Shown here: one piece after another, positions 1-64,000 of the stretch
How positions within the stretch are numbered: position 1 is the first letter of the stretch
Layout of the letters: every line of letters begins with the position of its first letter
Source: [Collinsella] massiliensis
GTDB lineage: Bacteria > Actinomycetota > Coriobacteriia > Coriobacteriales > Coriobacteriaceae
NCBI GenBank assembly: GCA_000333815.1
Contig: CAPI01000019.1
Location: forward strand, 1-64,000
Reading direction: 5' to 3'
DNA length: 64,000 nt
The notes under the pieces: model-generated
Seen by the model: the letters and a program-made list of their open reading frames with translations, nothing else
The model's database searches: none
Told to the model about the DNA's origin: nothing
Translations under genes and position numbers: made by a program

Positions 1-14
1 AGGGGTTATTTTAC
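1..14. repeat. Right half of 27-bp palindromic element (copy 1, cut by window edge)
   Basis: The window opens with the right arm GGGGTTATTTTAC, identical to the right arms of the copies at 769, 13398, 875 bp further family members at 13875, and 15827. It lies 14 bases past the stop of the racemase gene and probably acts as that gene's terminator. Confidence 0.75.
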
Positions 15-27
15 GCGAGCGACGTTG

Positions 28-720
28 CTAGCCCTCAAGTGCTGCAAGCGCGGCGCCGCGGGCATGGATGAGCGTGGTATCGAAGAGCGGCACGTCCGGG
101 TCGTCAGGATGGACGAGCAGGCCGATCTCCGTGCAGCCGAGGATGACGCCCTGCGCCCCGCGCGCCGCGAGGTCGTCGATGATGCGCTGGAACGCCGCCC
201 GCGACTCGTCACGGATATCGCCCCGGCACAGCTCGTCAAAGATCACGCGGTTCACGAGCGCCCGATCCTCCTCGCCCGGCGTGAGCACCGTGAACCCGCG
301 CCGCTCAAGCACGCCCGTATAAAAGTCCTGCTCCATGGTGTAGCGGGTGCCGAGCAGCCCCACCGTGGCCACCCCGGCGCGATCGAGCTCGTCGGCCGTC
401 ATGCTCGCGATGTGCAGCAGCGGGATGCTCACCGCTGCCGCGACCTCGTCCGCCACCTTGTGCATGGTATTGGTGCAGATGAGCAGCAGGTCGGCACCAG
501 CACGCTCGAGTGCGCGCGCGGCATCGGAGAGGATCTCGGCGCTGCGTTCCCAGTTTCCCGACGACTGGCAGCGTTCGATCTCGTCGAAATCAACGCTGTA
601 GAGTACGATGCGGGCGGAATGGAGCCCGCCCAGCTCCTCGGCGACGGTCTGGTTGATGACCTCGTAATACGTGACGGTGCTTTCCCAGCTCATGCCGCCG
701 ATAAGTCCGATGACCTTCAT
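28..720 (-). CDS. Aspartate/glutamate racemase family protein
   Basis: Protein of 230 residues, the usual length of PLP-independent Asp/Glu/hydantoin racemases, which invert amino acids with two opposed cysteines. Both are visible: Cys82 in the motif LLLICTNTMHK and Cys197 in GVILGCTEIG. The N-terminus (MKVIGLIGGMSWEST) is the typical opening of the aspartate racemase branch. It is cytosolic and cofactor-free by family. The stop codon lies just before a copy of the palindromic element, and another copy lies upstream of its start, so the gene is probably monocistronic. The substrate (aspartate, glutamate or another amino acid) cannot be settled from sequence alone. Confidence 0.88.
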   Translation of the reverse strand: MKVIGLIGGMSWESTVTYYEVINQTVAEELGGLHSARIVLYSVDFDEIERCQSSGNWERSAEILSDAARALERAGADLLLICTNTMHKVADEVAAAVSIPLLHIASMTADELDRAGVATVGLLGTRYTMEQDFYTGVLERRGFTVLTPGEEDRALVNRVIFDELCRGDIRDESRAAFQRIIDDLAARGAQGVILGCTEIGLLVHPDDPDVPLFDTTLIHARGAALAALEG

Positions 721-768
721 CGCGATACGCCTCCTTGCGAGCGGGGCAACCCGGCGAACGTCGCCGAT

Positions 769-795
769 GTAAAAATACCCCTGGGGTTATTTTAC
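769..795. repeat. 27-bp palindromic element, copy 2
   Basis: Arms GTAAAAATACCCC and GGGGTTATTTTAC around a central T, with two mismatches in the stem. The right arm, read on the minus strand, supplies the last codons GTA AAA TAA (Val-Lys-stop) of the minor pilin gene. The G/C core flanked by A and T runs is what a short bidirectional rho-independent terminator would look like. Confidence 0.85.
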
Positions 796-1602
796 ATGTG
801 TGCGGAGAAGGCGGGCGGCGGCGAGGCAGAGCAGCGCGATCACGGCGATGCCCAACGCGAACACGGCCAGCGTGCCGCCGGTCGCCGGGATACCGAGCGC
901 GGATAGGAAGCGATCGAGCGGGCGCTCCGGTTCCTGCGGCTTGGCAGCGGGCGGCTCGGGCTCCTCGCCGGACGCGCCTCCCGAGGTCTCGAACTTGGGA
1001 GCCACCGTGACGTCGTACACCCAGGCGCCATCCTCCAAAAGGGGTACGCTCACGAGCACGGCGTCGCACGTCAGCGCCTTATTAGCGCTCGCGACATCGG
1101 TGCGCACCGCGACGTAGAGGCCGGGCGCCACGTCGCGGAACACCGCGCGCCCGTCGCCGTCCGTCACGCACGCGCCATCGGTCAGCAGGCCATGGTCTTG
1201 GGCATATGCGCCGAGCTCGCGGGTTGCCGCGCGCCAACCAGATGCGTCGAGCGACACCCAGTCGCGGTCGAGCGGCACGAACCCATCGGTGGTCGCATAG
1301 GCGAAGGAGCCGTCGTCCAACGGCGTGGCCGTCGCGACGAGCGCCAGCCGCCACGTGTCCCCGGATACCGGCTGGGCGGCCTCCCCCTGTCCGCACACGG
1401 CATCGATGGTGATCGACCCGTACGAAAGGGCGGCGGCATCGGCAGGGCGCAGGATCATACCGGCCAGCGCGAGGACGATGGCCGCCGCGACGCGCGCGAA
1501 GGCTCCGAGCGCTCGGGCGCACCGCCCCCGTTCCCGCCGCCCCCGCATGGCAGCGGCCTGCATGCTATGAGAAATGCCTGCCACGCGCGCCATCCTTTCC
1601 AT
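787..1602 (-). CDS. Minor pilin subunit (SpaB-like), sortase-anchored
   Basis: About 271 residues from the ATG at 1602, which has an upstream GAGG at a good distance; an ATG at 1563, directly after the sortase stop, is the alternative. A basic N-terminus and a hydrophobic stretch ending in ADA form a signal peptide. The middle resembles Gram-positive pilin domains (a segment like LVSVPLLEDGAWVYDVTV). Near the end come a Pro/Glu-rich stretch, the sorting motif IPATGG, a hydrophobic segment and a short basic tail. It overlaps the end of the sortase gene and is the last gene of the pilus operon. Its final residues THVK are encoded by the palindromic element. Likely the basal or accessory pilin; the exact role is inferred. 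Confidence 0.8.
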   Translation of the reverse strand: MERMARVAGISHSMQAAAMRGRRERGRCARALGAFARVAAAIVLALAGMILRPADAAALSYGSITIDAVCGQGEAAQPVSGDTWRLALVATATPLDDGSFAYATTDGFVPLDRDWVSLDASGWRAATRELGAYAQDHGLLTDGACVTDGDGRAVFRDVAPGLYVAVRTDVASANKALTCDAVLVSVPLLEDGAWVYDVTVAPKFETSGGASGEEPEPPAAKPQEPERPLDRFLSALGIPATGGTLAVFALGIAVIALLCLAAARLLRTHVK

Positions 1603-2533
1603 AGGTGCGCCTCGAACCCGTATTCCCGGACGCGCCGTCGCCGCGCCGCGTCGCACCGGCCGCCGCGTCCGCCGCGGCCCGCCTGCTCACCCGAAGGCGC
1701 AACACGGCGAGCGCCACCGCGATGACGACGAGCGCGATGATGAGCAAGAGATACGGCAAGGGGATGTTGATGAAGCCGCCGGGCTTGCCCACCTCGTCCT
1801 CCATCTCGGCCGTATACGGGATGGCGTGGGCATGCACGAGCAGCCGATGCGAGTTGATGCCGTAGGGCGTGCAGGTGACGAGCGTCACGCGATCCTCCCC
1901 CGGCGTGATGGCGAGCGATTCCGTCTCGTCGGGCAGCACGGTCTCGATGCCGTCCACCTGGTAGGCATGCACCTCCTCGAGCACGCGGATGTAGAAGACG
2001 TCGCCCTCCCGCATCTGGTCGAGGTCGGTGAAGAGCTTCGCCGAGGGCAGCCCGCGATGCCCGGAGAGCACCGCATGGGTCGAAGCGCCGCCGACGGGCA
2101 GCGACGTCCCCTCGACGTGGCCGACCGCCTGCTGCAGCACCCGCTCGCCGACACCGTGGTAGATGGGCAGCGTCACATCGATGCGCGGGATGGAGATGTA
2201 GCCCATGAGGCCGTTGCCGTCGAGGTTGAGCGCGTCGTCGTAGCTGGCGAGCACCTGCTCCCGCTCCTCCGGGGAGGCGGGCGGCGTTCCGTCCACCTCC
2301 TCGGAGGCGACGCCCTGCTTTTGGGCGAGCGCCGCGTTATAGGTGCGCGCAGCGTCGAGGATCGCCTGGCGTTCCTCGTCGGACATCACCTCGACCGCCT
2401 CGCCGTAACGCTGGACCACGTGCGACGCGTTCCGCTCGATGAGGAAGTTCGAGACGGTCGGGTACAGTAGAAGCGCGATGCCCGCGAGCACGACCAGCAG
2501 TGGGGCGAACCTGCTCAACCACCCCTTCGCCAT
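1565..2533 (-). CDS. Class C sortase (pilus-polymerising)
   Basis: Protein of 322 residues. An N-terminal membrane anchor (about 10-25) is followed by the sortase beta-barrel and a second hydrophobic segment near the C-terminus with a basic tail, the layout of class C (pilin) sortases. Catalytic residues are visible: His159 in LSGHRG, Cys221 in TLVTCTPYG and Arg230 in INSHRLL. It cleaves pilin sorting motifs and joins subunits through a lysine side chain. It starts 3 bases after the major pilin stop and overlaps the minor pilin start, so the three genes form one operon. Confidence 0.95.
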   Translation of the reverse strand: MAKGWLSRFAPLLVVLAGIALLLYPTVSNFLIERNASHVVQRYGEAVEVMSDEERQAILDAARTYNAALAQKQGVASEEVDGTPPASPEEREQVLASYDDALNLDGNGLMGYISIPRIDVTLPIYHGVGERVLQQAVGHVEGTSLPVGGASTHAVLSGHRGLPSAKLFTDLDQMREGDVFYIRVLEEVHAYQVDGIETVLPDETESLAITPGEDRVTLVTCTPYGINSHRLLVHAHAIPYTAEMEDEVGKPGGFINIPLPYLLLIIALVVIAVALAVLRLRVSRRAAADAAAGATRRGDGASGNTGSRRTYGKDGARGRHFS

Positions 2534-2536
2534 GTG

Positions 2537-4102
2537 CTAGCTGTTCCTCCGCGCGCGACGCGTCATCATCCACGCCGTGCCGCCCACGATAGCGACCACG
2601 CCGGCCACGGTGAAGACGACCGTTCCCATGCCGCCGGTTCCGGGCAGCAGGATGCCGGCGTTGTTTACGATCTCGACGGCGTTCTGGCCGTTGTTGTTGA
2701 CCGACCAGCTCTGAAGCGTGCCGTCGGTGTTGTACTCAGCGGCGATGGTCACGGTCGTATCGGCTGCCTTGTTGTAGCCCTCGGGCGCCTTGGTCTCGGT
2801 GAGCGTGTAGGAGCCCTCGCCGAGGTCGACGAAGTGGATGGTGCCGTCGGCGGGCGTAGTGACCTCGGTCACCGCGCTCGCGGTCTCATCACCCACGGCC
2901 GGACGGTAGGTGTTGCTGCTGCCCGTGGCAACGAGGCTGATGACGTTGCCCTTCGCGTCCTTCAACTGGAACGTCGCCCCGGCGAGCGGGTTCGTGCCGT
3001 CGGTCTTTTCCAGATCGAAGTTGAACGTGTACTGATGCGTGAAGACCTCAGCGGACGCATAGAGGTCATTCACACCCGGGCCGTTGGAGTAAATCACCTT
3101 CGCGGAGTTGGTGTTGTCCTTGCCCGTGCCTGCGAGAGACGCGCTCGTGTTAAGCGTCGCGGTGTACGTCACCGTGATGGTCTGGCCTGCCTTGCCCGTG
3201 AAGAGGTCCGTGGCGTCGTATTTCCCCGCGCCCAGCGCGGTGTCTACAGTGCCGAAGTTGATGACGAAGGTGTTGCCCAGGTCCTGCCCATACTGGATGA
3301 TGCACGAGGAGGTCACGTCGGTGCCGCCGATCTCGACCTTCACGCTGTCCTTATCGAGAGTAAGGCCCTCGCTGAGCGTATCCTGGATCGCGAATTGATA
3401 CCCGTTCGTATACCCGCTCACATCGGGAACCATGGAGGTCAGGGTGAACGGCAGGGAGTCGCCGACGCTCGCGCTCGCATGCTTGTCGGATCCATTAACT
3501 ACTTTTTGGATGGTCGGGTAAACGGTCTTGAGGTCAATCGCGACCGGGGTGGCGCTGTTCACGTTCACGAGCAGCGCATCGGTCCCGCGGGACGGGTCGG
3601 TCTGGCCCGTCGAACCCTCTGGGCTGGGGACGACCAGGTAGTAGCCGTATGCGAGGCTTGAAGCCGTAGCGGTCTTCGACGTCCCGTCCGCGTTGGCCGT
3701 GGCGCTAGGTGTAGAGGTCGCCTGCACCGAATGTGCCGCGGCCCACGCTGCCGCCTGCTTCGCGAAGGTTGCCATCCCCTCCGCGTCGTCGTTGCCAAGA
3801 CCCCTGATGTAGGTATATGCCGCGTTGGAGAGATCCGCATCATCGGCAGTGAGCCCGATGCCGCCGCTGCCAGCGTCGGTGGTGAAGAAGTCCTTCCAAG
3901 CGTCGTTCAGCACGTAGCTGTTGACATCGTTTTGCGAGAACATCTGATAGACGCTGATGCTCGCGAAGGGACCGTTACCCGTGACCGCGATGGAGCCGTC
4001 CGAGGCGGCCGCGAACGCCGGCACCGCATACAGCAGCGTTCCCATCGCCAACGCAAAGGTGACCAGGGCCACCGTCAATTTCTTTCCTATCTTGTGCAGC
4101 AT
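2537..4102 (-). CDS. Major pilin, LPXTG-anchored (SpaA-like)
   Basis: 521 residues from the ATG at 4102, chosen for the GAGGAG ribosome site just upstream. The signal peptide covers about the first 31 residues (ends PAFA). The first domain contains a VYPTIQKVV segment, where a pilin-motif lysine is expected. A later CNA_B-type domain holds the E-box-like stretch YTLTETKAPEGYN, associated with isopeptide bonds. The C-terminus has LPGTGG, a hydrophobic helix and a RRARR tail. It would be polymerised by the adjacent class C sortase into a surface fibre for host or mucus adhesion. First gene of a minus-strand operon whose promoter lies in the 4103-4577 spacer. Confidence 0.92.
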   Translation of the reverse strand: MLHKIGKKLTVALVTFALAMGTLLYAVPAFAAASDGSIAVTGNGPFASISVYQMFSQNDVNSYVLNDAWKDFFTTDAGSGGIGLTADDADLSNAAYTYIRGLGNDDAEGMATFAKQAAAWAAAHSVQATSTPSATANADGTSKTATASSLAYGYYLVVPSPEGSTGQTDPSRGTDALLVNVNSATPVAIDLKTVYPTIQKVVNGSDKHASASVGDSLPFTLTSMVPDVSGYTNGYQFAIQDTLSEGLTLDKDSVKVEIGGTDVTSSCIIQYGQDLGNTFVINFGTVDTALGAGKYDATDLFTGKAGQTITVTYTATLNTSASLAGTGKDNTNSAKVIYSNGPGVNDLYASAEVFTHQYTFNFDLEKTDGTNPLAGATFQLKDAKGNVISLVATGSSNTYRPAVGDETASAVTEVTTPADGTIHFVDLGEGSYTLTETKAPEGYNKAADTTVTIAAEYNTDGTLQSWSVNNNGQNAVEIVNNAGILLPGTGGMGTVVFTVAGVVAIVGGTAWMMTRRARRNS

Positions 4103-4577
4103 GTCTGCTCCTCTTCGTCTGCGCGTGTGGGGTTTGCGTTCTCCCTTCTCGCCCGCTCTTGCCATTCCAATATCGAGGCGCGCTCGGCGGCGCGCGTCAT
4201 CGGTTCACGCAAACGCTTGCCCATGCCGGGCGTTACGATGCCCGGCCCGGCAAACGCATGCATACTATGTACTATCCCCGTATCGCACCCCGCGTATATA
4301 GATATATGTGGGGTTTCCGCCCAAAGGCCACGTAGGGCTCTGAACGGTGCCCGCACCAGATGCCGCGCGGGGCGCTCGCTTCAAAAAAGGGGTTGAAAGG
4401 AACACGTCCCCAACCAACCCATTCTTGGAAAAGCCGTGGAGCCGGGCGCGAGTCATATGTTGACGAAATGCCAACAGGGTATAACGGATGCGCACCTAGA
4501 CATGCTTATGCCTCCGCGCTCAAAATCCGCAGCGCGGCCACGCCCCTGACCGGGGCGCGAGATGCGAAAGGAACAAC
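4103..4577. other. 475-bp divergent spacer between pilus operon and M60 protease
   Basis: No gene is visible here. The spacer must hold promoters for both divergent units. An AT-rich patch near 4296-4310 (TATATAGATATAT) lies on the pilus side. On the protease side TTGACG (4460) and TATAAC (4480) are only 14 bp apart, so that promoter call is weak. A partial REP-like repeat sits at about 4375-4422. Confidence 0.6.
4383..4422. repeat. REP-like element, partial copy (inverted arm only)
   Basis: Contains the arm GGGGTTGAAAGGAACACGTC followed by CCCAACCAACCCA, identical to the right arm of the complete elements at 40680, 43139, 44050 and 48445. Bases just before it (GGGGCGCTCGCTTC) look like a decayed middle module. 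The left arm is absent. Confidence 0.8.
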
Positions 4578-7500
4578 ATGCCCCACAACAGAATCGCCCC
4601 GGCGCTCCTGAGCGCCGTCCTCGCCGTGAGCGTGATGCCCACCGGTGCGCTCGCTGCCAGCGAGCATTCCGCTCAGGCGACGGATTCCGCCGTGTCGCTC
4701 ACCACCGGAGAGGGCTCAAGCGAACTCGAAGCCCTCGAGAACGTCGAGGCCGCCCCGGAAAACAAGGGGAACGCCGACGAAGCGGCCAACGAGAACACCG
4801 AAGCCCTGGAAAGCCCCGAGGCAATCGCCGAGGCTCCCGCTACCGGGGAAAGCCCCGAGGAACCCGGCGCGCTCGCCGACACCGACACCACCACCAACAA
4901 CGACACCGCAGACGCAGCCGAGTCCGCGACCGATCCCTCGGAGGACGCCGGCATCGCCATCGTGCGCGACGGTGCGCGCACCACGTACGGCAGTCTCGCC
5001 GACGCCGTGGCCGACGCCCAGAGCGGCGACGTCATCGAGCTCTCCCGCGACCAGGTGCTCGACGAGCGGCTCGTCATCGCGGGCGACCGCGACATCACCC
5101 TGCGCGCCACGGCGCAGGTCACGCTGACCCGCAGCTCCTCCTTCCCCACGGCCGACAACAAGATCGCCGGGATGATCATCGTCAACGATGGCGCCAAGCT
5201 CACGCTCGAGCGCGCGGACGACGCGAGCTCCCTCACGCTGGACGGCGAGGAGAAGGATTCCAACGAGGCCATCATCACGCTGCGCAACGCGTCCAAGCTC
5301 ACCATGAACGAGGGCGCCTCGATCGTGCGCGCCCATTGCTCATGGAAGCCATGGGGCGCCGTGTACGTGCACTCCGGCACCTTCGTGCTCGACGGCGGCG
5401 AGATCCGCGACAGCTTCGCCATGCGCAACACCGCGGTTGCGGTCGAGGCTGCGGGCTCGTTCGAGATGCGCGGCGGCACCATCGCGAACAACCGTGCGAG
5501 CTACACCCAGACCATGGTCTGGACCAAGGGCTCGATCACCATGACGGGCGGCACCATCGCGAGCAACCGCTCGAACGTGTCGAGCGACGGCGTGGTGCAG
5601 GTGCTCTCGGGCGGCTCGCTCGCGTTCGAGGGCGGCACCATCGGCGACAACAACCCCAACAACACCTTCGGTGTGCGCGTGGACGGCGGCGGTTCGCTCG
5701 CGCTGGGCGCGGACGCCCACCTTGCGGGCGCCGACCGCATCGACCTCGCCCAGGGCGCAGCCCTGCGCTTCACGGGCACGCCGGCTGCCCACAGCATCGA
5801 CGAACCCATCGAAATCGTGCTCTCGGGCGAGTGGGCGGATGGCACGCTTCTCGCCGCGACGGACGCTCCCGAGACGGCGCGCGACGTCCTGGGCATCCTC
5901 TCCGTGAAGCACGGCGGGACGCGCGAGCAGCTCGCGACGGTGGGCATCGACCCCTCCAACGAGTGCAACATCGCCCTCGCCTCGGCCGATGTCGTGGCCG
6001 CGTTCGACGCGCTGGACAACCCCTTCGTCGACGACCTCGGCCTCGAGCTGCGCGACGAGCTCACCGCAGAGGGCGCCTTCGACCGCCTGCGCGACACGGT
6101 GGACGCGCACTTCGGCGATGCCGACACGCCCGAACGTCGCGTGCGCGTGCAGCAGATCGAGCGCCTCGAGCAGTACGCCGGCTACCTGAGCGCGCACCAC
6201 GAGGAGCTTGCGGCCTCGGTGCTCACCCTCTCCGAGCTGGGGAACCCCGGCGCCGAGGCGCAGCGCACCCAGCAGGGCTACCAGTTCGACAACCTCGACG
6301 CCACGGGGCTCTACCTCAAGCCGGGCAAGGTGCACGAGATCGTCGTCTACGTCGCGGCTAACGACCCCTCCCTGCTCTCCGTGGCGTGGCGCCAGGCGGG
6401 CGTCACCGACACCAACCACTACACCTCGCTCAACCTCGAGCAGAGGTCCAAGCTTACGCGCGGGGAGAACCGCATCACCATCGACCTCACCGGCAAGACG
6501 CACGGCTCGATGCTCTTTCTGCGCAACGACTCGACGAGCAATCCCGCGCGCGTGCGCATCGAGGCGTATGACGCTCCCTACGTGACCGCTGACGCCGAGG
6601 GCGGCGCGGACGCGGATGGCTCCACCGCCCGCGACGGCTCCGCGGCCGCCAACCCCGCGCTCGGCACGAGCCTGGGCGAGCACCCCCTCTACGTGCACGA
6701 TCCCGAGCAGCCCGAGCGCTTCTGGACCTTCGTCCAGGACGTCAAGGCGCACGCCGCGCGCGTCGAGGCGGGCGAGCAGGTCGCCGATATGGCGCTCGTG
6801 CAGATGGGCGACGACGGGCACGCGCAGTTCTCCATCAGCGCAACCGCGCTCGCGAAGGCATATGCCGGCATCACGAGCAAGGACGCCGCCGTGGCCTATA
6901 TCGAGCGCTCGAACGAGGCCATCCAGGACCGCCTCGAGTTCTTCTGGGCGTTCGACGGCTTCGACGCGGCCGAGAGCGGCCCCAACGCCATCTCGCCCGC
7001 GCGCGTGCACACCGCGTTCACGCGCACCGTCTCCAACCCCTCGACCATGTACGCCTTCGTGCGCTACTTCCACATGCCGGAGGGCTACGCCGCGTCGTTT
7101 TTGTCGGGCGAGAACATGTACACCTGGGGCATGTCGCACGAGTACGGGCACATGCTCGACAACAATGTCATCGCCGTTGCCGAGGAGACGAACAACCTGT
7201 ACTCCCTGGCGGGATCGCGCCAGGGCGGTATCGAGGCGTCGGCCGCGGCGGGCATCGCGTTCGACCCGGCGGCGTACTATCACGGGAACGCCGTGAAGGC
7301 CAACGAGCGCCGCGACGAGGAGCTGGCGAAGATGGCCGCCGACCCCACCTTCGTGCCGGATTGGATGAACAGCGGGGATTGGGGCACCTATATCTGGACC
7401 CACGTGACCACCTGGTGGAACGGCCTGCACTTCTTCGATGATTGGGACTACAGCGGCTATGACTACACCGCGAGCCCCTATACGCAAGAGATCGCGACAG

Positions 7501-8639
7501 ACGTGGAACGCTATGGCGCATACGGCGCGACGTTGCGCATCCTGCGCGGCGACGCCGAGGCGGTGAAGACCATACAGGAGCTGGCGTCGGGCGCCTCCTC
7601 ATCGACGAGCGTGAAGTACAACCGCATCGCCGTCGCGTTCACCATGGGCACGGGCTACAACTTCGCCGAGTACCTCTACGAGCTGGGTGAGCGCGACCTC
7701 ACGCCCGAGGTGCTGGAGTGGTGCGCCCAGTACCCCTCGGTGCCGCGCGCGGTGCGCTACTTCTCGCTCGACACCGACGCGGCGATCATCAACGGGGCGA
7801 AGACGTATGCCCAGCTCAAGGGCAGCGCCGACGCGGTGTCGCCCACCGTATCCGTGGAGCTCGGCGATGCGGGGACGGTGCAGGTCGAGGCGACCATGGC
7901 GACGCCCGAGCTCGAGCAGGCTACGACCGCCTACGAGCTGTACCGCGACGGCACGCTCATCGGCTTCTCGCGCGATGGCTCGTTCGAGGTCGCCGTTGAC
8001 GCGGGGGCGAACGCCGCGAGCGCTGACGGCACGGCAGACGGCGCCTTCGACAAGGCTGCCTATTCCGTGGTCGCCTACGACGTGCGCGTGAACCCCAGCC
8101 GTGCCGCCAACGTGGACGGTCCCATCCTCGACGCCGAGCTGCCCGATACGGACGAGCCCGGTGAGGACGGCGGGCTCCCCGGCGGGGACGGCGACGTCGA
8201 TGGCGACACCGGTAACGGCGACGATGCCGGCAACGGCGGCGACGGCACGGGCGACGGCGATGCTGATGGCGACACCGGCAATGGCGACAACGACGCCGGC
8301 GGGGATGACACCACAGGCGGCGGCTCGACCGACGGTGACAATGGCACCGACAGCGGCGCCGGCGATACGACCGGCGGCGGCTCGAACCAGCCCGGTGGGG
8401 ACTCCCCGACGGATGGGGACACCTCCGGTAACGGCAACCCGAACGGCTCCGCCAGCGACGCGGATGCGGGTGGGGACGCCACCGGGCAGACGCAGGACGC
8501 CGACGCGCTGGCAGCCGACGCCTCCGGCCAGCTTACGCAGACAGGCGACGCATCGGCTCTGCCCATCGGCATAGCCGCGGCGGGTTCCGCCCTCGCCTTC
8601 ATCGGCGCCGCCATCGCCCGGCGTTTCCGGAAATCGTAG
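4578..8639 (+). CDS. Large sortase-anchored M60-type (mucinase-like) metalloprotease
   Basis: 1353 residues. A signal peptide (about 1-27, ending ALAA) precedes a low-complexity Glu/Ala/Thr stretch. A region of repeated GGTIA/GG-S-L units (about 230-400) is typical of a parallel beta-helix. The segment around 570-670 (TGLYLKPGKVHEIVVYV, GSMLFLRND) resembles the domain preceding M60 catalytic domains. The zinc motif HEYGH is at residues 854-858, followed by EETNNLYSL, matching the M60/enhancin pattern HExxH...E with TNN. A Gly/Asp/Asn-rich linker leads to LTQTGD, a hydrophobic helix and RRFRKS, a variant LPXTG sorting signal. M60 enzymes cleave O-glycosylated mucins, so mucin or host glycoprotein degradation is likely. 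The ATG follows GAAAGGAAC. Divergent from the pilus operon. Confidence 0.88.
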   Translation: MPHNRIAPALLSAVLAVSVMPTGALAASEHSAQATDSAVSLTTGEGSSELEALENVEAAPENKGNADEAANENTEALESPEAIAEAPATGESPEEPGALADTDTTTNNDTADAAESATDPSEDAGIAIVRDGARTTYGSLADAVADAQSGDVIELSRDQVLDERLVIAGDRDITLRATAQVTLTRSSSFPTADNKIAGMIIVNDGAKLTLERADDASSLTLDGEEKDSNEAIITLRNASKLTMNEGASIVRAHCSWKPWGAVYVHSGTFVLDGGEIRDSFAMRNTAVAVEAAGSFEMRGGTIANNRASYTQTMVWTKGSITMTGGTIASNRSNVSSDGVVQVLSGGSLAFEGGTIGDNNPNNTFGVRVDGGGSLALGADAHLAGADRIDLAQGAALRFTGTPAAHSIDEPIEIVLSGEWADGTLLAATDAPETARDVLGILSVKHGGTREQLATVGIDPSNECNIALASADVVAAFDALDNPFVDDLGLELRDELTAEGAFDRLRDTVDAHFGDADTPERRVRVQQIERLEQYAGYLSAHHEELAASVLTLSELGNPGAEAQRTQQGYQFDNLDATGLYLKPGKVHEIVVYVAANDPSLLSVAWRQAGVTDTNHYTSLNLEQRSKLTRGENRITIDLTGKTHGSMLFLRNDSTSNPARVRIEAYDAPYVTADAEGGADADGSTARDGSAAANPALGTSLGEHPLYVHDPEQPERFWTFVQDVKAHAARVEAGEQVADMALVQMGDDGHAQFSISATALAKAYAGITSKDAAVAYIERSNEAIQDRLEFFWAFDGFDAAESGPNAISPARVHTAFTRTVSNPSTMYAFVRYFHMPEGYAASFLSGENMYTWGMSHEYGHMLDNNVIAVAEETNNLYSLAGSRQGGIEASAAAGIAFDPAAYYHGNAVKANERRDEELAKMAADPTFVPDWMNSGDWGTYIWTHVTTWWNGLHFFDDWDYSGYDYTASPYTQEIATDVERYGAYGATLRILRGDAEAVKTIQELASGASSSTSVKYNRIAVAFTMGTGYNFAEYLYELGERDLTPEVLEWCAQYPSVPRAVRYFSLDTDAAIINGAKTYAQLKGSADAVSPTVSVELGDAGTVQVEATMATPELEQATTAYELYRDGTLIGFSRDGSFEVAVDAGANAASADGTADGAFDKAAYSVVAYDVRVNPSRAANVDGPILDAELPDTDEPGEDGGLPGGDGDVDGDTGNGDDAGNGGDGTGDGDADGDTGNGDNDAGGDDTTGGGSTDGDNGTDSGAGDTTGGGSNQPGGDSPTDGDTSGNGNPNGSASDADAGGDATGQTQDADALAADASGQLTQTGDASALPIGIAAAGSALAFIGAAIARRFRKS

Positions 8640-8691
8640 GCATGCCATACCGTAGCTGACCCCGACGACCGGGGCGGCGCGCGCAACGGCC

Positions 8692-8728
8692 AAGGCCCGT
8701 CACCCCCGCATCTGGGGCGACGGGCCTT
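8692..8728. terminator. Bidirectional hairpin terminator
   Basis: Perfect 10-bp-plus stem, AAGGCCCGTC paired with GACGGGCCTT, with an inner ACCCC/GGGGC step, lying between the convergent protease and esterase genes. It has no strong T run, but the position fits a shared terminator. Confidence 0.75.
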
Positions 8729-8788
8729 GCGCGCTTCCAGGGATGACGACGCGCTGTGCTCGAAACCGCGCACCGGCTCGATGCGCCA

Positions 8789-9478
8789 TCAACCCGTGAT
8801 GGCGAGCTGCGCGTCGAGCGCCTTGAGCCCTGCGGCGAGGCGCTCGGTATGGTGCTGCATATGGTTGCCCGGCCCCACGACGAGGTCCACCGCGCATCCA
8901 CTGCCGCGAAGCATGTCCGCACATGCCTCCAGATCGTCCTGAACGGATCGCATGATGGGAGGCCCGGCGCGGCGCTCCTTCCTCCCGATCGAGAGGTACG
9001 CGTAGCGCCCCGCGCCGTTTGGAGCGTACTGTCGCAGGTAATCGACCCAGCCCTCGTACCAAACCGAACCCGAGAGGCAGGCGCACGCCGAGAACGTCGA
9101 GGGCTCACGGGTGAACGCATACAGCGCGAAGAGCCCGCCGAGCGAGTACCCGCAGATCGCGCGGCGCGCCGGGGAGAGCCCGTGTGCCGCCTCCACCGCA
9201 GGGATAACCGTACCCGTCAGCTCCGCGAGCGTCTCTGTCGCCTTGCCGCCGAAATCCTCCGCACCCGGGCGCACGCCCGCCGCCGGCCAGGGCGTCAGGC
9301 TATCGCTCCAGTCGCGCACGGGCACGCGCACCACCATGGCGCGCACGCCATCGACCGCAGCCGCGACATCGAAGGGATGCTCGGGCATATCGATCACGTA
9401 GATGACGGGCGCGCCGTCCCCGCCCGCACCGCGCAGAAGCGCGCACCCGTCCGCGTCAATGAAGCCCATCTCGGTCAT
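8789..9478 (-). CDS. Alpha/beta-hydrolase esterase (Fes/IroE-like)
   Basis: 229 residues from the ATG at 9478, which follows GAAGGGAAGCG. The nucleophile elbow GYSLGG is visible (Ser in G-Y-S-L-G), a catalytic His is likely in VVGPGNHMQHH near the end, and the fold order matches the putative esterase (PF00756) family. Such enzymes hydrolyse ester bonds, for example in siderophores or acylated sugars. No siderophore gene lies nearby, so the substrate is unknown. No signal peptide is seen; it is probably cytosolic. It is convergent with the M60 gene across a hairpin, and a DUF5714 gene lies about 100 bp upstream on the same strand. Confidence 0.8.
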   Translation of the reverse strand: MTEMGFIDADGCALLRGAGGDGAPVIYVIDMPEHPFDVAAAVDGVRAMVVRVPVRDWSDSLTPWPAAGVRPGAEDFGGKATETLAELTGTVIPAVEAAHGLSPARRAICGYSLGGLFALYAFTREPSTFSACACLSGSVWYEGWVDYLRQYAPNGAGRYAYLSIGRKERRAGPPIMRSVQDDLEACADMLRGSGCAVDLVVGPGNHMQHHTERLAAGLKALDAQLAITG

Positions 9479-9579
9479 CGCTTCCCTTCGCTCGCCGCCT
9501 CCCAGTGTAGCAGCCCGGAGTCGCGTTCCCGAGCGCGCCCGCAGCACCGGCGGCACACACCGTGCACCGGCCGGCGAAA

Positions 9580-10140
9580 TCACCCGTGGTACGGACAGGC
9601 CTCGCCGATGCACGCAGCATTCGCCTCGGATACCGCGCAGACGGGCTCTTCCGCAGGCAGCGCCAGCTCCACCCCGAGGGCGCGGGAAAACCACGGCGTC
9701 GCCTCGCGCACGGCGATGCGGGCATCGCGCTTGCAGCAGCGCGGGGCGCCCGCCTGCGCGATCTTTTGCAGCAGATCCGCCACCATGAGCTGCGTCTCGC
9801 TCCAGCCATCGGCCTTGAGCGGCGCGTTGCCCTGGGCGATCGCGAGCGCCATGCCGCACGACGCCGCGGCGCCGCACACGCCCCAGCGCGCGCAAGCGCC
9901 CCCGGGCACGCAGGCAGAGCGGGATGCCAGTTCATCGAGCTGCGCATCCAGGTCCCCCGCATATCCCGCGTTCGACGCGCAGGCGAGCAGCGCCGCGCCC
10001 ACCAGGAAGTGATGGGCCGGCCCAAATGCCGGGCATTCCGGCGCGGACATCAGCAGCTCCAGCATATCGGCAGGACACACCACGTCGCCCTGCCGGCACA
10101 ACTCATACGCCCAGGCGTACTCCGTCGTCTTCTCACCCAT
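9580..10140 (-). CDS. DUF5714 family cysteine-rich protein
   Basis: 186 residues with many cysteines, including CARWGVCGAAASCG, APRCCKRDAR and EANAACIGEACPYH, a pattern seen in DUF5714 proteins of anaerobes. The clustered cysteines suggest bound metal or an Fe-S cluster, but this is inference; no catalytic function is established. There is no signal peptide or membrane segment. The gene lies alone between the esterase and the transporter terminator hairpins. Its start at 10140 follows a GAAAGGGGAGCG stretch, a strong ribosome site. Confidence 0.75.
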   Translation of the reverse strand: MGEKTTEYAWAYELCRQGDVVCPADMLELLMSAPECPAFGPAHHFLVGAALLACASNAGYAGDLDAQLDELASRSACVPGGACARWGVCGAAASCGMALAIAQGNAPLKADGWSETQLMVADLLQKIAQAGAPRCCKRDARIAVREATPWFSRALGVELALPAEEPVCAVSEANAACIGEACPYHG

Positions 10141-10291
10141 CGCGCTCCCCTTTCGATGCCTCTATATCGATGGCTACCAATATACCTGCTGCGTGCACTC
10201 CGTCGCATGAAGACGCGCGACGAAGCGAGGCGCGCCGTCCGCACCCGCAGGGCGAGCCACACGGCACCACCCAACCCGTACGGACAGCATG

Positions 10292-10336
10292 ATGCCCGCC
10301 ACCTGCACATCCACACCGTGGACAGGTGGCGGGCAT
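10292..10336. terminator. Strong stem-loop downstream of MFS gene
   Basis: A perfect 14-bp stem, ATGCCCGCCACCTG paired with CAGGTGGCGGGCAT, with a 17-base loop and a CTTTC tract on the plus-strand side. It lies between the minus-strand MFS stop and the DUF5714 start and probably ends bsh-MFS transcription or insulates the two genes. Confidence 0.75.
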
Positions 10337-10381
10337 CTTTCATGCGCTCGGATCCGCTACTGCCGAGCGCACGGCATGGGA

Positions 10382-10413
10382 GCGGGGCCGCTTTCCCAAA
10401 CAAGCGGCCCCGC
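10382..10413. terminator. Hairpin directly after MFS stop
   Basis: A 12-bp perfect stem, GCGGGGCCGCTT with AAGCGGCCCCGC, and an 8-base loop starting a few bases past the MFS stop codon. Together with the next hairpin it forms a tandem terminator. Confidence 0.75.
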
Positions 10414-10418
10414 GGAAC

Positions 10419-12239
10419 TTAGTGGCCACCCTTGGGAGGCGCGGCCTTCGGGCCAGCGGTCGCCTGAGCAGCAGGCGCCTGAGCCGTGACCTTCTGAGCC
10501 GGAGCGGCCTGGGCAGCTGCCTTCTGAGGCGCGGCCTTACCCGGCGCGCCCTTGCCGGAGGCGGCACCGGACGTCGCGCTCGGGCCGCTCTCCTTGGAAA
10601 GCGTCTTGATCCACGGAGTGGTGAGCAGGCCCAGCAGCACGATGACAGCACCCACGCCATAGGCGATGCGCGTCGAGTCGAAGCGCGCCTTGGCCTCAAG
10701 CTCAACGAGCTTGGTGCGCTCGGCGTCGGACATCTGGATATGGGAGATGTCCTCCTCGAACTCCTTGTTGCTGCCCAGGTTGATGGTGAGCCCGGAAACC
10801 TGCTCGGCAACCGACGACGGAATCTCCGAGTTGGAGGCCATCTCATTGCTCAAGGTGGAGCTGATACCGAAGATCAGGACGGCGCCCAGGAGCGCCACGC
10901 CCAGAGCCTGGCCCACGTTGCGCATCGTGCTCTGGATGCCGCCGGACTGCGACGCATCGCGATCGTTCACCGCGAGGGCGACGACGTTGCTCGCATGGGC
11001 CGACACGGTGCCCGCGCCGACGCCAGCCATGAACGCGCCCAGGTAGACACCGATGCGGTTCGCGCCATCGATGGTCACGGAGGAGGCCATGATGCCCAGC
11101 GCGATCGCCATGGCCACATAGCCGATCTGGATCACGTGGCGCGGGTTGGCCTTGGGGAAGAGCTTCGGGATGCCGAGGGCGAGCCCGAAGGTGGGCAGGC
11201 CGGTCACGATGGAGATGGTGCCGACGTCGATCGGCGTCCAGTCAGCGACGAGCTGCAGGTACGGGGACATGAGGATCGACTGCGCGCCCATGAAGAAGAA
11301 CATCAGCGCGTTGGCGACCAGACCGGCGAGCACCTGCTTCGTGGTAAGGAACGAGCGCGGAAGCACCACGAGGCCGTAGCGCTTCTCCTCGCGCGCCTCC
11401 ACCTTCACGAGCACGATGAGGATGATGATGCCCAAGATGATGAGCGGGATCGCCGGCGAGATGCCGAAGAGGGCGAACGGGGCGGTGTGCATCGGCTTGA
11501 TGAGACCCCAGCTCGAGATGCTCGAGAGGCCGATGAGCACGCAGAAGAACCCGAGCGCGGCGAGCGCCACGCCGATGGCGTCGAAGTGGGACTTCTCAGA
11601 CGGCTGGTCGAACTTGGGCAAGCCCATCGAGAGCACCACGACGCCGACGAAGTAGAGGGCGAGCACGAGGAAGGTTACGCGCATGCCCGACAGCTGCATG
11701 ACGACGCCCAGGATGAGCGGCAGCACGGCCGCGAGGCCGGAGGCGGCGCCGATGCACCCGAAAGCGACGGTACGGTTAGCGCCGTGATAGATGAACGGAA
11801 TGATGCCGAGGAGGGATGGGACGAGGAAGCTCGCACCCAATCCAACAAGCACACGGCCGACCCAGATAAAGAAGAACATGTTGGGGGAAAGCGCAAGGGC
11901 GACCTCACCGATGGCGGCGAGCAAGGCGCCGATGCGGAAGGTCTTGCGCCAGCCGATCATGGTGCCGGCAAGGCCGCCGGCGATCATGAACGAGCCGCCA
12001 ACCAACGGATAGATCATGTTGGCGAGCTGAATATCCGAGGTCGTCGCCCCGAGGTCCTTCGTCAGCGCGTCCGCGGCGAGCGAAAGCGCGCCGTTGTCGC
12101 CGGTGGTTCCCATCTGGGCAAGAACCAGGATGACGATGGGCAGCACGAGGAATTTCTCTTTACCCGCACCCGGTGCGGGCTTAGCGGCGGTAGCGGCCGC
12201 CGCGTGCGCAGATGATGAGGCAGGGGTCGTGCGATTCAT
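10419..12239 (-). CDS. MFS transporter, probable bile acid or drug/H+ permease (bsh operon)
   Basis: 606 residues from the ATG at 12239, preceded by GAAGGGAGTGCTC. It has about 12-14 hydrophobic helices with an MFS loop motif (GWRKTFRIGALL) and a later WVGRVLVGLGASFLVPSLLGI segment like motif C of DHA2-type proton antiporters. A large loop near the end precedes a last helix. The final 50 residues are an unusual Ala/Pro/Lys/Gln-rich tail with repeated AAP and KAA units, ending KGGH. It lies 67 bp downstream of the bile salt hydrolase with no terminator between, so it is probably co-transcribed and may move conjugated or released bile acids or their amino acids. The substrate is inferred from context only. 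Confidence 0.85.
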   Translation of the reverse strand: MNRTTPASSSAHAAAATAAKPAPGAGKEKFLVLPIVILVLAQMGTTGDNGALSLAADALTKDLGATTSDIQLANMIYPLVGGSFMIAGGLAGTMIGWRKTFRIGALLAAIGEVALALSPNMFFFIWVGRVLVGLGASFLVPSLLGIIPFIYHGANRTVAFGCIGAASGLAAVLPLILGVVMQLSGMRVTFLVLALYFVGVVVLSMGLPKFDQPSEKSHFDAIGVALAALGFFCVLIGLSSISSWGLIKPMHTAPFALFGISPAIPLIILGIIILIVLVKVEAREEKRYGLVVLPRSFLTTKQVLAGLVANALMFFFMGAQSILMSPYLQLVADWTPIDVGTISIVTGLPTFGLALGIPKLFPKANPRHVIQIGYVAMAIALGIMASSVTIDGANRIGVYLGAFMAGVGAGTVSAHASNVVALAVNDRDASQSGGIQSTMRNVGQALGVALLGAVLIFGISSTLSNEMASNSEIPSSVAEQVSGLTINLGSNKEFEEDISHIQMSDAERTKLVELEAKARFDSTRIAYGVGAVIVLLGLLTTPWIKTLSKESGPSATSGAASGKGAPGKAAPQKAAAQAAPAQKVTAQAPAAQATAGPKAAPPKGGH

Positions 12240-12306
12240 GAGCACTCCCTTCACCCGGGCATACAACCCGGGCCTTGACTAATAGGTTGCGTGATCGTGC
12301 GGTCGG

Positions 12307-13269
12307 TTAGGCAGCGGTGGCGATGAACGGCTCCGTGCCACTGAGGTCGCACGCCGAGAGCGGATACGCGTGGATGGTGGGATCTTCGTAGGTCGCGTGG
12401 TAGTAGGTCATCGTGCCGGCAGAGAAACCGCTCGTATACAGGGTCTTCTCGTAGTCGCCGTTGGCCATCTTCGCCACGCCCTCGGGCACCGCGGAAGCGC
12501 CGAGCGTGCGGAAGAGACGGGTCACGTTGGCCTGCTCGCCCTCCTGGACGGGATAGTGCGCGTTCACATACGCCGCGCGCACGAAACGCGCCGGTCCGCC
12601 GTAATCGCCGGGCATGCCCTGGACGCCGCCGCCCGAGCCGAAGGGTTTGAGCTCGGCGCGATCCCACGCGGTGGGCGCGGGCAGGTCCTCGTCCATCATG
12701 AGGTAGTTGCGCAGGTTCTGACGATGCCAGCCGAAATCGGGCTCGTTGGTGAGCGCGTCGACATCGTTCTCCCAAACATGCAGGCCGTCGGCCATGCACT
12801 CGACCACCACGCTGCCCGTGGCGTCGCCCACGAGCCAGTGCAGGTTGGCCACCGGCAACTGCTCGTTCACGGGCTTGGCCACCACGGTGGTGTTCTTCAG
12901 CGCGGCACGCACCTCATCGAGCGAGGCGAAGTTGCGCGCGATCCAATAGGGGAACTCGTAGGCGGCGACGTTTGAGGTGCCGTCCACGGGACCCGGCGCA
13001 TAGTGCGCGCTCTGCGGGAAGTTGAGGCCCGCAACGGCCACGCCGGCGTCGTTGCCGCAGTCGAAATAGAGCGGGATACCCATGACGACGATACCCATGC
13101 CCATTACGGTATGACCTTGCTCGGGATCGTCCGGACGCTCGAAAGCCGTCGGGACCTTGGCCCCCGAGGGCGTCACGACCACCTTCTCTCCGTAACCCTG
13201 CGTCCAATCAAGGTTACGCCCAAAAAACATTGCGCCGGTCTTGTCGGTAAAGCGGATACCCGTACACAT
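12307..13269 (-). CDS. bsh: Conjugated bile acid hydrolase (choloylglycine hydrolase)
   Basis: 320 residues beginning MCTGIRF, so Cys2 becomes the N-terminal nucleophile after Met removal, as in all Ntn-type bile salt hydrolases. Other family positions are present: the GRNLDW segment (Arg18, Asp21), the Asn-bearing NEPDFGWHRQNLRNY segment, and a conserved Arg-containing region after SGGGVQGMPGDYGG. It releases glycine or taurine from conjugated bile acids, a trait of intestinal bacteria including Collinsella. Its start follows GAAGGGAGCGGCCCT. It is the first gene of an operon with the MFS gene. A TACAAT -10-like box and two direct repeats lie upstream. Confidence 0.95.
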   Translation of the reverse strand: MCTGIRFTDKTGAMFFGRNLDWTQGYGEKVVVTPSGAKVPTAFERPDDPEQGHTVMGMGIVVMGIPLYFDCGNDAGVAVAGLNFPQSAHYAPGPVDGTSNVAAYEFPYWIARNFASLDEVRAALKNTTVVAKPVNEQLPVANLHWLVGDATGSVVVECMADGLHVWENDVDALTNEPDFGWHRQNLRNYLMMDEDLPAPTAWDRAELKPFGSGGGVQGMPGDYGGPARFVRAAYVNAHYPVQEGEQANVTRLFRTLGASAVPEGVAKMANGDYEKTLYTSGFSAGTMTYYHATYEDPTIHAYPLSACDLSGTEPFIATAA

Positions 13270-13329
13270 AGGGCCGCTCCCTTCTCGTCGGCGGCAGAGC
13301 CGCTGGCGCTCGTTGGGAAGTTGATATTA

Positions 13330-13386
13330 TTGTATCCACGATGCAAGCACTAAATCGGTAAATGGTTAATTAAGATTGGTAAACGG
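13330..13386 (-). promoter_or_regulatory. Putative bsh promoter with two direct repeats
   Basis: On the minus strand a TACAAT -10-like box lies about 60 bp before the bsh start, without a good -35. Upstream are two 12-mers, CCGTTTACCAAT and CCATTTACCGAT (13354-13365 and 13375-13386 on the plus strand), differing at two positions and exactly 21 bp apart. That spacing puts them on one face of the helix, as for an activator dimer. No cognate regulator is identified. Confidence 0.5.
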
Positions 13387-13397
13387 CAGGGGGACGA

Positions 13398-13424
13398 CGT
13401 AAAATTACCCCAGGGGTTATTTTA
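13398..13424. repeat. 27-bp palindromic element, copy 3
   Basis: Arms GTAAAATTACCCC and GGGGTTATTTTAC around a central A, with one stem mismatch. On the minus strand it encodes the Val-Lys-stop end of the MmcQ-like gene, and it separates that gene from the bsh promoter. Confidence 0.88.
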
Positions 13425-13809
13425 CATTCGCTGCCGCCAGCTCCCGCTGTACGCGCTTGGGAAGCTTGGCGAAAACGAGCTCGTAGCTCATATCGCATAG
13501 GTCGAGCACGAGCGACTCGGGCAGGTCGGCATCAAGGTCGATGGAGATCCATGTGCGACCGTCGGAGTAGTACGCGGGAAGGATCGCATCGGGCCACTCG
13601 GCACGCAGCTCGCGGATGCGGTCGGGGTCGCACTTGAGAGACAGCAGGTGCATGCCTGCATAGGGCGCCTTCGCGTCCGCGCCCGCCGTGAACTCGCATG
13701 CGAACTGGCGACCGCCTACCCAATAGACCATCCAGCCCCATCGTTCATGGAGCGCCTTGCTCGCCCCGGGATGCGCGAGCAACCGGTCATCGATGCGGCC
13801 AAGATCCAT
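13417..13809 (-). CDS. MmcQ/YjbR family protein
   Basis: 130 residues from the ATG at 13809, chosen because GAAGGGAGCGG precedes it. It has the YjbR/CyaY-like double-wing fold signature: a central DGRTWISIDLDADLP stretch and a C-terminal helix pair (DLCDMSYELVFAKLPKRVQREL). Family members bind DNA or are of unknown role; the length is typical. Its last residues, NVK and stop, come from the palindromic element. It is transcribed alone on the minus strand, with another copy of the element just upstream of its start, so the gene is bracketed by two palindromes. Confidence 0.8.
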   Translation of the reverse strand: MDLGRIDDRLLAHPGASKALHERWGWMVYWVGGRQFACEFTAGADAKAPYAGMHLLSLKCDPDRIRELRAEWPDAILPAYYSDGRTWISIDLDADLPESLVLDLCDMSYELVFAKLPKRVQRELAAANVK

Positions 13810-13874
13810 AGCCGCTCCCTTCGCCAGCGAAGATACTGCTGATGCCATTGTTCCCCGGATGGGGATTCGTCGAT

Positions 13875-13901
13875 GTAAAAATACCCCTGGGGTTATTTTA
13901 C
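13875..13901. repeat. 27-bp palindromic element, copy 4
   Basis: Same variant as copy 2 (left arm GTAAAAATACCCC, right arm GGGGTTATTTTAC, central T). It encodes the YVK-stop end of the membrane protein gene on the minus strand. Confidence 0.88.
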
Positions 13902-14309
13902 ATAGACGGCCTTGCCGAAGTTATGGCCGAACAGGAGGCCTGCCAGCAAAAGCGCGGCGCCCAAGCCGGTGTAGAACACCGCGATGAACCGCTCAGGCGC
14001 AAGGCCGCTCGCCCTGAGACCGATGCCGCCCGCCATCATCACCGCCATGATGATGAACGCCTTGGTGTCGAAGAATTTGAGAAAGAACTGACGCTCGTCC
14101 TGGTAGCCGCCGATGCGCGCGGTGTGCTTGCGCACGAGCCGCCCGAAGATGAACACTTGGAAGACGCCGAAGACCACGAGGCTGAGCGCGATGTTCAGAA
14201 GGCTGAGATACGCCGGGTACGCCATGAGGCCGATGCGCAGGATGTTGATGCCCGCCGCGCTCCACACCAGGCACGCGATGAGCAGCAGCGTATCTCGTTT
14301 GACTTTCAT
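13893..14309 (-). CDS. Four-helix membrane protein of unknown function
   Basis: 138 residues from the ATG at 14309; an ATG two codons earlier is too close to the GGAGGGA ribosome site. Four hydrophobic segments are visible, at about 6-24, 32-52, 86-106 and 112-130, with a cytoplasmic loop RLVRKHTARIGGYQDERQFFLKFFDTKAF between the second and third. I do not recognise the family. The gene is divergent from the PadR operon and shares its control region. The C-terminal AVYVK and stop lie within the palindromic element. Confidence 0.72.
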   Translation of the reverse strand: MKVKRDTLLLIACLVWSAAGINILRIGLMAYPAYLSLLNIALSLVVFGVFQVFIFGRLVRKHTARIGGYQDERQFFLKFFDTKAFIIMAVMMAGGIGLRASGLAPERFIAVFYTGLGAALLLAGLLFGHNFGKAVYVK

Positions 14310-14464
14310 AGCCATTCCCTCCGGGTTCAGCAGCAGGCTTCAAACCGAGCCCATACATGGTAGCGGCAAGGTGCCGCGCACACAGAACATGCATCCCGCC
14401 AAGGATCTGCGAACGAGGCCGACACCGCCATTAGAACCCGCTCCAAGAGAATCCTTGCAGCGTC

Positions 14465-14503
14465 TTATACTATGTGTTATATAGTATATGTCACACAGTA
14501 TAA
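14465..14503. promoter_or_regulatory. Dyad operator for PadR regulator
   Basis: The outer arms TTATACTATGTG (14465-14476) and CACACAGTATAA (14492-14503) are inverted repeats with one mismatch, ending about 20 bp before the padR-like start. The site sits over an AT-rich promoter (TTATATAGTATA). PadR proteins bind such ATGTG-containing dyads, so autoregulation is likely. Confidence 0.7.
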
Positions 14504-14522
14504 GGCGAAGGGAGGTGTGCGG

Positions 14523-14834
14523 ATGGAGGCTCAGATGAAACGCGGGTTCCTGGAGGCCTGCGTGCTCGCCGCCGTCTCCGGTGAGGAGTCCTACGGCTAT
14601 CGCATCGTCAAGGACGTGCCGGCATGCATGGGACTCACCGAGTCCACGCTCTACCCGCTGCTGAAACGCCTCGAGAAGGCGGGTTGCATCGCCGTGCGCT
14701 CCGCCGAGCACAACGGCCGGCTGCGCAAGTACTATCGCATCACGGACACAGGACGAGAGCGCATCAACGAGTTCCTGGCCGAATGGCCGTCCGTACAAGA
14801 GATCTACCGCTACGTGGAGGGAGCACGATCATGA
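14523..14834 (+). CDS. PadR family transcriptional regulator
   Basis: 103 residues from the ATG at 14523, after GGGAGGTGTGCGG. It is a short PadR winged-helix protein: ACVLAAVSGEESYGYRIVKDV, then TESTLYPLLKRLEKAGCI as recognition helix and wing, and LRKYYRITDTGRERINEF. It lacks the longer C-terminal dimer domain. Its stop overlaps the start of the next gene (ATGA), the standard layout of PadR-DUF1700 operons in Firmicutes and Actinobacteria, which control small membrane proteins in envelope stress. A dyad operator lies directly upstream. Confidence 0.92.
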   Translation: MEAQMKRGFLEACVLAAVSGEESYGYRIVKDVPACMGLTESTLYPLLKRLEKAGCIAVRSAEHNGRLRKYYRITDTGRERINEFLAEWPSVQEIYRYVEGARS

Positions 14835-15553
14835 CGAGGGAAGAGTTCCTGGAGCGTCTGGGTGACCTCCTGGCCTGCCTGCCCGCAGAGCAGATCGAGG
14901 AATCGAAGGCGTTCTATGCCGAGGCTATCGCCGACCGTATGGAGGACGGCATGTCCGAGGAGGAGGCCGTCGCCGCAATCGGATCGCCGGGCGCCGTGGC
15001 CGAAGCGATCCTGAATGACCTGCCCGCCGTGCCGCGCGTGATCGCCAAGACCCGTCGCCGCAGCAACGTGCTGCTCTGGATTCTCGCGATCGTGGGCTCG
15101 CCCCTATGGTTCGTGCTCGCGCTTGCCTTCGCCGCCGTGGCCTTCACGGTCTACCTCTGCATCTGGATCCTCGCACTTTGCGTGTGGATCATCGCAGCGG
15201 CGCTCGGGGCCTCCGGCATCGTAGCGCTCGCGCTCGCCACATGCGGCATCGCGATTGGGAACGTCCCGTACGTGCTCGCCATGGCGGGTGCCGGGCTCGG
15301 CCTCATGGGCGGGACGCTCTTCGTGGGCGCGGGCGCCTGGGCGGTGACCAAGCAGATCGCACGTCTTTCCGCCCTCTGGGTGAACAAGGCGCTCTCCCCC
15401 TTCAGCAAACATCGGGGGGACGGCGAAACCGGACGACCGAATGGCAGAGCAGGCAGGCTTCCCGTCAACCCGTCCGTAGATGGTGGCGGAGATGCGGAAC
15501 GCACTGCGGGCGGCGAGCACTTCTCCGCGGCGGCGACGGCCGCACTCAACTAG
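14831..15553 (+). CDS. DUF1700 family membrane protein
   Basis: 240 residues. The N-terminal soluble part (MTREEFLERLGDLL...EEEAVAAIGSP) is the DUF1700 helical domain. It is followed by three or four long hydrophobic segments between about 78 and 178 and a low-complexity Gly/Asp/Arg tail. Family members sit next to PadR regulators and DUF4097 proteins and are thought to form a membrane stress module; the mechanism is unknown. It overlaps padR by 4 bp, so the two are translationally coupled, and the third gene of the operon follows 12 bp downstream. Confidence 0.85.
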   Translation: MTREEFLERLGDLLACLPAEQIEESKAFYAEAIADRMEDGMSEEEAVAAIGSPGAVAEAILNDLPAVPRVIAKTRRRSNVLLWILAIVGSPLWFVLALAFAAVAFTVYLCIWILALCVWIIAAALGASGIVALALATCGIAIGNVPYVLAMAGAGLGLMGGTLFVGAGAWAVTKQIARLSALWVNKALSPFSKHRGDGETGRPNGRAGRLPVNPSVDGGGDAERTAGGEHFSAAATAALN

Positions 15554-15565
15554 GAGGCACGCATC

Positions 15566-15835
15566 ATGACCAACGTGAAGAAGACCTATTTCTCCGTTGC
15601 GGGTGGGCTCCTTGCCCTCGGCATCATCCTTGCCGTCCTGGGGTTCGCCGCCTCGGGCTTCAATCCCGCCGTGTTCCAGACGCAAATCGACCTGCGCAGC
15701 AACAGCATCAACTTCGGCGGCGTCGAGGTGGATGATCCGTCGGGCATCCCGTTTGTCAACCTACTCGAGAACCTCGGTGAAATCGACCTCGCAGCCCCCG
15801 AGGCCCCGAGCGCGCCGCGCGCATATGTAAAATAA
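15566..15835 (+). CDS. Short membrane-anchored protein, possible truncated DUF4097 protein
   Basis: 89 residues. One N-terminal transmembrane segment (about 8-30) is followed by an extracytoplasmic stretch (FNPAVFQTQIDLRSNSINFGG). In related operons this position usually holds a DUF4097 beta-helix protein of 200 residues or more, so this gene looks cut short. The last residues AYVK and stop are the left arm of the palindromic element (15827-15853). A strong GGAGG site precedes the ATG. It is either a genuinely short protein or the stump left when the element or a rearrangement removed the 3' part; the sequence alone does not decide. Confidence 0.65.
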   Translation: MTNVKKTYFSVAGGLLALGIILAVLGFAASGFNPAVFQTQIDLRSNSINFGGVEVDDPSGIPFVNLLENLGEIDLAAPEAPSAPRAYVK

Positions 15836-15853
15836 CCCCTGGGGTTATTTTAC
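15827..15853. repeat. 27-bp palindromic element, copy 5 (perfect)
   Basis: Arms GTAAAATAACCCC and GGGGTTATTTTAC are perfect reverse complements around a central T. The left arm supplies Val-Lys-stop to the plus-strand gene, and 12 bp further the next plus-strand gene begins. Confidence 0.92.
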
Positions 15854-15865
15854 ATAGGAGAAGCC

Positions 15866-16423
15866 ATGGCAGACCATCTCGACACACCCTCCTCTACCCT
15901 GGAGCGCGTGCTCGTCATCGGGAGCCCCGGTGCCGGCAAGAGCACGCTCGCCCGCGGACTGCGCGACGCGCTGGGGCTGCCGCTCGTGTACCTCGACATG
16001 ATCTGGCATAAGCCGGACGGCACCAACGTCACGCAGGCGGAATTCGACGAACGCCTCGCGGCGGCCCTCAACGGCGAGCGCTGGATCATCGACGGCAACT
16101 ACCTGCGCACGCTCGAGCGGCGGCTCGAGCGCTGCGACGCGGTCATCTTCCTCGACCTGCCGGTGGAGGCGTGCCTTGCCGGGGCGGCGGCGCGCATCGG
16201 GCAGCCGCGCGAGGATCTGCCCTGGCAGGAGGACGCGCTCGATCCTGAATTCGCTGACTACATCCGGCGCTTCCCCATCGAGCAGCGCCCCGAGGTCGTC
16301 GCAGCGCTCGATGCGTGGCGCGACCGTCGCCGCATCATCACGCTGCGCAGCCATGCGGAGGCCGATGCGTACCTCGCCCGCCTGCGCGATGCGAACCCCA
16401 CCGCAAACCGGAGGCGCCCATGA
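15866..16423 (+). CDS. P-loop nucleoside/nucleotide kinase-like protein
   Basis: 185 residues. The Walker A motif GSPGAGKST lies near residue 19, followed by LVYLDMIWHKPDG and RWIIDGNYLRTLERRL, the pattern of the adenylate kinase-like, FlaR/topology-modulation family. Proteins of this group phosphorylate small molecules, but few have known substrates. The end overlaps the next kinase gene by 4 bp (ATGA), so the two are an operon. It starts 12 bp after a palindromic element with GGAGAAGCC as ribosome site. Confidence 0.8.
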   Translation: MADHLDTPSSTLERVLVIGSPGAGKSTLARGLRDALGLPLVYLDMIWHKPDGTNVTQAEFDERLAAALNGERWIIDGNYLRTLERRLERCDAVIFLDLPVEACLAGAAARIGQPREDLPWQEDALDPEFADYIRRFPIEQRPEVVAALDAWRDRRRIITLRSHAEADAYLARLRDANPTANRRRP

Positions 16424-16926
16424 CCAAGACCCTCTACCTCATCGGCGGCCCGATGGGCGTCGGCAAGACCACCGTGTGTCGCGAGCTCAACCGCCTGCTC
16501 CCCGCCTCCGTCATGCTCGACGGCGACTGGTGCTGGTGCGCCAATCCCTTCCAAGTCACACCGGAGACCAAGCGCATGGTGCTCGACAACATCTGCCACC
16601 TGCTCGGCAATTTCCTGTGCTGCGACGCCTACGAGAACGTTGCGTTCTGCTGGGTGATGCACGAGCAAGAAATCATCGACGAGATCCTGGGCCGCTTGCC
16701 CCTCGAGGACACCGGCGCACGCGTGCGCGCCATCTCGCTCGTCGCCAGCGAAGCGGCGCTGCGCGAGCGCATCGAGCGGGACATCCGCGCCGGCGCCCGT
16801 GACGAGGACGCACTCCGCCGCTCACTCGCCTACCTGCCACGCTACCGCGCGCTCGATACCGAGCTCATCGATACCACCGGGCGCACGCCGCACGAGATCG
16901 CCCTGAGCATCTCCGCCCGTCCGTAA
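16420..16926 (+). CDS. P-loop kinase/AAA family protein
   Basis: 168 residues from the ATG at 16420, overlapping the preceding stop. The Walker A motif GGPMGVGKTT is near residue 9, and a LASEAALRERIERDIRAG segment matches the lid of shikimate kinase/gluconate kinase-like folds. A cluster CWCANPFQVTPETKRMVLDNICHLLGNFLCC follows the motif GDW. The family is often annotated only as AAA family ATPase or nucleotide kinase. Being translationally coupled to another small kinase suggests a shared pathway that I cannot name. Confidence 0.78.
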   Translation: MTKTLYLIGGPMGVGKTTVCRELNRLLPASVMLDGDWCWCANPFQVTPETKRMVLDNICHLLGNFLCCDAYENVAFCWVMHEQEIIDEILGRLPLEDTGARVRAISLVASEAALRERIERDIRAGARDEDALRRSLAYLPRYRALDTELIDTTGRTPHEIALSISARP

Positions 16927-16943
16927 CACCGCAAAGCAACAAC

Positions 16944-18395
16944 CTACTCGCTAAACGCCGCCGCGCGCTCCGCCTCGACGTCGCGGCCCAGGCGCTCGAA
17001 CTTGTGCTCCTCGACCGAGTCCATGCCCTGGTAGGGGTCGTGGCGCTTCTCGAACATCTCGTCATCCTCGTTGCGCCACAAGCGCTCCGCCACAGGCTTC
17101 CATTCCTCGGCCACCGCGACGGTCTTCTCGCGCAGCTCCTCGGGCGTCTCCGGCTCCACCAGATCCGTCCCGTGCGCGCCCGACTCGGCGACCATCCGGC
17201 CCAGCACATCCGGGTTCTCGAGCATCGGGCACGGGCGCAGATGGTTCTCGTTGAAGGGCTGCCCCTCGTAGTACTTGATGAAGAGCGGGCTCTTGAGCGC
17301 GTCGAGCAGGCTCACGTTGTGGATGTTCGCGTTGGAGTAGTGGATGAACACGCACGGCTCCACGTCGCCCGCCGCGTTGATGTGCAGGTAGCGGCGGCCG
17401 CCCGCGATGCAGCCGCCCACGAACTCGCCGTCGTTTTGGAAGTCGAGCGTGAAGAGCGGCTTCTTGTGGCGCATCTCGCGGATGAAGCGGTACATGTGCT
17501 CGCGCTGCTCGGCGGTGGGCATGAGGTCGGACGTGGCGCCCTTGCCCACCGGCATGAAGTAGAAGAACCAGCAGAAGAGCGCCCCCTGCTCGATCATCCA
17601 ATCCATGTACTCCTCGCTCGCCACGGCATCGGCGTTCGCCCGCGTCCAGCAGCACGAGATGCCGAACGGCAGCTGGCGCTCGCGCAGGAGCTCCATCGCA
17701 TGCATAATCTTGGCGTACGTGCCCTTGCCGCGGCGCTCGTCCGTGGTGGCCTCGGTGCCCTCGGCGCTGATGGCGGGCACGAAGTTGGCCACGCGGATCA
17801 TTTCGTCGCAGAACGCCTCGTCGATGAGCGTGGCGTTGGTGAAGCATAGGAAGATGCAGTCCGGGTACTTCTCGCAGATCCTGATGAGGTCGGCCTTGCG
17901 CACCATGGGCTCGCCGCCCGTGTAGATGTAGATGTGCGTGCCCAGCTCGCGCCCCTGGTCGATGATCGAGCAGATGTCGTCGTACGAGAGGTTGAGCTTG
18001 TGGCCGTACTCCGCCGCCCAGCAGCCGGTGCAGTGCAGGTTGCAGGCGCTCGTGGGGTCGAGCAGGATCGCCCACGGGATGTTGCACTGCTCGCGCTCGC
18101 GCGCCTTCTGCTGCACAGGCCACGCGAGCAGGTTGGCGTCCACGATGAGCGTCTTGAGCAGGCGCGAGCGCATCTCGGGGTTCAGGCGGAACGCGCGCAG
18201 GATGAGCTCGTACCAGTTGCTGTGCTCATCGATCGCGTTGCCGATGGCCTTGCGCTGCGCCGGGAACACCGAGTCCGGCACCGCCTTGTTGACGAGGTCC
18301 ATGATCTGCGGGATGTGCTTCTCGGGGTCATGGTCGAGGTAGTCGATGAGCTTGTTGAGCGCCGCGCGCTCGGCGGCTTGGGTAACGGATGCCAT
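16944..18395 (-). CDS. Radical SAM/SPASM protein
   Basis: 483 residues. The radical SAM cluster motif CNLHCTGC is at Cys118, Cys122 and Cys125, followed by YIYTGGEPMVRKADL (the GGE motif). A C-terminal SPASM-like cysteine set is visible: GGCIAGGRRYLHINAAGDVEPCVFIHYSN and a later HLRPCPMLEN. A helical region of about 105 residues precedes the core. The family is widespread in anaerobic gut bacteria; the substrate is unknown. No peptide precursor or obvious partner lies nearby. The ATG follows GGAACCCC weakly (GAAAGGAACCCC). It is convergent with the kinase pair. Confidence 0.88.
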   Translation of the reverse strand: MASVTQAAERAALNKLIDYLDHDPEKHIPQIMDLVNKAVPDSVFPAQRKAIGNAIDEHSNWYELILRAFRLNPEMRSRLLKTLIVDANLLAWPVQQKAREREQCNIPWAILLDPTSACNLHCTGCWAAEYGHKLNLSYDDICSIIDQGRELGTHIYIYTGGEPMVRKADLIRICEKYPDCIFLCFTNATLIDEAFCDEMIRVANFVPAISAEGTEATTDERRGKGTYAKIMHAMELLRERQLPFGISCCWTRANADAVASEEYMDWMIEQGALFCWFFYFMPVGKGATSDLMPTAEQREHMYRFIREMRHKKPLFTLDFQNDGEFVGGCIAGGRRYLHINAAGDVEPCVFIHYSNANIHNVSLLDALKSPLFIKYYEGQPFNENHLRPCPMLENPDVLGRMVAESGAHGTDLVEPETPEELREKTVAVAEEWKPVAERLWRNEDDEMFEKRHDPYQGMDSVEEHKFERLGRDVEAERAAAFSE

Positions 18396-18735
18396 GGGGT
18401 TCCTTTCGACCGGGATCGCTCAATTGGAATGAAGCGGCGGCGAGATGGCGGCGGGTGCGACCCGCTGGATGCCAAGTTGCCACGGCACTTGGAAGGATTC
18501 GTACCCATTTATCCGCTGTGCGACATGCATTGATTTTGGTATGTTTGCAGGACAAATATCGAATTATGGTAAGTTATGCGAGATATTGCATATTAACGGG
18601 TTGCGCATAGAGCTTCGAGCATCGCCGGTGGGGCGGGCGGGCACAAGCGGAATCCCCCCCTCGGACGGTCACGACAGGCGCCCCCTACAGCACGAGCGTC
18701 TGCTGCCCGCCCGCGGAGCGTTTCGCAAGCAAGCT
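18396..18735. other. 340-bp spacer upstream of the radical SAM gene
   Basis: No gene is visible. An AT-rich block at about 18530-18600 probably carries the minus-strand promoter of the radical SAM gene. Inverted GC-rich stretches (GCGGGCGGGC near 18636 and GCCCGCCCGC near 18706) could form a stem with a long loop just beyond the DUF1848 fragment. Confidence 0.5.
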
Positions 18736-19239
18736 CTACTGAACGCCCTGGGCCACGGTATCCTCCGGGCGCAGGTGGCCTATGATGAGCGGGCTCCCCG
18801 GGTCATGCAAGCGGTAGTTCTCGACCGCCCGCTTGTGATCCTTGTTGGCATAGCAGTACCGGCAACCGTTGGGACAGGTGTCGTAGGCGCAGATGTCGCG
18901 TGCCTCGAAGCAATGGCAGCCCGCGCGCATGCCGCGGTGCTTGAGGCGCCGGAACTCCACGACGTTCGCGCGCCCCAGGATGTCGAGCGTCATGCAGCCG
19001 CTCGGATGGATGCCGTAGCGCGTGAAGTCCCCGTTGGTGCCGCACGTCTGGAGCCAGAGGCCGTGCTCCGCCGCGATGCCCCCGAGCACCCGCGCGAGCG
19101 CGTCCATGTCCTCCACCGAGAGCGGCATGAGCTCGGGCATGTTGAAGCGCAGCTTCTTGTACATCTCCACGAACGAGAAGATGCAGCGGTCCACGTGCGG
19201 CGTGAGCACGTCCGCTATGCGCGCGAAGGTCTCGCGGCG
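18736..19239 (-). pseudogene. DUF1848 family protein, C-terminal fragment
   Basis: The reading frame from about 19239 (RETFARIADVLTPHVDRC) to 18736 matches the C-terminal half of DUF1848 proteins, including IHPSGCMTLDILGRAN and the cysteine cluster CHCFEARDICAYDTCPNGCRYCYAN, which ends in a CxxCxYCYA-type iron-sulfur or metal motif. Full members are near 300 residues; about half is missing at the N-terminus. A GTG at 19209 could start a 157-residue product, but there is no good ribosome site. The upstream end fuses into a MarR fragment, so this is best read as a deletion remnant. Confidence 0.75.
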
Positions 19240-19475
19240 TCGGTGAGCCGCACGATGCTGTTGCGACGGTCGTCCGGGTTGCCCTCGGTCGTGGCATAGC
19301 CCTGCGCCACGAGCCGCTTGGTCACGAGGCTCACCGTTTGGCGGGAGTTGAGCGTTTGTTCGCAGATGCGCGCCTCCCCCCGATGGCGGAACAGCAATGC
19401 GTTGATATTCTCTGCCGAGGTGAACAATGTATCAATATGTTGATAAAGTAGGCTGCAAGACGACCCGCGTTGCAA
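19240..19475 (-). pseudogene. MarR family regulator fragment
   Basis: The minus-strand frame reads NALLFRHRGEARICEQTLNSRQTVSLVTKRLVAQGYATTEGN and DDRRNSIVRLTDA, the recognition helix and wing of MarR proteins. Both ends are missing: the start lies close to the hipBA control region and the sequence leaves the family just after RLTDA, where the DUF1848 frame begins. It is about 80 residues instead of the usual 140 or more. It is most simply a remnant of a deletion between a marR gene and a DUF1848 gene. Confidence 0.72.
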
Positions 19476-19501
19476 CGTGTCGCCGCATAGTTGCCCTTAA
19501 A

Positions 19502-19600
19502 ATCTTCCCCATAGGTAAGATTGTATACTTCAAGTGTTAGAATCTTACCTATAGGGAAGATTCTAACGGATTGGCTAGTAATCTTACCTATAGGTAAGAT
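19502..19600. promoter_or_regulatory. Three palindromic HipB operators
   Basis: Three 20-bp palindromes lie at 19502-19521, 19542-19561 and 19581-19600. The third is perfect (ATCTTACC, TATA, GGTAAGAT); the others carry one or two changes. They are 39-40 bp apart, and the last ends 13 bp before the hipB start, overlapping the promoter and leader. This arrangement fits cooperative autorepression by HipB/HipA. Confidence 0.85.
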
Positions 19601-19613
19601 TTGAGGAGTAGCT

Positions 19614-19856
19614 ATGCGCCTTTCGAACGCCGAAAACGCTGTCCGCATTTCGCAAGCGGCAGAACTCGGCTCGCTTATCAGAACACGCAGAAAAAAACTT
19701 GGACTCACCCAAGAGTTTGTGGCGGCCATGATGGGATGCAGCCCGCGCCTCATCGGAGAGATAGAACGGGGTAAGCAAACCGTCTCCGTTCAAACGGTTA
19801 TCAATCTTGCCCAGGGACTCGGCATCGACCTGTTCGCCATCCCACGAGGAGCGTGA
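19614..19856 (+). CDS. hipB: HipB-like antitoxin, XRE family
   Basis: 80 residues with a single helix-turn-helix (LGSLIRTRRKKLGLTQEFVAAMMGCSPRLIGEIERGKQTVSVQTVINLAQGLGI). The length, sequence and position directly upstream of hipA identify it as the DNA-binding antitoxin. GAGGAG precedes the ATG. Its stop overlaps hipA by 4 bp, giving tight coupling. Three palindromic operators lie upstream. The locus has lower GC content and different codon use (AAA, TCG, CTT) from the flanks, and sits beside gene fragments, so it was probably acquired horizontally. Confidence 0.93.
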   Translation: MRLSNAENAVRISQAAELGSLIRTRRKKLGLTQEFVAAMMGCSPRLIGEIERGKQTVSVQTVINLAQGLGIDLFAIPRGA

Positions 19857-21133
19857 CGATGAAACTCAACGTTTTTCGAGAGCAGGACGAGGCGTATCAA
19901 CTAGTTGGAGCACTCGATTTTTCCGAAGTGTCGCTTACGTTCGCCTATGACCCCGCATATCTTGCAAGCTCAACAGCAAGCGCTGTGTCTTGCTCGCTGC
20001 CGCTTCGCGCCGAACCGTTTTCTCAAGAAGAGGCCTCGCCGTTTTTCGCCGGCCTCGCACCTGAAGGAGATATGAGGCGTCTTGTTGCCGAATCGATACA
20101 TTCGGATTACTTCGGCAACATGCTTGCTCGCCTCAATAACGAGTCCATCGGCGCCCTCATATTCAGTACAGACGAGACCGTAGAAAACGATGGTGGATAC
20201 ACAGAGATCGGACTCTCGGAGTTGCGCGCGCTACGCGATGCGCCCCGCGAAACATCGTTCAAGATGGGAATGGCCTCCCGCCTCTCACTCGCGGGAACCC
20301 AAAGCAAGGTCGGCCTTTACCATCAGGGAGAGGATCCGTCTTGCGGATGGTACGTACCCAGCGGCAATGCGGCAACGACCCATATCGTCAAAACACCGGA
20401 CCGCGTCTTTCCCCTTCAAACTGTCAATGAGGCGCTTTGCCTAGAAACAGCCAAGCGATGCGGATTTGACATAGCGGAATGGTCGCTCATCCCTATAGAA
20501 GAAGGCGAACCGCTCCTTGCTGTCAAACGATTCGACCGCATTACCGATGAGACGGTATCAGCCGAAAACAAACCGCTCAGGCCGAAGCGCCTGCATCAGG
20601 AAGACTTCTGCCAAGCTACGGGACTCATGCCCGACATGAAGTACGAGCCCACAAACGGAGCGTACCTCTCACGCTGCTGCAACGCCATACAAAGCGCATC
20701 AGCCAATCCTTTCGGAGATCGCGCATGCTTCTTGCAGACCATCTATTTTGACTATCTCATCGGCAATTGCGACAACCATCTCAAGAACCATTCTTTGCTG
20801 TGGGACCCATCTTGGAAAACTCCCATGCTCTCCCCGCTGTATGACATCACGTGCACAACGGTGTACCCACAAATCTACCTAGAAATGGGCGTGTCCCTCA
20901 CCTCTTCCCGACGCATTTGCGACGTTTCCGAGCAGGACGTCGAACGGGCTGGAAAAGCCGCAGGCATACCCCGGACTCTGGCGAGAAGCTTCTATCAGGA
21001 GCTTCTCCGCAACATCGTCCCTGCGCTCGACGCCGCGGAAGAAGCGGTAGCATCAGCAGGTTTTGCAACGGAGGCGCACAAGATTGCGCAGCATATTCGC
21101 AAGGAGCTGAGCCAGAAAGTCAAGCTAAGCTAG
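19853..21133 (+). CDS. hipA: HipA-like serine/threonine kinase toxin
   Basis: 426 residues, near the length of E. coli HipA, with both the N-terminal HipA subdomain and the kinase core. Visible motifs include SLAGTQSKVGLY near residue 140 (the ATP-loop region of HipA), LLAVKRFDR, the catalytic loop GNCDNHLKNHSL and the metal-binding YDITCTT. HipA phosphorylates a translation factor such as glutamyl-tRNA synthetase and causes dormancy unless bound by HipB. No disruption is seen, so the toxin appears intact. The target in this organism is unknown. Confidence 0.93.
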   Translation: MTMKLNVFREQDEAYQLVGALDFSEVSLTFAYDPAYLASSTASAVSCSLPLRAEPFSQEEASPFFAGLAPEGDMRRLVAESIHSDYFGNMLARLNNESIGALIFSTDETVENDGGYTEIGLSELRALRDAPRETSFKMGMASRLSLAGTQSKVGLYHQGEDPSCGWYVPSGNAATTHIVKTPDRVFPLQTVNEALCLETAKRCGFDIAEWSLIPIEEGEPLLAVKRFDRITDETVSAENKPLRPKRLHQEDFCQATGLMPDMKYEPTNGAYLSRCCNAIQSASANPFGDRACFLQTIYFDYLIGNCDNHLKNHSLLWDPSWKTPMLSPLYDITCTTVYPQIYLEMGVSLTSSRRICDVSEQDVERAGKAAGIPRTLARSFYQELLRNIVPALDAAEEAVASAGFATEAHKIAQHIRKELSQKVKLS

Positions 21134-21316
21134 CTATCCAGAGTGGAGGGTTCATTTCTAGGACGCGCCCGGCTTAGCAGCTACCCCGCGGACACCCAAG
21201 GCGAGGTAACGACACCTCCGTTGACAAGCTCACGCATGCCGTGAATAAAAGCACCGCATGCACACGCAAGGCCATCGCGAGCAGCGCAAAAGACAACCCA
21301 TCCCGAATCTGGACCG

Positions 21317-22159
21317 TTATCGAATTCCCTCGCGACGTTTGCGGCCGGCAAGCCAGAGTATGAGCAGGGTAACCGCACCGCCCACGACGGCGAACCAGCC
21401 CCGCGGCGAGGCGAACGCGCCCGTCGCGATACCAACGGCCGTGGCACCCGCAACCCACAGCAGGGGCAAGATGGCTGCCGTCCACGCCGGACGGGCAAAG
21501 CGCCCCAGCGCGTATGAGACAGCGAGCACCGCTACAGCCCCGACCACAACCGCCAACCCGATAAACGCCCGCTGGTCAAGCAACAGGCCACCCAGCACGA
21601 GCACGCCGATACCGGTGACAAGCCCAGCGAACACCTGCAGCACCAGACGCATCCCGAGGGCCGCGCCACTTGCGTGCGCCGTCTCGGCCGGCTCGCCCGT
21701 CGCGGCACCGAAGAGCTCGGCTACGCTTCTCGCATCCCTGCCATCCCCTCCTCGGCGTGCCGCAACGGCTACAAGAGAAGAGGCCAGCACCAGCACCGCC
21801 AACAGCAGGCGCAGCGCCAGCTCCAGATACGCGCGACCCACTACCGCCGTGATGGCGAGCACCGCGACCACGGCAATCTCCACCGCAGCCAGCGCCACCG
21901 CAAACGTCTTCGTCCGTCGCTCGTCCTGTTTCACCATCTCGCGCATCTCGTCCACGTCCCCTTTCACCAGCTCGTCGATCGTGGTGCCAAAGAGATTCGC
22001 GAGCAGCAGCATGCTCTGGACGTCCGGCAGTGTCTTGCTTGTCTCCCATTTGGACACGGCCTTGTCGGTCACGCCCACGGCGTCTGCCAGGGCGCGCTGC
22101 GTGAGCCCGCGATGCTCGCGGAGAGACTTGATGGTGGAAGCGGTGAGATAGCCGGACAT
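21317..22159 (-). CDS. XRE regulator with C-terminal membrane domain
   Basis: 280 residues. The N-terminal helix-turn-helix (TIKSLREHRGLTQRALADAVGVTDKAVSKWETSKTLPDVQSMLLLANLFG) is followed from about residue 85 by six or so hydrophobic segments. This architecture is common in Actinobacteria and Firmicutes as a membrane-tethered repressor. It lies next to the ABC-2 permease at 22366 on the same strand and may regulate it, but the link is inferred from proximity. A ribosome site GAAAGGGGCCG precedes the ATG at 22159. Confidence 0.83.
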   Translation of the reverse strand: MSGYLTASTIKSLREHRGLTQRALADAVGVTDKAVSKWETSKTLPDVQSMLLLANLFGTTIDELVKGDVDEMREMVKQDERRTKTFAVALAAVEIAVVAVLAITAVVGRAYLELALRLLLAVLVLASSLVAVAARRGGDGRDARSVAELFGAATGEPAETAHASGAALGMRLVLQVFAGLVTGIGVLVLGGLLLDQRAFIGLAVVVGAVAVLAVSYALGRFARPAWTAAILPLLWVAGATAVGIATGAFASPRGWFAVVGGAVTLLILWLAGRKRREGIR

Positions 22160-22365
22160 GTCGGCCCCTTTCAGATGAGGTTGATGGCATGCGCCCTGTT
22201 GACCGCCTCAGTATGGGATATCCATCGCCGCCGCGCTACCTACGGAGCGTAGAGTGAGGTGAGCGTGCCGCCAGATGCGCTATCCGCGACGAACTGGAAC
22301 GGTTCCATAGTTTGAAGGCAGCATGATTGGTCGGAATGCCAAGGCGAAACGCCCCCTTGGTGCCC

Positions 22366-23130
22366 CTACGCGAGACGATCGCGCTCTGCGGCAAGCTGCC
22401 GGGCATACCGGCGAAGCGCCCAGACCGCAAGCGCGCCCGAGGCGATGAGCCAGAATAGAAGCACCGCGAAAAGCACCGGAACAGGTACTATGGGTGCAAG
22501 CCCCTGCGCCGTTCGAACCAACTCGACAGCAGGCCCCAAGGGCAGCAGCCACGTTACCGCGCGCACCGATACCGACATGAACGAGAGAATGGGCGCGACA
22601 GCAACAAGCGTGAGCGGGGCGGCGAGAACGCTCGATGACATTTGCTCGGTCGCCATAAGTCCGCAGGCAAGTCCCGCAAGCAGCAACGGTTGCATCACCA
22701 CGAGTGCGAACGCACCGAGTCCGAGCGTTTGCACAGGCGAGAAACCCAGAAGCAGACAGGCAACGACCTGCGCGAAGAGCGCCGCCAGGGTTCCAGCGAG
22801 CCATTTCGACACAGCGAACGCACGGGGTGTCACCCCAGCCTCAGCGAGTGTGAGGCAAACGCCGCGCTCGCGCTCCTCGGCCATCACATAGAGCAGCATC
22901 ACGCAACCCGTGAAGGCAGGCGGGATACAAAGCGCAGCCGTGCACGCATATGCGGGCAGCTCACCGGCAGCGAATCTCGGCGCATGCTCGACGATGCGCA
23001 CGATGAACACAGCCAGAGCCACCCCCACCGCACCTGACATGAACAGGGTGGAGTTGCGCACCGCATCCAAAAGGTCGCGCGCCACAAGCGCACGTATGGT
23101 AGCAAATGTCCTTCCCATCATGCGACCCAT
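22366..23130 (-). CDS. ABC-2 type transporter permease
   Basis: 254 residues with six hydrophobic segments and the short cytoplasmic N-terminus typical of ABC-2 permeases; a central EERERGVCLTLAEAGVTPRAFAVSKW loop matches the coupling region. It resembles the permease at 25687 in size and order. No ATPase is adjacent on its own strand; the ATPase at 24832 could serve both permeases. It is divergent from the LytTR gene 117 bp away, sharing a control region. The start could be any of three Met codons (23130, 23121, 23118). Confidence 0.82.
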   Translation of the reverse strand: MGRMMGRTFATIRALVARDLLDAVRNSTLFMSGAVGVALAVFIVRIVEHAPRFAAGELPAYACTAALCIPPAFTGCVMLLYVMAEERERGVCLTLAEAGVTPRAFAVSKWLAGTLAALFAQVVACLLLGFSPVQTLGLGAFALVVMQPLLLAGLACGLMATEQMSSSVLAAPLTLVAVAPILSFMSVSVRAVTWLLPLGPAVELVRTAQGLAPIVPVPVLFAVLLFWLIASGALAVWALRRYARQLAAERDRLA

Positions 23131-23247
23131 GATACCCGATATACTGAACAGGGCAGGATGCAGCGGGATCGAAAAACAACCGCGCTACACCGCGAAGCGA
23201 CGGGCGCCGGCCTGCTCGTTCCGCCCTCAGCGAAAAGGAGGCTACCA

Positions 23248-24174
23248 GTGGCCGCAGCGACATCCTACGACAGCATCGAAGAGCTGCTCGAGGCACGCGC
23301 AGATGAGAGCGTGCACCTCGAATGCTCGCGCGAGACCGTCGATCGCGCGGTACGCTTTGTTCACGAGCGCTACGCGCGGCGCCGCTGCGCCTTCTACCTC
23401 ATCACCGACCGGGGGTTCGATCGCGAGACCGTCCGTTCCTACCTCAAGTTCTTCTCGCGCCTCGCGGGCGGCGTCGTCTCTGCCGACGACGTGCTGACGC
23501 ACTTCGGCCTCTCACCTGCCGCGCGCACCCCCGTCAAAAAGCTCAATCCCGAGCAACGCGCGCTCATGAACTTCGCACGCATGAGCCTCTTCGAACCCGA
23601 GGTGGTATTCTGCGAGCGACCCCTTGCCGATATCACCCCTGCCACACGCGGCATCGTAACCGCCTGGATGGGAACGGTCGTTGACGACGGCGGCATCCTC
23701 ATCACAGCCGGCGAGCCTCTGCGCGAAGCGCTCCTCATGCCCGGCACGGCCTTTTATGAAGAAGATGGCCGCCTGTTCGAGGCGCAGACCGCTGTGGGCG
23801 AGGACGATGAAGGCGAGTATGCAGGCGACGAGGTACGCGTATTCAAGCTGCCCGCACGCGTGGATGGTGCGACGCTGCTCCTCGACCCGCGCGAGGTCGA
23901 CTTCGTGGAAAGCGTGAACCGGCAGAACTTCGCCTCCGTCCGCGGGGAGCTCTATCCCGTCACGCTCACGCTCGACGAGCTTGAGGTGGAGCTCGAGCGC
24001 TTCGGCTTCTTTCGCTGCCATCGCTCGTACATCGTGAACGTGCAGAAGGTGGCGAAGGTCGAGCGCTTCACCCGCAACAGCTTCAATCTGACGCTCGCCG
24101 ACGCACGGGCGACGCAGGTTCCACTTGCCAAGGGGCGCGCCGAGGCCATGCGCGAGCGCTACGGCTGGCGCTAG
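23248..24174 (+). CDS. LytTR regulator with degenerate ABC-ATPase N-terminal domain
   Basis: 308 residues from the GTG at 23248, preceded by AAAAGGAGG. The C-terminal 100 residues are a LytTR DNA-binding domain (LLLDPREVDFVESVNRQNFASVRG, FFRCHRSYIVNVQKVAKV, then FNLTLADARATQVPLAKG). Residues about 85-165 read like the second half of an ABC ATPase: KKLNPEQRALMNFARMSLF in place of the LSGGQ helix, EPEVVFCERPLADI in place of Walker B and D-loop, then GGILITAGEPL where a switch strand would be. There is no Walker A lysine motif, so ATP hydrolysis is unlikely. It lies between two ABC-2 transporter genes and probably controls them. A TATACT -10-like box is at 23140. Confidence 0.82.
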   Translation: MAAATSYDSIEELLEARADESVHLECSRETVDRAVRFVHERYARRRCAFYLITDRGFDRETVRSYLKFFSRLAGGVVSADDVLTHFGLSPAARTPVKKLNPEQRALMNFARMSLFEPEVVFCERPLADITPATRGIVTAWMGTVVDDGGILITAGEPLREALLMPGTAFYEEDGRLFEAQTAVGEDDEGEYAGDEVRVFKLPARVDGATLLLDPREVDFVESVNRQNFASVRGELYPVTLTLDELEVELERFGFFRCHRSYIVNVQKVAKVERFTRNSFNLTLADARATQVPLAKGRAEAMRERYGWR

Positions 24175-24183
24175 CAGCGACGG

Positions 24184-24528
24184 CTAGCGTAGCGCGACGA
24201 CGCGCCGCCATGGCCTGATCTTGCTCAGTTCAGGTTCGAGCTTTCGGCGCGCGACCTCGATGTCGTATGCAGCCTGCGCGCGCAGCCAGTAGCCATCGGA
24301 CAGCCCGAAAAACCGGCACAGCCGCAAATCGGTATCGGCCGTGATGGAGCGGCGCCCGAGCACGATCTGCCCGATCCGCTGCACGGGAATGCCCGTCTCC
24401 TTTGCCAAGCGATACTGCGAGATGCCGAGCGGGACGAGAAACTCCTCCCGCAGCAGCTCGCCCGGCGTAACCGGGTCGAGCGGAATACCCGCAGGCACCG
24501 TCTCAACGATAGTCGACGATTTCAACAT
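24184..24528 (-). CDS. higA: HigA-type antitoxin, XRE family
   Basis: 114 residues with PLDPVTPGELLREEFLVPLGISQYRLAKETGIPVQRIGQIVLGRRSITADTDLRLCRFFGLSDGYWLRAQAAYDIE, the HigA/VapI signature. Its ribosome site AAGGAGGTACTGAGG is strong. The partner toxin HigB normally precedes it; here only the last two dozen HigB residues remain (24503-24577), so it is an orphan antitoxin. It may still act as a repressor: a perfect 12-bp palindrome GAACATATGTTC lies at 24588-24599 in an AT-rich region suited to a promoter. Confidence 0.92.
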   Translation of the reverse strand: MLKSSTIVETVPAGIPLDPVTPGELLREEFLVPLGISQYRLAKETGIPVQRIGQIVLGRRSITADTDLRLCRFFGLSDGYWLRAQAAYDIEVARRKLEPELSKIRPWRRVVALR

Positions 24529-24577
24529 CCTCAGTACCTCCTTCGACCCATTTGAAGCGTATGAGGGACAATCGCAT
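24503..24577 (-). pseudogene. HigB toxin C-terminal remnant
   Basis: Directly upstream of and overlapping higA by 26 bp, the minus strand encodes LIRFKWVEGG and TEDVEIVDYR followed by TGA. This closely matches the extreme C-terminus of HigB/RelE-like toxins (typically ICFRW.., ..DVEIVDYH, stop). Sequence further upstream (ALQYTNICSNIE) shows no HigB similarity, so about three quarters of the toxin is gone. The overlap with the higA start is the arrangement of intact higBA operons. Confidence 0.82.
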
Positions 24578-24587
24578 TTCTATATTA

Positions 24588-24599
24588 GAACATATGTTC
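24588..24599. promoter_or_regulatory. 12-bp palindrome, possible higA operator
   Basis: GAACATATGTTC is a perfect palindrome in an AT-rich stretch 60 bp before the higA start. HigA proteins usually repress their own promoter through such dyads. Confidence 0.5.
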
Positions 24600-24641
24600 G
24601 TATACTGCAAGGCGATTGCCCTTCCGCGTCAATGCTCCCTA

Positions 24642-24695
24642 CTCCTGTCGTCGCCCCCTATGCTCCTCTCGTCGTTTTCCCTGCTCCTGATAGAC
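24642..24695. promoter_or_regulatory. Three phased direct repeats upstream of the ABC operon
   Basis: CTCCTGTCGTCG (24642), CTCCTCTCGTCG (24663) and CTCCTGATAGAC (24684) start exactly 21 bp apart. The first two differ at one base; the third shares the CTCCTG half. A 21-bp period is typical of paired LytTR binding repeats, and a LytTR gene lies just upstream. The ABC ATPase starts 137 bp downstream. Confidence 0.45.
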
Positions 24696-24831
24696 AAAAC
24701 GCCTTGCCTGCACTCGCCTCCCCGACGAGGATGAGGCCACGGGCAAACACCCAGCCATCCACCGGAAACGACGAAAGGAAGCCTCATGAGGAAACAAGGA
24801 ATCGAACGCGACGCACGGAAGGAGCAGAACG

Positions 24832-25686
24832 ATGAGCGCAACGCATAATGCCGTCCTCTCCATGGAGGGCGTCTGCCTCTCCTTCGGCGCGAAGCGCGTA
24901 CTCGACGGCCTCACGTTCAGCGTGGAGCGGGGCACATGCTTCGGCTTCCTCGGCCCCTCAGGCGCGGGTAAGACGACCACGATCAAGCTGCTCACCCGCC
25001 AGCTTACGGCAGACGCCGGGCGCATCGGCCTCTTCGGACGCCCCATTGAGCACGCGAGTGGTGCGGATTACGACCGCATCGGAATCCTCTCGGACACAAG
25101 CTCCCTCTACGAACGGCTCTCCATCGAGGAGAACCTCAGACTCTATGCGCACATCCGCGGGCGCGGAGCACGCGACATCGACCGCTTGCTCGAGCGGATG
25201 GGACTCGACCGCGACCGCCGTACCCTCATCAAGAACTGCTCGAAGGGCATGCGGCAGCGCGCAGCGCTCCTCGCTGCCCTCATCCACAGCCCGGAGCTCG
25301 TCTTCCTTGACGAACCCACAAGCGGCCTCGATCCGGCGGCTCGCGCCGAGGTGCACCGGATGCTCGCCGAGCTTAAGCGCGGGGGCACCACCATCTTCAT
25401 CACGACACACGACATGACCGAGGCCGAGACGCTCTGCGACCAGCTCGCCATCCTCGATGCCGGACGCATCATCGCGCTCGACGCGCCGGCATCGCTTACC
25501 ATGAGGTTCGCGCGCAACCGCATCGTGGTCACGACGCGCACCCAAGGCGTCCTCGAGCTAACAAAAGACGCCAAGGCCGCAAACACCGTGCGCGACCTGC
25601 TCGCTGCGGGCGAGGTCATCACCATGCACTCGGATGAACCCGATCTCGAGGAAGTCTTCCTCGAGCTCACCGGAAGGGAGTTTTAG
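24832..25686 (+). CDS. ABC-2 transporter ATP-binding protein
   Basis: 284 residues. Walker A GPSGAGKTTT, Q-loop region, signature CSKGMRQRAAL, Walker B LVFLDEPTSGLD and switch TTHD are all present. The C-terminal extension ends in DEPDLEEVFLELTGREF, usual for drug or peptide export ATPases. The ATG follows GGAAGGAGCAGAACG. The permease gene begins directly after the stop. A 20-codon ORF (24786-24848, starting MRKQGIERD) with its own AAAGGAAG site overlaps the ATPase start and might be a coupling leader, though this is unproven. Confidence 0.92.
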   Translation: MSATHNAVLSMEGVCLSFGAKRVLDGLTFSVERGTCFGFLGPSGAGKTTTIKLLTRQLTADAGRIGLFGRPIEHASGADYDRIGILSDTSSLYERLSIEENLRLYAHIRGRGARDIDRLLERMGLDRDRRTLIKNCSKGMRQRAALLAALIHSPELVFLDEPTSGLDPAARAEVHRMLAELKRGGTTIFITTHDMTEAETLCDQLAILDAGRIIALDAPASLTMRFARNRIVVTTRTQGVLELTKDAKAANTVRDLLAAGEVITMHSDEPDLEEVFLELTGREF

Positions 25687-26448
25687 ATGAACGCGACCCT
25701 GCGGCGCATCGGCGCCCTGGCAAACAAGGACTTCGCCGACCTGTTCAAGAATCCCACGATGTTCACAGTGTGTCTCATGCCCATCGGCTTTATGCTGCTC
25801 TTCCGCTTAATCATGGGCGACACCACCGCAGGCTCAGATCTCACCGGCGCCGAGGCCGCGCGGGCGGGGGAGGCAGTCGGGCGCTACCTACTCGGCTCCG
25901 GCTTGTGCATGTCCGTCGGCATGGTAGTTCCCATGGTGCTCATCTACGGCATCGCCGAGGAGAAGGAGAAGCGCACCCTGCGCACGCTCATGCTCGCCAA
26001 CGTGGGGGCGGGCGAGGTCGCAACCTCGAAAGGCGCTGTGGCGCTGGCAGCGACCATGGTGGTGGGCGCGGGTTGCTTCTTCGCTGCCGGCGGCGCGCCG
26101 GGGCTCTTGCCCGCATACCTGCTCCTCACCTTCCTGGGCGCGGTGCCGGTGACGCTCATCTCCCTCGTGCTGGGGCTCGCGTCGCGCGACCAGATGACCG
26201 CCGGGTTCTTCAGCGTGCCCGTGTTGCTGCTCGTGCTCGTTCCGACCTTCGGCGTGGCGAGCGCGGCGATCGAGGCCTTTGCTCGCGTGACCCCGCTCGG
26301 CGGCGTCTACGACCTGCTCAACCTTGCCGCAGAGGGGCAGCTCCTCACAGCGGAAGCGCTCACGCCGCTCGCCGTGACCCTCGCCTGGACGGCGGCGGGC
26401 GCCGTCGCGTTCGCAGCCCTCTTCCGCCGGCTCGCGCGCGACAACTGA
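25687..26448 (+). CDS. ABC-2 type transporter permease
   Basis: 253 residues with six hydrophobic segments. It begins LRRIGALANKDFADLFKNPTMF, a classic ABC-2 permease N-terminus, and contains the EEKEKRTLRTLMLANVGAGEVATSK coupling loop. It follows the ATPase stop with no gap and certainly works with it. Together they form an exporter, possibly for a peptide or antibiotic; the cargo is unknown. Regulation by the upstream LytTR protein is the most economical reading of the locus. Confidence 0.9.
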   Translation: MNATLRRIGALANKDFADLFKNPTMFTVCLMPIGFMLLFRLIMGDTTAGSDLTGAEAARAGEAVGRYLLGSGLCMSVGMVVPMVLIYGIAEEKEKRTLRTLMLANVGAGEVATSKGAVALAATMVVGAGCFFAAGGAPGLLPAYLLLTFLGAVPVTLISLVLGLASRDQMTAGFFSVPVLLLVLVPTFGVASAAIEAFARVTPLGGVYDLLNLAAEGQLLTAEALTPLAVTLAWTAAGAVAFAALFRRLARDN

Positions 26449-26613
26449 CCCTGAGGCGCGCCAGGTTCCAGATTTCACGAAACACCCAGCTCGCGGGCGC
26501 GTAACCTGCTACTCTACCATCGGTCGAGTGAACTCAACTGGCGGTCGGTTGAGTGCGGATGCGCCCTATGGAACGATGGGGTCGCTCGAAAAGCCGCCGA
26601 CGAAAGGACACCC

Positions 26614-27030
26614 ATGGCACAGAAGAGCTTCGGCGCCACCATCTCCGCCCTCCGCAAGCAGAAGGGCATGACCCAGCTCGACCTCGCCCGACAGATGGGC
26701 GTGACCGACAAAGCCGTGTCCAAGTAGGAGCGCGACCTCTCGTTTCCCGACGTGGCAACCCTCCCCAAGCTCGCCGAGCTCCTCGACACCTCGGTCGACG
26801 AGCTGCTCGAGGTGCAGACGGCTGCCAAGAACCCGGAAGGCGCGCGAACGAAGGCGCCCGCACTCGTGCGCCTCGTCCTCAAGGCCGTCGCGCTCGCCAT
26901 GGGCGTCGGCGTGACCGCGCTCACTATCATGGACGAGGTCGAGCCGCGAAACGCCTTCTGCCTGCTCGGCATCGGCGTCGCCTGCCTGGGGATCGTCCAG
27001 CTCATGGATGGCGGGGAGGCCGACGAGTAG
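26614..27030 (+). pseudogene. XRE regulator with in-frame amber codon
   Basis: The frame from the ATG at 26614 encodes FGATISALRKQKGMTQLDLARQ and MGVTDKAVSK, then TAG at 26725-26727 (codon 38), then ERDLSFPDVATLPKLAELLDTSVDELL and a short membrane tail to 27030. The stop replaces the tryptophan of the conserved SKWERDLSFPD motif (TGG to TAG), inside the helix-turn-helix. Everything else is intact, so the mutation is recent or a sequencing error. A GTG at 26752 could restart a fragment without DNA-binding ability. The upstream spacer has related CGGTCGAGTG and CGGTTGAGTG repeats. Confidence 0.85.
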
Positions 27031-27086
27031 GCGCTGCCGCCGACGGACGGGCTAGGCGGCGCAGCTGCCCGATCGCGCCGCTCCGC

Positions 27087-27446
27087 CTATCCGCTCACGC
27101 TGCGCAGCAGGTCGGCAGGGTCCACGTCGTAGAGCTTCGCGAGCTTGATGAGGTTCGTGGTGCTCGGCTCGGACGTGCCCTGCTCCCACTTGCTCACCGC
27201 CTGCCGGCTCACGCCCACGTGCTGGGCGACGAACTCCTGCGTCATCCGGCAGCGCTCGCGCTCCGCGCGCAGCGCCTCGCCGAGCGAGCGGCGCACGGCG
27301 ACCGTCTGGGCGTCCTTGCGCGCGCGTTCCTGGCGGACGAACCAGCGGATCGCGAGCACCGCGGCCACCACGAAGAGCAGCCACGGCAGCACATTCACGA
27401 CAAGTATCGTGAAGATGATGAACAGTTCATACGCGCTCGGGTACAT
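27087..27446 (-). CDS. Membrane-anchored XRE regulator
   Basis: 119 residues from the ATG at 27446, after AAGGAGCC. Unusually, the transmembrane segment comes first (about 8-34, IIFTILVVNVLPWLLFVVAAVLAI) and the helix-turn-helix lies at the C-terminus (LGEALRAERERCRMTQEFVAQHVGVSRQAVSKWEQGTSEPSTTNLIKLAKLYDVD). It would hold the DNA-binding domain at the inner membrane face. It is convergent with the broken XRE gene. Target unknown. Confidence 0.85.
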   Translation of the reverse strand: MYPSAYELFIIFTILVVNVLPWLLFVVAAVLAIRWFVRQERARKDAQTVAVRRSLGEALRAERERCRMTQEFVAQHVGVSRQAVSKWEQGTSEPSTTNLIKLAKLYDVDPADLLRSVSG

Positions 27447-27729
27447 GGTGGCTCCTTGTCTCTCGCGTCCTATGATACGGGAAGTGTCGCGCAGGCCGCC
27501 CGTTGCCTCCACCACCTATCGCGCAACATGCGGTTGCATATCGGTTGCGCGCGCTATTTCGCCGAACAGACCGCCCGCCACGCCCCCGCCCGTGCTCCCG
27601 CCCGCGCCTTTCACCGCGCGAAACCGGCTGTTCGCCCAGTATGGGCGCGCCGGCGTCCCCGCACCGGCCGCAACGGGTATACGAGTCATATCAGCGGCCG
27701 CGTGCCGCATGAGCTCGAGGGAGGTTGCC

Positions 27730-28209
27730 ATGTCCATGTACTTCCGCAACATCTTGGTTCCCTACGACGAGTCCGACCACGCGCTCAGCGCCCTGCACAC
27801 CGCGCTCGCCATGGTGGGCGACGAGCCGGACGCGAAGGTGCACGTCGTCACCATCATCCCCGCCCGCGCCCTGCCCGGCGTCCCGTTCACCGGCGACGGC
27901 TTCGACGTCTCGCCCACCGTCGTGAACCCCGAGAGCTACGACCAGCTCATGGACGTCCTCGTGAGCCGCACCCGCACCGACCTGCAGCAGGTGGTGAAGG
28001 AATCGCTCGACGGCGCGCGCTGCAAGGTGTCCGTGGACGCCGTCATCGATGCCTCGCCCGTGGAGGGCATCGCGAATTACGTCGAGAACAACAACATCGA
28101 CCTCGTGGTCATGGGGCGGCGCGGCGTGGGCGCGCTGCGCGGCATGCTCGGCAGCGTGAGCTACGGCGTGCTCCGCTCTGTGGATGTGCCCATCCTCACC
28201 GTGAAATAG
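27730..28209 (+). CDS. Universal stress protein (UspA family)
   Basis: 159 residues. It begins FRNILVPYDESDHALSALHTAL and has the ATP-binding loop VMGRRGVGALRGMLGSVSYGVL (GxxGxxxxxxGS) near the end, so it belongs to the nucleotide-binding branch. It is a cytosolic protein induced in stress or growth arrest. The start at 27730 follows GAGGGAGGTTGCC. It stands alone, ending at a strong hairpin shared with the convergent ABC-F gene. Confidence 0.92.
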   Translation: MSMYFRNILVPYDESDHALSALHTALAMVGDEPDAKVHVVTIIPARALPGVPFTGDGFDVSPTVVNPESYDQLMDVLVSRTRTDLQQVVKESLDGARCKVSVDAVIDASPVEGIANYVENNNIDLVVMGRRGVGALRGMLGSVSYGVLRSVDVPILTVK

Positions 28210-28245
28210 CGGATGGGAAGCGTGCGCCGGGCACGGCGGCGCGCG

Positions 28246-28284
28246 GCGGGGCGGATGCCTGGAACCCCCGGGCGTCCGCCCCGC
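28246..28284. terminator. Bidirectional hairpin terminator
   Basis: A 13-bp stem, GCGGGGCGGATGC with GCGTCCGCCCCGC (one mismatch), between the convergent usp and ABC-F genes. Confidence 0.75.
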
Positions 28285-28289
28285 ATCTG

Positions 28290-29765
28290 TTAGCGCGCCG
28301 TGACCGCCCCGTCACGCACCTTCCAGGTCGCCGTCGTGCAGCCGTCGAGGAACACGCGGTCGTGGCTCACGAGCAGAAGCGCCCCGGGATACGCCGCGAG
28401 CGCGCGCTCGAGCGCCTCGGTGGAATGCAGATCGAGGTGGTTCGTGGGCTCGTCCATGATGATGAGCGCGGGATGCTCGAGCATGCCGAGCGCGAGCATG
28501 AGCTTGCGCAGCTCGCCGGGGCTCGTCGCGCCACCGTCCAGGATGCGGTCGGGGTCGGAGTTGAGCTGCGCCACCGTGGAGAGCACGCGGCCGCGCTCCG
28601 CATCCGAAAGGTGGCGCACGCGCTCGAGCACCTGCGCGCGGCGCGCCGGGTCGAGCTCCTGCGGGATGTCGAGGACGACGAGGTCGCGCGCGATGCGCGG
28701 GCGGATGTGGCCGAGCAGGGTCGATTTACCGGCGCCGTTCGGCCCCACGATGCCGATGTGGTCGCGGTTCCCCACGAAGAGCTCGGGGATATGGAGCGTA
28801 CCGGCGCCACACGGGATGCGCGCCTCGGCGATGCGCACCACCACCTTGCGCGGGCTCGGGGCGGCGTCGACCCACAGGTCGCCGTCATAGCGCTTGTGCA
28901 CGAACGCCGCGCCCACGCGCCGCTCGGCCGCCTGCATGCGCGCGTCCATCTGCGACAACAGCCTGCCGCGGGCACCGTCCTGCCCGGTGAAGATCGCGAG
29001 GTCGATCTTGGCCTTCGCCGAACGGTCCTTCGGGTCGATGTGCCGCTTGCTGCGGCGCGCCTGGGCACGGGCCGCTTCGTGGGCGCGGGCGTCCTTCTCG
29101 GCCGCGAGGCGCGCGAGCTCGCCCTTCGCCGCGCGTCGCTCGCGCACCACGGTCGCGCGCTCGAGCTCCGCCTGCGCGTGCGCCGCCGTGTAGCCGCCCT
29201 GCCGCACCACGATGCCGCCCGCCTCGAACGAGGCGCAGCGCGCGGCGACCTCGTCGAGCAGCTCGCGGTCGTGGCTGATGAGGATGCCGATGCCCTTGAA
29301 GCCCTGGATAAGCCCCGCGATGCGCGCGCGGGCGTCATGGTCGATGTGGTTCGTGGGCTCGTCGAGCACGAGTACGTCCGGCCGCTGCCAGAGCGCGCAC
29401 GCGACCTGCAGCTTCTTGCGCTCGCCGAACGAGAGCTCGTCGTAGCGCCAGGGCATGTCGTCCTCGATGCCGAGCGCTACGCGGAGGGCGCGCGCGTCCC
29501 GACCGAAGTCCGCAGCGAAGTCGAACAAGCCCGCGGGCGGGTCGTCCGTCTCCTGCGCGCAGTACGCGCTCGCGAGGTGCGGCGACACGCTGCCCGCGTC
29601 CGGCACGATGAGGCCGCAGGCGATCTTCGCGAGCGTGGTCTTCCCGCAGCCGTTGTCGCCCAGAAGGCCGGTCCAGCCCTCCGGGAAGGCGATGCTCACG
29701 CGGTCGAGGATGGGTTCGAACGATGAGGGGTAGGCGTACGTCACGCCCGAAAGGGTAAGCTGCAT
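28290..29765 (-). CDS. ABC-F family ATPase
   Basis: 491 residues from the ATG at 29765, after GAAGGAGCCCCC. Two ABC domains on one chain and no membrane segments: Walker A GDNGCGKTT and GPNGAGKST, signatures SFGERKKLQ and SPGELRKLM, Walker B VLVLDEPTNHID and LIIMDEPTNHLD. The linker is Arg/Ala-rich with KRHIDPKDRSAKAKID. ABC-F proteins act on the ribosome, either relieving stalled translation or protecting against antibiotics. The second signature (SPGE) is slightly degenerate. Whether it gives resistance cannot be told from sequence. Confidence 0.92.
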   Translation of the reverse strand: MQLTLSGVTYAYPSSFEPILDRVSIAFPEGWTGLLGDNGCGKTTLAKIACGLIVPDAGSVSPHLASAYCAQETDDPPAGLFDFAADFGRDARALRVALGIEDDMPWRYDELSFGERKKLQVACALWQRPDVLVLDEPTNHIDHDARARIAGLIQGFKGIGILISHDRELLDEVAARCASFEAGGIVVRQGGYTAAHAQAELERATVVRERRAAKGELARLAAEKDARAHEAARAQARRSKRHIDPKDRSAKAKIDLAIFTGQDGARGRLLSQMDARMQAAERRVGAAFVHKRYDGDLWVDAAPSPRKVVVRIAEARIPCGAGTLHIPELFVGNRDHIGIVGPNGAGKSTLLGHIRPRIARDLVVLDIPQELDPARRAQVLERVRHLSDAERGRVLSTVAQLNSDPDRILDGGATSPGELRKLMLALGMLEHPALIIMDEPTNHLDLHSTEALERALAAYPGALLLVSHDRVFLDGCTTATWKVRDGAVTAR

Positions 29766-30081
29766 GGGGGCTCCTTCGCTGGTCGCAGGCAGCATCCGCG
29801 CTCGGCGCGGCATCGCGCTGCCATCTCATCAAGACATTGACCTAGCGAATCTTCACCGAGCTTCCCTTCCGTCGGTTCCGGTGGCGCCGCCACGCGCGCT
29901 GCGAGGACCCTCTGCCCTCGCCCGGTCGACACGCCGAGTATACGCCGCGGTGCATGCAGGGTCAATTGCCCGCCCCTCGCTCGCCGCGCGGCCGGACAAC
30001 GCGCCCGCACGGTACAATAGCCAGCATCGGCCTTTCGCGCGCCGGGCTCGGCGGCGCGAACATCGAGAAACGGAGGCAGCC
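29766..30081. other. 316-bp divergent spacer between ABC-F and GH2 genes
   Basis: No gene is visible. A TACAAT box near 30012 is a candidate -10 for the glycosidase. On the ABC-F side a GC-rich self-complementary stretch (GCGCTCGGCGCG, near 29805) might form a leader hairpin, but I see no clear attenuator. Confidence 0.45.
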
Positions 30082-32058
30082 ATGCTCGACGTGAGGCGCG
30101 CCCTCAAAGCTGCCCAGGTACCCGCGCGCACGCGCACCCTGCCCCTCTCGACCCCTTGGGGCGAAGCGATCGCTTCCGCGGGAGACGACGCCCCAGTTCT
30201 GCCCGAACACCCCCGCCCCACCACGCGGCGCGACGCGTACACCATGCTCAACGGCATGTGGGAGTACGCGTTCACCCCGCTTCCCGTGGAGCTTCCCCCG
30301 CGCAACACCCGCACGGGAGACGCCCGACCCTTGGCGCTCAACCGCGATGAGGCGCTTGCCGTGGTGAGCAGCGCCCTTGCGCCCATCACCTTCAACAGCG
30401 GCCGCATCCGCGTCCCCTTCTCTCCCGAGGCCCCGCTCTCCGGGGTGAACCGCATGCTCCGGCCGGACGAGCTCCTGTGGTACCGCCGGACCTTCGAGCC
30501 GCCCGCGCTCACCGCAGGCGAACGGCTCATCCTGCACTTCGAGGCGGTCGACTGGGTGTGCGCGGTCTACGTGAACGGGCAGCTCGCCGGCGAGCACGCG
30601 GGCGGGTACCTCCCCTTCGACATCGACGCCACGCCCTATCTCCGCCCTGCGAGCACAGAGCCTACGGAGCTCATGCTCTGCGTGTACGACCCCTCCGACG
30701 CGGGCGTGCAGCCGCGCGGCAAGCAGAGCCTCGCGCCCGGGGGCATCTGGTACACCGCGCAGAGCGGCATCTGGCAAAGTGTATGGTACGAAGTCGTGCC
30801 GGCGATGCATCTCACGTCGCTCTCCCTGAGCGGCGCGGCGGACGGCACGCTTGCGATCGATGCACGGGCGGCAGGTGCCGAAGCATCCGGCCGCGCCCTC
30901 GAGCTCACCGTCCTCGACCACGCGGGGGCTACGGTGCTTCAACAGACCCTCCCGCTTGACGCGCGCGGGAGGCTCCGAGCCACGCTCGCCGTCGAGAACC
31001 CGCACCGGTGGTCGCCGGACGACCCGTACCTCTACCAGGTGAAGGCCCGGCTCTGTGAGGGTTCGCCCACGACAGCCGCGTCCGCTCCGGACAGCGTCGA
31101 GAGCTACTGCGCGTTTCGCACCGTCTCCATCGAGCGCGATGCCCAGGGCGTGCCGCGCTTCTTCCTCAACGGCGAGCCGTATTTCGTGAAGGGCGTGCTC
31201 GACCAGGGCTACTGGCCGGATGGCCTCATGACCGCCCCCTCGGATGAGGCGCTCATCCACGACATCTCCGCCATGAAGGCCGCGGGCTTCACCATGATGC
31301 GCAAGCACCTCAAGATCGAGTGCGCACGCTGGTACTACCACTGCGACCGGCTCGGCATGCTCGTATGGCAGGACGCCGTGCAGGGCGGCGGCCCGTACAG
31401 CCTGTGGCATATCAGCCGCAAGCCCACGGTGTTCAAGCGCACCTGGGGCCGCTTCCGCGACGACATCCCGCCCCATCGTGCCGCCCTCGCGTCCACCGAC
31501 GTGCGCTACCAGCTCGAATGGAACGAGACCTGCGCGGCCATGGTGCGCCTGCTCGCATGCCACCCCTCAATCGCCACCTGGTCGCTCTTCAACGAGGGCA
31601 TGGGGCAGTTCGATGCCCGCGCGGCGGCCGAGCACATCCACGGCATCGACGCGACGCGTCCCATCGATGCCGTGAGCGGTTGGTTCGACCAGCATTGCGG
31701 GGACTACCTCTCGCAGCACAACTACTTCCGCCCGCTCACCGCGGACCGCGACCGCGGGCGCCTCTCCGGGTACGTCGCCCAGCGCGGGTTCCGCGCGCTC
31801 TTCCTCTCGGAATTCGGCGGATGGGGGCAGCCGGTCGAAGGGCACCGGTTCTCGGACGCCGCCTACGGCTATGGCGAGTTCGACGGCATCGATGCATGGC
31901 GCGCGGCGGTGCGCGCGTCGCTCGCCACCGCGGGGGACCTCGAGGCGCGCGGCCTCGCGGGCTACGTCTACACGCAGCTCTCCGACGTCGAGGACGAGGT
32001 CAACGGCCTCATCACCTACAATCGCCGCGTATGTAAAATTACCCCAGGGGTTTTTTAA
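30082..32058 (+). CDS. Glycoside hydrolase family 2 protein
   Basis: 658 residues from the ATG at 30082, after CGGAGGCAGCC. The N-terminal sugar-binding domain (LLWYRRTFEPP, VDWVCAVYVNGQLAGEHAGGYLPFDID) and the central jelly-roll/Ig domain precede a TIM barrel. The acid/base Glu lies in TWSLFNEGMGQ and the nucleophile in ALFLSEFGGWG, both standard GH2 positions. It probably cleaves beta-galactosides, mannosides or glucuronides; no signal peptide, so it acts in the cytosol on imported sugars. The final residues VCKITPGVF are read from the palindromic element in the frame without early stops. It overlaps the convergent GTPase gene by 4 bp. Confidence 0.9.
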   Translation: MLDVRRALKAAQVPARTRTLPLSTPWGEAIASAGDDAPVLPEHPRPTTRRDAYTMLNGMWEYAFTPLPVELPPRNTRTGDARPLALNRDEALAVVSSALAPITFNSGRIRVPFSPEAPLSGVNRMLRPDELLWYRRTFEPPALTAGERLILHFEAVDWVCAVYVNGQLAGEHAGGYLPFDIDATPYLRPASTEPTELMLCVYDPSDAGVQPRGKQSLAPGGIWYTAQSGIWQSVWYEVVPAMHLTSLSLSGAADGTLAIDARAAGAEASGRALELTVLDHAGATVLQQTLPLDARGRLRATLAVENPHRWSPDDPYLYQVKARLCEGSPTTAASAPDSVESYCAFRTVSIERDAQGVPRFFLNGEPYFVKGVLDQGYWPDGLMTAPSDEALIHDISAMKAAGFTMMRKHLKIECARWYYHCDRLGMLVWQDAVQGGGPYSLWHISRKPTVFKRTWGRFRDDIPPHRAALASTDVRYQLEWNETCAAMVRLLACHPSIATWSLFNEGMGQFDARAAAEHIHGIDATRPIDAVSGWFDQHCGDYLSQHNYFRPLTADRDRGRLSGYVAQRGFRALFLSEFGGWGQPVEGHRFSDAAYGYGEFDGIDAWRAAVRASLATAGDLEARGLAGYVYTQLSDVEDEVNGLITYNRRVCKITPGVF

Positions 32059-32059
32059 C
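32033..32059. repeat. 27-bp palindromic element, copy 6 (diverged)
   Basis: Left arm GTAAAATTACCCC, right arm GGGGTTTTTTAAC around a central A; the right arm has drifted. It covers the ends of both convergent genes: the GH2 gene reads through it in the open frame, and the GTPase gene ends at its right edge (TGT TAA). Confidence 0.8.
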
Positions 32060-34070
32060 ATTCCGCGGAGAAGAAGGCGGCGTCGGCGGGGCGGTACGGC
32101 CGCAACCGCGCCGCATCGACCTCCGTGTGGGCGCGCTCCGGCACGTCGCGCCATTTGACCGTGAAGCCGGCGCCATGGCTGCAGAACACGGAATCCGGCG
32201 TATGGGGAAGGTCGGCCTCGGGATCGTACCCTTCCGCCGCGATGACTGCCTCCGCGTCATGGCACGCACGGTACCCCGAGAACGCGAGCGAGAGCCGGCC
32301 GCGCCCGCCCGTGTAGCGCGCGACCTCGAGCGCGTACGCGCCGACCTCGGAAGCCGGAACCGCGCCCTCGATGCGCGCTTGGCCGCCCTCAGCCAGGGGG
32401 GACGAGAACTCCGCCGCCATCCGCGCAAGGTCGGCAAGCGCGCGCCCCACGTTCTCCGCGGGGACGGTGAGGCGGAACCGGTACCAAGGCTCCAGCAGCA
32501 CGCAATCCCCGCGCTCGCGGGCGCACATGAGCGCCTGCCGGATCGCCCGGTACGTCGCCTGGCGGAAGTCCCCTCCCTCGGTGTGCTTCAGGTGCGCGCG
32601 GCCGGCGAGGAGCGTGATCCGAACGTCGGTGAGCGGAGCGCCGATGAGCACGCCCACATGGTCGCGCTCCATGGCGTGCGTCAGGATGAGCCGCTGCCAA
32701 TTGCGGTCGAGGTCGTCCTCGGCGCAGCGCGTGCCGAACTCCATCCCCGAGCCGCGCGGTAAGGGCTCGAGCATGAGCCGTACCTCGGCATAATGCCGAA
32801 GCGGCTCGAAATGGCCCACGCCCTCGACGGGCGCCGCGATTGTCTCCTTGAACAGGATGCCGCCCGTCCCGAAGGAAACCTCCATGCCGTAGCGCTCGCG
32901 CAGCTGCTCGCGGACCACATCCTGCTGGACCTCGCCCATGAGCTGCACATGCGCTTCCTGCAGCTGCTCATGCCAGGTGACGCCCAGCATGGGGTCCTCG
33001 CTCGCAAGCTCGCGCAGCGCGCGCACGAGCGCGGTGGCGTCCAGCCCCTCGGAGGGAATCACCTGGTAGGAAAGGACGGGCGCGAGCACCGGCTGCTCGC
33101 CGACGGGCTCCGCGCCGAGCACGCACCCCGGCGTCGCTTGGGAGAGCCCGGTCACGGCGCATACCTGCCCCGCGGGAACCTCGGCGACCGTTTCGAAGCT
33201 CGCCCCCTGGTAGCGGCGGACCTCGTCGATCTTCTCCGTCCACGCCTCCCCGCGCAAGCCCCGGCCGTCCACCAGGTCTTTCGCGCGCAAGATGCCGCCC
33301 GTGACCTTGAGCCAGGCGAGCCGCTCGCCGCGCGCGCCCCTGCTCACGCGGTACACGCGGGCGGCGAACACCTCCGGCCACGTTCGCTCGGCAATGAGGG
33401 CCACAATGCCATCGAGGAGCCCCTCGACGCCCTCCTCGCGAAGCGCCGCGCCGAAGAAGCACGGGACGATGGCGCGCTCGGCAACCAGGCGCGCGCACGT
33501 GCCCGCGGCGAGCGCGCCGGACTCGAGGTACTCGCCGAGCGCCGCCTCATCCGTCGCAGCCGCGTCCTCGAGCGCGGCCTCGGAGCCCGCGAGCAGCGCC
33601 GCCCCGTCCACGCAGCCCGCCGAGAGCCGTTCGCGCAGCTCGCGCATGAGCGCTTCGCGGCCGGGGTGTTCCAGATCCATCTTGTTCACGAAGATGAAGG
33701 TCGGGACGACAGAGCGCTCGAGCAGGCTCCAGAGCGTCTCGGTATGCCCCTGCACGCCATCGTTCGCCCCCACCACGAGGATCGCGTAGTCGAGCGCCTG
33801 GAGCGTCCGCTCGGCCTCGGCGGAGAAATCGACGTGCCCGGGCGCGTCGACGAGCATGAAGTGCGCGCCCTTCCAGTCGAGCGAGGCTTGCGAGGAGAAG
33901 ATGGTGATCCCGCGCGCCCGCTCCATGGCGTCCGTATCCAGGTGGGAGGCGCCCTTGTCCACGCGCCCCGCCACGCGGATGGCGCCCGCGGTATGCAGCA
34001 TCGCCTCGGCAAGCGTCGTCTTACCCGCATCGACATGCGCTAAGAGCCCTATAACCGCCTGAGCTGCCAC
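32055..34070 (-). CDS. TetM/TetO-like ribosomal protection GTPase
   Basis: About 671 residues from the GTG at 34070, chosen for AGAGGAGGCTGC just upstream; an ATG at 34094 is less well placed. GTPase motifs AHVDAGKTT, the switch I region RGITI, DAPGHVDF and NKMD are clear, followed by EF-G-like domains 2-5. The layout matches the tetracycline ribosomal protection family. Many gut Firmicutes and Actinobacteria carry chromosomal homologues of uncertain function, so resistance is possible but not shown. A HxlR regulator gene lies 89 bp upstream on the same strand. Confidence 0.82.
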   Translation of the reverse strand: MAAQAVIGLLAHVDAGKTTLAEAMLHTAGAIRVAGRVDKGASHLDTDAMERARGITIFSSQASLDWKGAHFMLVDAPGHVDFSAEAERTLQALDYAILVVGANDGVQGHTETLWSLLERSVVPTFIFVNKMDLEHPGREALMRELRERLSAGCVDGAALLAGSEAALEDAAATDEAALGEYLESGALAAGTCARLVAERAIVPCFFGAALREEGVEGLLDGIVALIAERTWPEVFAARVYRVSRGARGERLAWLKVTGGILRAKDLVDGRGLRGEAWTEKIDEVRRYQGASFETVAEVPAGQVCAVTGLSQATPGCVLGAEPVGEQPVLAPVLSYQVIPSEGLDATALVRALRELASEDPMLGVTWHEQLQEAHVQLMGEVQQDVVREQLRERYGMEVSFGTGGILFKETIAAPVEGVGHFEPLRHYAEVRLMLEPLPRGSGMEFGTRCAEDDLDRNWQRLILTHAMERDHVGVLIGAPLTDVRITLLAGRAHLKHTEGGDFRQATYRAIRQALMCARERGDCVLLEPWYRFRLTVPAENVGRALADLARMAAEFSSPLAEGGQARIEGAVPASEVGAYALEVARYTGGRGRLSLAFSGYRACHDAEAVIAAEGYDPEADLPHTPDSVFCSHGAGFTVKWRDVPERAHTEVDAARLRPYRPADAAFFSAEC

Positions 34071-34159
34071 GCAGCCTCCTCTCTGTTCCGCCAACCCGTT
34101 GGAGGCAGGTTCGGAAACGGCGCATTCAGCGCTTTCAGACCCGCACCCCAGCAGCCGTC

Positions 34160-34489
34160 CTACGCGCGCCAGCGCGCCTTAAAGCCTTCTCCCCACGTCC
34201 TGAGCGCATCCATAACGGGCGCAAGGCTTCGGCCGAGCTCGGTGAGCGAGTATTCGACGCGCGGCGGCACCTCGGCGAACACCTCGCGATGCACGAGGCC
34301 GTCGGCCTCCATGGCGCGCAACTGCTGCGTGAGCACTTTTTGCGACACGTGCCCCACGCCGCGTTGGAGCTCGCCGAAGCGCTTCGTCCCGCCGAGCAGC
34401 TCGCGCACGATGAGCACCTTCCACTTGTCGCCGATGAGCATGAGCGTCGTCTCGACGGGGCATGCTGGAAGTGCAGACGATTCCTTCAT
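34160..34489 (-). CDS. HxlR family regulator
   Basis: 109 residues from the ATG at 34489 (an ATG at 34525 is possible but lacks a ribosome site). It carries the HxlR winged-helix signature: CPVETTLMLIGDKWKVLIVRELLGGTKRFGELQRGVGHVSQKVLTQQLRAMEADGLVHREVF, with a cysteine in the usual redox or electrophile-sensing position. It is divergent from the NAD(P)-binding protein gene, a very common pairing in which HxlR regulates the reductase-like gene. Confidence 0.92.
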   Translation of the reverse strand: MKESSALPACPVETTLMLIGDKWKVLIVRELLGGTKRFGELQRGVGHVSQKVLTQQLRAMEADGLVHREVFAEVPPRVEYSLTELGRSLAPVMDALRTWGEGFKARWRA

Positions 34490-34504
34490 AGAAACCTGCT
34501 TCGC

Positions 34505-34600
34505 ATTCACGCTGTTCACCGCCATTAGTTACTAATAGGTACTTACCGCACTTTATTGTGCCTACTTTCCAAATCATACTATTGAACAGAGTATAGCAGT
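34505..34600. promoter_or_regulatory. HxlR-reductase divergent control region
   Basis: An AT-rich spacer with imperfect symmetric half-sites TAGTTACTAATAGGTAC and GCAC-TTTATT-GTGC near 34525-34555, lying across both divergent starts. HxlR proteins bind such GTAC-type sites; the exact operator is not certain. Confidence 0.45.
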
Positions 34601-34635
34601 GTCATCAAACGTTGTGCGAATGAAAGGAGCACACC

Positions 34636-35280
34636 ATGTCCCAGAAGAACCCTAAGATCGCCGTCGTCGCCGCGAACGGACGCGTGGGCGCACTCGTCGT
34701 GAAGGAGGCTGCGGAGCGCGGCTTCGACGTCACCGCCATCGTGCGCGGCGATAACAAGACGGCGGCGCAGCACGCCCTCACGCGCGACGCCCTCGACCTC
34801 ACCGCAAGCGACCTCGCGGAGTTCGACGTCGTCGTGGACGCCGCGGGCGGCTGGACCCCCGAGACCATTCCCGCCATCACCAATGTGGCCATCCACCTGG
34901 CCGACTGCGTGGCCGGCACGCCCACGCGCCTCATCGTCGTAGGCGGCGCGGGCAGCCTCTTCGTGAACCCGGAGCACACCGCCACCGTGGACCAGGGCCC
35001 GGACTTCCCGGAGGACTGGAAGCCGCTCTCGGCCGCGCACGGCGCCGCCCTCGCCAACCTGCGCGGACGCGCAGACGTCGCGTGGACCTACGTCTCCCCC
35101 GCCGCCGACTTCCAGGCGGACGGCGCGCGCACCGGCGCGTACACGCTCGCCGGCGAGGAACTCGCGCTCAACGCGGCCGGTGAGTCCCGCGTGAGCTATG
35201 CCGACTACGCCATCGCGATCGTCGACCTCATCGAGAACGGCGAGCACGTGCGCGAGCGCGTCTCCGTGGTGAGCAAGTAG
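34636..35280 (+). CDS. NAD(P)H-binding protein, atypical SDR (NmrA-like)
   Basis: 214 residues. The Rossmann start IAVVAANGRVGALVVKEAAERGFDVTAIVR (a variant of GxxGxxG) and later LIVVGGAGSLFV and WTYVSPAADF segments mark the NAD(P)-dependent epimerase/SDR-like family. Such proteins next to HxlR genes respond to quinones or redox stress, though their catalytic role is often unknown. Strong ribosome site GAAAGGAGC. Regulation by the divergent HxlR gene is likely. Confidence 0.87.
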   Translation: MSQKNPKIAVVAANGRVGALVVKEAAERGFDVTAIVRGDNKTAAQHALTRDALDLTASDLAEFDVVVDAAGGWTPETIPAITNVAIHLADCVAGTPTRLIVVGGAGSLFVNPEHTATVDQGPDFPEDWKPLSAAHGAALANLRGRADVAWTYVSPAADFQADGARTGAYTLAGEELALNAAGESRVSYADYAIAIVDLIENGEHVRERVSVVSK

Positions 35281-35342
35281 CCTGATATGGGGGACAATTC
35301 CTCATGTCATGACCTGTGGAACAGGCGGGAGGAACGGAAGCG

Positions 35343-36155
35343 ATGAATCAAGATGAGCGCAGGCGCTACCTTATCGACGCGCTGCAAGAAGAACGTGCCG
35401 CCCAAGGCGCCGATCCCGTTTCCATCCCGCCCGATACCCCCAGCCAGCGATCGCTCCTGCGCGCCCTCATGAACGTGCGGCCTCCCCTAGCTGCCGCGCC
35501 CGAGATGCTGAGCACGCAGGACGCCTACCTAGCAGGGCGGCTGCGCGAGCGCGGCGGGGAGGTCGATGCGGCAACGCTTCCGACCGTCGACGCGCGCGAT
35601 CCCGTGCGCTCCCGCATCGCCCTTTGGCGCGGCGACATCACGCTGCTTGCCGCCGACGCCATCGTAAACGCGGCGAACGGCCAGCTGCTCGGGTGCTTCG
35701 TCCCCGGCCATCGCTGCATCGATAACGCGATACACACCTTTGCCGGCATGCAGCTGCGCCTTGCCTGCGCCGAACTCATGCGGGAACAGGGGCGCGAGGA
35801 GCCGCCTGGCGGCGTGAAGGTCACGCCGGCCTTCAACCTGCCGAGCACTCTGGTGTTCCACACCGTCGGCCCCATCGTGCGCGACGGCGCGCCCACCGCA
35901 TGCGACCGCGCGCTCCTCGCATCCTGCTATCGCTCCTGCCTTGAGGAGGCGACGACGCGCCGCCTCGGCACGCTTGCGTTCTGCTGCATCTCGACCGGCC
36001 TCTTCGGCTTTCCCCAACGCGAGGCGGCGCGTATCGCCATCGAGGCCGTAACCGACCATCTCAACCGCCGCGATTCCACCCTGAAGGTGATCTTCGATGT
36101 TTTCCTCGACACTGATGAGCGCATCTACCAGGAACTCCTCTGCGGAGCTCGATAA
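35343..36155 (+). CDS. Macrodomain protein (ADP-ribosyl hydrolase, zinc type)
   Basis: 270 residues. An N-terminal helical part (about 1-85) precedes the macrodomain: IALWRGDITLLAADAIVNAANGQLLGCFVPGHRCIDNAIHTFAGMQLRLACAELM, with the GDITL, NAAN and CFVPGHRCID(N)AIH motifs. The Cys and His residues in the last motif are those of the zinc-dependent macrodomains linked to SirTM sirtuins. It would remove ADP-ribose from proteins. The ATG follows GGGAGGAACGGAAGCG. It overlaps the sirtuin gene by 59 bp. Confidence 0.9.
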   Translation: MNQDERRRYLIDALQEERAAQGADPVSIPPDTPSQRSLLRALMNVRPPLAAAPEMLSTQDAYLAGRLRERGGEVDAATLPTVDARDPVRSRIALWRGDITLLAADAIVNAANGQLLGCFVPGHRCIDNAIHTFAGMQLRLACAELMREQGREEPPGGVKVTPAFNLPSTLVFHTVGPIVRDGAPTACDRALLASCYRSCLEEATTRRLGTLAFCCISTGLFGFPQREAARIAIEAVTDHLNRRDSTLKVIFDVFLDTDERIYQELLCGAR

Positions 36156-37020
36156 ACTCGCCGTCGCGATCGAAGAGGCGGATGCCATCGTCCTCGGCGC
36201 GGGATCCGGCCTCTCGACAGCCGCGGGCTTCACCTATGGCGGCGAGCGGTTTCGGCGTTACTTCGCCGATTTCGAGCGGGCGCACGGGTTCCACGATATG
36301 TATTCTGGCGGGTTCTTCCCCTTCGCCACCGAGGAGGAGCGCTGGGCATATTGGAGCCGGTTCATCTGGGTGAATCGCTATACCGACCCGCCCTCGCCCG
36401 TGTACGACGAGCTCCTCGCACTGCTGCGCGGGCGCGATTATTTCGTGCTCACCACGAACGTCGACCATTGCTTTCAGAAGGCAGGCATCGACCGAAGCAG
36501 GCTCTTCTACACGCAAGGCGACTACGGCCTTTGGCAGTGCAGCGAGCCGTGTCATAGGGAGGTATACGATAACGAAGCCACGGTGCGGGCGATGGTCGAG
36601 GCCCAAGGGTTCACGGTCAGCGCAAACGGCGCGCTCATGCCGCCCGCCGACGGTGAGCCTGCCATGCGCGTTCCCGCCGAGCTCGTGCCGCGCTGTCCCG
36701 TATGCGGCAAGCCCCTGGCGATGAACCTCCGGGCAGACGATACCTTCGTCGAAGACGAGGGATGGCACCGGGCGGCCGCGCGCTACCGGGACTTCCTGCG
36801 CCGGCACGAAAGGACGCGCGTGCTCTTCTGGGAAATCGGCGTCGGCGGCAACACGCCCGGCATCATCAAACTCCCGTTTTGGCGTATGACCGCCGCGAAC
36901 CCCCGCGCGACGTACGCCTGCCTGAACCTCGGCGAAGCGCTCGCCCCGAGCGGCATCGCCGAGCAGAGCATCCTCATCGATGCGAGCGCCGCGGATGCCC
37001 TCCACTGGCTCGCCCGGTAG
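36097..37020 (+). CDS. SirTM-type sirtuin (protein ADP-ribosyltransferase-like)
   Basis: 307 residues. Sirtuin motifs: LGAGSGLSTAAGF (NAD loop), LTTNVDHCFQKAG, and the zinc site CSEPCH with CPVCG. FWEIGVGGNTPGIIKLPFW replaces the usual GTSL segment, which is the SirTM pattern, so ADP-ribosylation rather than deacetylation is likely. In Staphylococcus and Streptococcus, SirTM modifies a lipoylated GcvH-like carrier encoded next door and the macrodomain reverses it. Here the pair is present but no GcvH-L or LplA2 lies beside it, so the target must be elsewhere. The start is uncertain because the gene overlaps the macrodomain gene. Confidence 0.9.
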   Translation: MFSSTLMSASTRNSSAELDKLAVAIEEADAIVLGAGSGLSTAAGFTYGGERFRRYFADFERAHGFHDMYSGGFFPFATEEERWAYWSRFIWVNRYTDPPSPVYDELLALLRGRDYFVLTTNVDHCFQKAGIDRSRLFYTQGDYGLWQCSEPCHREVYDNEATVRAMVEAQGFTVSANGALMPPADGEPAMRVPAELVPRCPVCGKPLAMNLRADDTFVEDEGWHRAAARYRDFLRRHERTRVLFWEIGVGGNTPGIIKLPFWRMTAANPRATYACLNLGEALAPSGIAEQSILIDASAADALHWLAR

Positions 37021-37024
37021 GCAA

Positions 37025-37160
37025 GAATTGCGTTTCGCAAAGGTTTATGCAACACCCTCGAAGTAGACCGGCCCATATGCGCAACAAAGCACCAGCTCAG
37101 AGCAGCGTGCGATTCTGGGCAACATCGGAGGTGCGCCTAAACCTTTGCGAAACTCGAATC
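37025..37160. repeat. Inverted-repeat element, MITE-like
   Basis: TTTCGCAAAGGTTTA (37033-37047) and TAAACCTTTGCGAAA (37138-37152) are perfect 15-bp inverted repeats 90 bp apart; adding neighbours, about 22 of 26 terminal bases match. There is no coding potential between. The size and structure fit a miniature inverted-repeat element, but no second copy is in this window to prove mobility. Confidence 0.6.
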
Positions 37161-37236
37161 TTGAAAACTGACGCGCGTACCGGGCATCCAGAACCCTCCA
37201 AGATTCCCAAAGCGCGCCCGTCCCTGTTAGGCCCTG

Positions 37237-38289
37237 TTACCAGATGCCGAGCAGGTGCTGCATGCCGAGGCTCACGGACGCGATGGCGACCCAGCAGGCG
37301 AGCCCCATGAGAATCGGTTTTCCGCCCGTGCGCACGAGCTTCACGATGTTCGTGTTGAAGCCGATGGCGGCCATGGCCATGATGATGAAGAACTTGCTGA
37401 GCTCCTTGATGGGCGCAGTCACGGCGGCCGGCAGCGCGAAGACCGTGGTCACCACGCTCGCGAGCACGAAGAAGATGATGAAGAACGGGAAGATGCGCTT
37501 GAGGTCGAAGCTGCCCGCGACCTCGCCCGTGCCCTCACCCTCCGCGGCGGCCTTCTTGGCGAGGTGAATCTGCCAGAACGCGAGCGCGAGCGTGATGGGG
37601 ATGATGGCGAGCGTGCGCGTGAGCTTGACGATGGTCGCCTCATCGAGCGTGTTCGCGCCGGGATGCATGCCATCCCATGCCGCCGCGGCCGCTGTGACCG
37701 ACGAGGTGTCGTTCACCGCGGTGCCCGCGAAGAGGCCGAAGCCCTCGTTGGACAGGCCAAGGATGGCGCCGAGCGTGGGGAACACGAGGGCAGCGATGAC
37801 GTTGAAGAGGAAGATGACGCTGATGGACTGGGCGATCTCCTCGTCGTCCGCGTCGATGACGGGCGCGGTCGCCGCGATGGCCGAGCCGCCGCAGATGGAC
37901 GAGCCCACGCCCACGAGCGTGGAGATCTTGCCGGGGATCTTGAGCGCGCGGTGCAGCACGTACGCAACGATGAGCGAGGTGGCGATCGTCGCGACGATGA
38001 TGGGCAGCGAGGTCATGCCCACCTGCGCGATCTGGGCCAGGTTGAGGCCGAAGCCCAGCAGGATCACCGCCCACTGGAGCACCTTCTTGGAGGTGAACTT
38101 GACGCCCGCGGCGAGCGGCTCACCGGCGCGACCGGGCACCAGGAGCGCCAGCACCATGCCGATGATGATGGCGAAGACCGGGCCGCCGATCACCTCGAAC
38201 TGCTTGCCGAGCAGCCATGCCGGCACCGCGATGATGAACGCGAACAGCACGCCCTTCCAAAGGTTCCTGAAGTCCTTGATAAGCTCCAT
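37237..38289 (-). CDS. YeiH/UPF0324 family transporter (putative sulfate exporter)
   Basis: 350 residues from the ATG at 38289, after AAAGGAACGGCTGC. About ten hydrophobic helices, with conserved segments [35 protein letters not shown] and [16 protein letters not shown]. The family is usually annotated as a putative sulfate exporter; the true substrate is uncertain (taurine or sulfite metabolism is a common context). It is divergent from a LysR gene, a typical pairing for regulation. The upstream spacer holds a T-N11-A LysR-type box. Confidence 0.9.
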
Positions 38290-38365
38290 GCAGCCGTTCC
38301 TTTCCGATAGGTTCCGTTGCTTTGAAGCTACCACCATCGCTTATAATGATTTCTATTGAATTGCT

Positions 38366-38381
38366 TATATATTCATAAGAA
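38366..38381. promoter_or_regulatory. LysR-type box between yeiH-like and lysR genes
   Basis: CTTAT-ATATTC-ATAAG is a dyad of the LysR T-N11-A type in an AT-rich 160-bp divergent spacer. Confidence 0.55.
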
Positions 38382-38451
38382 TTATTTACGGGATGTGCGC
38401 TTGCGCGCCTGCATCGCCACCGCCTCCGCCCGCCCCGCCGAAAGGAGCCCC

Positions 38452-39369
38452 ATGCTCGACTACCGCGTGCACACGTTCCTCGCCGTCTACCGCAGCCGCA
38501 GCTTCACGCAGGCGGCGCGCGAGCTCCACATCACGCAGCCCGCGGTGTCGCAGCACATCCGGCACCTCGAGCGGCACTACGGCGCGCGCCTCTTCGAGAA
38601 GACGACGCGCGGCGCAGAGCCCACCGAGGCGGGGCGGACGCTCTACCGCGCCCTCTCCGTGATGGAGAACGACGAGCAGCGCCTGTGCGCGGAGCTTCGC
38701 GCCGGCGCGCAGGGGGCGGACGCCACGCCCCTGCACCTGGGGTGCACGCGCACCGTGGCGGACTACGCGGTGCCGCGCATCCTCGCGCAGCGCGCGGCCG
38801 CTCTCCCGGTGAAGCCCATCTGCATGCGCGTGGGCAACACCGCCGAACTCCTCGCCCTCATGGATACGGGCGAGGTCGATTGCGCACTCGTCGAGGGGTC
38901 GTTCGACCGGACGGCCTTCGACTTCGCCGTCTTCTCGCGGGAGCCGTTCATCGCCGTCGCGAGCCCCGAGCAGGCGGAGCGCCTCCGCGCGGGCGGGGCA
39001 CAGGGCATCGAGGGGCTCTTGGGCGCGCGGCTCATCCTGCGCGAGGCGGGCTCGGGCACCCGCGACATCCTCGAGCGGAACCTCGCGGCGCACGACCTCG
39101 GGACGGGGGATTTCGCCGGCGTCATCGAGCTCGCGAGCATCCCCGCGATCCTCGCCTGCGTCGAGGCGGGCGCAGGGATCTCGTTCCTCTACCGCATCGC
39201 CGCCGAGCGCGAGCTCGCCGCAGGCGCCCTCGTCGACGTCACGCCCCGGGACTTCACCATCGAGCACGACTTCTCGCTCGTCTGGCAGCGCGGCAGCATC
39301 TACGCGGACAGCTACCGCGCGCTCCTGCGCGCCTGGCGCAAGGTTGCCGGGGCGGGCGCCGCCCGGTAG
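38452..39369 (+). CDS. LysR family regulator
   Basis: 305 residues from the ATG at 38452, preceded by GAAAGGAGCCCC. The N-terminal winged helix (LAVYRSRSFTQAARELHITQPAVSQHIRHLERHYGARLFEKT) is followed by the two-part effector-binding domain. The protein is close to CmpR/YeiE-type regulators that control YeiH-like transporters; the divergent position supports that. Downstream lies an array of CCGACRTCGG palindromes at 39438-39545. Confidence 0.92.
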   Translation: MLDYRVHTFLAVYRSRSFTQAARELHITQPAVSQHIRHLERHYGARLFEKTTRGAEPTEAGRTLYRALSVMENDEQRLCAELRAGAQGADATPLHLGCTRTVADYAVPRILAQRAAALPVKPICMRVGNTAELLALMDTGEVDCALVEGSFDRTAFDFAVFSREPFIAVASPEQAERLRAGGAQGIEGLLGARLILREAGSGTRDILERNLAAHDLGTGDFAGVIELASIPAILACVEAGAGISFLYRIAAERELAAGALVDVTPRDFTIEHDFSLVWQRGSIYADSYRALLRAWRKVAGAGAAR

Positions 39370-39429
39370 CACGCCCTATGCGTCCGCGAGCGCATCGGCG
39401 ACGCGCCCTGCGGCATAGAGGGGGTCTTT

Positions 39430-39555
39430 GGCGGATGCCGACGTCGGTTTCAACCAATTTTGGCGGATGCCGACGTCGGTTTCAGCCAATTTTTGGCGGA
39501 TGCCGACATCGGTTTCAGCCAAAATATGGCGGATACCGACATCGGCATCCGCCAT
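39430..39555. repeat. Tandem array of four CCGACRTCGG palindromes
   Basis: A unit of about 33 bp (GGCGGATGCCGACGTCGGTT followed by TCARCCAA and T-rich bases) repeats 3.5 times. The 10-bp palindromes lie at 39438, 39470, 39503 and 39536 (intervals 32, 33, 33). The last unit turns into an inverted copy, giving a hairpin GGCGGATACCGA/TCGGCATCCGCC at the right end. It lies between the convergent lysR and dus genes. Confidence 0.85.
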
Positions 39556-39598
39556 CATGGGTCGAGCAAAGGCATCAGAGCGGATCCGCGCTGCTCCC

Positions 39599-40553
39599 CT
39601 ACCCCTCGAACCGCGGACTGCTCGCCAACGGCTGCGCACTCAGCACGCGCGCGGCGGCCGCCTCGTACTCGGCGGTGGTGCGCGCCTTCCGCACGGCGCG
39701 ATGCACCGCGGTTGAATCGGCGAAAGCGAACTTGGCGTAGGACCACCATTCCTTCATGCGGAACACCGCGTTGCCGCCTATCTCCGCCTTGTAGGCGCCG
39801 TACAGCTCGTCGTGGAATCGCGCGAGCTCGCTGGCCGCGAGCGCCCCACCGCCGCGCAGCTCGCGTGCGAGCGCGGGGTTGGTCAGGATGCCACGGCCGA
39901 GCATCACATGGCGCGTCTGGGGGGTATGCCGCGCAGAGGGCATCCAGGTCGGCGCGGCAACATATGTCGCCGTTGTACGCCACGGGGAACGGGGCGCGCG
40001 CCAGGGTCTCACCGTACGCCTCCCAGCGCGGTTTGCCCTGGTAGCGGTCTTTCTGCACGCGCGGATGGACGATGAGCTCCTTGAGCGGAAGGCGGCAGTA
40101 GATGCCGAGGATGCGCCCGTATTCAGCGTCGTCCGCGATGCCGATCCGCGTCTTGACCGACACGGGCAGCGGCGAGCGGGCGCACACATCCTGCAGGAAC
40201 GCCTCGAGCGCGTCCGGATCCCGCAGGAATCCTGACCCCCGCCCCTTGGCGACGACCGTCCCCGACGGGCAGCCCAGGTTGAGGTTCACCTCCGCATAGC
40301 CCATATCGGCGAGCAGCCGCGCGGCCCAGACGAAGCGGTCCGCATCGTTCGTGAGCAGCTGGGGGACGACATCGAGTCCCCGGTTGGCGGCCGGATCGAG
40401 CTCCTTGCGCGCGCGGCCGCCGAACGCCGACCCCACCTGCGGCGGGGTGAGAAACGGCGTGTAGTAGCGGTCGAGTGCGCCGAAGCAGGCGGCGTGCACC
40501 TGCCGAAAGGCGTGACCCGTTATCCCCTCCATGGGCGCCAGCGAGAAAAGCAT
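39599..40553 (-). pseudogene. dus: tRNA-dihydrouridine synthase with +1 frameshift
   Basis: The first 215 residues are a Dus flavoprotein: MLFSLAPMEGITGHAFR, NLNLGCPSGTVVAKGRGSGFL with the catalytic Cys, KTRIG, and HPRVQKDRYQG. At about 39918-39923 a run of six C (minus strand) shifts the frame; one base fewer would give YPQTRHVMLGRGILTNPAL, the expected continuation, which runs on to 39599 with FHDELYGAYKAEIGG and MKEWW. The original frame instead continues as meaningless Arg-rich sequence to 39555. It may be a recent slippage mutation, a phase-variable tract or a sequencing error. Confidence 0.88.
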
Positions 40554-40679
40554 CGGCCATCCCCTCGTTCACGGCATCGTGTGACAGCGGCTGCAAGCCG
40601 CACGAGCTACGGCTATTCCCATATCGCCGCAGACCCGTAGATACTATCACCTCGCCCGGCTGACGAGAGGTTGGTTGGG

Positions 40680-40782
40680 GGTTGGTTGGGGACGTGTTCC
40701 TTTCAACCCCTTTTTGGTCGGGGACGCGTTCGTTTCAGCCGCCTCAAAAAGGGGTTGAAAGGAACACGTCCCCAACCAACCC
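40680..40782. repeat. REP/BIME-like element, complete copy A
   Basis: Outer arms GGTTGGTTGGGGACGTGTTC ... and the reverse complement, 33 bp or more, with a middle module GGTCGGGGACGCGTTCGTTT ... in direct orientation to the left arm. A duplicated TTGGTTGGGG precedes the left arm. It lies just after the PHP gene stop. Confidence 0.9.
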
Positions 40783-40787
40783 ATTTG

Positions 40788-43019
40788 CTACGCCTCGTCT
40801 GAACGAGACTGCTTCAAGCTCCCCCAACCCAGCGTTACCGCCGCAGCGCCCAAGAGACCCGTGCCAACGACCGCGGCAAGCCCAGTGTCACCCGTCTGTG
40901 GCAGCGGCGAGCCATCATTCCCGGAGTCGGCGCCCGCGTTATCGGAGTCCGATCCAGCGCCCGTTCCAGAGCCGTCGGATCCGCCGGTCCCTCCGGTGCT
41001 GCCGGTACCATCCGTGCTACCAGAGCCGCCGGCGCCGCCATCGCCCGTCGAGACCGGGACGAGGCCCGTGATCGCCTCGTCAATCGCCTGCTTGGCCGCA
41101 GCGAGCTCCTCCCGCGTCGCCCCCTCGCGTGCGAGCACGCCACGACCGTGCTCGAGCGCCCGGGCAAGCGCCGCGAAGCTCGCCGAGGTATAGCTATCGG
41201 CTGCGTACCCCTCGCCCTTCTCGATCGCAGCGGAGAGCTCGTTGCGCAGCTGCGGCAGCAGAGTATCCTCGACCGCCGTCACGTACACGGGGTTCGCGTA
41301 GAAGCACAGGTTCGCGTAGTTGTAGTCATTGATGTAGTCGAAGCGCTCGACGCCCTCCTTGCCCGTGCTGGGGTCGACGTCTTGCAACGGGTCGCCGTTC
41401 TCGTCGACGGCGGCGACGCTCGTGCCGCGCACCCGGAAGTACCGCGTCGTGCCCGGCTCGGCCTCAACCTCGTACGTCAGGGTATAGCAGCCGTCTGCAT
41501 CCGGCTCGCCGAAGTCGGCCGCGTGGAAGGTCTTCACGATCTTGGCGTCGGCGTTGGCGGTCGAAGCGTACGCGCCTTCGTCGACCTTGCCCGTCACGGT
41601 GCCCATGATGAGGTCGATATGGTCGACCTCAGGGGCGTTATGCGCGCCCAGGCCGGTGTCCGTCCCGCCGATGGTCTGGTAGTTGTTCATCGCCGGCACG
41701 TGGAAGCGGATGGTGATCGTGACGGGGCTTCCCTCGACGGCCTCCAGGGTCTGCCCCATGGTGGCGCTGCTCCCCTCACTCGATGCCATGAAATCAAGGG
41801 CGTCGATGAGGTTGCCATACGTGGAAAACGAGTTGCCCGATCGCAGGGCGCGCACGAGGTCGTCGACCGGACTCCCCGTGTCGACCACATACGTGTGCTG
41901 GCAGGAGAACTCGCTGGGCCAGTATCCGCTCGCGTAGCTCGTGCCCGAGGTCTTGAAGTGGAAGTCGGCGTTGGTGAAGTTCCAGAACCGGCGCCCCTCG
42001 CACAGCAGGGCGTCCCAGACGCCGCCAGTCTTGGCGATCATGGCGTCGCAGCCGTTGAACGTCTCCGGCAGCTCGCCGCGGCCGCCGCTCCAGGACATCT
42101 GGTTTCCGGGCATGCCCTCCATGCCGAAGACCAGATCCGGCGCGATGTCGTTCAGGCGGCGCAGTTTCTCGATCGTGACGGCGCCAGCGCCCGACGTGCC
42201 ATGGCGGGAGGGGTGGTTGATGAGGACGAATCCATCGGGAAAGTTCTCGAGCATCCATCGCACGCCCTCGTACGAATGCTCAACATCGCTATCGCCCAGG
42301 CGCTCGCCCCATGTCGCAAGCTCGGTTGCCCCGTTGTTCTCGTACATAGCGGTAGGGTCATCGCCGTCGTTCGCGTTGTCCCCGCTTGCGTGCGCGAACT
42401 TCCACTCGAACTCATGGATCTTCTCGACGGGAAGCTCATCGCTGCCCGCGGTGTGGAACAGCACGGCACCGTGGTCCATATCCGGCATGTCCCATTCGCA
42501 TGCGAAGGCGATGGTCTTGTCGGCATAGCTTCCACTCGCCTGCAGGTCGCGCACGAAGTCGTACTGCTTCTGCACGGCCTGGTAGAACGGGGTATCCCAC
42601 TGATCGTTCCCCGAGCTCTCGACGCCGTCGAGCGAGCGGCGCAGGTGCTCGGCGAAGATGAGGTAGTCGAATTCCGTCTCATCGGTCAGCGCGTCGATAT
42701 GGGCATCCTCGTAACCCGCATCGATGCGCTCGAGCGCCGCCGTATCGCGAAACGCTGCTGCCAGGTTGTTCGCAACCGCCATATAGGGGTTCGTGGCGTC
42801 TTTCGAAAGGATCGTATGGGTATGGTACTCGCCCCTGAGCCAGCGCCCCGCCTCAGCGGAAGATTCGGCAGAAGCCTCCGCACCGACCTCCTCGAACTCG
42901 GCAGCCTCCTCGGCAGCAGCTTGAGCGGGCGCGGAGATGGATGCGGCCGCACCGAGCGCGAGCGCCGCCTTGCAGACGGAGCGCCGGGAAACATTACGGT
43001 CATGCGATGAGGTGGGCAT
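40788..43019 (-). CDS. LPXTG-anchored PHP-domain protein with Tat-like signal
   Basis: 743 residues. The N-terminus NVSRRSVCKAALALGAAASISAPAQA carries a twin-arginine-type signal. The PHP region starts at GEYHTHTILS (HTH motif) and continues with YLIFAEHLR, ACEWDMPDMDHGAV, LINHPSRHGT and NADFHF, matching metal-binding positions of PHP phosphoesterases. A beta-rich region follows, then a FIVAR-like helical segment (YTSASFAALARAL, ATREELAAAKQAIDEA), a Gly/Ser/Asp linker and LPQTGD with helix and short tail. So a probable metal-dependent phosphoesterase is displayed on the cell wall, folded before export if the Tat call is right. Its substrate is unknown. Confidence 0.85.
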   Translation of the reverse strand: MPTSSHDRNVSRRSVCKAALALGAAASISAPAQAAAEEAAEFEEVGAEASAESSAEAGRWLRGEYHTHTILSKDATNPYMAVANNLAAAFRDTAALERIDAGYEDAHIDALTDETEFDYLIFAEHLRRSLDGVESSGNDQWDTPFYQAVQKQYDFVRDLQASGSYADKTIAFACEWDMPDMDHGAVLFHTAGSDELPVEKIHEFEWKFAHASGDNANDGDDPTAMYENNGATELATWGERLGDSDVEHSYEGVRWMLENFPDGFVLINHPSRHGTSGAGAVTIEKLRRLNDIAPDLVFGMEGMPGNQMSWSGGRGELPETFNGCDAMIAKTGGVWDALLCEGRRFWNFTNADFHFKTSGTSYASGYWPSEFSCQHTYVVDTGSPVDDLVRALRSGNSFSTYGNLIDALDFMASSEGSSATMGQTLEAVEGSPVTITIRFHVPAMNNYQTIGGTDTGLGAHNAPEVDHIDLIMGTVTGKVDEGAYASTANADAKIVKTFHAADFGEPDADGCYTLTYEVEAEPGTTRYFRVRGTSVAAVDENGDPLQDVDPSTGKEGVERFDYINDYNYANLCFYANPVYVTAVEDTLLPQLRNELSAAIEKGEGYAADSYTSASFAALARALEHGRGVLAREGATREELAAAKQAIDEAITGLVPVSTGDGGAGGSGSTDGTGSTGGTGGSDGSGTGAGSDSDNAGADSGNDGSPLPQTGDTGLAAVVGTGLLGAAAVTLGWGSLKQSRSDEA

Positions 43020-43138
43020 GGGAGGCCTTTCTAGACGGGGACAGACAGCGTCCCCAGTTTAGGAAGGCGGCGTCACGCTTCGATGAGCGTTTTGTAAGCG
43101 AGCGGTTAGCGCCCGCTGGAAAAGAGGTTGGGGGGGGA

Positions 43139-43241
43139 TTGGTTGGGGACGTGTTCCTTTCAACCCCTTATTGGTCGGGGACGCGTTCGTTTCAGCCGCC
43201 TCATAAAGGGGTTGAAAGGAACACGTCCCCAACCAACCCAT
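43139..43241. repeat. REP/BIME-like element, complete copy B
   Basis: Same modules and orientation as copy A: left arm, direct middle module GGTCGGGGACGCGTTCGTTT, inverted right arm. It lies between the upstream region of the PHP gene and the stop of the following membrane protein gene. Confidence 0.9.
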
Positions 43242-43249
43242 TCCCGGCG

Positions 43250-43987
43250 CTACTTCCACCCATGCGCCGTGGACGAACCGGGACGGGCGCGCAGCACGAC
43301 GTGCGCGCCGAGCGAGGCCGCGATCAACCCGGCAAGGCACCGTATGCAGGCGTCGGCGGTGGGGCTGTGCGGGAAGCCCAGAAGCGATAGGAACGCCTCC
43401 TGTGTGAGGGAGAGCGCGATGAGCGAACTCGCCAGCGAGATGATCCTGAGCGCCTTCTCGATGGCCGTCTTCGCGCCGCGCGTCTGGATGAGGTGCCTGA
43501 CGTTGAGCCCGATCTCCAAAAACGTGAACGCGACGATCGCGAACGCCGCGGTCCTCTGGTACTCCCTCGATGGGTGGAAGAAGCTCCATGCCGCGTACGC
43601 CACGTAGAACAAGCTCGCAACCGTGAGCATGATGCCCGCGACGCGCGCGTAGCGCCGGGACGAACCGGAGCCGCCGCGCACCGCGCCCGTCGCCGTGACC
43701 AGGCGCGACGCTCCCATGAACAGGGTATAGAGCCCGTTGACGCACGCGAAGAGCGATGTGCCGAGCACGCCCGACACGATCTTGCCGATGCCGATCACGG
43801 CATGCCATGCCCCGAGCACTGTCGCCAGGTACAGCGCCCGCGCGGTCGAGGCGTCGTAGTTCTTCCGCACGTTCTCGCCAGCGGCGACCGCGTCCCGGAG
43901 CACGTCCTGGGCGCGCCGCCCGGAGGGACGGGAGCCGCGGCCCGCATGCTTCGCGTCTGCATTCATCTTGGTATCGACGGACACCAT
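43250..43987 (-). CDS. Membrane protein of unknown function
   Basis: About 245 residues from the ATG at 43987 (GTG at 43984 is equally close to GGGGAGGTC). Six hydrophobic segments are visible from about residue 60 on, for example LYLATVLGAWHAVIGIGKIVSGVLG, SLFYVAYAAWSFF and AFAIVAFTFLEIGL; the N-terminal 50 residues are charged. I do not recognise the family. It stands alone, bounded on both sides by REP-like elements (43139 and 44050). Confidence 0.7.
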   Translation of the reverse strand: MVSVDTKMNADAKHAGRGSRPSGRRAQDVLRDAVAAGENVRKNYDASTARALYLATVLGAWHAVIGIGKIVSGVLGTSLFACVNGLYTLFMGASRLVTATGAVRGGSGSSRRYARVAGIMLTVASLFYVAYAAWSFFHPSREYQRTAAFAIVAFTFLEIGLNVRHLIQTRGAKTAIEKALRIISLASSLIALSLTQEAFLSLLGFPHSPTADACIRCLAGLIAASLGAHVVLRARPGSSTAHGWK

Positions 43988-44049
43988 GACCTCCCCGCAA
44001 CTCCGGTTCACGTTATATCAATTGTGCCCCTGGTTCCGTCGCGGCTCAA

Positions 44050-44158
44050 TGGGTTGGTTGGGGACGTGTTCCTTTCAACCCATTTTGGGGAAGGCGGCCG
44101 GAACGAACATGTCCAAACCAAAAAATGGGTTGAAAGGAACACGTCCCCAACCAACCCC
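44050..44158. repeat. REP/BIME-like element, copy C with inverted middle module
   Basis: Outer arms as in the other copies, but the middle reads AAGGCGGCCGGAACGAACAT GTCC, the reverse complement of the usual GGAC-type module. It is followed by a CCAACCAACCCC duplication. It lies before the DUF454 gene stop. Confidence 0.88.
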
Positions 44159-44168
44159 AACCAACCCC

Positions 44169-44555
44169 CTACTCGGCGGCGGCGGGGCGGCGGGTCTTCA
44201 CGCCGAAGCAAAAGTAGAGGATGTGGAAGATCCACACGCAGAGCAGCACGAGCTGGCCCAGGCGCACCGCGTGCATCATGACGAAGCCGATGGACATGAG
44301 GATGGTCACGGTCACCATCACGCGGATCTTCGTCGCCCAGTCCATCCCCTTGCCCGAGACGAAGCCCTCGAGGTTCTTCCGGTAGAGCGCGGTGCCCGTG
44401 AACCACGTGTGCAACCGCTCGGAGCTCTTGGCGAAACAGTACGCGGAGAGCATCAGGAACGGGAACGCCGGCAGCAACGGCACCACCGCGCCGATGGCCC
44501 CCAGCACGAGCCCGATGCAACCCACCACGATCAGCAGAACCTTCTTGACGTTCAT
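44169..44555 (-). CDS. DUF454 (YbaN) family membrane protein
   Basis: 128 residues from the ATG at 44555, after GAGGAGGCGTG. Four short hydrophobic segments and the family motifs LGAIGAVVPLLPAFPFLMLSAYCFAKSSERLHTWF and KTRR near the end identify DUF454. The role is unknown; the family is widespread in bacteria next to ABC exporters and redox genes. Its start overlaps the stop of the preceding gene, so it is the last gene of a four-gene operon with the ABC exporter. Confidence 0.9.
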   Translation of the reverse strand: MNVKKVLLIVVGCIGLVLGAIGAVVPLLPAFPFLMLSAYCFAKSSERLHTWFTGTALYRKNLEGFVSGKGMDWATKIRVMVTVTILMSIGFVMMHAVRLGQLVLLCVWIFHILYFCFGVKTRRPAAAE

Positions 44556-44929
44556 CACGCCTCCTCGTTTCCCATCCTCCGGGCCTCAGCCCTGGTCTCG
44601 TACACATGCCGCAGCGCCGCCACGGGGTGATGGAAGATCATCCGCGGGCCGGCGAAGCGCATGACTTCCCGGATCCTCTCGCGCATCGCGGGCCTATAGC
44701 AGTGCACCCGGCAGTTGGAGCAGAACGTCTTCTCCTCCATGAACGGGCAGCGGTCGCTACGTCGGCGCGCGTACGCGGCGAGCTCGGCGCACTCCGGGCA
44801 GAGCTCGCCGCCGCGCGTCCCGTGCTTGGCACGGCACCACAGCGCGATCATCTCGCCCACCATGCGCTTCTCGCGCTCCCGCTTGGCGCGCACGCGCGGC
44901 GAGTCGCTTCGGTTGCGCGCGGCGCCCAT
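44555..44929 (-). CDS. Nitrous oxide-stimulated promoter family protein
   Basis: 124 residues. The cysteine pairs CPECAEL, CPFMEEKTFCSNCRVHCYRP and the segment RMIFHHPVAALRHVYETRAEARR match the PF11756 family, first noted for an N2O-inducible promoter. Eight or so cysteines suggest an Fe-S or zinc site. It overlaps the upstream ABC gene and the downstream DUF454 gene by one or a few bases, so it is translationally coupled to both. Function unknown. Confidence 0.88.
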   Translation of the reverse strand: MGAARNRSDSPRVRAKREREKRMVGEMIALWCRAKHGTRGGELCPECAELAAYARRRSDRCPFMEEKTFCSNCRVHCYRPAMRERIREVMRFAGPRMIFHHPVAALRHVYETRAEARRMGNEEA

Positions 44930-46578
44930 CAGCACACCCTCCCCTGCTCGACCGAGACCACCTCGTCGGCGATGCGCATCGTCGAGGCGCGGTGCGAGAC
45001 GAGCAGCACGGTCCTGCCCTCCCGCTCGCGCGCGAGCGCGCGCAGGATCACCGCCTCGTTCAGGCTGTCGAGGTTGCTCGTCGGCTCGTCGAGCAGCATG
45101 AACGGCGCATCGCGCAGAAAGGCGCGGGCGAGGCCGATTCGCTGGCGCTCGCCGCCGGAGAGCGCGTCGCCGAGCTCCCCCGCGGGCGTGTCGTAGCCCT
45201 GGGGCAGCGAGCAGATGAAATCGTGCAGGGACGCCTTGCGGCACGCCTCCTCGACCTCCTCGTCCGTCGCGTCGAGCTTGGCGATCCGCAGGTTCTCCCT
45301 AATGCTGTCCCGGAAGAGGTGGGTTTCCTGCGTGACGAAGGACTCGAGCGCGCGCAGGTTCGCGGTGTTCACGTCCGACACGCTCCTGCCCGAGACCTCG
45401 ACCAACCCCGCCGCGGGCTCCCAGAAGCGCATGAAGAGCTTGAGCAGCGTGGACTTGCCGCTGCCGCTCCGCCCGGTGATGCCGACGATCTTCCCCTCGG
45501 GCGCCTCGAGCGTGATGCCGTCGAGCACCGGCTCGCCGTCGTAGGAGAAGGCCACGCCGCGCGCCGCCGCGCCGGCAAAACCCGTGTGCGCGCGGCCGTG
45601 CACGTCCTCGACCTGCGGCTCCTCATCCAGGATGTCGAGCACGCGGTTGCCCGCCGCGAACGTCGCCTGCAGCGTGCTCCCCAGGTTCGCGAGCGCGATC
45701 ACCGGGCCGAACGAGCCCATGAGCGCAACGGTGGGGACAAGCACGCCGGCGAGCGGCGCCGCGCCGGGCGCGAGCCATGCGGCGAGCAGGAGCATCCCCA
45801 CATCGAGCAGCAGGACGCCCGCGCTCGAGACCGCGGCGTTCCTGCCCGCGACGCGCTTCAGGCGCGCCTCGTCCGCGGTGAGGGCGTCCGTCCGCGCGCG
45901 CAGCTCCTCCAGACGCGTGTCGCCCTGGTCGTACTGCAGGATCTCGTCGAGCCCGCGCAGGCTGTCGAGGACGAACCCCGAGAGCTCGCCCGAGCGCGTG
46001 CGGAAGCGCAGGCCGTCGTCGCCTGCCGCGCGCGAGGCCAGCCACGGCTGCACGATGCCCACGAGCGCGTACGAAAGCGCCGCATACGCACCCAGGACCG
46101 GGTTGAACGACCCGATGAACGCCACGAGAATCGCGCAGAACGCGAGCGCGATGAGCGCGGGCGAGATGGTATGCGCGTAGAACACCTCGAGCAGCTCGAT
46201 GTCGGAGGTGATCACGGAGATGAGCTCGCCCTTGCCGCGCCCCTCGAGCTTGGCCGGGGCAAGGCGGCGCAGCGCCCGGAACACGCGGTCGCGGATGAGC
46301 GCGAGCAGCTTGAAGGCGATGAAGTGGTTGCACGCCTGCTCGCCGTAGCGCAGGATGCCGCGCGCCACCGCGCAGAGCGCCATCGCGGCCACGATGCCCG
46401 TAAGCGGCAGCGCCGCCTCCCCCAGAACGGAGAGCACGCCGTATGCGCCGAGCACGGTGAGCGCCGTGGCGCACAGGTGCCCAGCGAGCCCGAGCGCCAC
46501 CGCGAGCGCCATGTACCCCGCGAGCGGGCGCACCAGGCCCACGAGCCGTGCCATCACACCGATACCGGTCCTTCTCAT
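44929..46578 (-). CDS. ABC exporter subunit, CydC-like
   Basis: 549 residues: six transmembrane helices then an ATPase domain (Walker A GRSGSGKST, signature LSGGERQRIGLARA, Walker B FMLLDEPTSNLD, H-loop SHR). The segment RGILRYGEQACNHFIAFKLLALIRDRVF is characteristic of CydC-type thiol exporters and some multidrug half-transporters. It overlaps its partner by 4 bp (ATGA). It probably forms a heterodimer with the upstream gene product; cargo could be a thiol, lipid or drug. Confidence 0.87.
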   Translation of the reverse strand: MRRTGIGVMARLVGLVRPLAGYMALAVALGLAGHLCATALTVLGAYGVLSVLGEAALPLTGIVAAMALCAVARGILRYGEQACNHFIAFKLLALIRDRVFRALRRLAPAKLEGRGKGELISVITSDIELLEVFYAHTISPALIALAFCAILVAFIGSFNPVLGAYAALSYALVGIVQPWLASRAAGDDGLRFRTRSGELSGFVLDSLRGLDEILQYDQGDTRLEELRARTDALTADEARLKRVAGRNAAVSSAGVLLLDVGMLLLAAWLAPGAAPLAGVLVPTVALMGSFGPVIALANLGSTLQATFAAGNRVLDILDEEPQVEDVHGRAHTGFAGAAARGVAFSYDGEPVLDGITLEAPEGKIVGITGRSGSGKSTLLKLFMRFWEPAAGLVEVSGRSVSDVNTANLRALESFVTQETHLFRDSIRENLRIAKLDATDEEVEEACRKASLHDFICSLPQGYDTPAGELGDALSGGERQRIGLARAFLRDAPFMLLDEPTSNLDSLNEAVILRALAREREGRTVLLVSHRASTMRIADEVVSVEQGRVC

Positions 46579-48344
46579 GCGGCGACCTCCTCAGTCCCGA
46601 AGTTCTCAAGTTCCTGCTGGGCGCCCCACAGCATGGCGTAGGCGCCGCCGCGGGCGACGAGCTCGTCATGGGTGCCGCGCTCGGCCACGGAGCCGGCATC
46701 GAGCACCACGATCTGGTCCGCCGCGCGCACGTTGGCCAGGCGGTGCGAGATGAGCAGCACCGTCCGGTCGCGCGCCAGGTCTCCGATGACCGCCATGATG
46801 GCGTCCTCGCTCTCCACGTCCACGTTCGAGGCGGCCTCGTCGAAGATGTAGACGCGGCTGTCGTGCAAGAGCGCGCGGGCGAGCGCGAGGCGCTGGCGCT
46901 GGCCGCCGGAGAGGTTCGACGCCTGCTCGGCGAGGCGCGTGTCGAGCCCCTCGCCCGCGCGCAGGAAGCCGGCGAGCCGTGTGGCCTCGAGCGCCCGCCA
47001 GAGCTCGTCGTCGGTGGCGTCCGGCTTGGCGGCGAGCAGGTTCTCGCGCACCGTGCCGCGGAACAGGTAGCCCGCATGGCCCACGTAGGTGACCTGGCGC
47101 ATGAGGTCGGCCGGGTCGAGCTCGGAAAGCTCCATGCCGCCCACGGTGACGGAGCCCGTGTAGCCGCGGTTCCTGCCCATGAGCACCGAGGCGAGCGTCG
47201 ACTTGCCGCAGCCGCTCTCGCCCACGATCGCCGTGAACGACCCCTCGGGAACCATGAGGTCCACATCGGCGAGCGCGGGCCGCGCGGCACCCTCGCCCTG
47301 GTAGGTGAAGCCGAGTCCCGCGATGCGCAGGTCCGCGCGCGCCGGCATGGGCGCCGTGCCCCGCACGGGTTCCTCGGCATCGAGCAGGCGGAAGATCTTG
47401 TCGCTCGCCGCCATGCCGTTCATGGCGATGTGGAAAAACGACCCCAGCTGGCGCATGGGCAGGAAGTAGTCGGCCGCGAGCAGCATGATCATGAGGCAGC
47501 CGGTGAGCCCGACCGCGCCCGACTGGAGCTGGAAGAGCCCCACCGCGATGCCCGCCGCCGCGCCGCCATAGGCCACGATGTCCATGATGGCGATGGAGTT
47601 GAGCTGCATGACGAGCACGCGCATGGTGATGCGCCGGAACTCCTCCGCCCGTTCGTTCATCTCGCGCTGCTTCATCTCGTCCGCGCCGTAGACCTTGAGA
47701 GTCGTGAGGCCCTGGAGGTTCTCGAGGAACGTGTCGCCGAGCGCCGTGTAGCTCCCCCAGTACTTGGAGAGCAGGCGCTTCGCCCACGTCTGCACGGCGG
47801 CGATGGCGACGGGGATGAGCGGCACGCACACGAGCAGCACCACGGCCGCCGGCAGGCTCACGGGCGCGAGCACCGCGAAGAGCGTGAGCGGCGCGAGCAA
47901 GGCGTAGAAGAGCTGCGGCAGGTAGGCGCCGAAGTACGTCTCGAGCTGGTCGACGCCCTCGACGGAAACCTGCACCACCTCCGAGGTGAGCGCGTGCTCG
48001 CGGTACGACGGGCCGAGGCGCAGGAGCTTCTCGTAGATGACGGGGCGCAGGCGGCGCTTCACCGCGCTCGAGGCGCGAAAGCTCGCCCACGACGCACCGC
48101 TCGTGCACAGGGCGCGCACGGCGATGGCCGCGAGCGCGATGACGGCCAGGGTGACGAGGTCGCCCCGCGTCACCGTGTGTGCGAAAACGCGCCCGAGCAC
48201 GCGGCAGATCGCCGTGATCAGGCAGATGTTCGCGACGAGGGAGACCCATTGGAAGGCGACGTTCAGCGCGATGTAGCGCCTGCTCTCGGGCACCAGCCCC
48301 ACGAGCCGCTTGTTGATCATCATGTCTATCCGCTTTCTGGTCAT
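46575..48344 (-). CDS. ABC exporter subunit, CydD-like
   Basis: 589 residues with an N-terminal six-helix domain and ATPase domain (Walker A GESGCGKST, signature LSGGQRQRLALARALL, Walker B VYIFDEAASNVD, H-loop SHR). Walker B is followed by Ala rather than Pro-Thr, a common variation in one member of heterodimers. It is the first gene of the operon ABC-ABC-N2O-stimulated protein-DUF454. A dyad at 48400-48413 upstream suggests control by the divergent TetR gene product. Confidence 0.88.
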   Translation of the reverse strand: MTRKRIDMMINKRLVGLVPESRRYIALNVAFQWVSLVANICLITAICRVLGRVFAHTVTRGDLVTLAVIALAAIAVRALCTSGASWASFRASSAVKRRLRPVIYEKLLRLGPSYREHALTSEVVQVSVEGVDQLETYFGAYLPQLFYALLAPLTLFAVLAPVSLPAAVVLLVCVPLIPVAIAAVQTWAKRLLSKYWGSYTALGDTFLENLQGLTTLKVYGADEMKQREMNERAEEFRRITMRVLVMQLNSIAIMDIVAYGGAAAGIAVGLFQLQSGAVGLTGCLMIMLLAADYFLPMRQLGSFFHIAMNGMAASDKIFRLLDAEEPVRGTAPMPARADLRIAGLGFTYQGEGAARPALADVDLMVPEGSFTAIVGESGCGKSTLASVLMGRNRGYTGSVTVGGMELSELDPADLMRQVTYVGHAGYLFRGTVRENLLAAKPDATDDELWRALEATRLAGFLRAGEGLDTRLAEQASNLSGGQRQRLALARALLHDSRVYIFDEAASNVDVESEDAIMAVIGDLARDRTVLLISHRLANVRAADQIVVLDAGSVAERGTHDELVARGGAYAMLWGAQQELENFGTEEVAA

Positions 48345-48399
48345 GCGGCCGCGCCCTCATGGCGGCCGCTGCGCCCCAAACGGTTAGACATGGTAAACT

Positions 48400-48413
48400 A
48401 TTTCTCGAGAGAT
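48400..48413. promoter_or_regulatory. Palindrome in TetR-ABC exporter spacer
   Basis: ATTTCTCGAGAGAT holds a perfect TCTCGAGA core with an extended dyad (one mismatch). It lies about 55 bp before the ABC operon start and could be an operator. Confidence 0.45.
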
Positions 48414-48444
48414 TAGAAGGGGCTAACTTTTTGACGGGCAGCAT

Positions 48445-48553
48445 GGGTTGGTTGGGGACGTGTTCCTTTCAACCCCTTTTTTCGGTCGGGGACGCGTTCG
48501 CTTCAGCCACCTCCAAAAAAGGGGTTGAAAGGAACACGTCCCCAACCAACCCA
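48445..48553. repeat. REP/BIME-like element, complete copy D
   Basis: Arms and direct middle module as in copy A, the middle reading GGTCGGGGACGCGTTCGCTT. It lies inside the divergent spacer between the ABC exporter operon and the TetR gene, 53 bp before the TetR start. Confidence 0.9.
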
Positions 48554-48605
48554 TTCCCTTCCGCTGCACGGGGTATATGAAGAGAAACGACCGCAGGGAG
48601 GGCGC

Positions 48606-49220
48606 ATGTCCAGCCAGCTCACCAAACGCGCGCTCGAGGAATCGCTCAAGCACCTGTTGCTTCAAAAACCGCTGAGCAAGATCACCATCGCCGACATCAC
48701 CGACGATTGCGGCATCAGCCGCATGACGTTCTACTACCACTTCCAGGACATCTACGACCTGGTCGAATGGGCGTGCGAAGAGGACGCCGCGCGGATCATC
48801 GCGGGCAACAAGACCGCCGACACCTGGCAGACCGGCCTGCTCAACATGTTCCTCGCCCTGCAGGACAACAAGCCCTTCGTCCTCAACGTCTACCACAACA
48901 TGAGCCGCGACCAGATGGAGCGGATCTTCTTCCCCGTGGTGCACGACCTGGTGAAGGGCGTGGTCGACGAGCATGCGGCGGGCAGGCACATCCGCGAGCG
49001 GGATAAGGACTTCATCGCGAACTTCTTCGCCCATGCGTTCATCGGGACCGTCCGCGACTGGATCGCCCGGGGCATGAACGACGACCCGCACGCGCTCGTG
49101 CAGGGCGTCGCCATCATCTCGGACGGCGCCATCGAGACCGCGCTCGGCCGGCTCGAGATCCCCGGCGGCTACGTCGCGGGAAGCGAGGGCGCGCTTCCGG
49201 ACGAACCTGCAGCGTCATAG
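48606..49220 (+). CDS. TetR family regulator
   Basis: 204 residues from the ATG at 48606, after GGGAGGGCGC. The helix-turn-helix (SKITIADITDDCGISRMTFYYHFQDIYDLVEW) is of the DhaS/TetR type, and the C-terminal region (FFAHAFIGTVRDWIARGMNDDP) matches TetR_C_7-like domains. It is followed 152 bp later by oleate hydratase on the same strand and preceded by the divergent ABC exporter, so it could regulate either in response to a fatty acid or other ligand. Confidence 0.9.
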   Translation: MSSQLTKRALEESLKHLLLQKPLSKITIADITDDCGISRMTFYYHFQDIYDLVEWACEEDAARIIAGNKTADTWQTGLLNMFLALQDNKPFVLNVYHNMSRDQMERIFFPVVHDLVKGVVDEHAAGRHIRERDKDFIANFFAHAFIGTVRDWIARGMNDDPHALVQGVAIISDGAIETALGRLEIPGGYVAGSEGALPDEPAAS

Positions 49221-49372
49221 GGTGCATCCCCCGTCAATCTATACAATACCACCGCTTTGATAAGAAACCGTACAGAAGCGCCGCTCTGCTCATGGCGCGC
49301 CGGCGCGCGCTGCCCCACCATGGAATGAGACGCATCGGACACGGCCGATGCATGCGTGAGAAAGGTGCAGCC

Positions 49373-51262
49373 ATGTACTATTCAAGCGGAAACTACGAAG
49401 CCTTCGCCCGCCCCAAGAAACCCGCGGGCATCGACCATAAGAGCGCCTACATCGTGGGCACGGGTCTGGCGGCGCTCTCCGCCGCGGCCTATCTGGTGCG
49501 CGACGCCCAGATGCCGGGCAAGAACATCCACATCTTCGAGAAGGACGACGTGCCCGGCGGCGCCTGCGACGGCCGGAACATCCCCGGCCTCGGCTACGTC
49601 ATGCGCGGCGGCCGCGAGATGGACAACCACTTCGAGGTGATGTGGGACCTGTTCCGCTCCATCCCCTCCATCGAGACGCCCGGTGTCTCCGTCCTGGACG
49701 AGTACTACTGGCTCAACAAGGAAGACCCCAACTACTCGCTCTGCCGCGCCACGAAGGACCGCGGGCACGACGCCGGCTGCGACGGCAAGTTCGGCCTCTC
49801 GGACAAGGCCGCCATGGAGATCATGGAGCTCATCTTCACACCCGACGAGAAGCTCTACGACCGCCCCATCACCGATTACTTCGACGATGAGGTGTTCTCC
49901 TCCAACTTCTGGATGTACTGGCGCACCATGTTCGCCTTCGAGAACTGGCACTCCGCGCTCGAGATGAAGCTCTACCTCAAGCGCTTCATCCACCACGTGG
50001 CGGGGCTGCCGGACTTCTCCGCCCTGCGCTTCACCCGCTACAACCAGTACGAGTCGATGATCCTGCCGCTCGTCGAGTACCTCAAGGCCGCCGGCGTGCA
50101 GTTCCACTTCAACACGAAGGTCGAGGACATCCAGTTCTCCATCGGGGGCGGCCAGGGCCCGGAGCGCCCGCGCACCGGCACCGGCCAGGACACCATCCAG
50201 CGCATCCAGCAGGTGGCGTTCCCGCGCAACCCCTATAGCACGCCCGTGAAGAAGGTCGCCACGCGCATCGTGCTGAGCGAGCCCGGCGAGGACGGCGCGG
50301 CCAACATCACCTCGATCGACCTCACCGAGAACGACCTCGTCTTCATCACCAACGGCGGCTGCGTCGAGAACTCCACCATGGGTGCGCAGGACAAGCCGGC
50401 CGCGTGGAAGCCCGACATCATGCCCGGCGGCGGCTGGGACATGTGGCGCCGCATCGCCGCGCAGGATCCCAGCTTCGGGCACCCCGACGCCTTCTGCGGC
50501 GACCCCGAGAAGTCCAAGTGGATGAGCGCCACGGTGACGACCTTCGACGGCGAGATCCCACCCTACATCCAGGCCATCTGCAAGCGCGACCCCTTCACCG
50601 GCCATGTGGTCACGGGCGGCATCGTGACCTGCACCGATTCCAACTGGCTCATGAGCTGGACGCTCAACCGCCAGCAGCAGTTCCGCGACCAGCCCAAGAA
50701 CGAGCTGAGCGTCTGGGTGTACGGGCTGTTCCCGGACGAGCCGGGCAACTTCGTGAAGAAGCCCATGCGCGCGTGCACCGGTGAGGAGATCTGCCAGGAG
50801 TGGCTCTACCACCTGGGCGTCCCCGAGGAGCGCATCCCCGAGCTCGCCGCGAACCACGCCAACACGGTGCCGGTCATGATGCCCTACATCACGGCGTTCT
50901 TCATGCCGCGCGCCGCGGGCGACCGCCCCGACGTGGTGCCCGATGGCGCGGTGAATTTCGCGTTCATCGGCCAGTTCGCCGAGACGCCGCGCGACACCAT
51001 CTTCACCACCGAGTACTCCATGCGCACCGGCATGGAGGCCGTCTACACGCTCTGCGACGTGGACCGCGGCGTGCCCGAGGTGTGGGGCAGCGTCTTCGAC
51101 GTGCGCGACCTGCTCATGGCGAGCGTGAAGCTGCGCGACGGCAAGCCCATCACCGACATGAAGCTCGGCCTCATCGAGCGGTTCGCGCTCAAGGAGGTGC
51201 TCAAGAAGATCGAGGGCACCGACGTCGAGAACGTCCTGAAGGAGTTCGGCGCCATCCAGTAG
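49373..51262 (+). CDS. ohyA: Oleate hydratase (FAD-dependent fatty acid hydratase)
   Basis: 629 residues from the ATG at 49373, after GAAAGGTGCAGCC. It begins with the MYYSSGNYEAFARP stretch and has the FAD fold GTGLAALSAAAYLVRDA and EKDDVPGGACDG, plus MRGGREMDNHFEVMWDLFRSIPS, all hallmarks of oleate hydratases. It adds water to cis double bonds of unsaturated fatty acids, for example oleate to 10-hydroxystearate, detoxifying host or dietary lipids. TATACAAT-like sequence near 49240 may be the promoter. A strong hairpin follows the stop. Confidence 0.95.
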   Translation: MYYSSGNYEAFARPKKPAGIDHKSAYIVGTGLAALSAAAYLVRDAQMPGKNIHIFEKDDVPGGACDGRNIPGLGYVMRGGREMDNHFEVMWDLFRSIPSIETPGVSVLDEYYWLNKEDPNYSLCRATKDRGHDAGCDGKFGLSDKAAMEIMELIFTPDEKLYDRPITDYFDDEVFSSNFWMYWRTMFAFENWHSALEMKLYLKRFIHHVAGLPDFSALRFTRYNQYESMILPLVEYLKAAGVQFHFNTKVEDIQFSIGGGQGPERPRTGTGQDTIQRIQQVAFPRNPYSTPVKKVATRIVLSEPGEDGAANITSIDLTENDLVFITNGGCVENSTMGAQDKPAAWKPDIMPGGGWDMWRRIAAQDPSFGHPDAFCGDPEKSKWMSATVTTFDGEIPPYIQAICKRDPFTGHVVTGGIVTCTDSNWLMSWTLNRQQQFRDQPKNELSVWVYGLFPDEPGNFVKKPMRACTGEEICQEWLYHLGVPEERIPELAANHANTVPVMMPYITAFFMPRAAGDRPDVVPDGAVNFAFIGQFAETPRDTIFTTEYSMRTGMEAVYTLCDVDRGVPEVWGSVFDVRDLLMASVKLRDGKPITDMKLGLIERFALKEVLKKIEGTDVENVLKEFGAIQ

Positions 51263-51286
51263 GCGAAGCTCTCAATAGCTAGCAAT

Positions 51287-51328
51287 CAGCGCGCGGCGGA
51301 ACCATCCTCCTCTTCCCGCCGCGCGCTG
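51287..51328. terminator. Hairpin terminator after oleate hydratase
   Basis: A 13-bp perfect stem, CAGCGCGCGGCGG with CCGCCGCGCGCTG, loop of 16 bases, 25 bp beyond the stop codon. Confidence 0.75.
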
Positions 51329-51477
51329 TGCTGTCTCGAGGTCAAAGCGCGCAGAATCGATGCCCGACCCGTCCCCAAGGCATGGGATGAGTTGGGCATC
51401 CTGCTCCGCGCTTCGCCCGTCAACCCACCAGAAATCCGCGCGAATCCTCTTGGCATCGTTCTCGGAGAGCTTCTACG

Positions 51478-52155
51478 CTATAGCCCCGCGCGGTACCACG
51501 AGACGGCGACTTGCGTACGGTCGCGCATGCCCAGCTTAGAGAGAATTCGGGACACCGCTCGCTTGGCGCTGGCAGGCTGAATTACAAGGCGCTCGGCGAT
51601 CTCACCGTTGGATAGACCGTCGGCGATGAGCGAACAGATCTCACGCTCATGTTCCGTGAGCTGTCGAAAAGCCCGACGCAGGCGCTCGCGCTCCGACCCG
51701 GGAACGACCTTGGGAACGTTGCGTTCGAGAACCGCCCGCGTAACGCGCGGGGTGAGCACGGCATCCCCCTCCGCAACGGCGCGAACCGCGTCAATGAGCT
51801 CCCGGGATCGGATGTCCTTGAGCAGAAAGCCGGAAGCCCCCGCCTCAAGACCCCCGAACGCATAATCGTCTTCATCGTAGGTCGTGAGAATTAGAACGCG
51901 CACATCTGGATGGCGCATGCAGATAATCGCGCAGGCATCGATGCCGTCCATGACAGGCATGCGCACGTCCATGAGCACAACGTCGGGAAGCGAGCGTCCC
52001 ATCTCCGCCGCTCGATCGATGGCATCAACCGCCTGCTGGCCATCGGGCGCCTGACCCCAGACGCGCAGCGTCGGATCGCGCCGAAGCATAAGGGCGAATC
52101 CCAAACGAGTTTCCGCTTGGTCATCGACGATCATCACGTCGATGAAATTACTCAT
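51478..52155 (-). CDS. NarL/FixJ family response regulator
   Basis: 225 residues. Receiver domain with acidic pair VDDQAETRLGF, phospho-acceptor in DVVLMDVRMPVMDG and Lys in FLLKDI, then a LuxR helix-turn-helix (LTEHEREICSLIADGLSNGEIAERLVIQPASAKRAVSRILSKLGM). Its start overlaps the kinase stop (ATGA). It probably controls the ABC transporter genes upstream. The receiver/kinase pair is of the LiaSR/NarL kind that responds to cell-envelope antibiotics in Gram-positives. Confidence 0.93.
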   Translation of the reverse strand: MSNFIDVMIVDDQAETRLGFALMLRRDPTLRVWGQAPDGQQAVDAIDRAAEMGRSLPDVVLMDVRMPVMDGIDACAIICMRHPDVRVLILTTYDEDDYAFGGLEAGASGFLLKDIRSRELIDAVRAVAEGDAVLTPRVTRAVLERNVPKVVPGSERERLRRAFRQLTEHEREICSLIADGLSNGEIAERLVIQPASAKRAVSRILSKLGMRDRTQVAVSWYRAGL

Positions 52156-53375
52156 GATCCATCCCCTTCTTTCGCACCCGGTACCACCCCTACACGTGGG
52201 ACACTCGCCCGAACTTCCCAGCCACCATCGGAAGATGGCCCCGCGAAGAGCATGCCGCCAGCCGTCTCGACGCGCCCGCGCATGCGCGCGATTCCCGTGC
52301 CCGCCGTACCGGCCCCTTCTTTCGGGGCTCCGTCGTCACGCACCGCGACCAAACAGGAGCCATCTGCAGCGTGATCCCACGAAACCGTGATACGGCTGGC
52401 ACGGCGCGCGTGACGCAAAACGTTCGTCACAGCTTCGCGCGTGACCGAAAAGACCAACTCAGCCTGGCCGGAATCACTCGACCGAACTCCGGTTTCGGTA
52501 AATGCAACCGTCAGCCCGGTTGACCGAGCGTGCTCGAGCACGGGCCGGATGCTATCCCATGAGCGCGTCTTTCCAAATGTCTCAGCGACAGCGCCTGTCC
52601 CATGCAGGGCAGAAATCTGTCGAACCGCGCGACGCGTATCGGCGAGCCCTTCGCGCGCAAGGCTGTTGATACTCGCCACCGCCGCTTCGAGCGTCTCATC
52701 TTCGACGGCTCCCATAAGCCCCTCGGAGAGCGCGATGATTGCCGTAAGGTCGTGTCCCACCGAGTCATGCAGCTCGCCGGCGATGCGGCTACGTGCCTCC
52801 GCCGCATCGCGCTCGCGCAACGCCTGTTCGCGCGCGCCTCGCTCCTCCTGGAGCTCACGTGCCGCCTGGCGCCTCGTCCACAGCGCGCGGGATACGAGCG
52901 CGAGGGCAGCGATGACCAAAAGCCACTCAAGATGCACAAGGGCGAGCGTCTTCTCGCCTGCAAAGTAGACGGGCGCCCAAAACGCGGCAACCGCTACGAC
53001 CGTTGCCACCACCGCCCGAGCATAATCCGCCCGTGCGATAACGCCGTACAGAAGAACCAAGAGCGGTACGCCCGTGTAGGCACCCCGGTCGACATGCGCG
53101 CACGCCGCCGCGCAAGCGCAGGCAACGGGCAATGCTCCAAGGGGATAGCGCTTCCGAAGAAAGACGCACCCGAGGATGGCGACAACGCACCCAATAAGCA
53201 GCCATAAGGACGCAGAATCGTAACCACTCGGCAGAAGAGAGACGTATCGAGTGAGGAAGATCGCTTCATGGATCACGCAGGCAACCGGTGCGACGAGCGC
53301 CCACTCTTTCGAGCTTTCCCAGCGCTCAACCGCCTGGGAAAAAGCGGCGCGCGCCGAATCGAGCTTGCCACCCAT
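52152..53375 (-). CDS. Sensor histidine kinase, NarL/LiaS type
   Basis: 407 residues from the ATG at 53375, after GGAGGTGGTGC. About six hydrophobic segments in the first 170 residues, no large extracytoplasmic loop, then a HisKA_3 region with phospho-His in AGELHDSVGHDLTAII and a HATPase domain (NVLRHARRASRITVSW, RDDGAP, GTGIARMRGRVE). It overlaps the response regulator by 4 bp. It is preceded by a hairpin that separates it from the YxeA-like gene, with which it may still share a transcript. Confidence 0.92.
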   Translation of the reverse strand: MGGKLDSARAAFSQAVERWESSKEWALVAPVACVIHEAIFLTRYVSLLPSGYDSASLWLLIGCVVAILGCVFLRKRYPLGALPVACACAAACAHVDRGAYTGVPLLVLLYGVIARADYARAVVATVVAVAAFWAPVYFAGEKTLALVHLEWLLVIAALALVSRALWTRRQAARELQEERGAREQALRERDAAEARSRIAGELHDSVGHDLTAIIALSEGLMGAVEDETLEAAVASINSLAREGLADTRRAVRQISALHGTGAVAETFGKTRSWDSIRPVLEHARSTGLTVAFTETGVRSSDSGQAELVFSVTREAVTNVLRHARRASRITVSWDHAADGSCLVAVRDDGAPKEGAGTAGTGIARMRGRVETAGGMLFAGPSSDGGWEVRASVPRVGVVPGAKEGDGS

Positions 53376-53411
53376 AGCACCACCTCCGTTTCGTCCCATT
53401 CTCTCACGCAC

Positions 53412-53447
53412 CCCTTCCGATGACGAGAAGCAGCGTCATCGGAAGGG
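53412..53447. terminator. Hairpin between transporter and two-component genes
   Basis: Perfect 14-bp stem, CCCTTCCGATGACG with CGTCATCGGAAGGG, and an 8-base loop. No T run follows on the minus strand, so it could be a partial terminator or an mRNA processing/attenuation point. Confidence 0.65.
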
Positions 53448-53568
53448 ACTTACAACCTCGAAATTGGCTTCAATCAACTTCTGAAACAGGTTCGTGAAGC
53501 ACTTGCCTAGCCGCCTCAGGAACATCATCCCAAGGCACTTCCTCCCACCCCCTGACACCTAAGAGCGG

Positions 53569-53874
53569 CTAGACGTCAAGCCGAAGGTATGCACCGTTAC
53601 GAAGCTCACGTGTGGTGAAGAAGCTCAGGCTCGCTGTCGACCCATCGTCCCTCACCCCCTCCAAACGATACTCGCAAACCATCTCTTCGCCGAACCTCTG
53701 GCGCGTTTCCTCGCTCGTTGGAGTGCATCGCTCGTTATCGACCTGAACGTAGTAGGTTCCGAGGTTCCAGCCAAATGCGTTTCCGAGCTCGCCAAGCGGT
53801 CCAGCAAGCACGAAGAGCAGCGCAGCCGCGATTAGGACGATGACGAGCGCACCAGCGCGCCGCGTGTTCCTCAT
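53569..53874 (-). CDS. YxeA family small secreted/membrane protein
   Basis: 101 residues from the ATG at 53874, with GGGGAAGGTG as upstream ribosome site. One N-terminal transmembrane segment (about 8-28), then an extracytoplasmic domain with WNLGTYYVQVDNERC and EYRLEGVRDDGSTASLSFFTTRELRNGAYLRLDV, matching the DUF1093/YxeA family. Family genes often sit next to lantibiotic-type ABC immunity or export systems, as here. Molecular function unknown. Confidence 0.75.
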   Translation of the reverse strand: MRNTRRAGALVIVLIAAALLFVLAGPLGELGNAFGWNLGTYYVQVDNERCTPTSEETRQRFGEEMVCEYRLEGVRDDGSTASLSFFTTRELRNGAYLRLDV

Positions 53875-53896
53875 TGGTTTGTCACCTTCCCCAGCA

Positions 53897-54637
53897 TCAC
53901 ATCGTTGCCACGACATCCCGACGCGAGAGCCGTCGACACGCCCATGCGAGGGCGCCTGAGATATATACGGCCGATAGGATCACGATCTGGATGACGCTCG
54001 CCATAGACAAATCGACCAGCTCGTTTGAGTTCATACCGGTCTGGAGCAGCGAGTAGGGCCAGATGTTACCGAAACCGGCAACGGTTGCGATAACGCCCGA
54101 AACGCCGCCGGCAAGCGCGATGCCAACCGGCGCGGCGAAATTGCGCACAACCATGGAGACGTCAAGCTGGATTGCCACGACCACGAGGGATCCCAGAATT
54201 CCGAGCACTACATACTCGGCGATCCGCGCTGCTGGAAACGCTCCGGGTACGCCGATTACCACGCCGCTGCCAACGTAGAACACCACGATCGAAATGAAGG
54301 CAAGAAGCGACATCAGCGATCCCACGCAGAACTTAGCAAGGACGAGATCGCGGATCGGAACAGGTTGCACCATGAATTCATTCCAGTTCGAACCCTGATG
54401 CTCCTGTCGCCAAAGAAAGGAACACCCCGCACCAAGAAGCGCTGGAAGAAAAAAGTAGCACACGAAAAGCGTCTGTTGAGTCCAAAGGTTCGCCCAACCG
54501 GGTGTGATAACCCCAAGGTTCGATTGATAGTTGGCGCAGCCGATGAGGGCGGATACTCCGGGCAACGCCACGAACACGATCCAGATTGGGGCACGGCGGA
54601 GTTTTACCAGCTCCGCCCGAATGCAAGAAGCAAGCAT
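53897..54637 (-). CDS. ABC-2 permease, lantibiotic-immunity type
   Basis: 246 residues from the ATG at 54637, after AAAGGAGCTCTAAC. Six hydrophobic segments, starting IRAELVKLRRAPIWIVFVALPGVSALIG and including FLWRQEHQGSNWNEFMVQPVP, a motif of the LanEG/MutG-type lantibiotic immunity permeases. It is the second permease of an ATPase-permease-permease operon, its start lying 1 bp beyond the stop of the first permease gene. Confidence 0.88.
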   Translation of the reverse strand: MLASCIRAELVKLRRAPIWIVFVALPGVSALIGCANYQSNLGVITPGWANLWTQQTLFVCYFFLPALLGAGCSFLWRQEHQGSNWNEFMVQPVPIRDLVLAKFCVGSLMSLLAFISIVVFYVGSGVVIGVPGAFPAARIAEYVVLGILGSLVVVAIQLDVSMVVRNFAAPVGIALAGGVSGVIATVAGFGNIWPYSLLQTGMNSNELVDLSMASVIQIVILSAVYISGALAWACRRLSRRDVVATM

Positions 54638-54638
54638 G

Positions 54639-55439
54639 TTAGAGCTCCTTTCTCGCGAAGGCACGCAGAGAAATCACGAACGTCGCAGCTGTGAGCAGGG
54701 CAATCAGGGCAAGGTACCCCACAGGCCAGGTGACGGTGCTCCAGGTAATCACTCCCGTTGCGGCGTTATACGACATCCCCACAGTGGACATGAGACCGAA
54801 ATATGAGCTCGGCACGAATACCGAGATTGCCGGCGGCAGATACATCGAGAAAAGGCCTAGGAACGAAAGCGCGACACCCACGACCAGCGGCACGAATTGG
54901 TTGGCAATGAACAGGCAGAGGCACTCCACAACCGTTGCCACGAAAAGGCACACGGCGAGCGTCGAGACCCAGAGCACGAAGCACTCTGACGCTGGAATGG
55001 ATTGAAAACCAAGACCGCCGCCGATCACCGAGGCCGCTGCAACCTCAACGGTCACCACTACTGCAAGCACAAGAGCGCAGGTGAGCCACTTCGCGCAAAA
55101 GAGATCCTCAGCGCGCTCCATGGTGAGAAGCTGCTTCCATGTATTCGCACGGTTCTCCACATCACAGACAGTCGAAGCGACCACGGCGGAGAGTAGCGGG
55201 AGAAACACCGCGTTGACCGTGGGCAAGCTGTAGAGCAGCACGCGATAGTCGGTCGTAACCTCCACTTGCCGCGCCGATTGATAGCCAAACCACAAGAGAA
55301 GCACACCGAGCATGGCAGCACAGATGAGCCAGAGGTGTTTACGCTTGCTCTTCTCGAACTCGAGAATGACCTGACGCACCATCCCAGGTCGACGCGCGGC
55401 AGGCGGGATGATCTGCAGTGCGTCCTTATCGCCCGTCAT
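54639..55439 (-). CDS. ABC-2 permease, lantibiotic-immunity type
   Basis: 266 residues. Six hydrophobic segments, with RANTWKQLLTMERAEDLFCAKW in the cytoplasmic loop; this NTWKQLLT-like segment is typical of LanE/MutE immunity permeases. Its start overlaps the ATPase stop (ATGA). A homologue of the other permease with limited identity, forming a heterodimeric membrane part. Confidence 0.88.
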   Translation of the reverse strand: MTGDKDALQIIPPAARRPGMVRQVILEFEKSKRKHLWLICAAMLGVLLLWFGYQSARQVEVTTDYRVLLYSLPTVNAVFLPLLSAVVASTVCDVENRANTWKQLLTMERAEDLFCAKWLTCALVLAVVVTVEVAAASVIGGGLGFQSIPASECFVLWVSTLAVCLFVATVVECLCLFIANQFVPLVVGVALSFLGLFSMYLPPAISVFVPSSYFGLMSTVGMSYNAATGVITWSTVTWPVGYLALIALLTAATFVISLRAFARKEL

Positions 55440-56464
55440 AACGTCTCCTCCATCCCGGTAATCGCAAGGAAGATGTCCTCGAGCGAGTCTTCATGCTCCT
55501 CCATTCGAATGATGCCAACGCCGCGTTCGGCGAGGCACAAGCTCATCCGAGCGGCCACGGCATCGTCTACCGCCTTGATACGTAGGTAGGAGGCATCGTC
55601 CGGATCAGCCTGCGCGCCAGATAAGAGCTCAAGCGCATGTGCATTGTCCGTAGTGCGCAGAGCGATCCAGTGCCTGCCGCGGGCATGAAGATCTGCAAGC
55701 GGTCCCTGCCACACCATCTGACCTTTGCGGATAATCCCGACATGGTCAGCCATCTGGTCGACTTCGGAAAGCAAGTGGCTGGAAACAACGACGGTCATAT
55801 CGAACATGCGCGGAAGATCTTTGATGAGGGCGCGAATCTCATGAATGCCCGAGGGATCGAGACCGTTGGTCGGCTCGTCGAGCAAAAGCAAAGGCGGTTT
55901 GCCCATGAGCGCAGCAGCGATGCCGAGGCGTTGCCGCATACCGAGCGAGTAGTTCCCAACGCGCTTCCGTCTGAGCGACGGATCGTCAAGACGGACGATT
56001 TTCAGCACCTCGTCGATCTCGGACTTGGGTAGGCCTCGCAGCTGGCGCACGATTTCAAGGTTTTCGCGAGCCGTAAGGTGCGGGTAACAGCTTGGACTCT
56101 CGATGAGTGAGCCCACATGCCGCAGAACCTCGAGTCGGTTTTTCGGTGTGAGCGGTGTGCCGAGGATCGTTGCCGACCCCTCCGTGGGATGCGCGAGACC
56201 AAGAAGCATCTTCATGGTGGTCGACTTGCCGGCGCCATTCGGTCCCAGGAAACCATAAACCGCTCGCTCAGGGACGGCGAGGCTCACACGATCGACCACG
56301 CAAGCATCCCCATAGCGTTTGGTGAGCCCCGTTGTGGTCACCGCCATACGGTCGCGGGGCTCAAAAGAAGTGTTCGTGGCGCGCCGCGCGAAACCGGCTC
56401 CTCCTCGGCGCGGCTCGGACGATATGCCCAGCCGCTCGACGGGATACATGACGCTACCTACCAT
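55436..56464 (-). CDS. ABC transporter ATP-binding protein, bacteriocin immunity type
   Basis: 342 residues from the ATG at 56464, which follows GAAGGGAGAATCGGG; a Met at position 40 starts the usual ABC sequence but has no ribosome site, so a 39-residue N-terminal extension seems real. Walker A GPNGAGKST, signature YSLGMRQRLGIA, Walker B LLLLDEPTNGLD, SSHLLSEVD. Together with two permeases it makes an exporter that likely protects against antimicrobial peptides, by analogy with LanFEG. No lantibiotic precursor gene is visible nearby, so immunity or sensing of foreign peptides is more likely than production. Confidence 0.9.
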   Translation of the reverse strand: MVGSVMYPVERLGISSEPRRGGAGFARRATNTSFEPRDRMAVTTTGLTKRYGDACVVDRVSLAVPERAVYGFLGPNGAGKSTTMKMLLGLAHPTEGSATILGTPLTPKNRLEVLRHVGSLIESPSCYPHLTARENLEIVRQLRGLPKSEIDEVLKIVRLDDPSLRRKRVGNYSLGMRQRLGIAAALMGKPPLLLLDEPTNGLDPSGIHEIRALIKDLPRMFDMTVVVSSHLLSEVDQMADHVGIIRKGQMVWQGPLADLHARGRHWIALRTTDNAHALELLSGAQADPDDASYLRIKAVDDAVAARMSLCLAERGVGIIRMEEHEDSLEDIFLAITGMEETL

Positions 56465-56628
56465 CCCGATTCTCCCTTCTCATACGTTGCGGTACGCCGC
56501 CATTGTGCTCGCGACGAAGGGAGAAGCTGGATTCACAAAGGCGATTGGCATCCCAGGGTGACAGGAGGCAGACGATGCCGCCATCTTCAAGGGCGAGAAC
56601 CGAAACGATATACCCGAACCGCCGCGCG

Positions 56629-57615
56629 CTACTCCACCGGCAGGTACGTGTCGAGGTACTGTTCGACCGTCTCCATCCACTGCCGGTACACGGCGTTATC
56701 GTTCTGCAGACCATGGCCGGAGTGGGGGCACTCAAAGTAGCGGTAGTCCACGCCGTTCTCCTCGAGCGCGGCCTTGAGGCGCAGGGACGCCTTGAACGGC
56801 TGGACGCGGTCGTGCGTGCCATAGGCAACCACGGTCGCCGGCGCATTCGGCGCGACCCAATCAGCCGCGGAGATGGGCTTCACGCGCTCAAGGTACGCGC
56901 CGCTCTCGACCTCCTCGACCGGGATGAGCTCCCCGAGCATCGCGCTGAACAGGGCTGCGGCGGACTGGCGGCTCTCATCCGTGTTCCGGTCGAGCCCGTA
57001 GTTGTCCCAGTCCTCCGTGTGGAAGCAGGACGGGCCGACCGCCCCGAAGGTGAGGACGACGGGCACGGGCGCGTCCGCCGCGTCGCGATAGGCGTAGAGC
57101 ATGGCGAGGGTGTGCCCGGCGGATCCGCCCGCGATGGCCATCTTGTCGATTGAGTAGCCTGCCTGTGCGGCCGCCTCGACCACCCGCGGGATGGCGGCCT
57201 TGATCTCGTTGGATTGCGTGAGGACGCTCGCGCTGTTGGTCTCGGTGCGCAGCGTGTAGTTGATGCCGCAGGCGACGTAGCCCTTGCTGCAGAGCCACGC
57301 GAGCGTTCCCTCGTCATCGCTCTTGTCGCCCGAGGTGAAGCCGCCCGCGTGGAGGTAGACCACGAGGCCATAGTGCTCCTTGGTATCGTCCTTCGGCAGG
57401 TAGAGGTCGAACGTGTTGGCCTCGCCGTCGCCGTAGGGGATGTCCACCTTCCGCGTGCCGAGCTCGTCGCTCCAGGTGACGCTGTACGCCTGCGCCCATG
57501 CGGGCTTGATGACGAACTTCGACGCGACGCCGCCGATGAAGGCGACGACGAAGATCAAGATCCCGATTCCCACCGACATGGCGCGCGGCCCCTTTCCTTT
57601 CGTTGTGCGGCTCAT
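56629..57615 (-). CDS. Membrane-anchored alpha/beta hydrolase (BD-FAE/esterase-like)
   Basis: 328 residues. A single N-terminal transmembrane anchor (about 12-32) precedes an alpha/beta hydrolase: oxyanion HAGGF, nucleophile IAGGSAGH (Ser in GGSAG), Asp in YGTHDRVQPF, His in CPHSGHG. This is the carboxylesterase/lipase type with the HGG motif. It likely acts at the outer membrane face on ester substrates. GGAGGAAACTTCC lies before the ATG. Its start overlaps the 44-residue membrane peptide gene upstream. Confidence 0.85.
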   Translation of the reverse strand: MSRTTKGKGPRAMSVGIGILIFVVAFIGGVASKFVIKPAWAQAYSVTWSDELGTRKVDIPYGDGEANTFDLYLPKDDTKEHYGLVVYLHAGGFTSGDKSDDEGTLAWLCSKGYVACGINYTLRTETNSASVLTQSNEIKAAIPRVVEAAAQAGYSIDKMAIAGGSAGHTLAMLYAYRDAADAPVPVVLTFGAVGPSCFHTEDWDNYGLDRNTDESRQSAAALFSAMLGELIPVEEVESGAYLERVKPISAADWVAPNAPATVVAYGTHDRVQPFKASLRLKAALEENGVDYRYFECPHSGHGLQNDNAVYRQWMETVEQYLDTYLPVE

Positions 57616-57746
57616 AGGAAGTTTCCTCCGAACAGCGTGCCCCCGAGCAGTAGGTTCAGCACCGCGCGGACTGCGAGCCTGCCGAGGAGGAAGGCGGGGA
57701 CGGCGATGGCGAGCGCGATGAGCAATCGTTGCTGCATGAGCGTCAT
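57612..57746 (-). CDS. 44-residue membrane peptide
   Basis: A small ORF from the ATG at 57746, after AAGGAGTCCGC, giving a peptide with one strong hydrophobic segment (LLIALAIAVPAFLLGRLAV) and a Gly/Phe-rich end. Its stop overlaps the start of the hydrolase gene by 4 bp (ATGA), so the two are translationally coupled. The good ribosome site, coupling and helix argue for a real product, perhaps a partner or stabiliser of the hydrolase. Confidence 0.65.
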   Translation of the reverse strand: MTLMQQRLLIALAIAVPAFLLGRLAVRAVLNLLLGGTLFGGNFL

Positions 57747-57831
57747 GCGGACTCCTTGCGGTCGATGATGGCCGCGGCCGGGGCGGGCGCGGCGCATTGC
57801 TGCGTTCTGGTGGTGATACAACTGTTTCAGC

Positions 57832-57845
57832 GATACAATCGTATC
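57832..57845. promoter_or_regulatory. Palindromic operator for TetR gene
   Basis: GATAC-AATC-GTATC is a perfect 5-bp-arm dyad 35 bp before the TetR start, with a further GATACAAC half-site 18 bp upstream, in the divergent spacer with the hydrolase operon. Probable TetR autoregulatory site controlling both directions. Confidence 0.55.
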
Positions 57846-57879
57846 ATCGAGCTGCCGAATTGCGATGGAGGGTCACCAA

Positions 57880-58422
57880 ATGGGACAAACCGGGGCGTCT
57901 GTATCGCCGATGAGCAACAGGGGACGGAACACGTACGTGCGGACGCACATCACCGCGACGCTGCTGCAGCTGCTACGGGAGCGCCCGCTCGAGGCGATCT
58001 CCATCAGCGAAATCTGCTCCCGCGCCGGCGTCGGCCGGGCGTCCTTCTACCGGAATTTCGCCAGCAAGGAAGCCGTGCTTGAGGAACGTGTCCACGAGCT
58101 GTTCCAAGATTGGGCGAATACGAGCGAAGGGGGCGCGGGGGTCGCGAGCGCACCGCTGAGCGAGCTGCTGCGGTCGCTCTTCGCCCGGTTCGAGAAGCAC
58201 CGGGATTTCTACGCGCTGCTCAACGAGCGCGGCCTCATGTTCCTCGTGAAGGATGCCGTCATCGAGCTCTTCGGCCCCAAACCGGAGCAGCCGAAAGAGG
58301 AGGCGTACGCGCGCGCCTATTTCGCCTACGCCCTGTACGGCTGGATCGAGGTCTGGTTCCAGCGGGGCATGCGCGAGTCCGCCGAGGAGATCGCGGAGAT
58401 GTTCCAGCGGCAGGGGCTGTAG
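57880..58422 (+). CDS. TetR/AcrR family regulator
   Basis: 180 residues from the ATG at 57880, after GGAGGGTCACCAA (an ATG at 57865 overlaps that site). The helix-turn-helix (TATLLQLLRERPLEAISISEICSRAGVGRASFYRNFASKEAVLEE) is followed by a TetR_C_7-like ligand domain ending in YALYGWIEVWFQRGMRESAEEIAEMF. It is divergent from the membrane peptide-hydrolase operon and probably controls it. Just behind it are remnants of another TetR and an MFS gene. Confidence 0.9.
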   Translation: MGQTGASVSPMSNRGRNTYVRTHITATLLQLLRERPLEAISISEICSRAGVGRASFYRNFASKEAVLEERVHELFQDWANTSEGGAGVASAPLSELLRSLFARFEKHRDFYALLNERGLMFLVKDAVIELFGPKPEQPKEEAYARAYFAYALYGWIEVWFQRGMRESAEEIAEMFQRQGL

Positions 58423-58436
58423 CCGGTGCGCGGGGA

Positions 58437-58595
58437 GGCCGGCGACTCCGTTTGGTGCGCAGCATGCTGCACGGCTTCGCCTCGCTGGAGCACCAGGGGT
58501 ACCTGAGCCATTTCGATCCCCCGGCGGAGGAGAGCTACCGGTTTGCCATCGACCGCGCCTGCGAGATGCTCGAGCGCGCAGAGGAGCTGAGCTAG
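58437..58595 (+). pseudogene. TetR regulator, C-terminal fragment
   Basis: Following the intact TetR gene, the plus-strand frame ending at 58595 reads LRLVRSMLHGFASLEHQGYL and then DRACEMLERAEELS. This resembles the C-terminal WHG/TetR_C_33 domain of another TetR protein. It has no helix-turn-helix part. Its stop abuts the ATG of the MFS fragment, as in a former tetR-MFS operon. Confidence 0.65.
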
Positions 58596-58943
58596 ATGGG
58601 CGCGGCGCGTGAGGATGCCCGCGTGCGCGGGGCGGGAAGGCTCATGATCCCCGTCCTCATGACGGGCGCGTTTCTGGGATCGCTCAGCCAGAACATGCTC
58701 GCCTCGGCGCTCGCGGCGATCATCGATGAGTTCGGCGTCAGCGCGCTCGTGGGCCAGTGGCTCACCACGGTCTACCTGCTCATGGTGGGCGTGGTCTCCG
58801 CGCTCACCGCGACGCTCTTCCAGCGGGTGCGCACGCGCCGGCTGCTCGAGTGCTCGCTCGCGCTCTTCGCCGCCGGATGCCTCGCGGCCATCGTCGCCCC
58901 GTCGTTCTGGACGCTGCTCATCGCGCGCCATCCAATCAGATAG
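58596..58943 (+). pseudogene. MFS transporter, N-terminal fragment
   Basis: 115 residues that begin a DHA2-type drug/H+ antiporter: LMTGAFLGSLSQNMLASALAAIIDEF, QWLTTVYLLMVGVVSALTATLFQRVRTRRLLECSLALFAAGCL and FWTLLIAR. The family normally continues with an LQGxGAG motif and nine or more further helices, but the frame breaks off at LLIAR and ends three codons later. Directly downstream lies an AT-richer gene on the other strand, so the transporter was cut by a recombination event here. Confidence 0.82.
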
Positions 58944-58952
58944 TCCCCTGCG

Positions 58953-60182
58953 CTACTTTGTATCCGCTAGGAAGATTGGATTGCGGATGGCGGCACGTCG
59001 GACGCTTCCATATTCGTCTTTCGCCAGTCTCATTAGTACTTCGTGAGGAGTTGATGGGTTTCCCGCGATGACACTGCGTATGTCGTCGTTCTCGTCGCTT
59101 GCGAGGCGCACTATGGCGTCTGGGGGGCAGGAGGGGTTGCCGGCGACAGGCTCGCGAACTCTCCAGTCTCTATCGTCTGCAAAGCGCTCGAGAATCTTCG
59201 GAGGGCAAGAGGGGTTGCCGGCGATCGCTAGACAGGTAAGGTAGCCCGCGTCTTTCACAAGATGTTCAAGGATGTCCGGGGGACAGGTGGGGTTGTCGGC
59301 AACGGCGAAACGCATATCCTCATCCTGACCTTCGGCAAGGTGCCTGATGACGCTCTGCGGACAGGAGGGGTTGCCGGCGGCTTGTAAGCGTACGGAAGCC
59401 TCCTCGTCCTTCAGTAGGCGCATGAGGGCGTTTTGCGGACAGGAGGGGTTAGCGGCGACGCACCAGCGCACGTAATCGTCTTCGTCCTCCGAGAGGCGTA
59501 CGAGAACGTTCGGTGGACAGACGGGACTGCTGGCAATCCAATTTTGCACATCATAGCAGCGTTCATCTCGCTCTTTCTCGGAGTATTCAAATTCGTCTTC
59601 ATCCTTCGAAATCATACCGTAGCCATCCGGCGGAAGGGAGGGATTGAAATCGCGAGTTTCATTCATGATTTGATCCCAGTCAAATGCGAGGCACTCGAAG
59701 GCGTCCGGCGGAAAAGAAGGATTACGAACAGCAACCTCGGCAGCGTCCTCGTCATAGCTGAACACGAGATACTTGAGAATGTCCGGCGGGCAGGAAGGGT
59801 TTTTAGCGAGGTTGTAGTCCAGATAGCCGCCCTTATTTTCTGCGAGTCGCGTGAGGGCGTCTTGCGGGCAGGAGGGGTTACCGGCGACGTGGGCACGAAC
59901 CCAAGAATCGCTGTCGGTCTCAAGATGCGCGAGAACGTCTTGCGGGCAGGCGGGGTTGCCGGCGACGCCGGCGCGAACCCAAGAATCGCTGTCAATCGCA
60001 AGGCGTCTGAGAAGTGTCTTGGGGCATTTGGGGTTTTGAGCGAACGCAGCAATTGTACTGTCTTCGGAGAGGATGTCGGAAAGTATGTCGAAGGCATCTC
60101 GAGGAAGCAGCCCGCTTTCGAGTGCCTCAGATAATGCTTCCTTGCGGTAGGCAACCTTGCCACTCGCATCCATTACGTCCAT
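58953..60182 (-). CDS. Leucine-rich-repeat-variant/HEAT-like repeat protein with cysteine ladder
   Basis: 409 residues made of about 13-14 repeats of roughly 24-28 residues with the consensus VAGNPSCPxxxLxRLAxDxDxxVR. NPSCP or a close variant occurs in nearly every repeat. This matches the LRV (leucine-rich repeat variant) or HEAT-like solenoid families. A short N-terminal helix region (1-45) precedes the repeats. The regularly spaced Cys-Pro pairs form a ladder along the solenoid. A GGGAGAGCT site precedes the ATG. Base composition is lower in GC than the flanks, suggesting horizontal gain. The function is unknown; protein binding is likely. Confidence 0.85.
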   Translation of the reverse strand: MDVMDASGKVAYRKEALSEALESGLLPRDAFDILSDILSEDSTIAAFAQNPKCPKTLLRRLAIDSDSWVRAGVAGNPACPQDVLAHLETDSDSWVRAHVAGNPSCPQDALTRLAENKGGYLDYNLAKNPSCPPDILKYLVFSYDEDAAEVAVRNPSFPPDAFECLAFDWDQIMNETRDFNPSLPPDGYGMISKDEDEFEYSEKERDERCYDVQNWIASSPVCPPNVLVRLSEDEDDYVRWCVAANPSCPQNALMRLLKDEEASVRLQAAGNPSCPQSVIRHLAEGQDEDMRFAVADNPTCPPDILEHLVKDAGYLTCLAIAGNPSCPPKILERFADDRDWRVREPVAGNPSCPPDAIVRLASDENDDIRSVIAGNPSTPHEVLMRLAKDEYGSVRRAAIRNPIFLADTK

Positions 60183-60468
60183 AGCTCTCCCATGCTCTCA
60201 ACCAGCAAGACTCATACTTCGGCTGCTTGTTTCCGTCTGTCGTTGCTGTCCTTAATTTGAGAACCCCGCACCATTCTTCGCTCTTAAGCTTGCGCACTGC
60301 CATTTGCTGTGTTTGCCCATGCGGTGCCACGCTCACTTTCGTGGTGTACTGCAGCTTTCGTTTGGTGAAGATGGTACACCACATACACACCAAAAGAAGG
60401 AAACGCCCTGAATCGCAATTGAAACATGGCGTTTGAACTGGTGTTTTATTTAGTACGGGAAAACCATT

Positions 60469-61455
60469 TTATTCCCACTCTATCGTTCCGATGGGCTTCG
60501 GAGTCAGATCGTACGTCACGCGGCAGATGCCCGGCACCTCGGCGAGGATGCGGTCGGTGATGCGCTTCAGGAGCGGCCAATCCAGCTCGGGCACGGTCGC
60601 GGTCATGGCGTCGACGGTGTTCACGGCACGGATGATGGCCGGCCACTCGTAGGCGCGCTTGCCGTCGCGCACGCCCGTCGCGCGCATGTCGGGCACCACG
60701 ACGAAGTACTGCCACACCTTGCCGGCGAGCCCCGCCGCGGAGAACTCCTCGCGCAGGATCGCATCGGCCTCGCGCAGCGCCTCCAGGCGGTCGCGCGTGA
60801 TGGCGCCCAGGCAGCGCACACCGAGCCCCGGGCCGGGGAACGGCTGGCGCTCCACCATGCTCTCGGGCAGGCCGAGCGCGCGACCCACCTCGCGCACCTC
60901 GTCCTTATAGAGCAGGCGCACGGGCTCGACGAGCTCGAACTGCAGGTCGTCCGGCAGGCCGCCCACGTTATGGTGCGCCTTCACTCCGTCGGACTCCACG
61001 ATGTCCGGGTAGATGGTGCCCTGCGCGAGGAAGTCCACCTCGCCGGCCACCTTGCGTGCTTCCTCCTCGAACACGCGGATGAACTCGGCGCCGATGATCT
61101 TGCGCTTGCGCTCGGGCTCCGCCACGCCCTCGAGCAGGGAGAGGAAGCGATCGGTGGCGTCAACGTAGACGAGGTTCGCATCCATCTGGTTCTGGAACAC
61201 GTCGATGACCTGCTCGGATTCGCCCTTGCGCATGAGGCCGTGGTTCACGTGCACGCAGATGAGCTGCTTGCCCACCGCGCGGATGAGCAGCGCCGCCACC
61301 ACACTCGAATCCACGCCGCCGGAGAGCGCGAGCAGCACGTTCTTATCGCCGATCTGCGCGCGGCATGCCGCCACCTGCTCGTCGATGAACGCCTGGGCGC
61401 GTTCGGGGGTGTTGATGCGCGCCATGTCGTCCGGGCGCTTGTCGGGAAGGTTCAT
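60469..61455 (-). CDS. guaA: GMP synthase ATP-pyrophosphatase subunit (no glutaminase domain)
   Basis: 328 residues from the ATG at 61455, after CAAGGAGCGACGC. The ATP-PPase motif SGGVDS is at 45-50, with YPDIVESDG, the [13 protein letters not shown] segment and the C-terminal dimerisation domain ending in KPIGTIEWE. It converts XMP to GMP. Typical bacterial GuaA is about 510-525 residues with an N-terminal class I glutamine amidotransferase; here this is absent and nothing like it lies upstream, so either a separate subunit is encoded elsewhere (as in archaea) or ammonia is used. The 3' end abuts the AT-rich repeat-protein block. Confidence 0.93.
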
Positions 61456-61590
61456 GCGTCGCTCCTTGCTCTCGCGGTGGGGTACCTCCTCCCCCATTCT
61501 ATCGCGCATGACCTGCATAAAATCGAGGCGTGCGTGAATCATTCTTGGAGCGGTGCGCTGAGCCGCGCGAACGGGCGGGCGCGGGGCAAA

Positions 61591-61623
61591 ATGATAAAAA
61601 CCAGCCTGTCTGGATTTTATCAT
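61591..61623. promoter_or_regulatory. Inverted repeat in guaA/zinc-ribbon spacer
   Basis: ATGATAAAAACCAG and CTGGATTTTATCAT form a 14-bp dyad with one mismatch and a 5-base loop, ending 14 bp before the plus-strand start and overlapping its leader. It could be an operator for either divergent gene. Confidence 0.5.
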
Positions 61624-61637
61624 GCGGGAGGAAAGCC

Positions 61638-61928
61638 ATGGCGAGCAGGAAACCTTCGGCGCGGGCGAAGCGCGTCGCTGCGTTCAAAGCGGGAGCGGGC
61701 GACCTCGATAGCCTCTTCGAGGACGAAAACCGCCGTCGCGACGAGCTGGATGTCGAGCGCGAGCGCGCCCGGCGCGAGAAGGCCTGCGCCTCGAAGATGC
61801 GCTATGCCACGCGCGCCGACGCCATGGACGCCATCGCGGCGTGCGAGGAGCACGGCAGGCGCGGCCTCTCCACCTACCGCTGTCCCTACTGCGGCGGCTG
61901 GCACCTCACCTCGCATCCGTGGACGTAA
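61638..61928 (+). CDS. Small zinc-ribbon protein
   Basis: 96 residues from the ATG at 61638, after GGGAGGAAAGCC. The N-terminus is Lys/Arg-rich and the middle helical and charged; the C-terminus reads [15 protein letters not shown], a CPxCGxxHLTS motif with a preceding conserved helix ([21 protein letters not shown]). Proteins with this motif are common, short and uncharacterised in Actinobacteria and related phages. Zinc binding by two Cys and His is likely; the basic segment suggests nucleic acid contact. Divergent from guaA. Confidence 0.75.
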
Positions 61929-62014
61929 GCGGCCCGCCCGCACGCCGCGCCGTCGTTGCACCGCGTCGTGCTGTCGTCGCAAAGCCTGTCCCCAAATGTA
62001 GCAAAATGTATCGT

Positions 62015-62896
62015 TTATAACCCGTCCCTTAATGAAGCGATGTAACGGTCGAGCAGCGCCGGCCTGCGGCCGCGACGCACGCGCACCCCCAGCGTCACCG
62101 CGGGCAGCCCCTCGATGGGGATGCAGCGCGCCTCGGGCACGCTGCCCACGGGAATTCCCGCTTGCACCGTAAACGCGACGCCCGCGCGCACGAGGGCAAG
62201 GGCGATCTCCGTATTGTAGGCCATCATCACATCGGCTGAAGCGATGTGCCCGGCAGCCGTGCGCTGCAATTCAACAACCGCGGTCGCGCAGTGATGCGGG
62301 TCCCCGACCGCCATGCGCCCGCCGCGCGCCAGATCATCGAGCTCGAGCCGATCTGATGCCGCCAAGGGGCTTTCCGTCGAGCACACGCACACGGCCGGGC
62401 ACTCCGCCAAGCGGTGGAACACCGATGCGCCGTCTGGCTCCCCCGCCGGATTCCGGAATTCCATGACCACATCGACCAGCCCGTCTTCAAGCATCGACCG
62501 CAGCATGCTCGAAGGCCCCATGCGGATCACCGGGTCGAACGCCCCGAACTCGTCCATCATCTGCCTGAGCGTCGGGGCGATGATCTGGGCCTCAAGGCCG
62601 TCGTGCACGCCGATGCGCAGCTGCCGCTTAGCGGGACGGTGTGCGTGCGCCAGCCGATCCTTCGCCTGCGCCGCGAGCCCCAAGATGTCATCCGCATATG
62701 CCAGGAACGCGAAGCCCTCATCGGTCAGGCGCACGGAGCGGGTGTTCCGCACGAGCAGCGTGCAGCCGAGCTCCTCTTCGAGCGAACGAATCTGATGGCT
62801 CACCGTGGGCTGGGAGACGTGCAGGTTGTTCGCCGCCTGAGAAAAGTTCAGCGTGTGCGCGACCTCCGTGAAGCACGAGAGCTGCATGGTGTTCAT
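62015..62896 (-). CDS. LysR family regulator
   Basis: 293 residues from the ATG at 62896, with CGAGGTCGACT upstream (the ATG at 62926 has none). The winged helix (MQLSCFTEVAHTLNFSQAANNLHVSQPTVSHQIRSLEEELGCTLLVRNTRSVRLT) and the effector domain are complete. It is divergent from the ABC exporter at 63027. AT-rich spacer (TTATAAACATTTTCTATCAATTATAGAAAAT) contains a TTTTCTAT-CAA-TTATAGAAAA dyad suitable as its operator. Confidence 0.92.
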   Translation of the reverse strand: MNTMQLSCFTEVAHTLNFSQAANNLHVSQPTVSHQIRSLEEELGCTLLVRNTRSVRLTDEGFAFLAYADDILGLAAQAKDRLAHAHRPAKRQLRIGVHDGLEAQIIAPTLRQMMDEFGAFDPVIRMGPSSMLRSMLEDGLVDVVMEFRNPAGEPDGASVFHRLAECPAVCVCSTESPLAASDRLELDDLARGGRMAVGDPHHCATAVVELQRTAAGHIASADVMMAYNTEIALALVRAGVAFTVQAGIPVGSVPEARCIPIEGLPAVTLGVRVRRGRRPALLDRYIASLRDGL

Positions 62897-62924
62897 AGTC
62901 GACCTCGTATCTTTTGTTATAAAC

Positions 62925-62950
62925 ATTTTCTATCAATTATAGAAAATTCA
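62925..62950. promoter_or_regulatory. AT-rich dyad between LysR and ABC exporter genes
   Basis: TTTTCTAT and ATAGAAAA are inverted repeats separated by a few bases (about 62926-62946), in the divergent spacer. Fits a LysR-type site. Confidence 0.5.
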
Positions 62951-63026
62951 ACAATCTGCCAGCAATGTTTTCGGGGAATACTCCATGGGCAATTCATCTG
63001 AATAACCACAGGACAGGGGGCAGCGC

Positions 63027-64000
63027 ATGAACGCATTGCTCGCGCCCATGAGGCGCTACCGAAAGGAGGCCGCGCTCGCCGTCACCGGCACGGTGGGCGA
63101 GGTGGTGATGGAGGTCTTCCTCCCCTTCATCATGGCTTACATCATCGATGAGGGCGTGGAGGCCGGCAACCTCACCGCCGTGCTCGCCTATGGCGCGGCG
63201 ATGCTCGTCATGGCCGCGCTCTCGCTCGGCTTCGGCATGATGGCCGGCTATTTCTCGGCCAAGGCGTCGATCGGCTACGGCTGCGAGCTGCGCGAGAAGA
63301 TCTTCGATAAGGTGCAGACCTACTCCTTCGCCAACATCGACCGCTTCTCCACCGCAGGGCTCGTCACCCGCATGACCACCGACGTCACCAACGTGCAGAT
63401 GGCCTCGCAGATGCTCATGCGCATCGCCGTGCGCTCGCCCATCATGCTCATCTCGAGTCTCGTGGCGGGCATGGCCATCAGCCTCGACCTCTCTCCGGTC
63501 TTCTTCGCGGCGATCATCTTCCTGGCGACCGCCCTGGGCGTCATCGTCGTCTTCTCCACACGCATCTTCAACGTGGTCTTCGACGCCTACGACGACCTCA
63601 ACGCCAGCGTGCAGGAAAACGTGGCCGCCATCCGCGTGGTCAAGGCGTTCGTGCGCGAGGCCTACGAGAACGAGAAGTTCCGCGCGGCGGCCGACAAGCT
63701 CTACCGGCTCTTCGTGCGCGCCGAGGGGCTCGTCGCGCTCAACAACCCCGTCATGATGCTCGCCGTCTACGGGTGCATCATAGCGCTCTCATGGCTGGGC
63801 GCCCAGCTCGTGGTGGGCAGCTCCATGACCACCGGCGAGCTCACGAGCCTCTTCTCCTACGTGATGCAGATACTCATGAGCCTCATGATGCTCTCCATGA
63901 TCGTGGTCATGCTCACGATGAGCCTGGCGAGCGGCCGGCGCATCGCCGAGGCGCTCGACGAGCAGCCCGACATCGCGAACCCGGCCGAAGCCGCGTGCTC
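63027..64000 (+). CDS. ABC exporter (MdlB/LmrCD-type), 5' part, runs off window
   Basis: Starts at the ATG at 63027, after ACAGGGGGCAGCGC. The visible 324 residues are the six-helix transmembrane domain (LAPMRRYRKEAALAVTG, TAGLVTRMTTDVTNVQM, VQENVAAIRVVKAFVREAYE) typical of heterodimeric multidrug ABC exporters of the MdlA/MdlB group. The ATPase domain should follow beyond the window edge and would usually be paired with a second half-transporter. The divergent LysR gene may control it. Confidence 0.92.
   Translation, partial: MNALLAPMRRYRKEAALAVTGTVGEVVMEVFLPFIMAYIIDEGVEAGNLTAVLAYGAAMLVMAALSLGFGMMAGYFSAKASIGYGCELREKIFDKVQTYSFANIDRFSTAGLVTRMTTDVTNVQMASQMLMRIAVRSPIMLISSLVAGMAISLDLSPVFFAAIIFLATALGVIVVFSTRIFNVVFDAYDDLNASVQENVAAIRVVKAFVREAYENEKFRAAADKLYRLFVRAEGLVALNNPVMMLAVYGCIIALSWLGAQLVVGSSMTTGELTSLFSYVMQILMSLMMLSMIVVMLTMSLASGRRIAEALDEQPDIANPAEAAC

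Follow-up and report, generated by a model that had tools for sequence, protein, structure and literature searches.

Why should several unrelated genes in one stretch of a bacterial chromosome end in the same two residues, Val-Lys, with a single kind of palindrome supplying these codons and the stop? The question is raised by a window of 64,000 nucleotides of the gut bacterium [Collinsella] massiliensis (contig CAPI01000019.1, positions 1 to 64,000), in which the first-pass annotation had read the palindrome as a dispersed stop-plus-terminator module. Our analysis gives another answer: the palindrome is very probably a REP-like repeat, a non-autonomous element often paired in REPIN fashion, that was spread by a RAYT, a transposase-like HUH tyrosine (Y1) protein, encoded on contig C29 of the genome. 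The supposed stop module is then explained as a known kind of repeat. The copies in the window and the genes that they touch are as follows.

1-14, no strand: half dyad, cut by the start of the contig, which itself begins here
767-797, minus strand: dyad copy, A-centred on the minus strand; gives ...HVK-stop to the gene at 787-1593
787-1593, minus strand: gene for a surface protein with an IPATGG-type sorting signal; element-encoded VK end
13397-13427, plus strand: dyad copy, A-centred on the plus strand; gives ...NVK-stop to the YjbR/MmcQ gene at 13417-13848
13417-13848, minus strand: YjbR (MmcQ-like) protein gene; element-encoded VK end
13873-13903, minus strand: dyad copy; gives ...YVK-stop to the membrane-protein gene at 13893-14315
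13893-14315, minus strand: membrane protein gene; element-encoded VK end
15566-15835, plus strand: small protein gene of the PadR operon; element-encoded VK end
15825-15855, minus strand: dyad copy, the sole perfect palindrome; gives ...AYVK-stop to the gene at 15566-15835
29764-32058, plus strand: glycoside hydrolase family 2 (GH2) gene; CKITPGVF-stop through the third frame of the element
32031-32061, plus strand: dyad copy holding the ends of two convergent genes (GH2, 29764-32058; EF-G-like, 32055-34001)
32055-34001, minus strand: EF-G-like translational GTPase gene; EC-stop inside the element

What is the repeated unit? The 27-mer described in the first-pass annotation is real, but the full conserved dyad has 31 bp, ATGTAAAANNACCCC(A/T)GGGGTNNTTTTACAT, with a strongly conserved core and near-perfect dyad symmetry. 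The 27-mer is matched at 769, 13399, 13875, 15827 and 32033 with 2, 1, 2, 0 and 3 mismatches respectively, and 0 occurrences are expected in shuffled sequence; all positions listed earlier do carry the palindrome, except that the second copy starts at 13399 and not at 13398. The foot of the dyad is GTAA, symmetric on both sides (G 0.97, T 0.92, A 0.93, A 0.94), and a GTAG/GTGG (or CGTC) tetranucleotide tag was not found at the hairpin foot of the 31-bp dyad. The full copies in the window are all singlets, and Rfam gave no match in the first 34 kb of the window.

The four genes said to end in VK do so (...LLRTHVK, ...ELAAANVK, ...KAVYVK and ...PRAYVK). The first of them had been called a pilin; it has an IPATGG-type sorting signal and gave no Pfam match. 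Its sorting signal (IPATGG, membrane span and charged tail) terminates in the dyad-encoded residues. The GH2 gene had been thought to read through the element, which is not the case, as it ends with ...CKITPGVF-stop at 32056-32058, inside the right arm, and the EF-G-like gene facing it stops in the same element with ...AEC-stop at 32055-32057. The product of the latter gene has the domains GTP_EFTU, EFG_III, EFG_IV and EFG_C.

Do copies elsewhere in the genome also lie at gene ends? The statistics cover 105 copies in 1.12 Mb of the genome (G000, 2.33 Mb, Coriobacteriaceae), about half of it, in stretches that were mostly chosen for holding copies, with the random background drawn from the same stretches. 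Genes were called with a home-made caller trained on ORFs conserved in relatives, which gave sensible genes in the window; two other callers were discarded, one of which favoured antisense ORFs while the other trained itself onto the antisense strand. Only 3 of the 105 copies are intragenic, against 75% at random; 56 lie between codirectional genes, 29 between convergent and 12 between divergent ones, and 5 at stretch edges. The first-pass annotation would have given up its module if copies had fallen at random relative to gene ends, and they do not: 59 of the 105 are found no more than 40 bp from a gene 3' end, compared with 25% of random extragenic sites. The dyad holds stop codons in two frames of both strands, by which a copy can become a gene end. 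Stop codons supplied or overlapped by the element number 37, of which 17 are in the Met-stop frame and 9 in the Val-Lys-stop frame, while 7 overlap its first base and 4 are others; the third frame is used by just 2 of the 29 ends lying wholly inside the element. The idea that VK is the signature of the element is thus not supported, since it marks a minority of the ends (9 of 37) and Met-stop ends turn up about twice as often.

Are the protein ends really changed by the element? Orthologues without it also lack the VK end, which had been named as the point on which the idea could fail: the YjbR/MmcQ orthologues end in ...REVSDA and ...RELAGV, and that of the PadR-operon protein in ...APVAP. 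The claim that the element edits C-termini where it is present therefore holds, and the cases provide worked examples of a repeat rewriting protein C-termini. The dyad at 13397-13427 is absent from the orthologous gene ends in G001 and G004 and that at 15825-15855 from the one in G001; for the dyad at 32031-32061, the corresponding place in G004 also holds a copy, alike at 30 of 31 bases. Over all orthologous gene ends compared, the element is missing in every comparison with G001, G003 and named Collinsella/Olsenella genomes and at 34 of 37 ends in G002, where the other three carry G002's own dyad class, and it is common to 12 of 20 sites in G004. These empty orthologous sites are indirect evidence that points to movement; exact empty sites with nucleotide boundaries were not found, the nearest relatives being about 74% identical in DNA.

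The distribution across genomes is equally uneven. G000 has 74 copies at up to 3 mismatches and 100 by the core pattern, so the five copies in the window are a sample of about 100 genome-wide, in line with the earlier view of a dispersed and possibly mobile element, mobility being probable. Within the genus, 135 copies were counted in G004, 3 in G002 and none in G001 or G003. Among 67 genomes of the family, the exact core is abundant only in G000, G004 and G051 (65 copies); three or four occur each in G030, G052, G046 and G002, and one in G049.

Could the palindrome nevertheless be a dedicated symmetric module, kept for a clean end of translation and transcription on both sides? The clustering at gene 3' ends with 37 stop codons supplied or overlapped would fit it, and so would the good RNA fold of the perfect copy (-15.6 kcal/mol); one tested copy type folds no better than shuffled sequence. 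The sister species G001 does without the element and G002 nearly so, and their genes end normally; 12 copies lie between divergent genes, a terminator scan missed the copies at 13397, 13873 and 15825, and two doublets of dyads hold an apparent ordinary terminator between them. Nor does such a module account for the tie to a RAYT gene described below. We hold it to be very unlikely, and the evidence favours a REP-like repeat that belongs to a RAYT gene and may have a secondary role in termination. The earlier impression that no such family had been described is not supported either, since REPs that give stop codons to flanking ORFs have been published: REP termini often provide stop codons, and REPs lie near ORF 3' ends, some of them within ORFs (PMC3733652). 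Giving stop codons to neighbour genes is thus a known side effect of REPs and not a new device.

Which gene, then, may have spread the repeat? In most genomes of the genus, a search with Y1_Tnp (PF01797) brought up several genes; G001 had none. One of those in G000, on contig C29, has palindrome copies on both sides; its orthologue in G004 (C53) has nine around it, and that in G051 again has copies on both sides, so that in these three genomes the copies flank a specific RAYT, as is expected of REPs and REPINs. Many copies are found only in genomes with the cognate RAYT. Diverged cognate dyads flank the RAYT in G002, G030, G052 and G046. In G002 this is a different dyad, ...AGGACAGAGGG..., with 18 dispersed copies in that genome and 3 in G003, absent from G000, G001 and G004; in G030 the flanking form is ...ACCCTAGAGG.... 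The form flanking the RAYT in G052 and G046 is ACCCTAGGGA, from which dispersed copies of ACCCTAGGGA were predicted there, and the search found tens of them in both genomes, many being doublets 53 bp apart. The RAYTs associated with the ACCCY-AGGG core form one clade (100/98). Their locus is syntenic: the RAYT adjoins the same 340-aa gene in G000, G004, G002, G030, G051 and G052, and in those six genomes, where the sequence extends far enough, the same NifU-like gene is also beside it. The RAYT is therefore a low-copy gene inherited vertically at a stable locus, in keeping with earlier work that describes RAYTs as single-copy genes with vertical inheritance (PMC8049555). The result is a set of species in which RAYT and repeat changed together at one conserved locus, so that recognition by the little-studied RAYT group 1 becomes directly testable.

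GGGTCWGACCC dyads bracket an unrelated RAYT in G038 and likewise its relative in G048; there are 38 such dyads in G038, 6 in G048 and 0 in the other 65 genomes. RAYT-specific dyads may be general in this RAYT family. Other RAYT genes, L196 (G000, contig C99), L198 (G002), L288 (G040) and L297 (G032), have their own, quite different palindromes nearby, e.g. TGATAAAAAGGTGTCTGACACCATTTTATCA.

To which class does the RAYT belong? The protein L206 carries the motifs HVH and YVHINP, that is, the HUH motif and the class 2 signature Y---NP, and matches Y1_Tnp (E 7e-12) and PDB 4er8, TnpA-REP (E 1.3e-4). Its best family is the NCBIfam REP-transposase model NF047646, with 68.7 bits, below the cut-off of 80; the RAYTs as a whole score 54.7-71 bits against this model and remain under that cut-off. 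Among the C-terminal helix-turn-helix models HTH_23, HTH_28 and Bac_DnaA_C, none was matched in L206, and HTH_23 was above its cut-off in the paralogue L196. Flanking inverted repeats, a trait of TIRYTs and subclass 2.1, are present beside these RAYTs. Judged by resemblance and not by tree placement, the C29 RAYT appears to be like the TIRYTs (RAYT group 1, TnpAY1 subclass 2.1) because of its length, its C-terminal extension and the flanking inverted repeats. TIRYTs have been equated with RAYT group 1, and most of them are assigned to its counterpart subclass 2.1, near whose genes that study found no REP-like sequences (PMC6006769). The main text of neither this paper nor PMC3733652 mentions Actinobacteria, and no relevant paper on REP repeats in Collinsella or Coriobacteria was found among open-licence literature.

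The arrangement of the copies gives a further indication. Many copies are singlets. In the 1.12 Mb there are also 22 inverted neighbour pairs, all in A-then-T order and mostly spaced 67-76 bp, with matching arms as in REPINs: where the partners of a doublet are 55-90 bp apart, they agree at 30.1 of 31 positions, versus 26.9 when partners are permuted (0 of 2000 permutations as high). The spacers are unrelated to one another. Doublets in G004 are similar, 11 of 12 being in A-then-T order. Another dyad, the variant ATGTAAANNNACCCCAGCGACTTTTTTACAT, is found in G000 and G004 nearly always in inverted doublets, mostly 71-73 bp apart, and no RAYT of its own was found beside the copies in these two genomes. 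Its sites are:

G000: L097:2560-2663, L099:13589-13692, L057:6854-6955 and L059:17349-17484
G004: L232:17383 and L235:5738

Two more readings can be weighed at this point, and we consider both extremely improbable. One is an operator or a binding site for a structural protein, such as a regulator or a chromosome-organising protein that needs many dyads. Near-perfect symmetry and a strongly conserved core are what it would lead one to expect, but the copies sit at 3' ends and not at promoters, form doublets with identical arms in a fixed order, occur only in genomes with the cognate RAYT and have diverged together with it. The other derives the dyads from an ordinary DDE-transposase insertion sequence, as its ends or miniature derivatives (MITEs); the inverted doublets do resemble inverted-repeat ends, and the copies are dispersed and lineage-specific. 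Yet the copies have no common flanks beyond the dyad, save in the variant subfamily and a few weak matches, no larger element with such ends was seen in the stretches analysed, and it is a RAYT gene that has the dyads on both sides. A search for a larger element common to the surroundings of the copies found none. Reading the palindrome as a DNA-uptake sequence was dropped, as few intact half-sites lie away from dyads.

A REP-like repeat, for its part, agrees with the established features of such families: the unit is a palindrome within the usual 20-40 bp (31 bp), in many copies that are mostly extragenic. How might it have spread? The dyad would be recognised by the RAYT of C29, cut and copied in single-stranded form, and then integrated at new sites. 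Copies that landed within genes would be lost by selection, leaving survivors that are intergenic and mostly at 3' ends. A copy landing at or just before a stop codon would then create a new gene end, Met-stop or Val-Lys-stop. The repeat family itself, its tie to the RAYT, the doublets, the orthologous sites that lack it and the altered C-termini are shown directly; that this RAYT carries out the catalysis and the mobilisation, and that selection lies behind the 3'-end bias, we infer.

How does the family compare with known systems? It shares with the TIRYT/TIRtron repeats (Di Nocera et al. 2013, PMC3733652) a long RAYT-like protein that carries a C-terminal extension and stands between inverted repeats, which can be self-complementary. 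Some families of these repeats are scattered and, like REPs, come in dimers or clusters; the TIRYT motif GGGGWSAS fits GGGGTCAG of the related RAYT in G048. Unlike TIRYT repeats, the dyads here run to 65-135 copies in a genome, pair up regularly as REPIN-like doublets and co-diverge with the RAYT. In the GI REPINs of P. fluorescens the arms are conserved, the spacers vary and the spacing is 71 bp (Bertels and Rainey 2011, PMC3116915), and the resemblance of our doublets to Pseudomonas REPINs extends to all of these and to the tie with a RAYT locus, whereas the core and symmetry differ, many copies are singlets and there is no GTAG-type tag. Like the GTAG REPs and BIMEs of Escherichia coli with TnpA-REP, the copies are short intergenic palindromes tied to an HUH tyrosine protein, and REP termini there, too, often give stop codons (PMC3733652); the difference lies in a near-perfect 31-bp dyad without a GT[AG]G guide at one foot. 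Rickettsia palindromic elements also alter proteins where they land (PMC3733652), but they are described inside genes, while the copies here lie at gene ends and mostly bring stops. The kind of repeat is thus known. The novelty is that in Coriobacteriaceae a REPIN-like family has been amplified and co-diverges with its RAYT, although this RAYT type is reported to be without REPs. A wider generalization is offered only tentatively, as we find it somewhat doubtful: group 1/subclass 2.1 RAYTs might drive high-copy REPIN-like families, reading a long symmetric dyad, perhaps with the C-terminal region, instead of a GTAG-guided hairpin, with co-divergence at a fixed locus across genera.

Two details of individual copies may be added. 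A doublet at L104:12315-12412 in G000 and L236:5904-6003 in G004 lies between genes that are 95-99% identical; its arms are alike at 30 of 31 positions and its spacer is unrelated, so something keeps the arms alike, be it gene conversion, replacement or selection. Half dyads abut or enclose full dyads at L098:2131-2277, L090:197-249, L104:12293-12345 and L100:3376-3428, as if a copy had landed in a copy, or half a copy had been left after an event.

Follow-up and report, generated by a model that had tools for sequence, protein, structure and literature searches.

The gene at 23248-24174 encodes a transcriptional regulator that joins a degenerate ABC ATPase domain, predicted to be catalytically dead, to a LytTR DNA-binding domain, and a predicted LytTR operator lies in front of the neighboring ATPase-permease operon. 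We propose that the protein is an activator of this one operon and that its ABC-derived domain probably retains the ability to dock on a permease or pairs with the ATPase, a reading to which we give about even weight. The fold of the N-terminal half, the loss of its active site, selection on the gene, its shared inheritance with the transporter and the layout and specificity of the operator are supported by computation. The features of the window, by which we mean the whole 64-kb stretch of DNA that was analyzed, are as follows for the regulator and its transporter genes.

22366-23130, minus strand: PER1, a second ABC-2-like permease, transcribed divergently to the regulator; 24.4 bits, short of the 31.6-bit cut-off
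23248-24174, plus strand: pseudo-ABC-ATPase/LytTR regulator, 308 aa, GTG start
23260-23793, plus strand: ABC nucleotide-binding domain, degenerate and truncated (residues ~5-182)
23872-24159, plus strand: LytTR DNA-binding domain (Pfam; Foldseek match to 3d6w)
24832-25686, plus strand: partner ABC ATPase; Walker A present, TTHD, Asp at the Q-loop position
25687-26448, plus strand: ABC-2 permease (PER2), directly 3' of the ATPase; 32.3 bits

The frame of the regulator is open from an ATG at 23158, and its closest orthologues start aligning at about 23248, the position of the GTG. A Pfam scan of the regulator recovered the LytTR family (PF04397) with E 3.6e-19 and 69.2 bits against a cut-off of 22.6, confirming the fusion to LytTR that the original prediction had proposed; a receiver domain was absent at E <= 1. 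The same prediction had placed the gene between an ABC-2 permease, an ATPase and a further permease, and this arrangement is borne out by the matches of PER1, the ATPase and PER2. Both permeases match ABC2_membrane families in the Pfam scan and neither DUF3021 nor DUF2154. Two toxin-antitoxin-like elements were seen nearby. A HigA-family antitoxin gene lies between the regulator and the operator array (24184-24528, minus strand; TIGR02607, 96.3 bits, cut-off 47.7), and a HipBA-type pair at 19614-21133 (plus strand) consists of a small HTH gene, whose best NCBIfam match is couple_hipB at 60.7 bits, below the cut-off of 71.65, followed by a HipA-like kinase gene (HipA_C, Couple_hipA).

The ABC ancestry of the N-terminal half is faint at the level of single models. 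The window regulator has no ABC_tran match in Pfam at E <= 1 and stays below the gathering score, the NCBIfam model ccmA matches weakly (E 1e-4, 22 bits, far under its cut-off), and NosF from the PDB is found with E 0.004 using the single sequence and with E 4.8e-5 using a profile of 11 orthologues. Comparison of this profile with that of the 11 neighboring ATPases gave a probability of 95.1 and E 3.4e-8 over 135 columns. The segment LNPEQRALMNFARMSLFEPEVVFCERPLADITP, which had originally been matched to ABC ATPases by eye, indeed aligns with a 33-residue stretch of the neighboring ATPase. The degenerate motifs of the domain are a signature LNPEQ, a Walker B FCER and an H-loop AGE, and there is no Walker A.

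Structure prediction gave the same answer. A first AlphaFold model, built from 11 sequences, reached a mean pLDDT of 69.6; Foldseek returned 512 matches for it at E <= 1e-3, and the best 50 listed are ABC ATPase entries by title. In VIA-align, run on 998 chains preselected by Foldseek, Z was >= 5 in all 998 and >= 8 in 991, and the best 50 of them are, judged from their titles, ABC-type ATPases. The best alignment had Z 16.3 at 2.8 A over 171 residues, so that the fold comparison which the original prediction had named as its critical check came out in favor of an ABC nucleotide-binding domain. A second model from 24 sequences reached a mean of 79.7, with blocks of 83-96 in residues 11-180, and again matched ABC ATPases, together with the LytTR structure 3d6w. 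In these models the regulator has the RecA-like core and the helical subdomain of ABC nucleotide-binding domains.

Relatives outside the Coriobacteriia make the ancestry easier to follow. A tblastn search over 72,556 plasmid records gave 10 records with matches, 6 of which cover >= 80% of the query. The homologue from Subdoligranulum variabile is 42% identical over 84%, and those from Priestia (WP_099331387.1, WP_034655952.1) are 27-31% identical over 81-85%. Pfam recognizes both domains in the Priestia proteins, with ABC_tran at 44.1 and 43.5 bits (cut-off 25) and LytTR at 84.8 and 92.3 bits (cut-off 22.6). The ABC_tran score falls to 22.5 bits in Subdoligranulum, to 14.1 in Gordonibacter and to none in the window, and therefore the ABC signal fades stepwise. 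The gene order regulator-ATPase-permease is annotated in Priestia and is found in the reading frames of Subdoligranulum, and the three permeases of these loci exceed the ABC2_membrane_3 cut-off; in Priestia, each of the two loci is annotated with one ABC permease. A chance resemblance to ABC ATPases is ruled out by profile, fold and intermediate sequences. The apparent derivation of the regulator from a transporter ATPase is supported by these Pfam-recognized relatives and by the co-occurrence with an ATPase-permease pair. On one Priestia megaterium plasmid (L101, NZ_CP120606.1) the ABC part and the LytTR part are annotated as two genes, the first of them as an ATP-binding cassette protein; for the fused genes of Priestia the annotation names LytTR alone. 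Mersacidin-family lantibiotic genes lie close to this locus and to L100.

We aligned 14 regulators jointly with their 14 partner ATPases. All 14 ATPases keep the Lys and Thr of Walker A, the Ser and Gly of the signature, the Walker B Asp, the catalytic Glu, the D-loop Asp and the H-loop His, with Asp at the Q-loop position. All 14 regulators have lost the Walker A Lys and Thr, in agreement with the missing Walker A of the original prediction, as well as the signature Gly and the H-loop His, and they carry Glu in place of the Walker B Asp. The catalytic Glu is Arg or His in 11 of the 14 and is kept in three Bacillota sequences; the D-loop Asp is retained in four. In the Coriobacteriia forms and in Subdoligranulum the P-loop and most of the beta subdomain are deleted. 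By its sequence, the ABC domain of the regulator is predicted to be catalytically dead.

The gene itself is under purifying selection. LytTR had the lowest median pN/pS over 55 orthologue pairs (0.20), followed by the dead domain (0.44) and the linker (0.58), ratios that are rough at a median dS of 0.8-0.95. Mean column identity was 81% among 11 regulator orthologues and 82% among their partner ATPases. With this identity and a median pN/pS that stays under 1 in every domain, a pseudogene or decaying gene is ruled out.

Of 296 sampled Coriobacteriia genomes, 38 have a full-length homologue (E <= 1e-20). A scan of 84,980 species genomes, which reaches just those relatives that carry one of two short peptides, returned 27 loci; the seven genera checked are all Coriobacteriia, and we take the remaining named genera to belong to this class too. 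Among 60 related genomes, the same 11 carry the full-length regulator, the ATPase (E <= 1e-60) and PER2 (E <= 1e-15). In the 27 loci that we compared (the window and L043-L068), ATPase and PER2 stand together with the regulator in 22, and a second permease, judged by PER1/PER2 matches, adjoins the regulator in 23. No PER1 was found beside the regulator in the other four, and the annotation of the two Priestia loci shows none next to it; PER1 is therefore not the universal partner. Layouts vary, in that PER1 is divergent from the regulator or the regulator runs into a permease gene, and in the latter case the ATPase operon is divergent or downstream. A search of Candidatus Aveggerthella (L049) for the partner ATPase gave nothing at E <= 1e-40. 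A separate contig of Collinsella ihumii (L069) carries an isolated stretch at 6001-6135 that matches residues 190-234, the linker and the first part of LytTR, at 76% identity; the same strain has its full gene on another contig (L060), and the stretch is a gene remnant or a partial duplication.

The ATPase-PER2 operon is preceded by 9-bp direct repeats, TCCTNTCGT, with a period of 21 bp, which we predict to be a LytTR operator. The array and the promoter predicted behind it comprise the following elements.

24643-24651, plus strand: operator repeat 1, TCCTGTCGT
24664-24672, plus strand: operator repeat 2, TCCTCTCGT, after a 12-bp spacer
24685-24693, plus strand: operator repeat 3, degenerate, TCCTGATAG, after a 12-bp spacer
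24704-24709, plus strand: predicted -35, TTGCCT, 10 bp after repeat 3
24727-24732, plus strand: predicted -10, GAGGAT, weak, after a 17-bp spacer

We searched for two copies of CTCCTNTCGT, 20-22 bp apart, with at most three mismatches in all. At this setting the pattern is present in all 22 ATPase-holding loci, and it occurs at a single place in the window. At <= 2 mismatches it was found in 13 of the 60 related genomes, namely the 11 with the regulator and two without (G053, G056), and the window's genome has one operator site. The reversed control matched 19 of the 60 at this threshold, and such matches therefore count by position only. At <= 1 mismatch the pattern occurs in 35 of the 38 Coriobacteriia genomes with the gene and in none of the 258 without it (36 sites in 35 genomes; reversed control, 6 of 296). 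The pattern was drawn from these loci, so matches there are not an independent test, and the absence from the other 258 genomes is one. In the remaining three gene-bearing genomes (G020, G168, G267) the array is in place with two or three mismatches. In one genome (G248) the regulator gene is present twice, and so is the array.

The array stays with the ATPase operon. It precedes this operon in all 20 regions from the class genomes, five of which are contigs already in the first locus set, including regions with a different order or distance (L110-L112, L119). Gene and array are on separate contigs in G125 and G234. In Slackia equolifaciens (L050/L122) regulator and ATPase operon are on different contigs, with the array at the ATPase operon. 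The same placement of the array was seen in Raoultibacter timonensis (L061/L123), where the regulator is distant, about 18 kb from the ATPase operon if G315:C1 is the same contig. The motif was not found between regulator and PER1 in the window's layout. One locus (L048) has an extra three-mismatch match outside the module, and the regulator may have a looser regulon. Outside the class, three repeats of equal period stand at the corresponding place in Subdoligranulum: with the motif, 0 of 300 shuffles were as good, and for repetition alone 10 of 500. The third repeat stands at the same 43-bp distance from a -10, TAAAAT. On one Priestia plasmid 1 of 300 shuffles was as good as the motif, but an equal match lies elsewhere in the locus, and on the other plasmid 38 of 300 were as good; we find the candidate motif in these loci unconvincing.

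For the promoter we scanned 46 loci and aligned 27 non-identical, long-enough arrays with <= 3 mismatches at their first repeat. Allowing for L055, which is out of register by one repeat, and for the four-repeat arrays L062-L064, whose register is uncertain, the aligned columns show T at +62 in 26 of the 27, T at +63 in 14 and G at +64 in 18, and further downstream A at +86 in 20, T at +90 in 19 and G at +91 in 25. These counts fit a promoter TTGnnn, 17 bp, nAnnnT, with repeat 3 ending 10 bp before the -35. In published LytTR operons the direct repeats are 9 bp long and usually separated by 12 bp, and they strongly favor a distance of 10 bp to the -35 downstream of them (PMC6193735); AgrA sites are centered near -60 (PMC4227749). 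The predicted array of the window has the published layout of 9 bp, 12-bp spacers and 10 bp to the -35. Its position before the ATPase-PER2 pair supports a putative control of the transporter genes by the regulator. Between predicted promoter and ATPase, reading frames for one or two short proteins, each with one hydrophobic stretch, are present in 20 of 24 loci (L045, L046, L048, L051, L054, L056, L059, L066 and others) and were not found in the window (24727-24851), L058, L098 and L111. Those of L046 have 72 and 50 aa, neither above any Pfam cut-off. Such proteins could be cargo, accessory or inhibitor peptides.

In the mechanism that we propose, the LytTR domain would bind the 9-bp repeats, which recur every two turns of the helix directly ahead of the -35 of the ATPase-PER2 operon, and the bound regulator would help RNA polymerase at this promoter; the layout is what suggests activation. 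The N-terminal half would descend from an ABC ATPase subunit and would have kept its overall shape after catalysis was lost. This dead domain would dock on PER1, its usual gene neighbor, or on PER2, or pair with the live ATPase, and the state or occupancy of the transporter would set how much regulator is free or rightly dimerized to activate. We infer DNA binding, activation over repression, docking and the signal, and docking-based coupling to the transporter with less confidence than LytTR binding and activation.

Docking is suggested because of the origin of the domain, the shared inheritance with the transporter and the frequent neighbor permease. We compared regulators and ATPases in the segment that we take to contact the permease, where docking predicts an enriched similarity. 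Similarity was not raised, with 24% in this segment vs 19-25% elsewhere in the core, and cognate pairs were no more alike there than other pairs (24% vs 23%). This enrichment is consequently not supported. The loss of most of the beta subdomain in the Coriobacteriia form also weighs against the proposed reading, as do the unconvincing motif of Priestia and the L049 locus with no partner ATPase at the threshold used. The transporter-to-promoter signaling of the original prediction is partly supported, by the ATPase-derived regulator and the operator-like array at the transporter genes; its core, a dead domain that would dock and report transporter state, did not gain the raised similarity in the docking segment. 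The operator is well supported at the sequence level; the transporter-to-promoter link is a testable hypothesis.

The missing enrichment fits a soluble one-component regulator, in which the dead ATPase domain would be a dimerization or ligand-binding module that never touches the transporter and the former nucleotide pocket would now bind a small molecule or peptide. We regard this as unlikely and nevertheless as a serious rival. Residues conserved in 24 homologues include positions of the old pocket, namely E25 and C26 at the former P-loop position and R159-L163, P165 and G166 after the former H-loop, and these speak for it; the conservation of operator and module fits it equally well. It leaves unexplained, however, why the domain comes from an ABC subunit and why the gene travels with an ATPase-permease pair. 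In another reading the protein would be a structural subunit of a heterodimeric exporter (ATPase plus dead ATPase, PER2 plus PER1), in which it would serve as the second, degenerate ATPase, and its LytTR tail would add gene control. Most clusters have two permeases and two ATPase-like proteins, and in L108, L110 and L114-L118 the regulator runs directly into a permease gene, as in ATPase-permease pairs. Known degenerate heterodimers, by contrast, keep a canonical composite ATP site. Here Walker A and the signature glycine are both lost, so that neither composite site would be canonical, most of the beta subdomain is missing, and the two Priestia loci have a single annotated ABC permease each; we consider such a structural role improbable. 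Repression of the ATPase operon from the same operator is the least probable reading. CoxC, a LytTR protein with three direct repeats, speaks for it, being a repressor with sites that overlap the -35 (PMC11347149). Against it, the repeats of the window end 10 bp before the -35, as in activating LytTR systems (PMC6193735 and, for AgrA, PMC4227749), and the -10 is weak.

The activator with a docking domain also has a more specific form, in which a dead transporter subunit serves as a membrane receptor. The pseudo-ATPase might take the place of a live ATPase on PER1 or PER2, and substrate- or ATP-driven movement of the permease might pass to LytTR and switch on the exporter from a single operator; we advance this tentatively, at somewhat less than even confidence. 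If it holds, the fold of a transport subunit would connect transporter and promoter directly, bypassing any kinase. Bacterial transporters are known to inform gene control via separate kinases or via free regulators that bind the live ATPase. A transcription factor that is half dead transporter motor, tied to a single exporter and a single operator, would form a direct circuit with a minimum of parts, and the named repeats, promoter and partner genes make the link testable at the bench.

Among known systems, the LytTR Regulatory Systems (LRS; HdrRM, BrsRM, SMU_433/434) are alike in that a LytTR regulator is linked to a membrane protein, in some cases with linked ABC transporter genes, and in their operators, whose direct repeats of 9 bp are mostly separated by 12 bp and followed after 10 bp by the -35 (PMC6193735). 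The repeat TCCTAGTAA-12-TCCTTGTGT of that study is partly similar to ours, though it stands 4 bp before its promoter (PMC6193735). The regulators differ, since those of the LRS have no ABC-like domain, which the window regulator has, and are held by a membrane inhibitor, DUF3021 or DUF2154 in four of five S. mutans cases; the LRS operator lies on its own operon, that of the window on the ATPase operon (PMC6193735). With its extra ABC-like domain and adjoining permeases without DUF3021 or DUF2154, the window's system falls outside the LRS. CoxC and RcoM resemble the regulator as one-component fusions of a sensor to LytTR with three direct repeats 12-13 bp apart, and differ in sensing gases via other domains and, for CoxC, in repressing (PMC11347149).

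The closest likeness is to the Priestia ABC_tran plus LytTR proteins, which are homologous, have lost Walker A and share the order with ATPase and ABC-2 permease. Unlike the Coriobacteriia form, which is truncated and invisible to Pfam, they have a full-length, Pfam-recognized ABC domain that retains the catalytic Glu. The ABC plus LytTR architecture itself is thus already in public records, and we take IPR012046/PIRSF036612 of InterPro/PIRSF to be the LytTR-ABC family. The 2002 paper that named the LytTR domain may mention the architecture. Among the papers that our literature search listed, judged by title and opening of the abstract, none describes an ABC-LytTR fusion or deals with the function, degeneration or operator of such proteins. 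MalK-MalT and BceAB-BceRS feed the state of an ABC transporter into gene control, which is their likeness to the window. In those systems a live ATPase or transporter talks to a separate regulator or kinase, whereas in the window regulator the ATPase-derived domain is part of the regulator itself.
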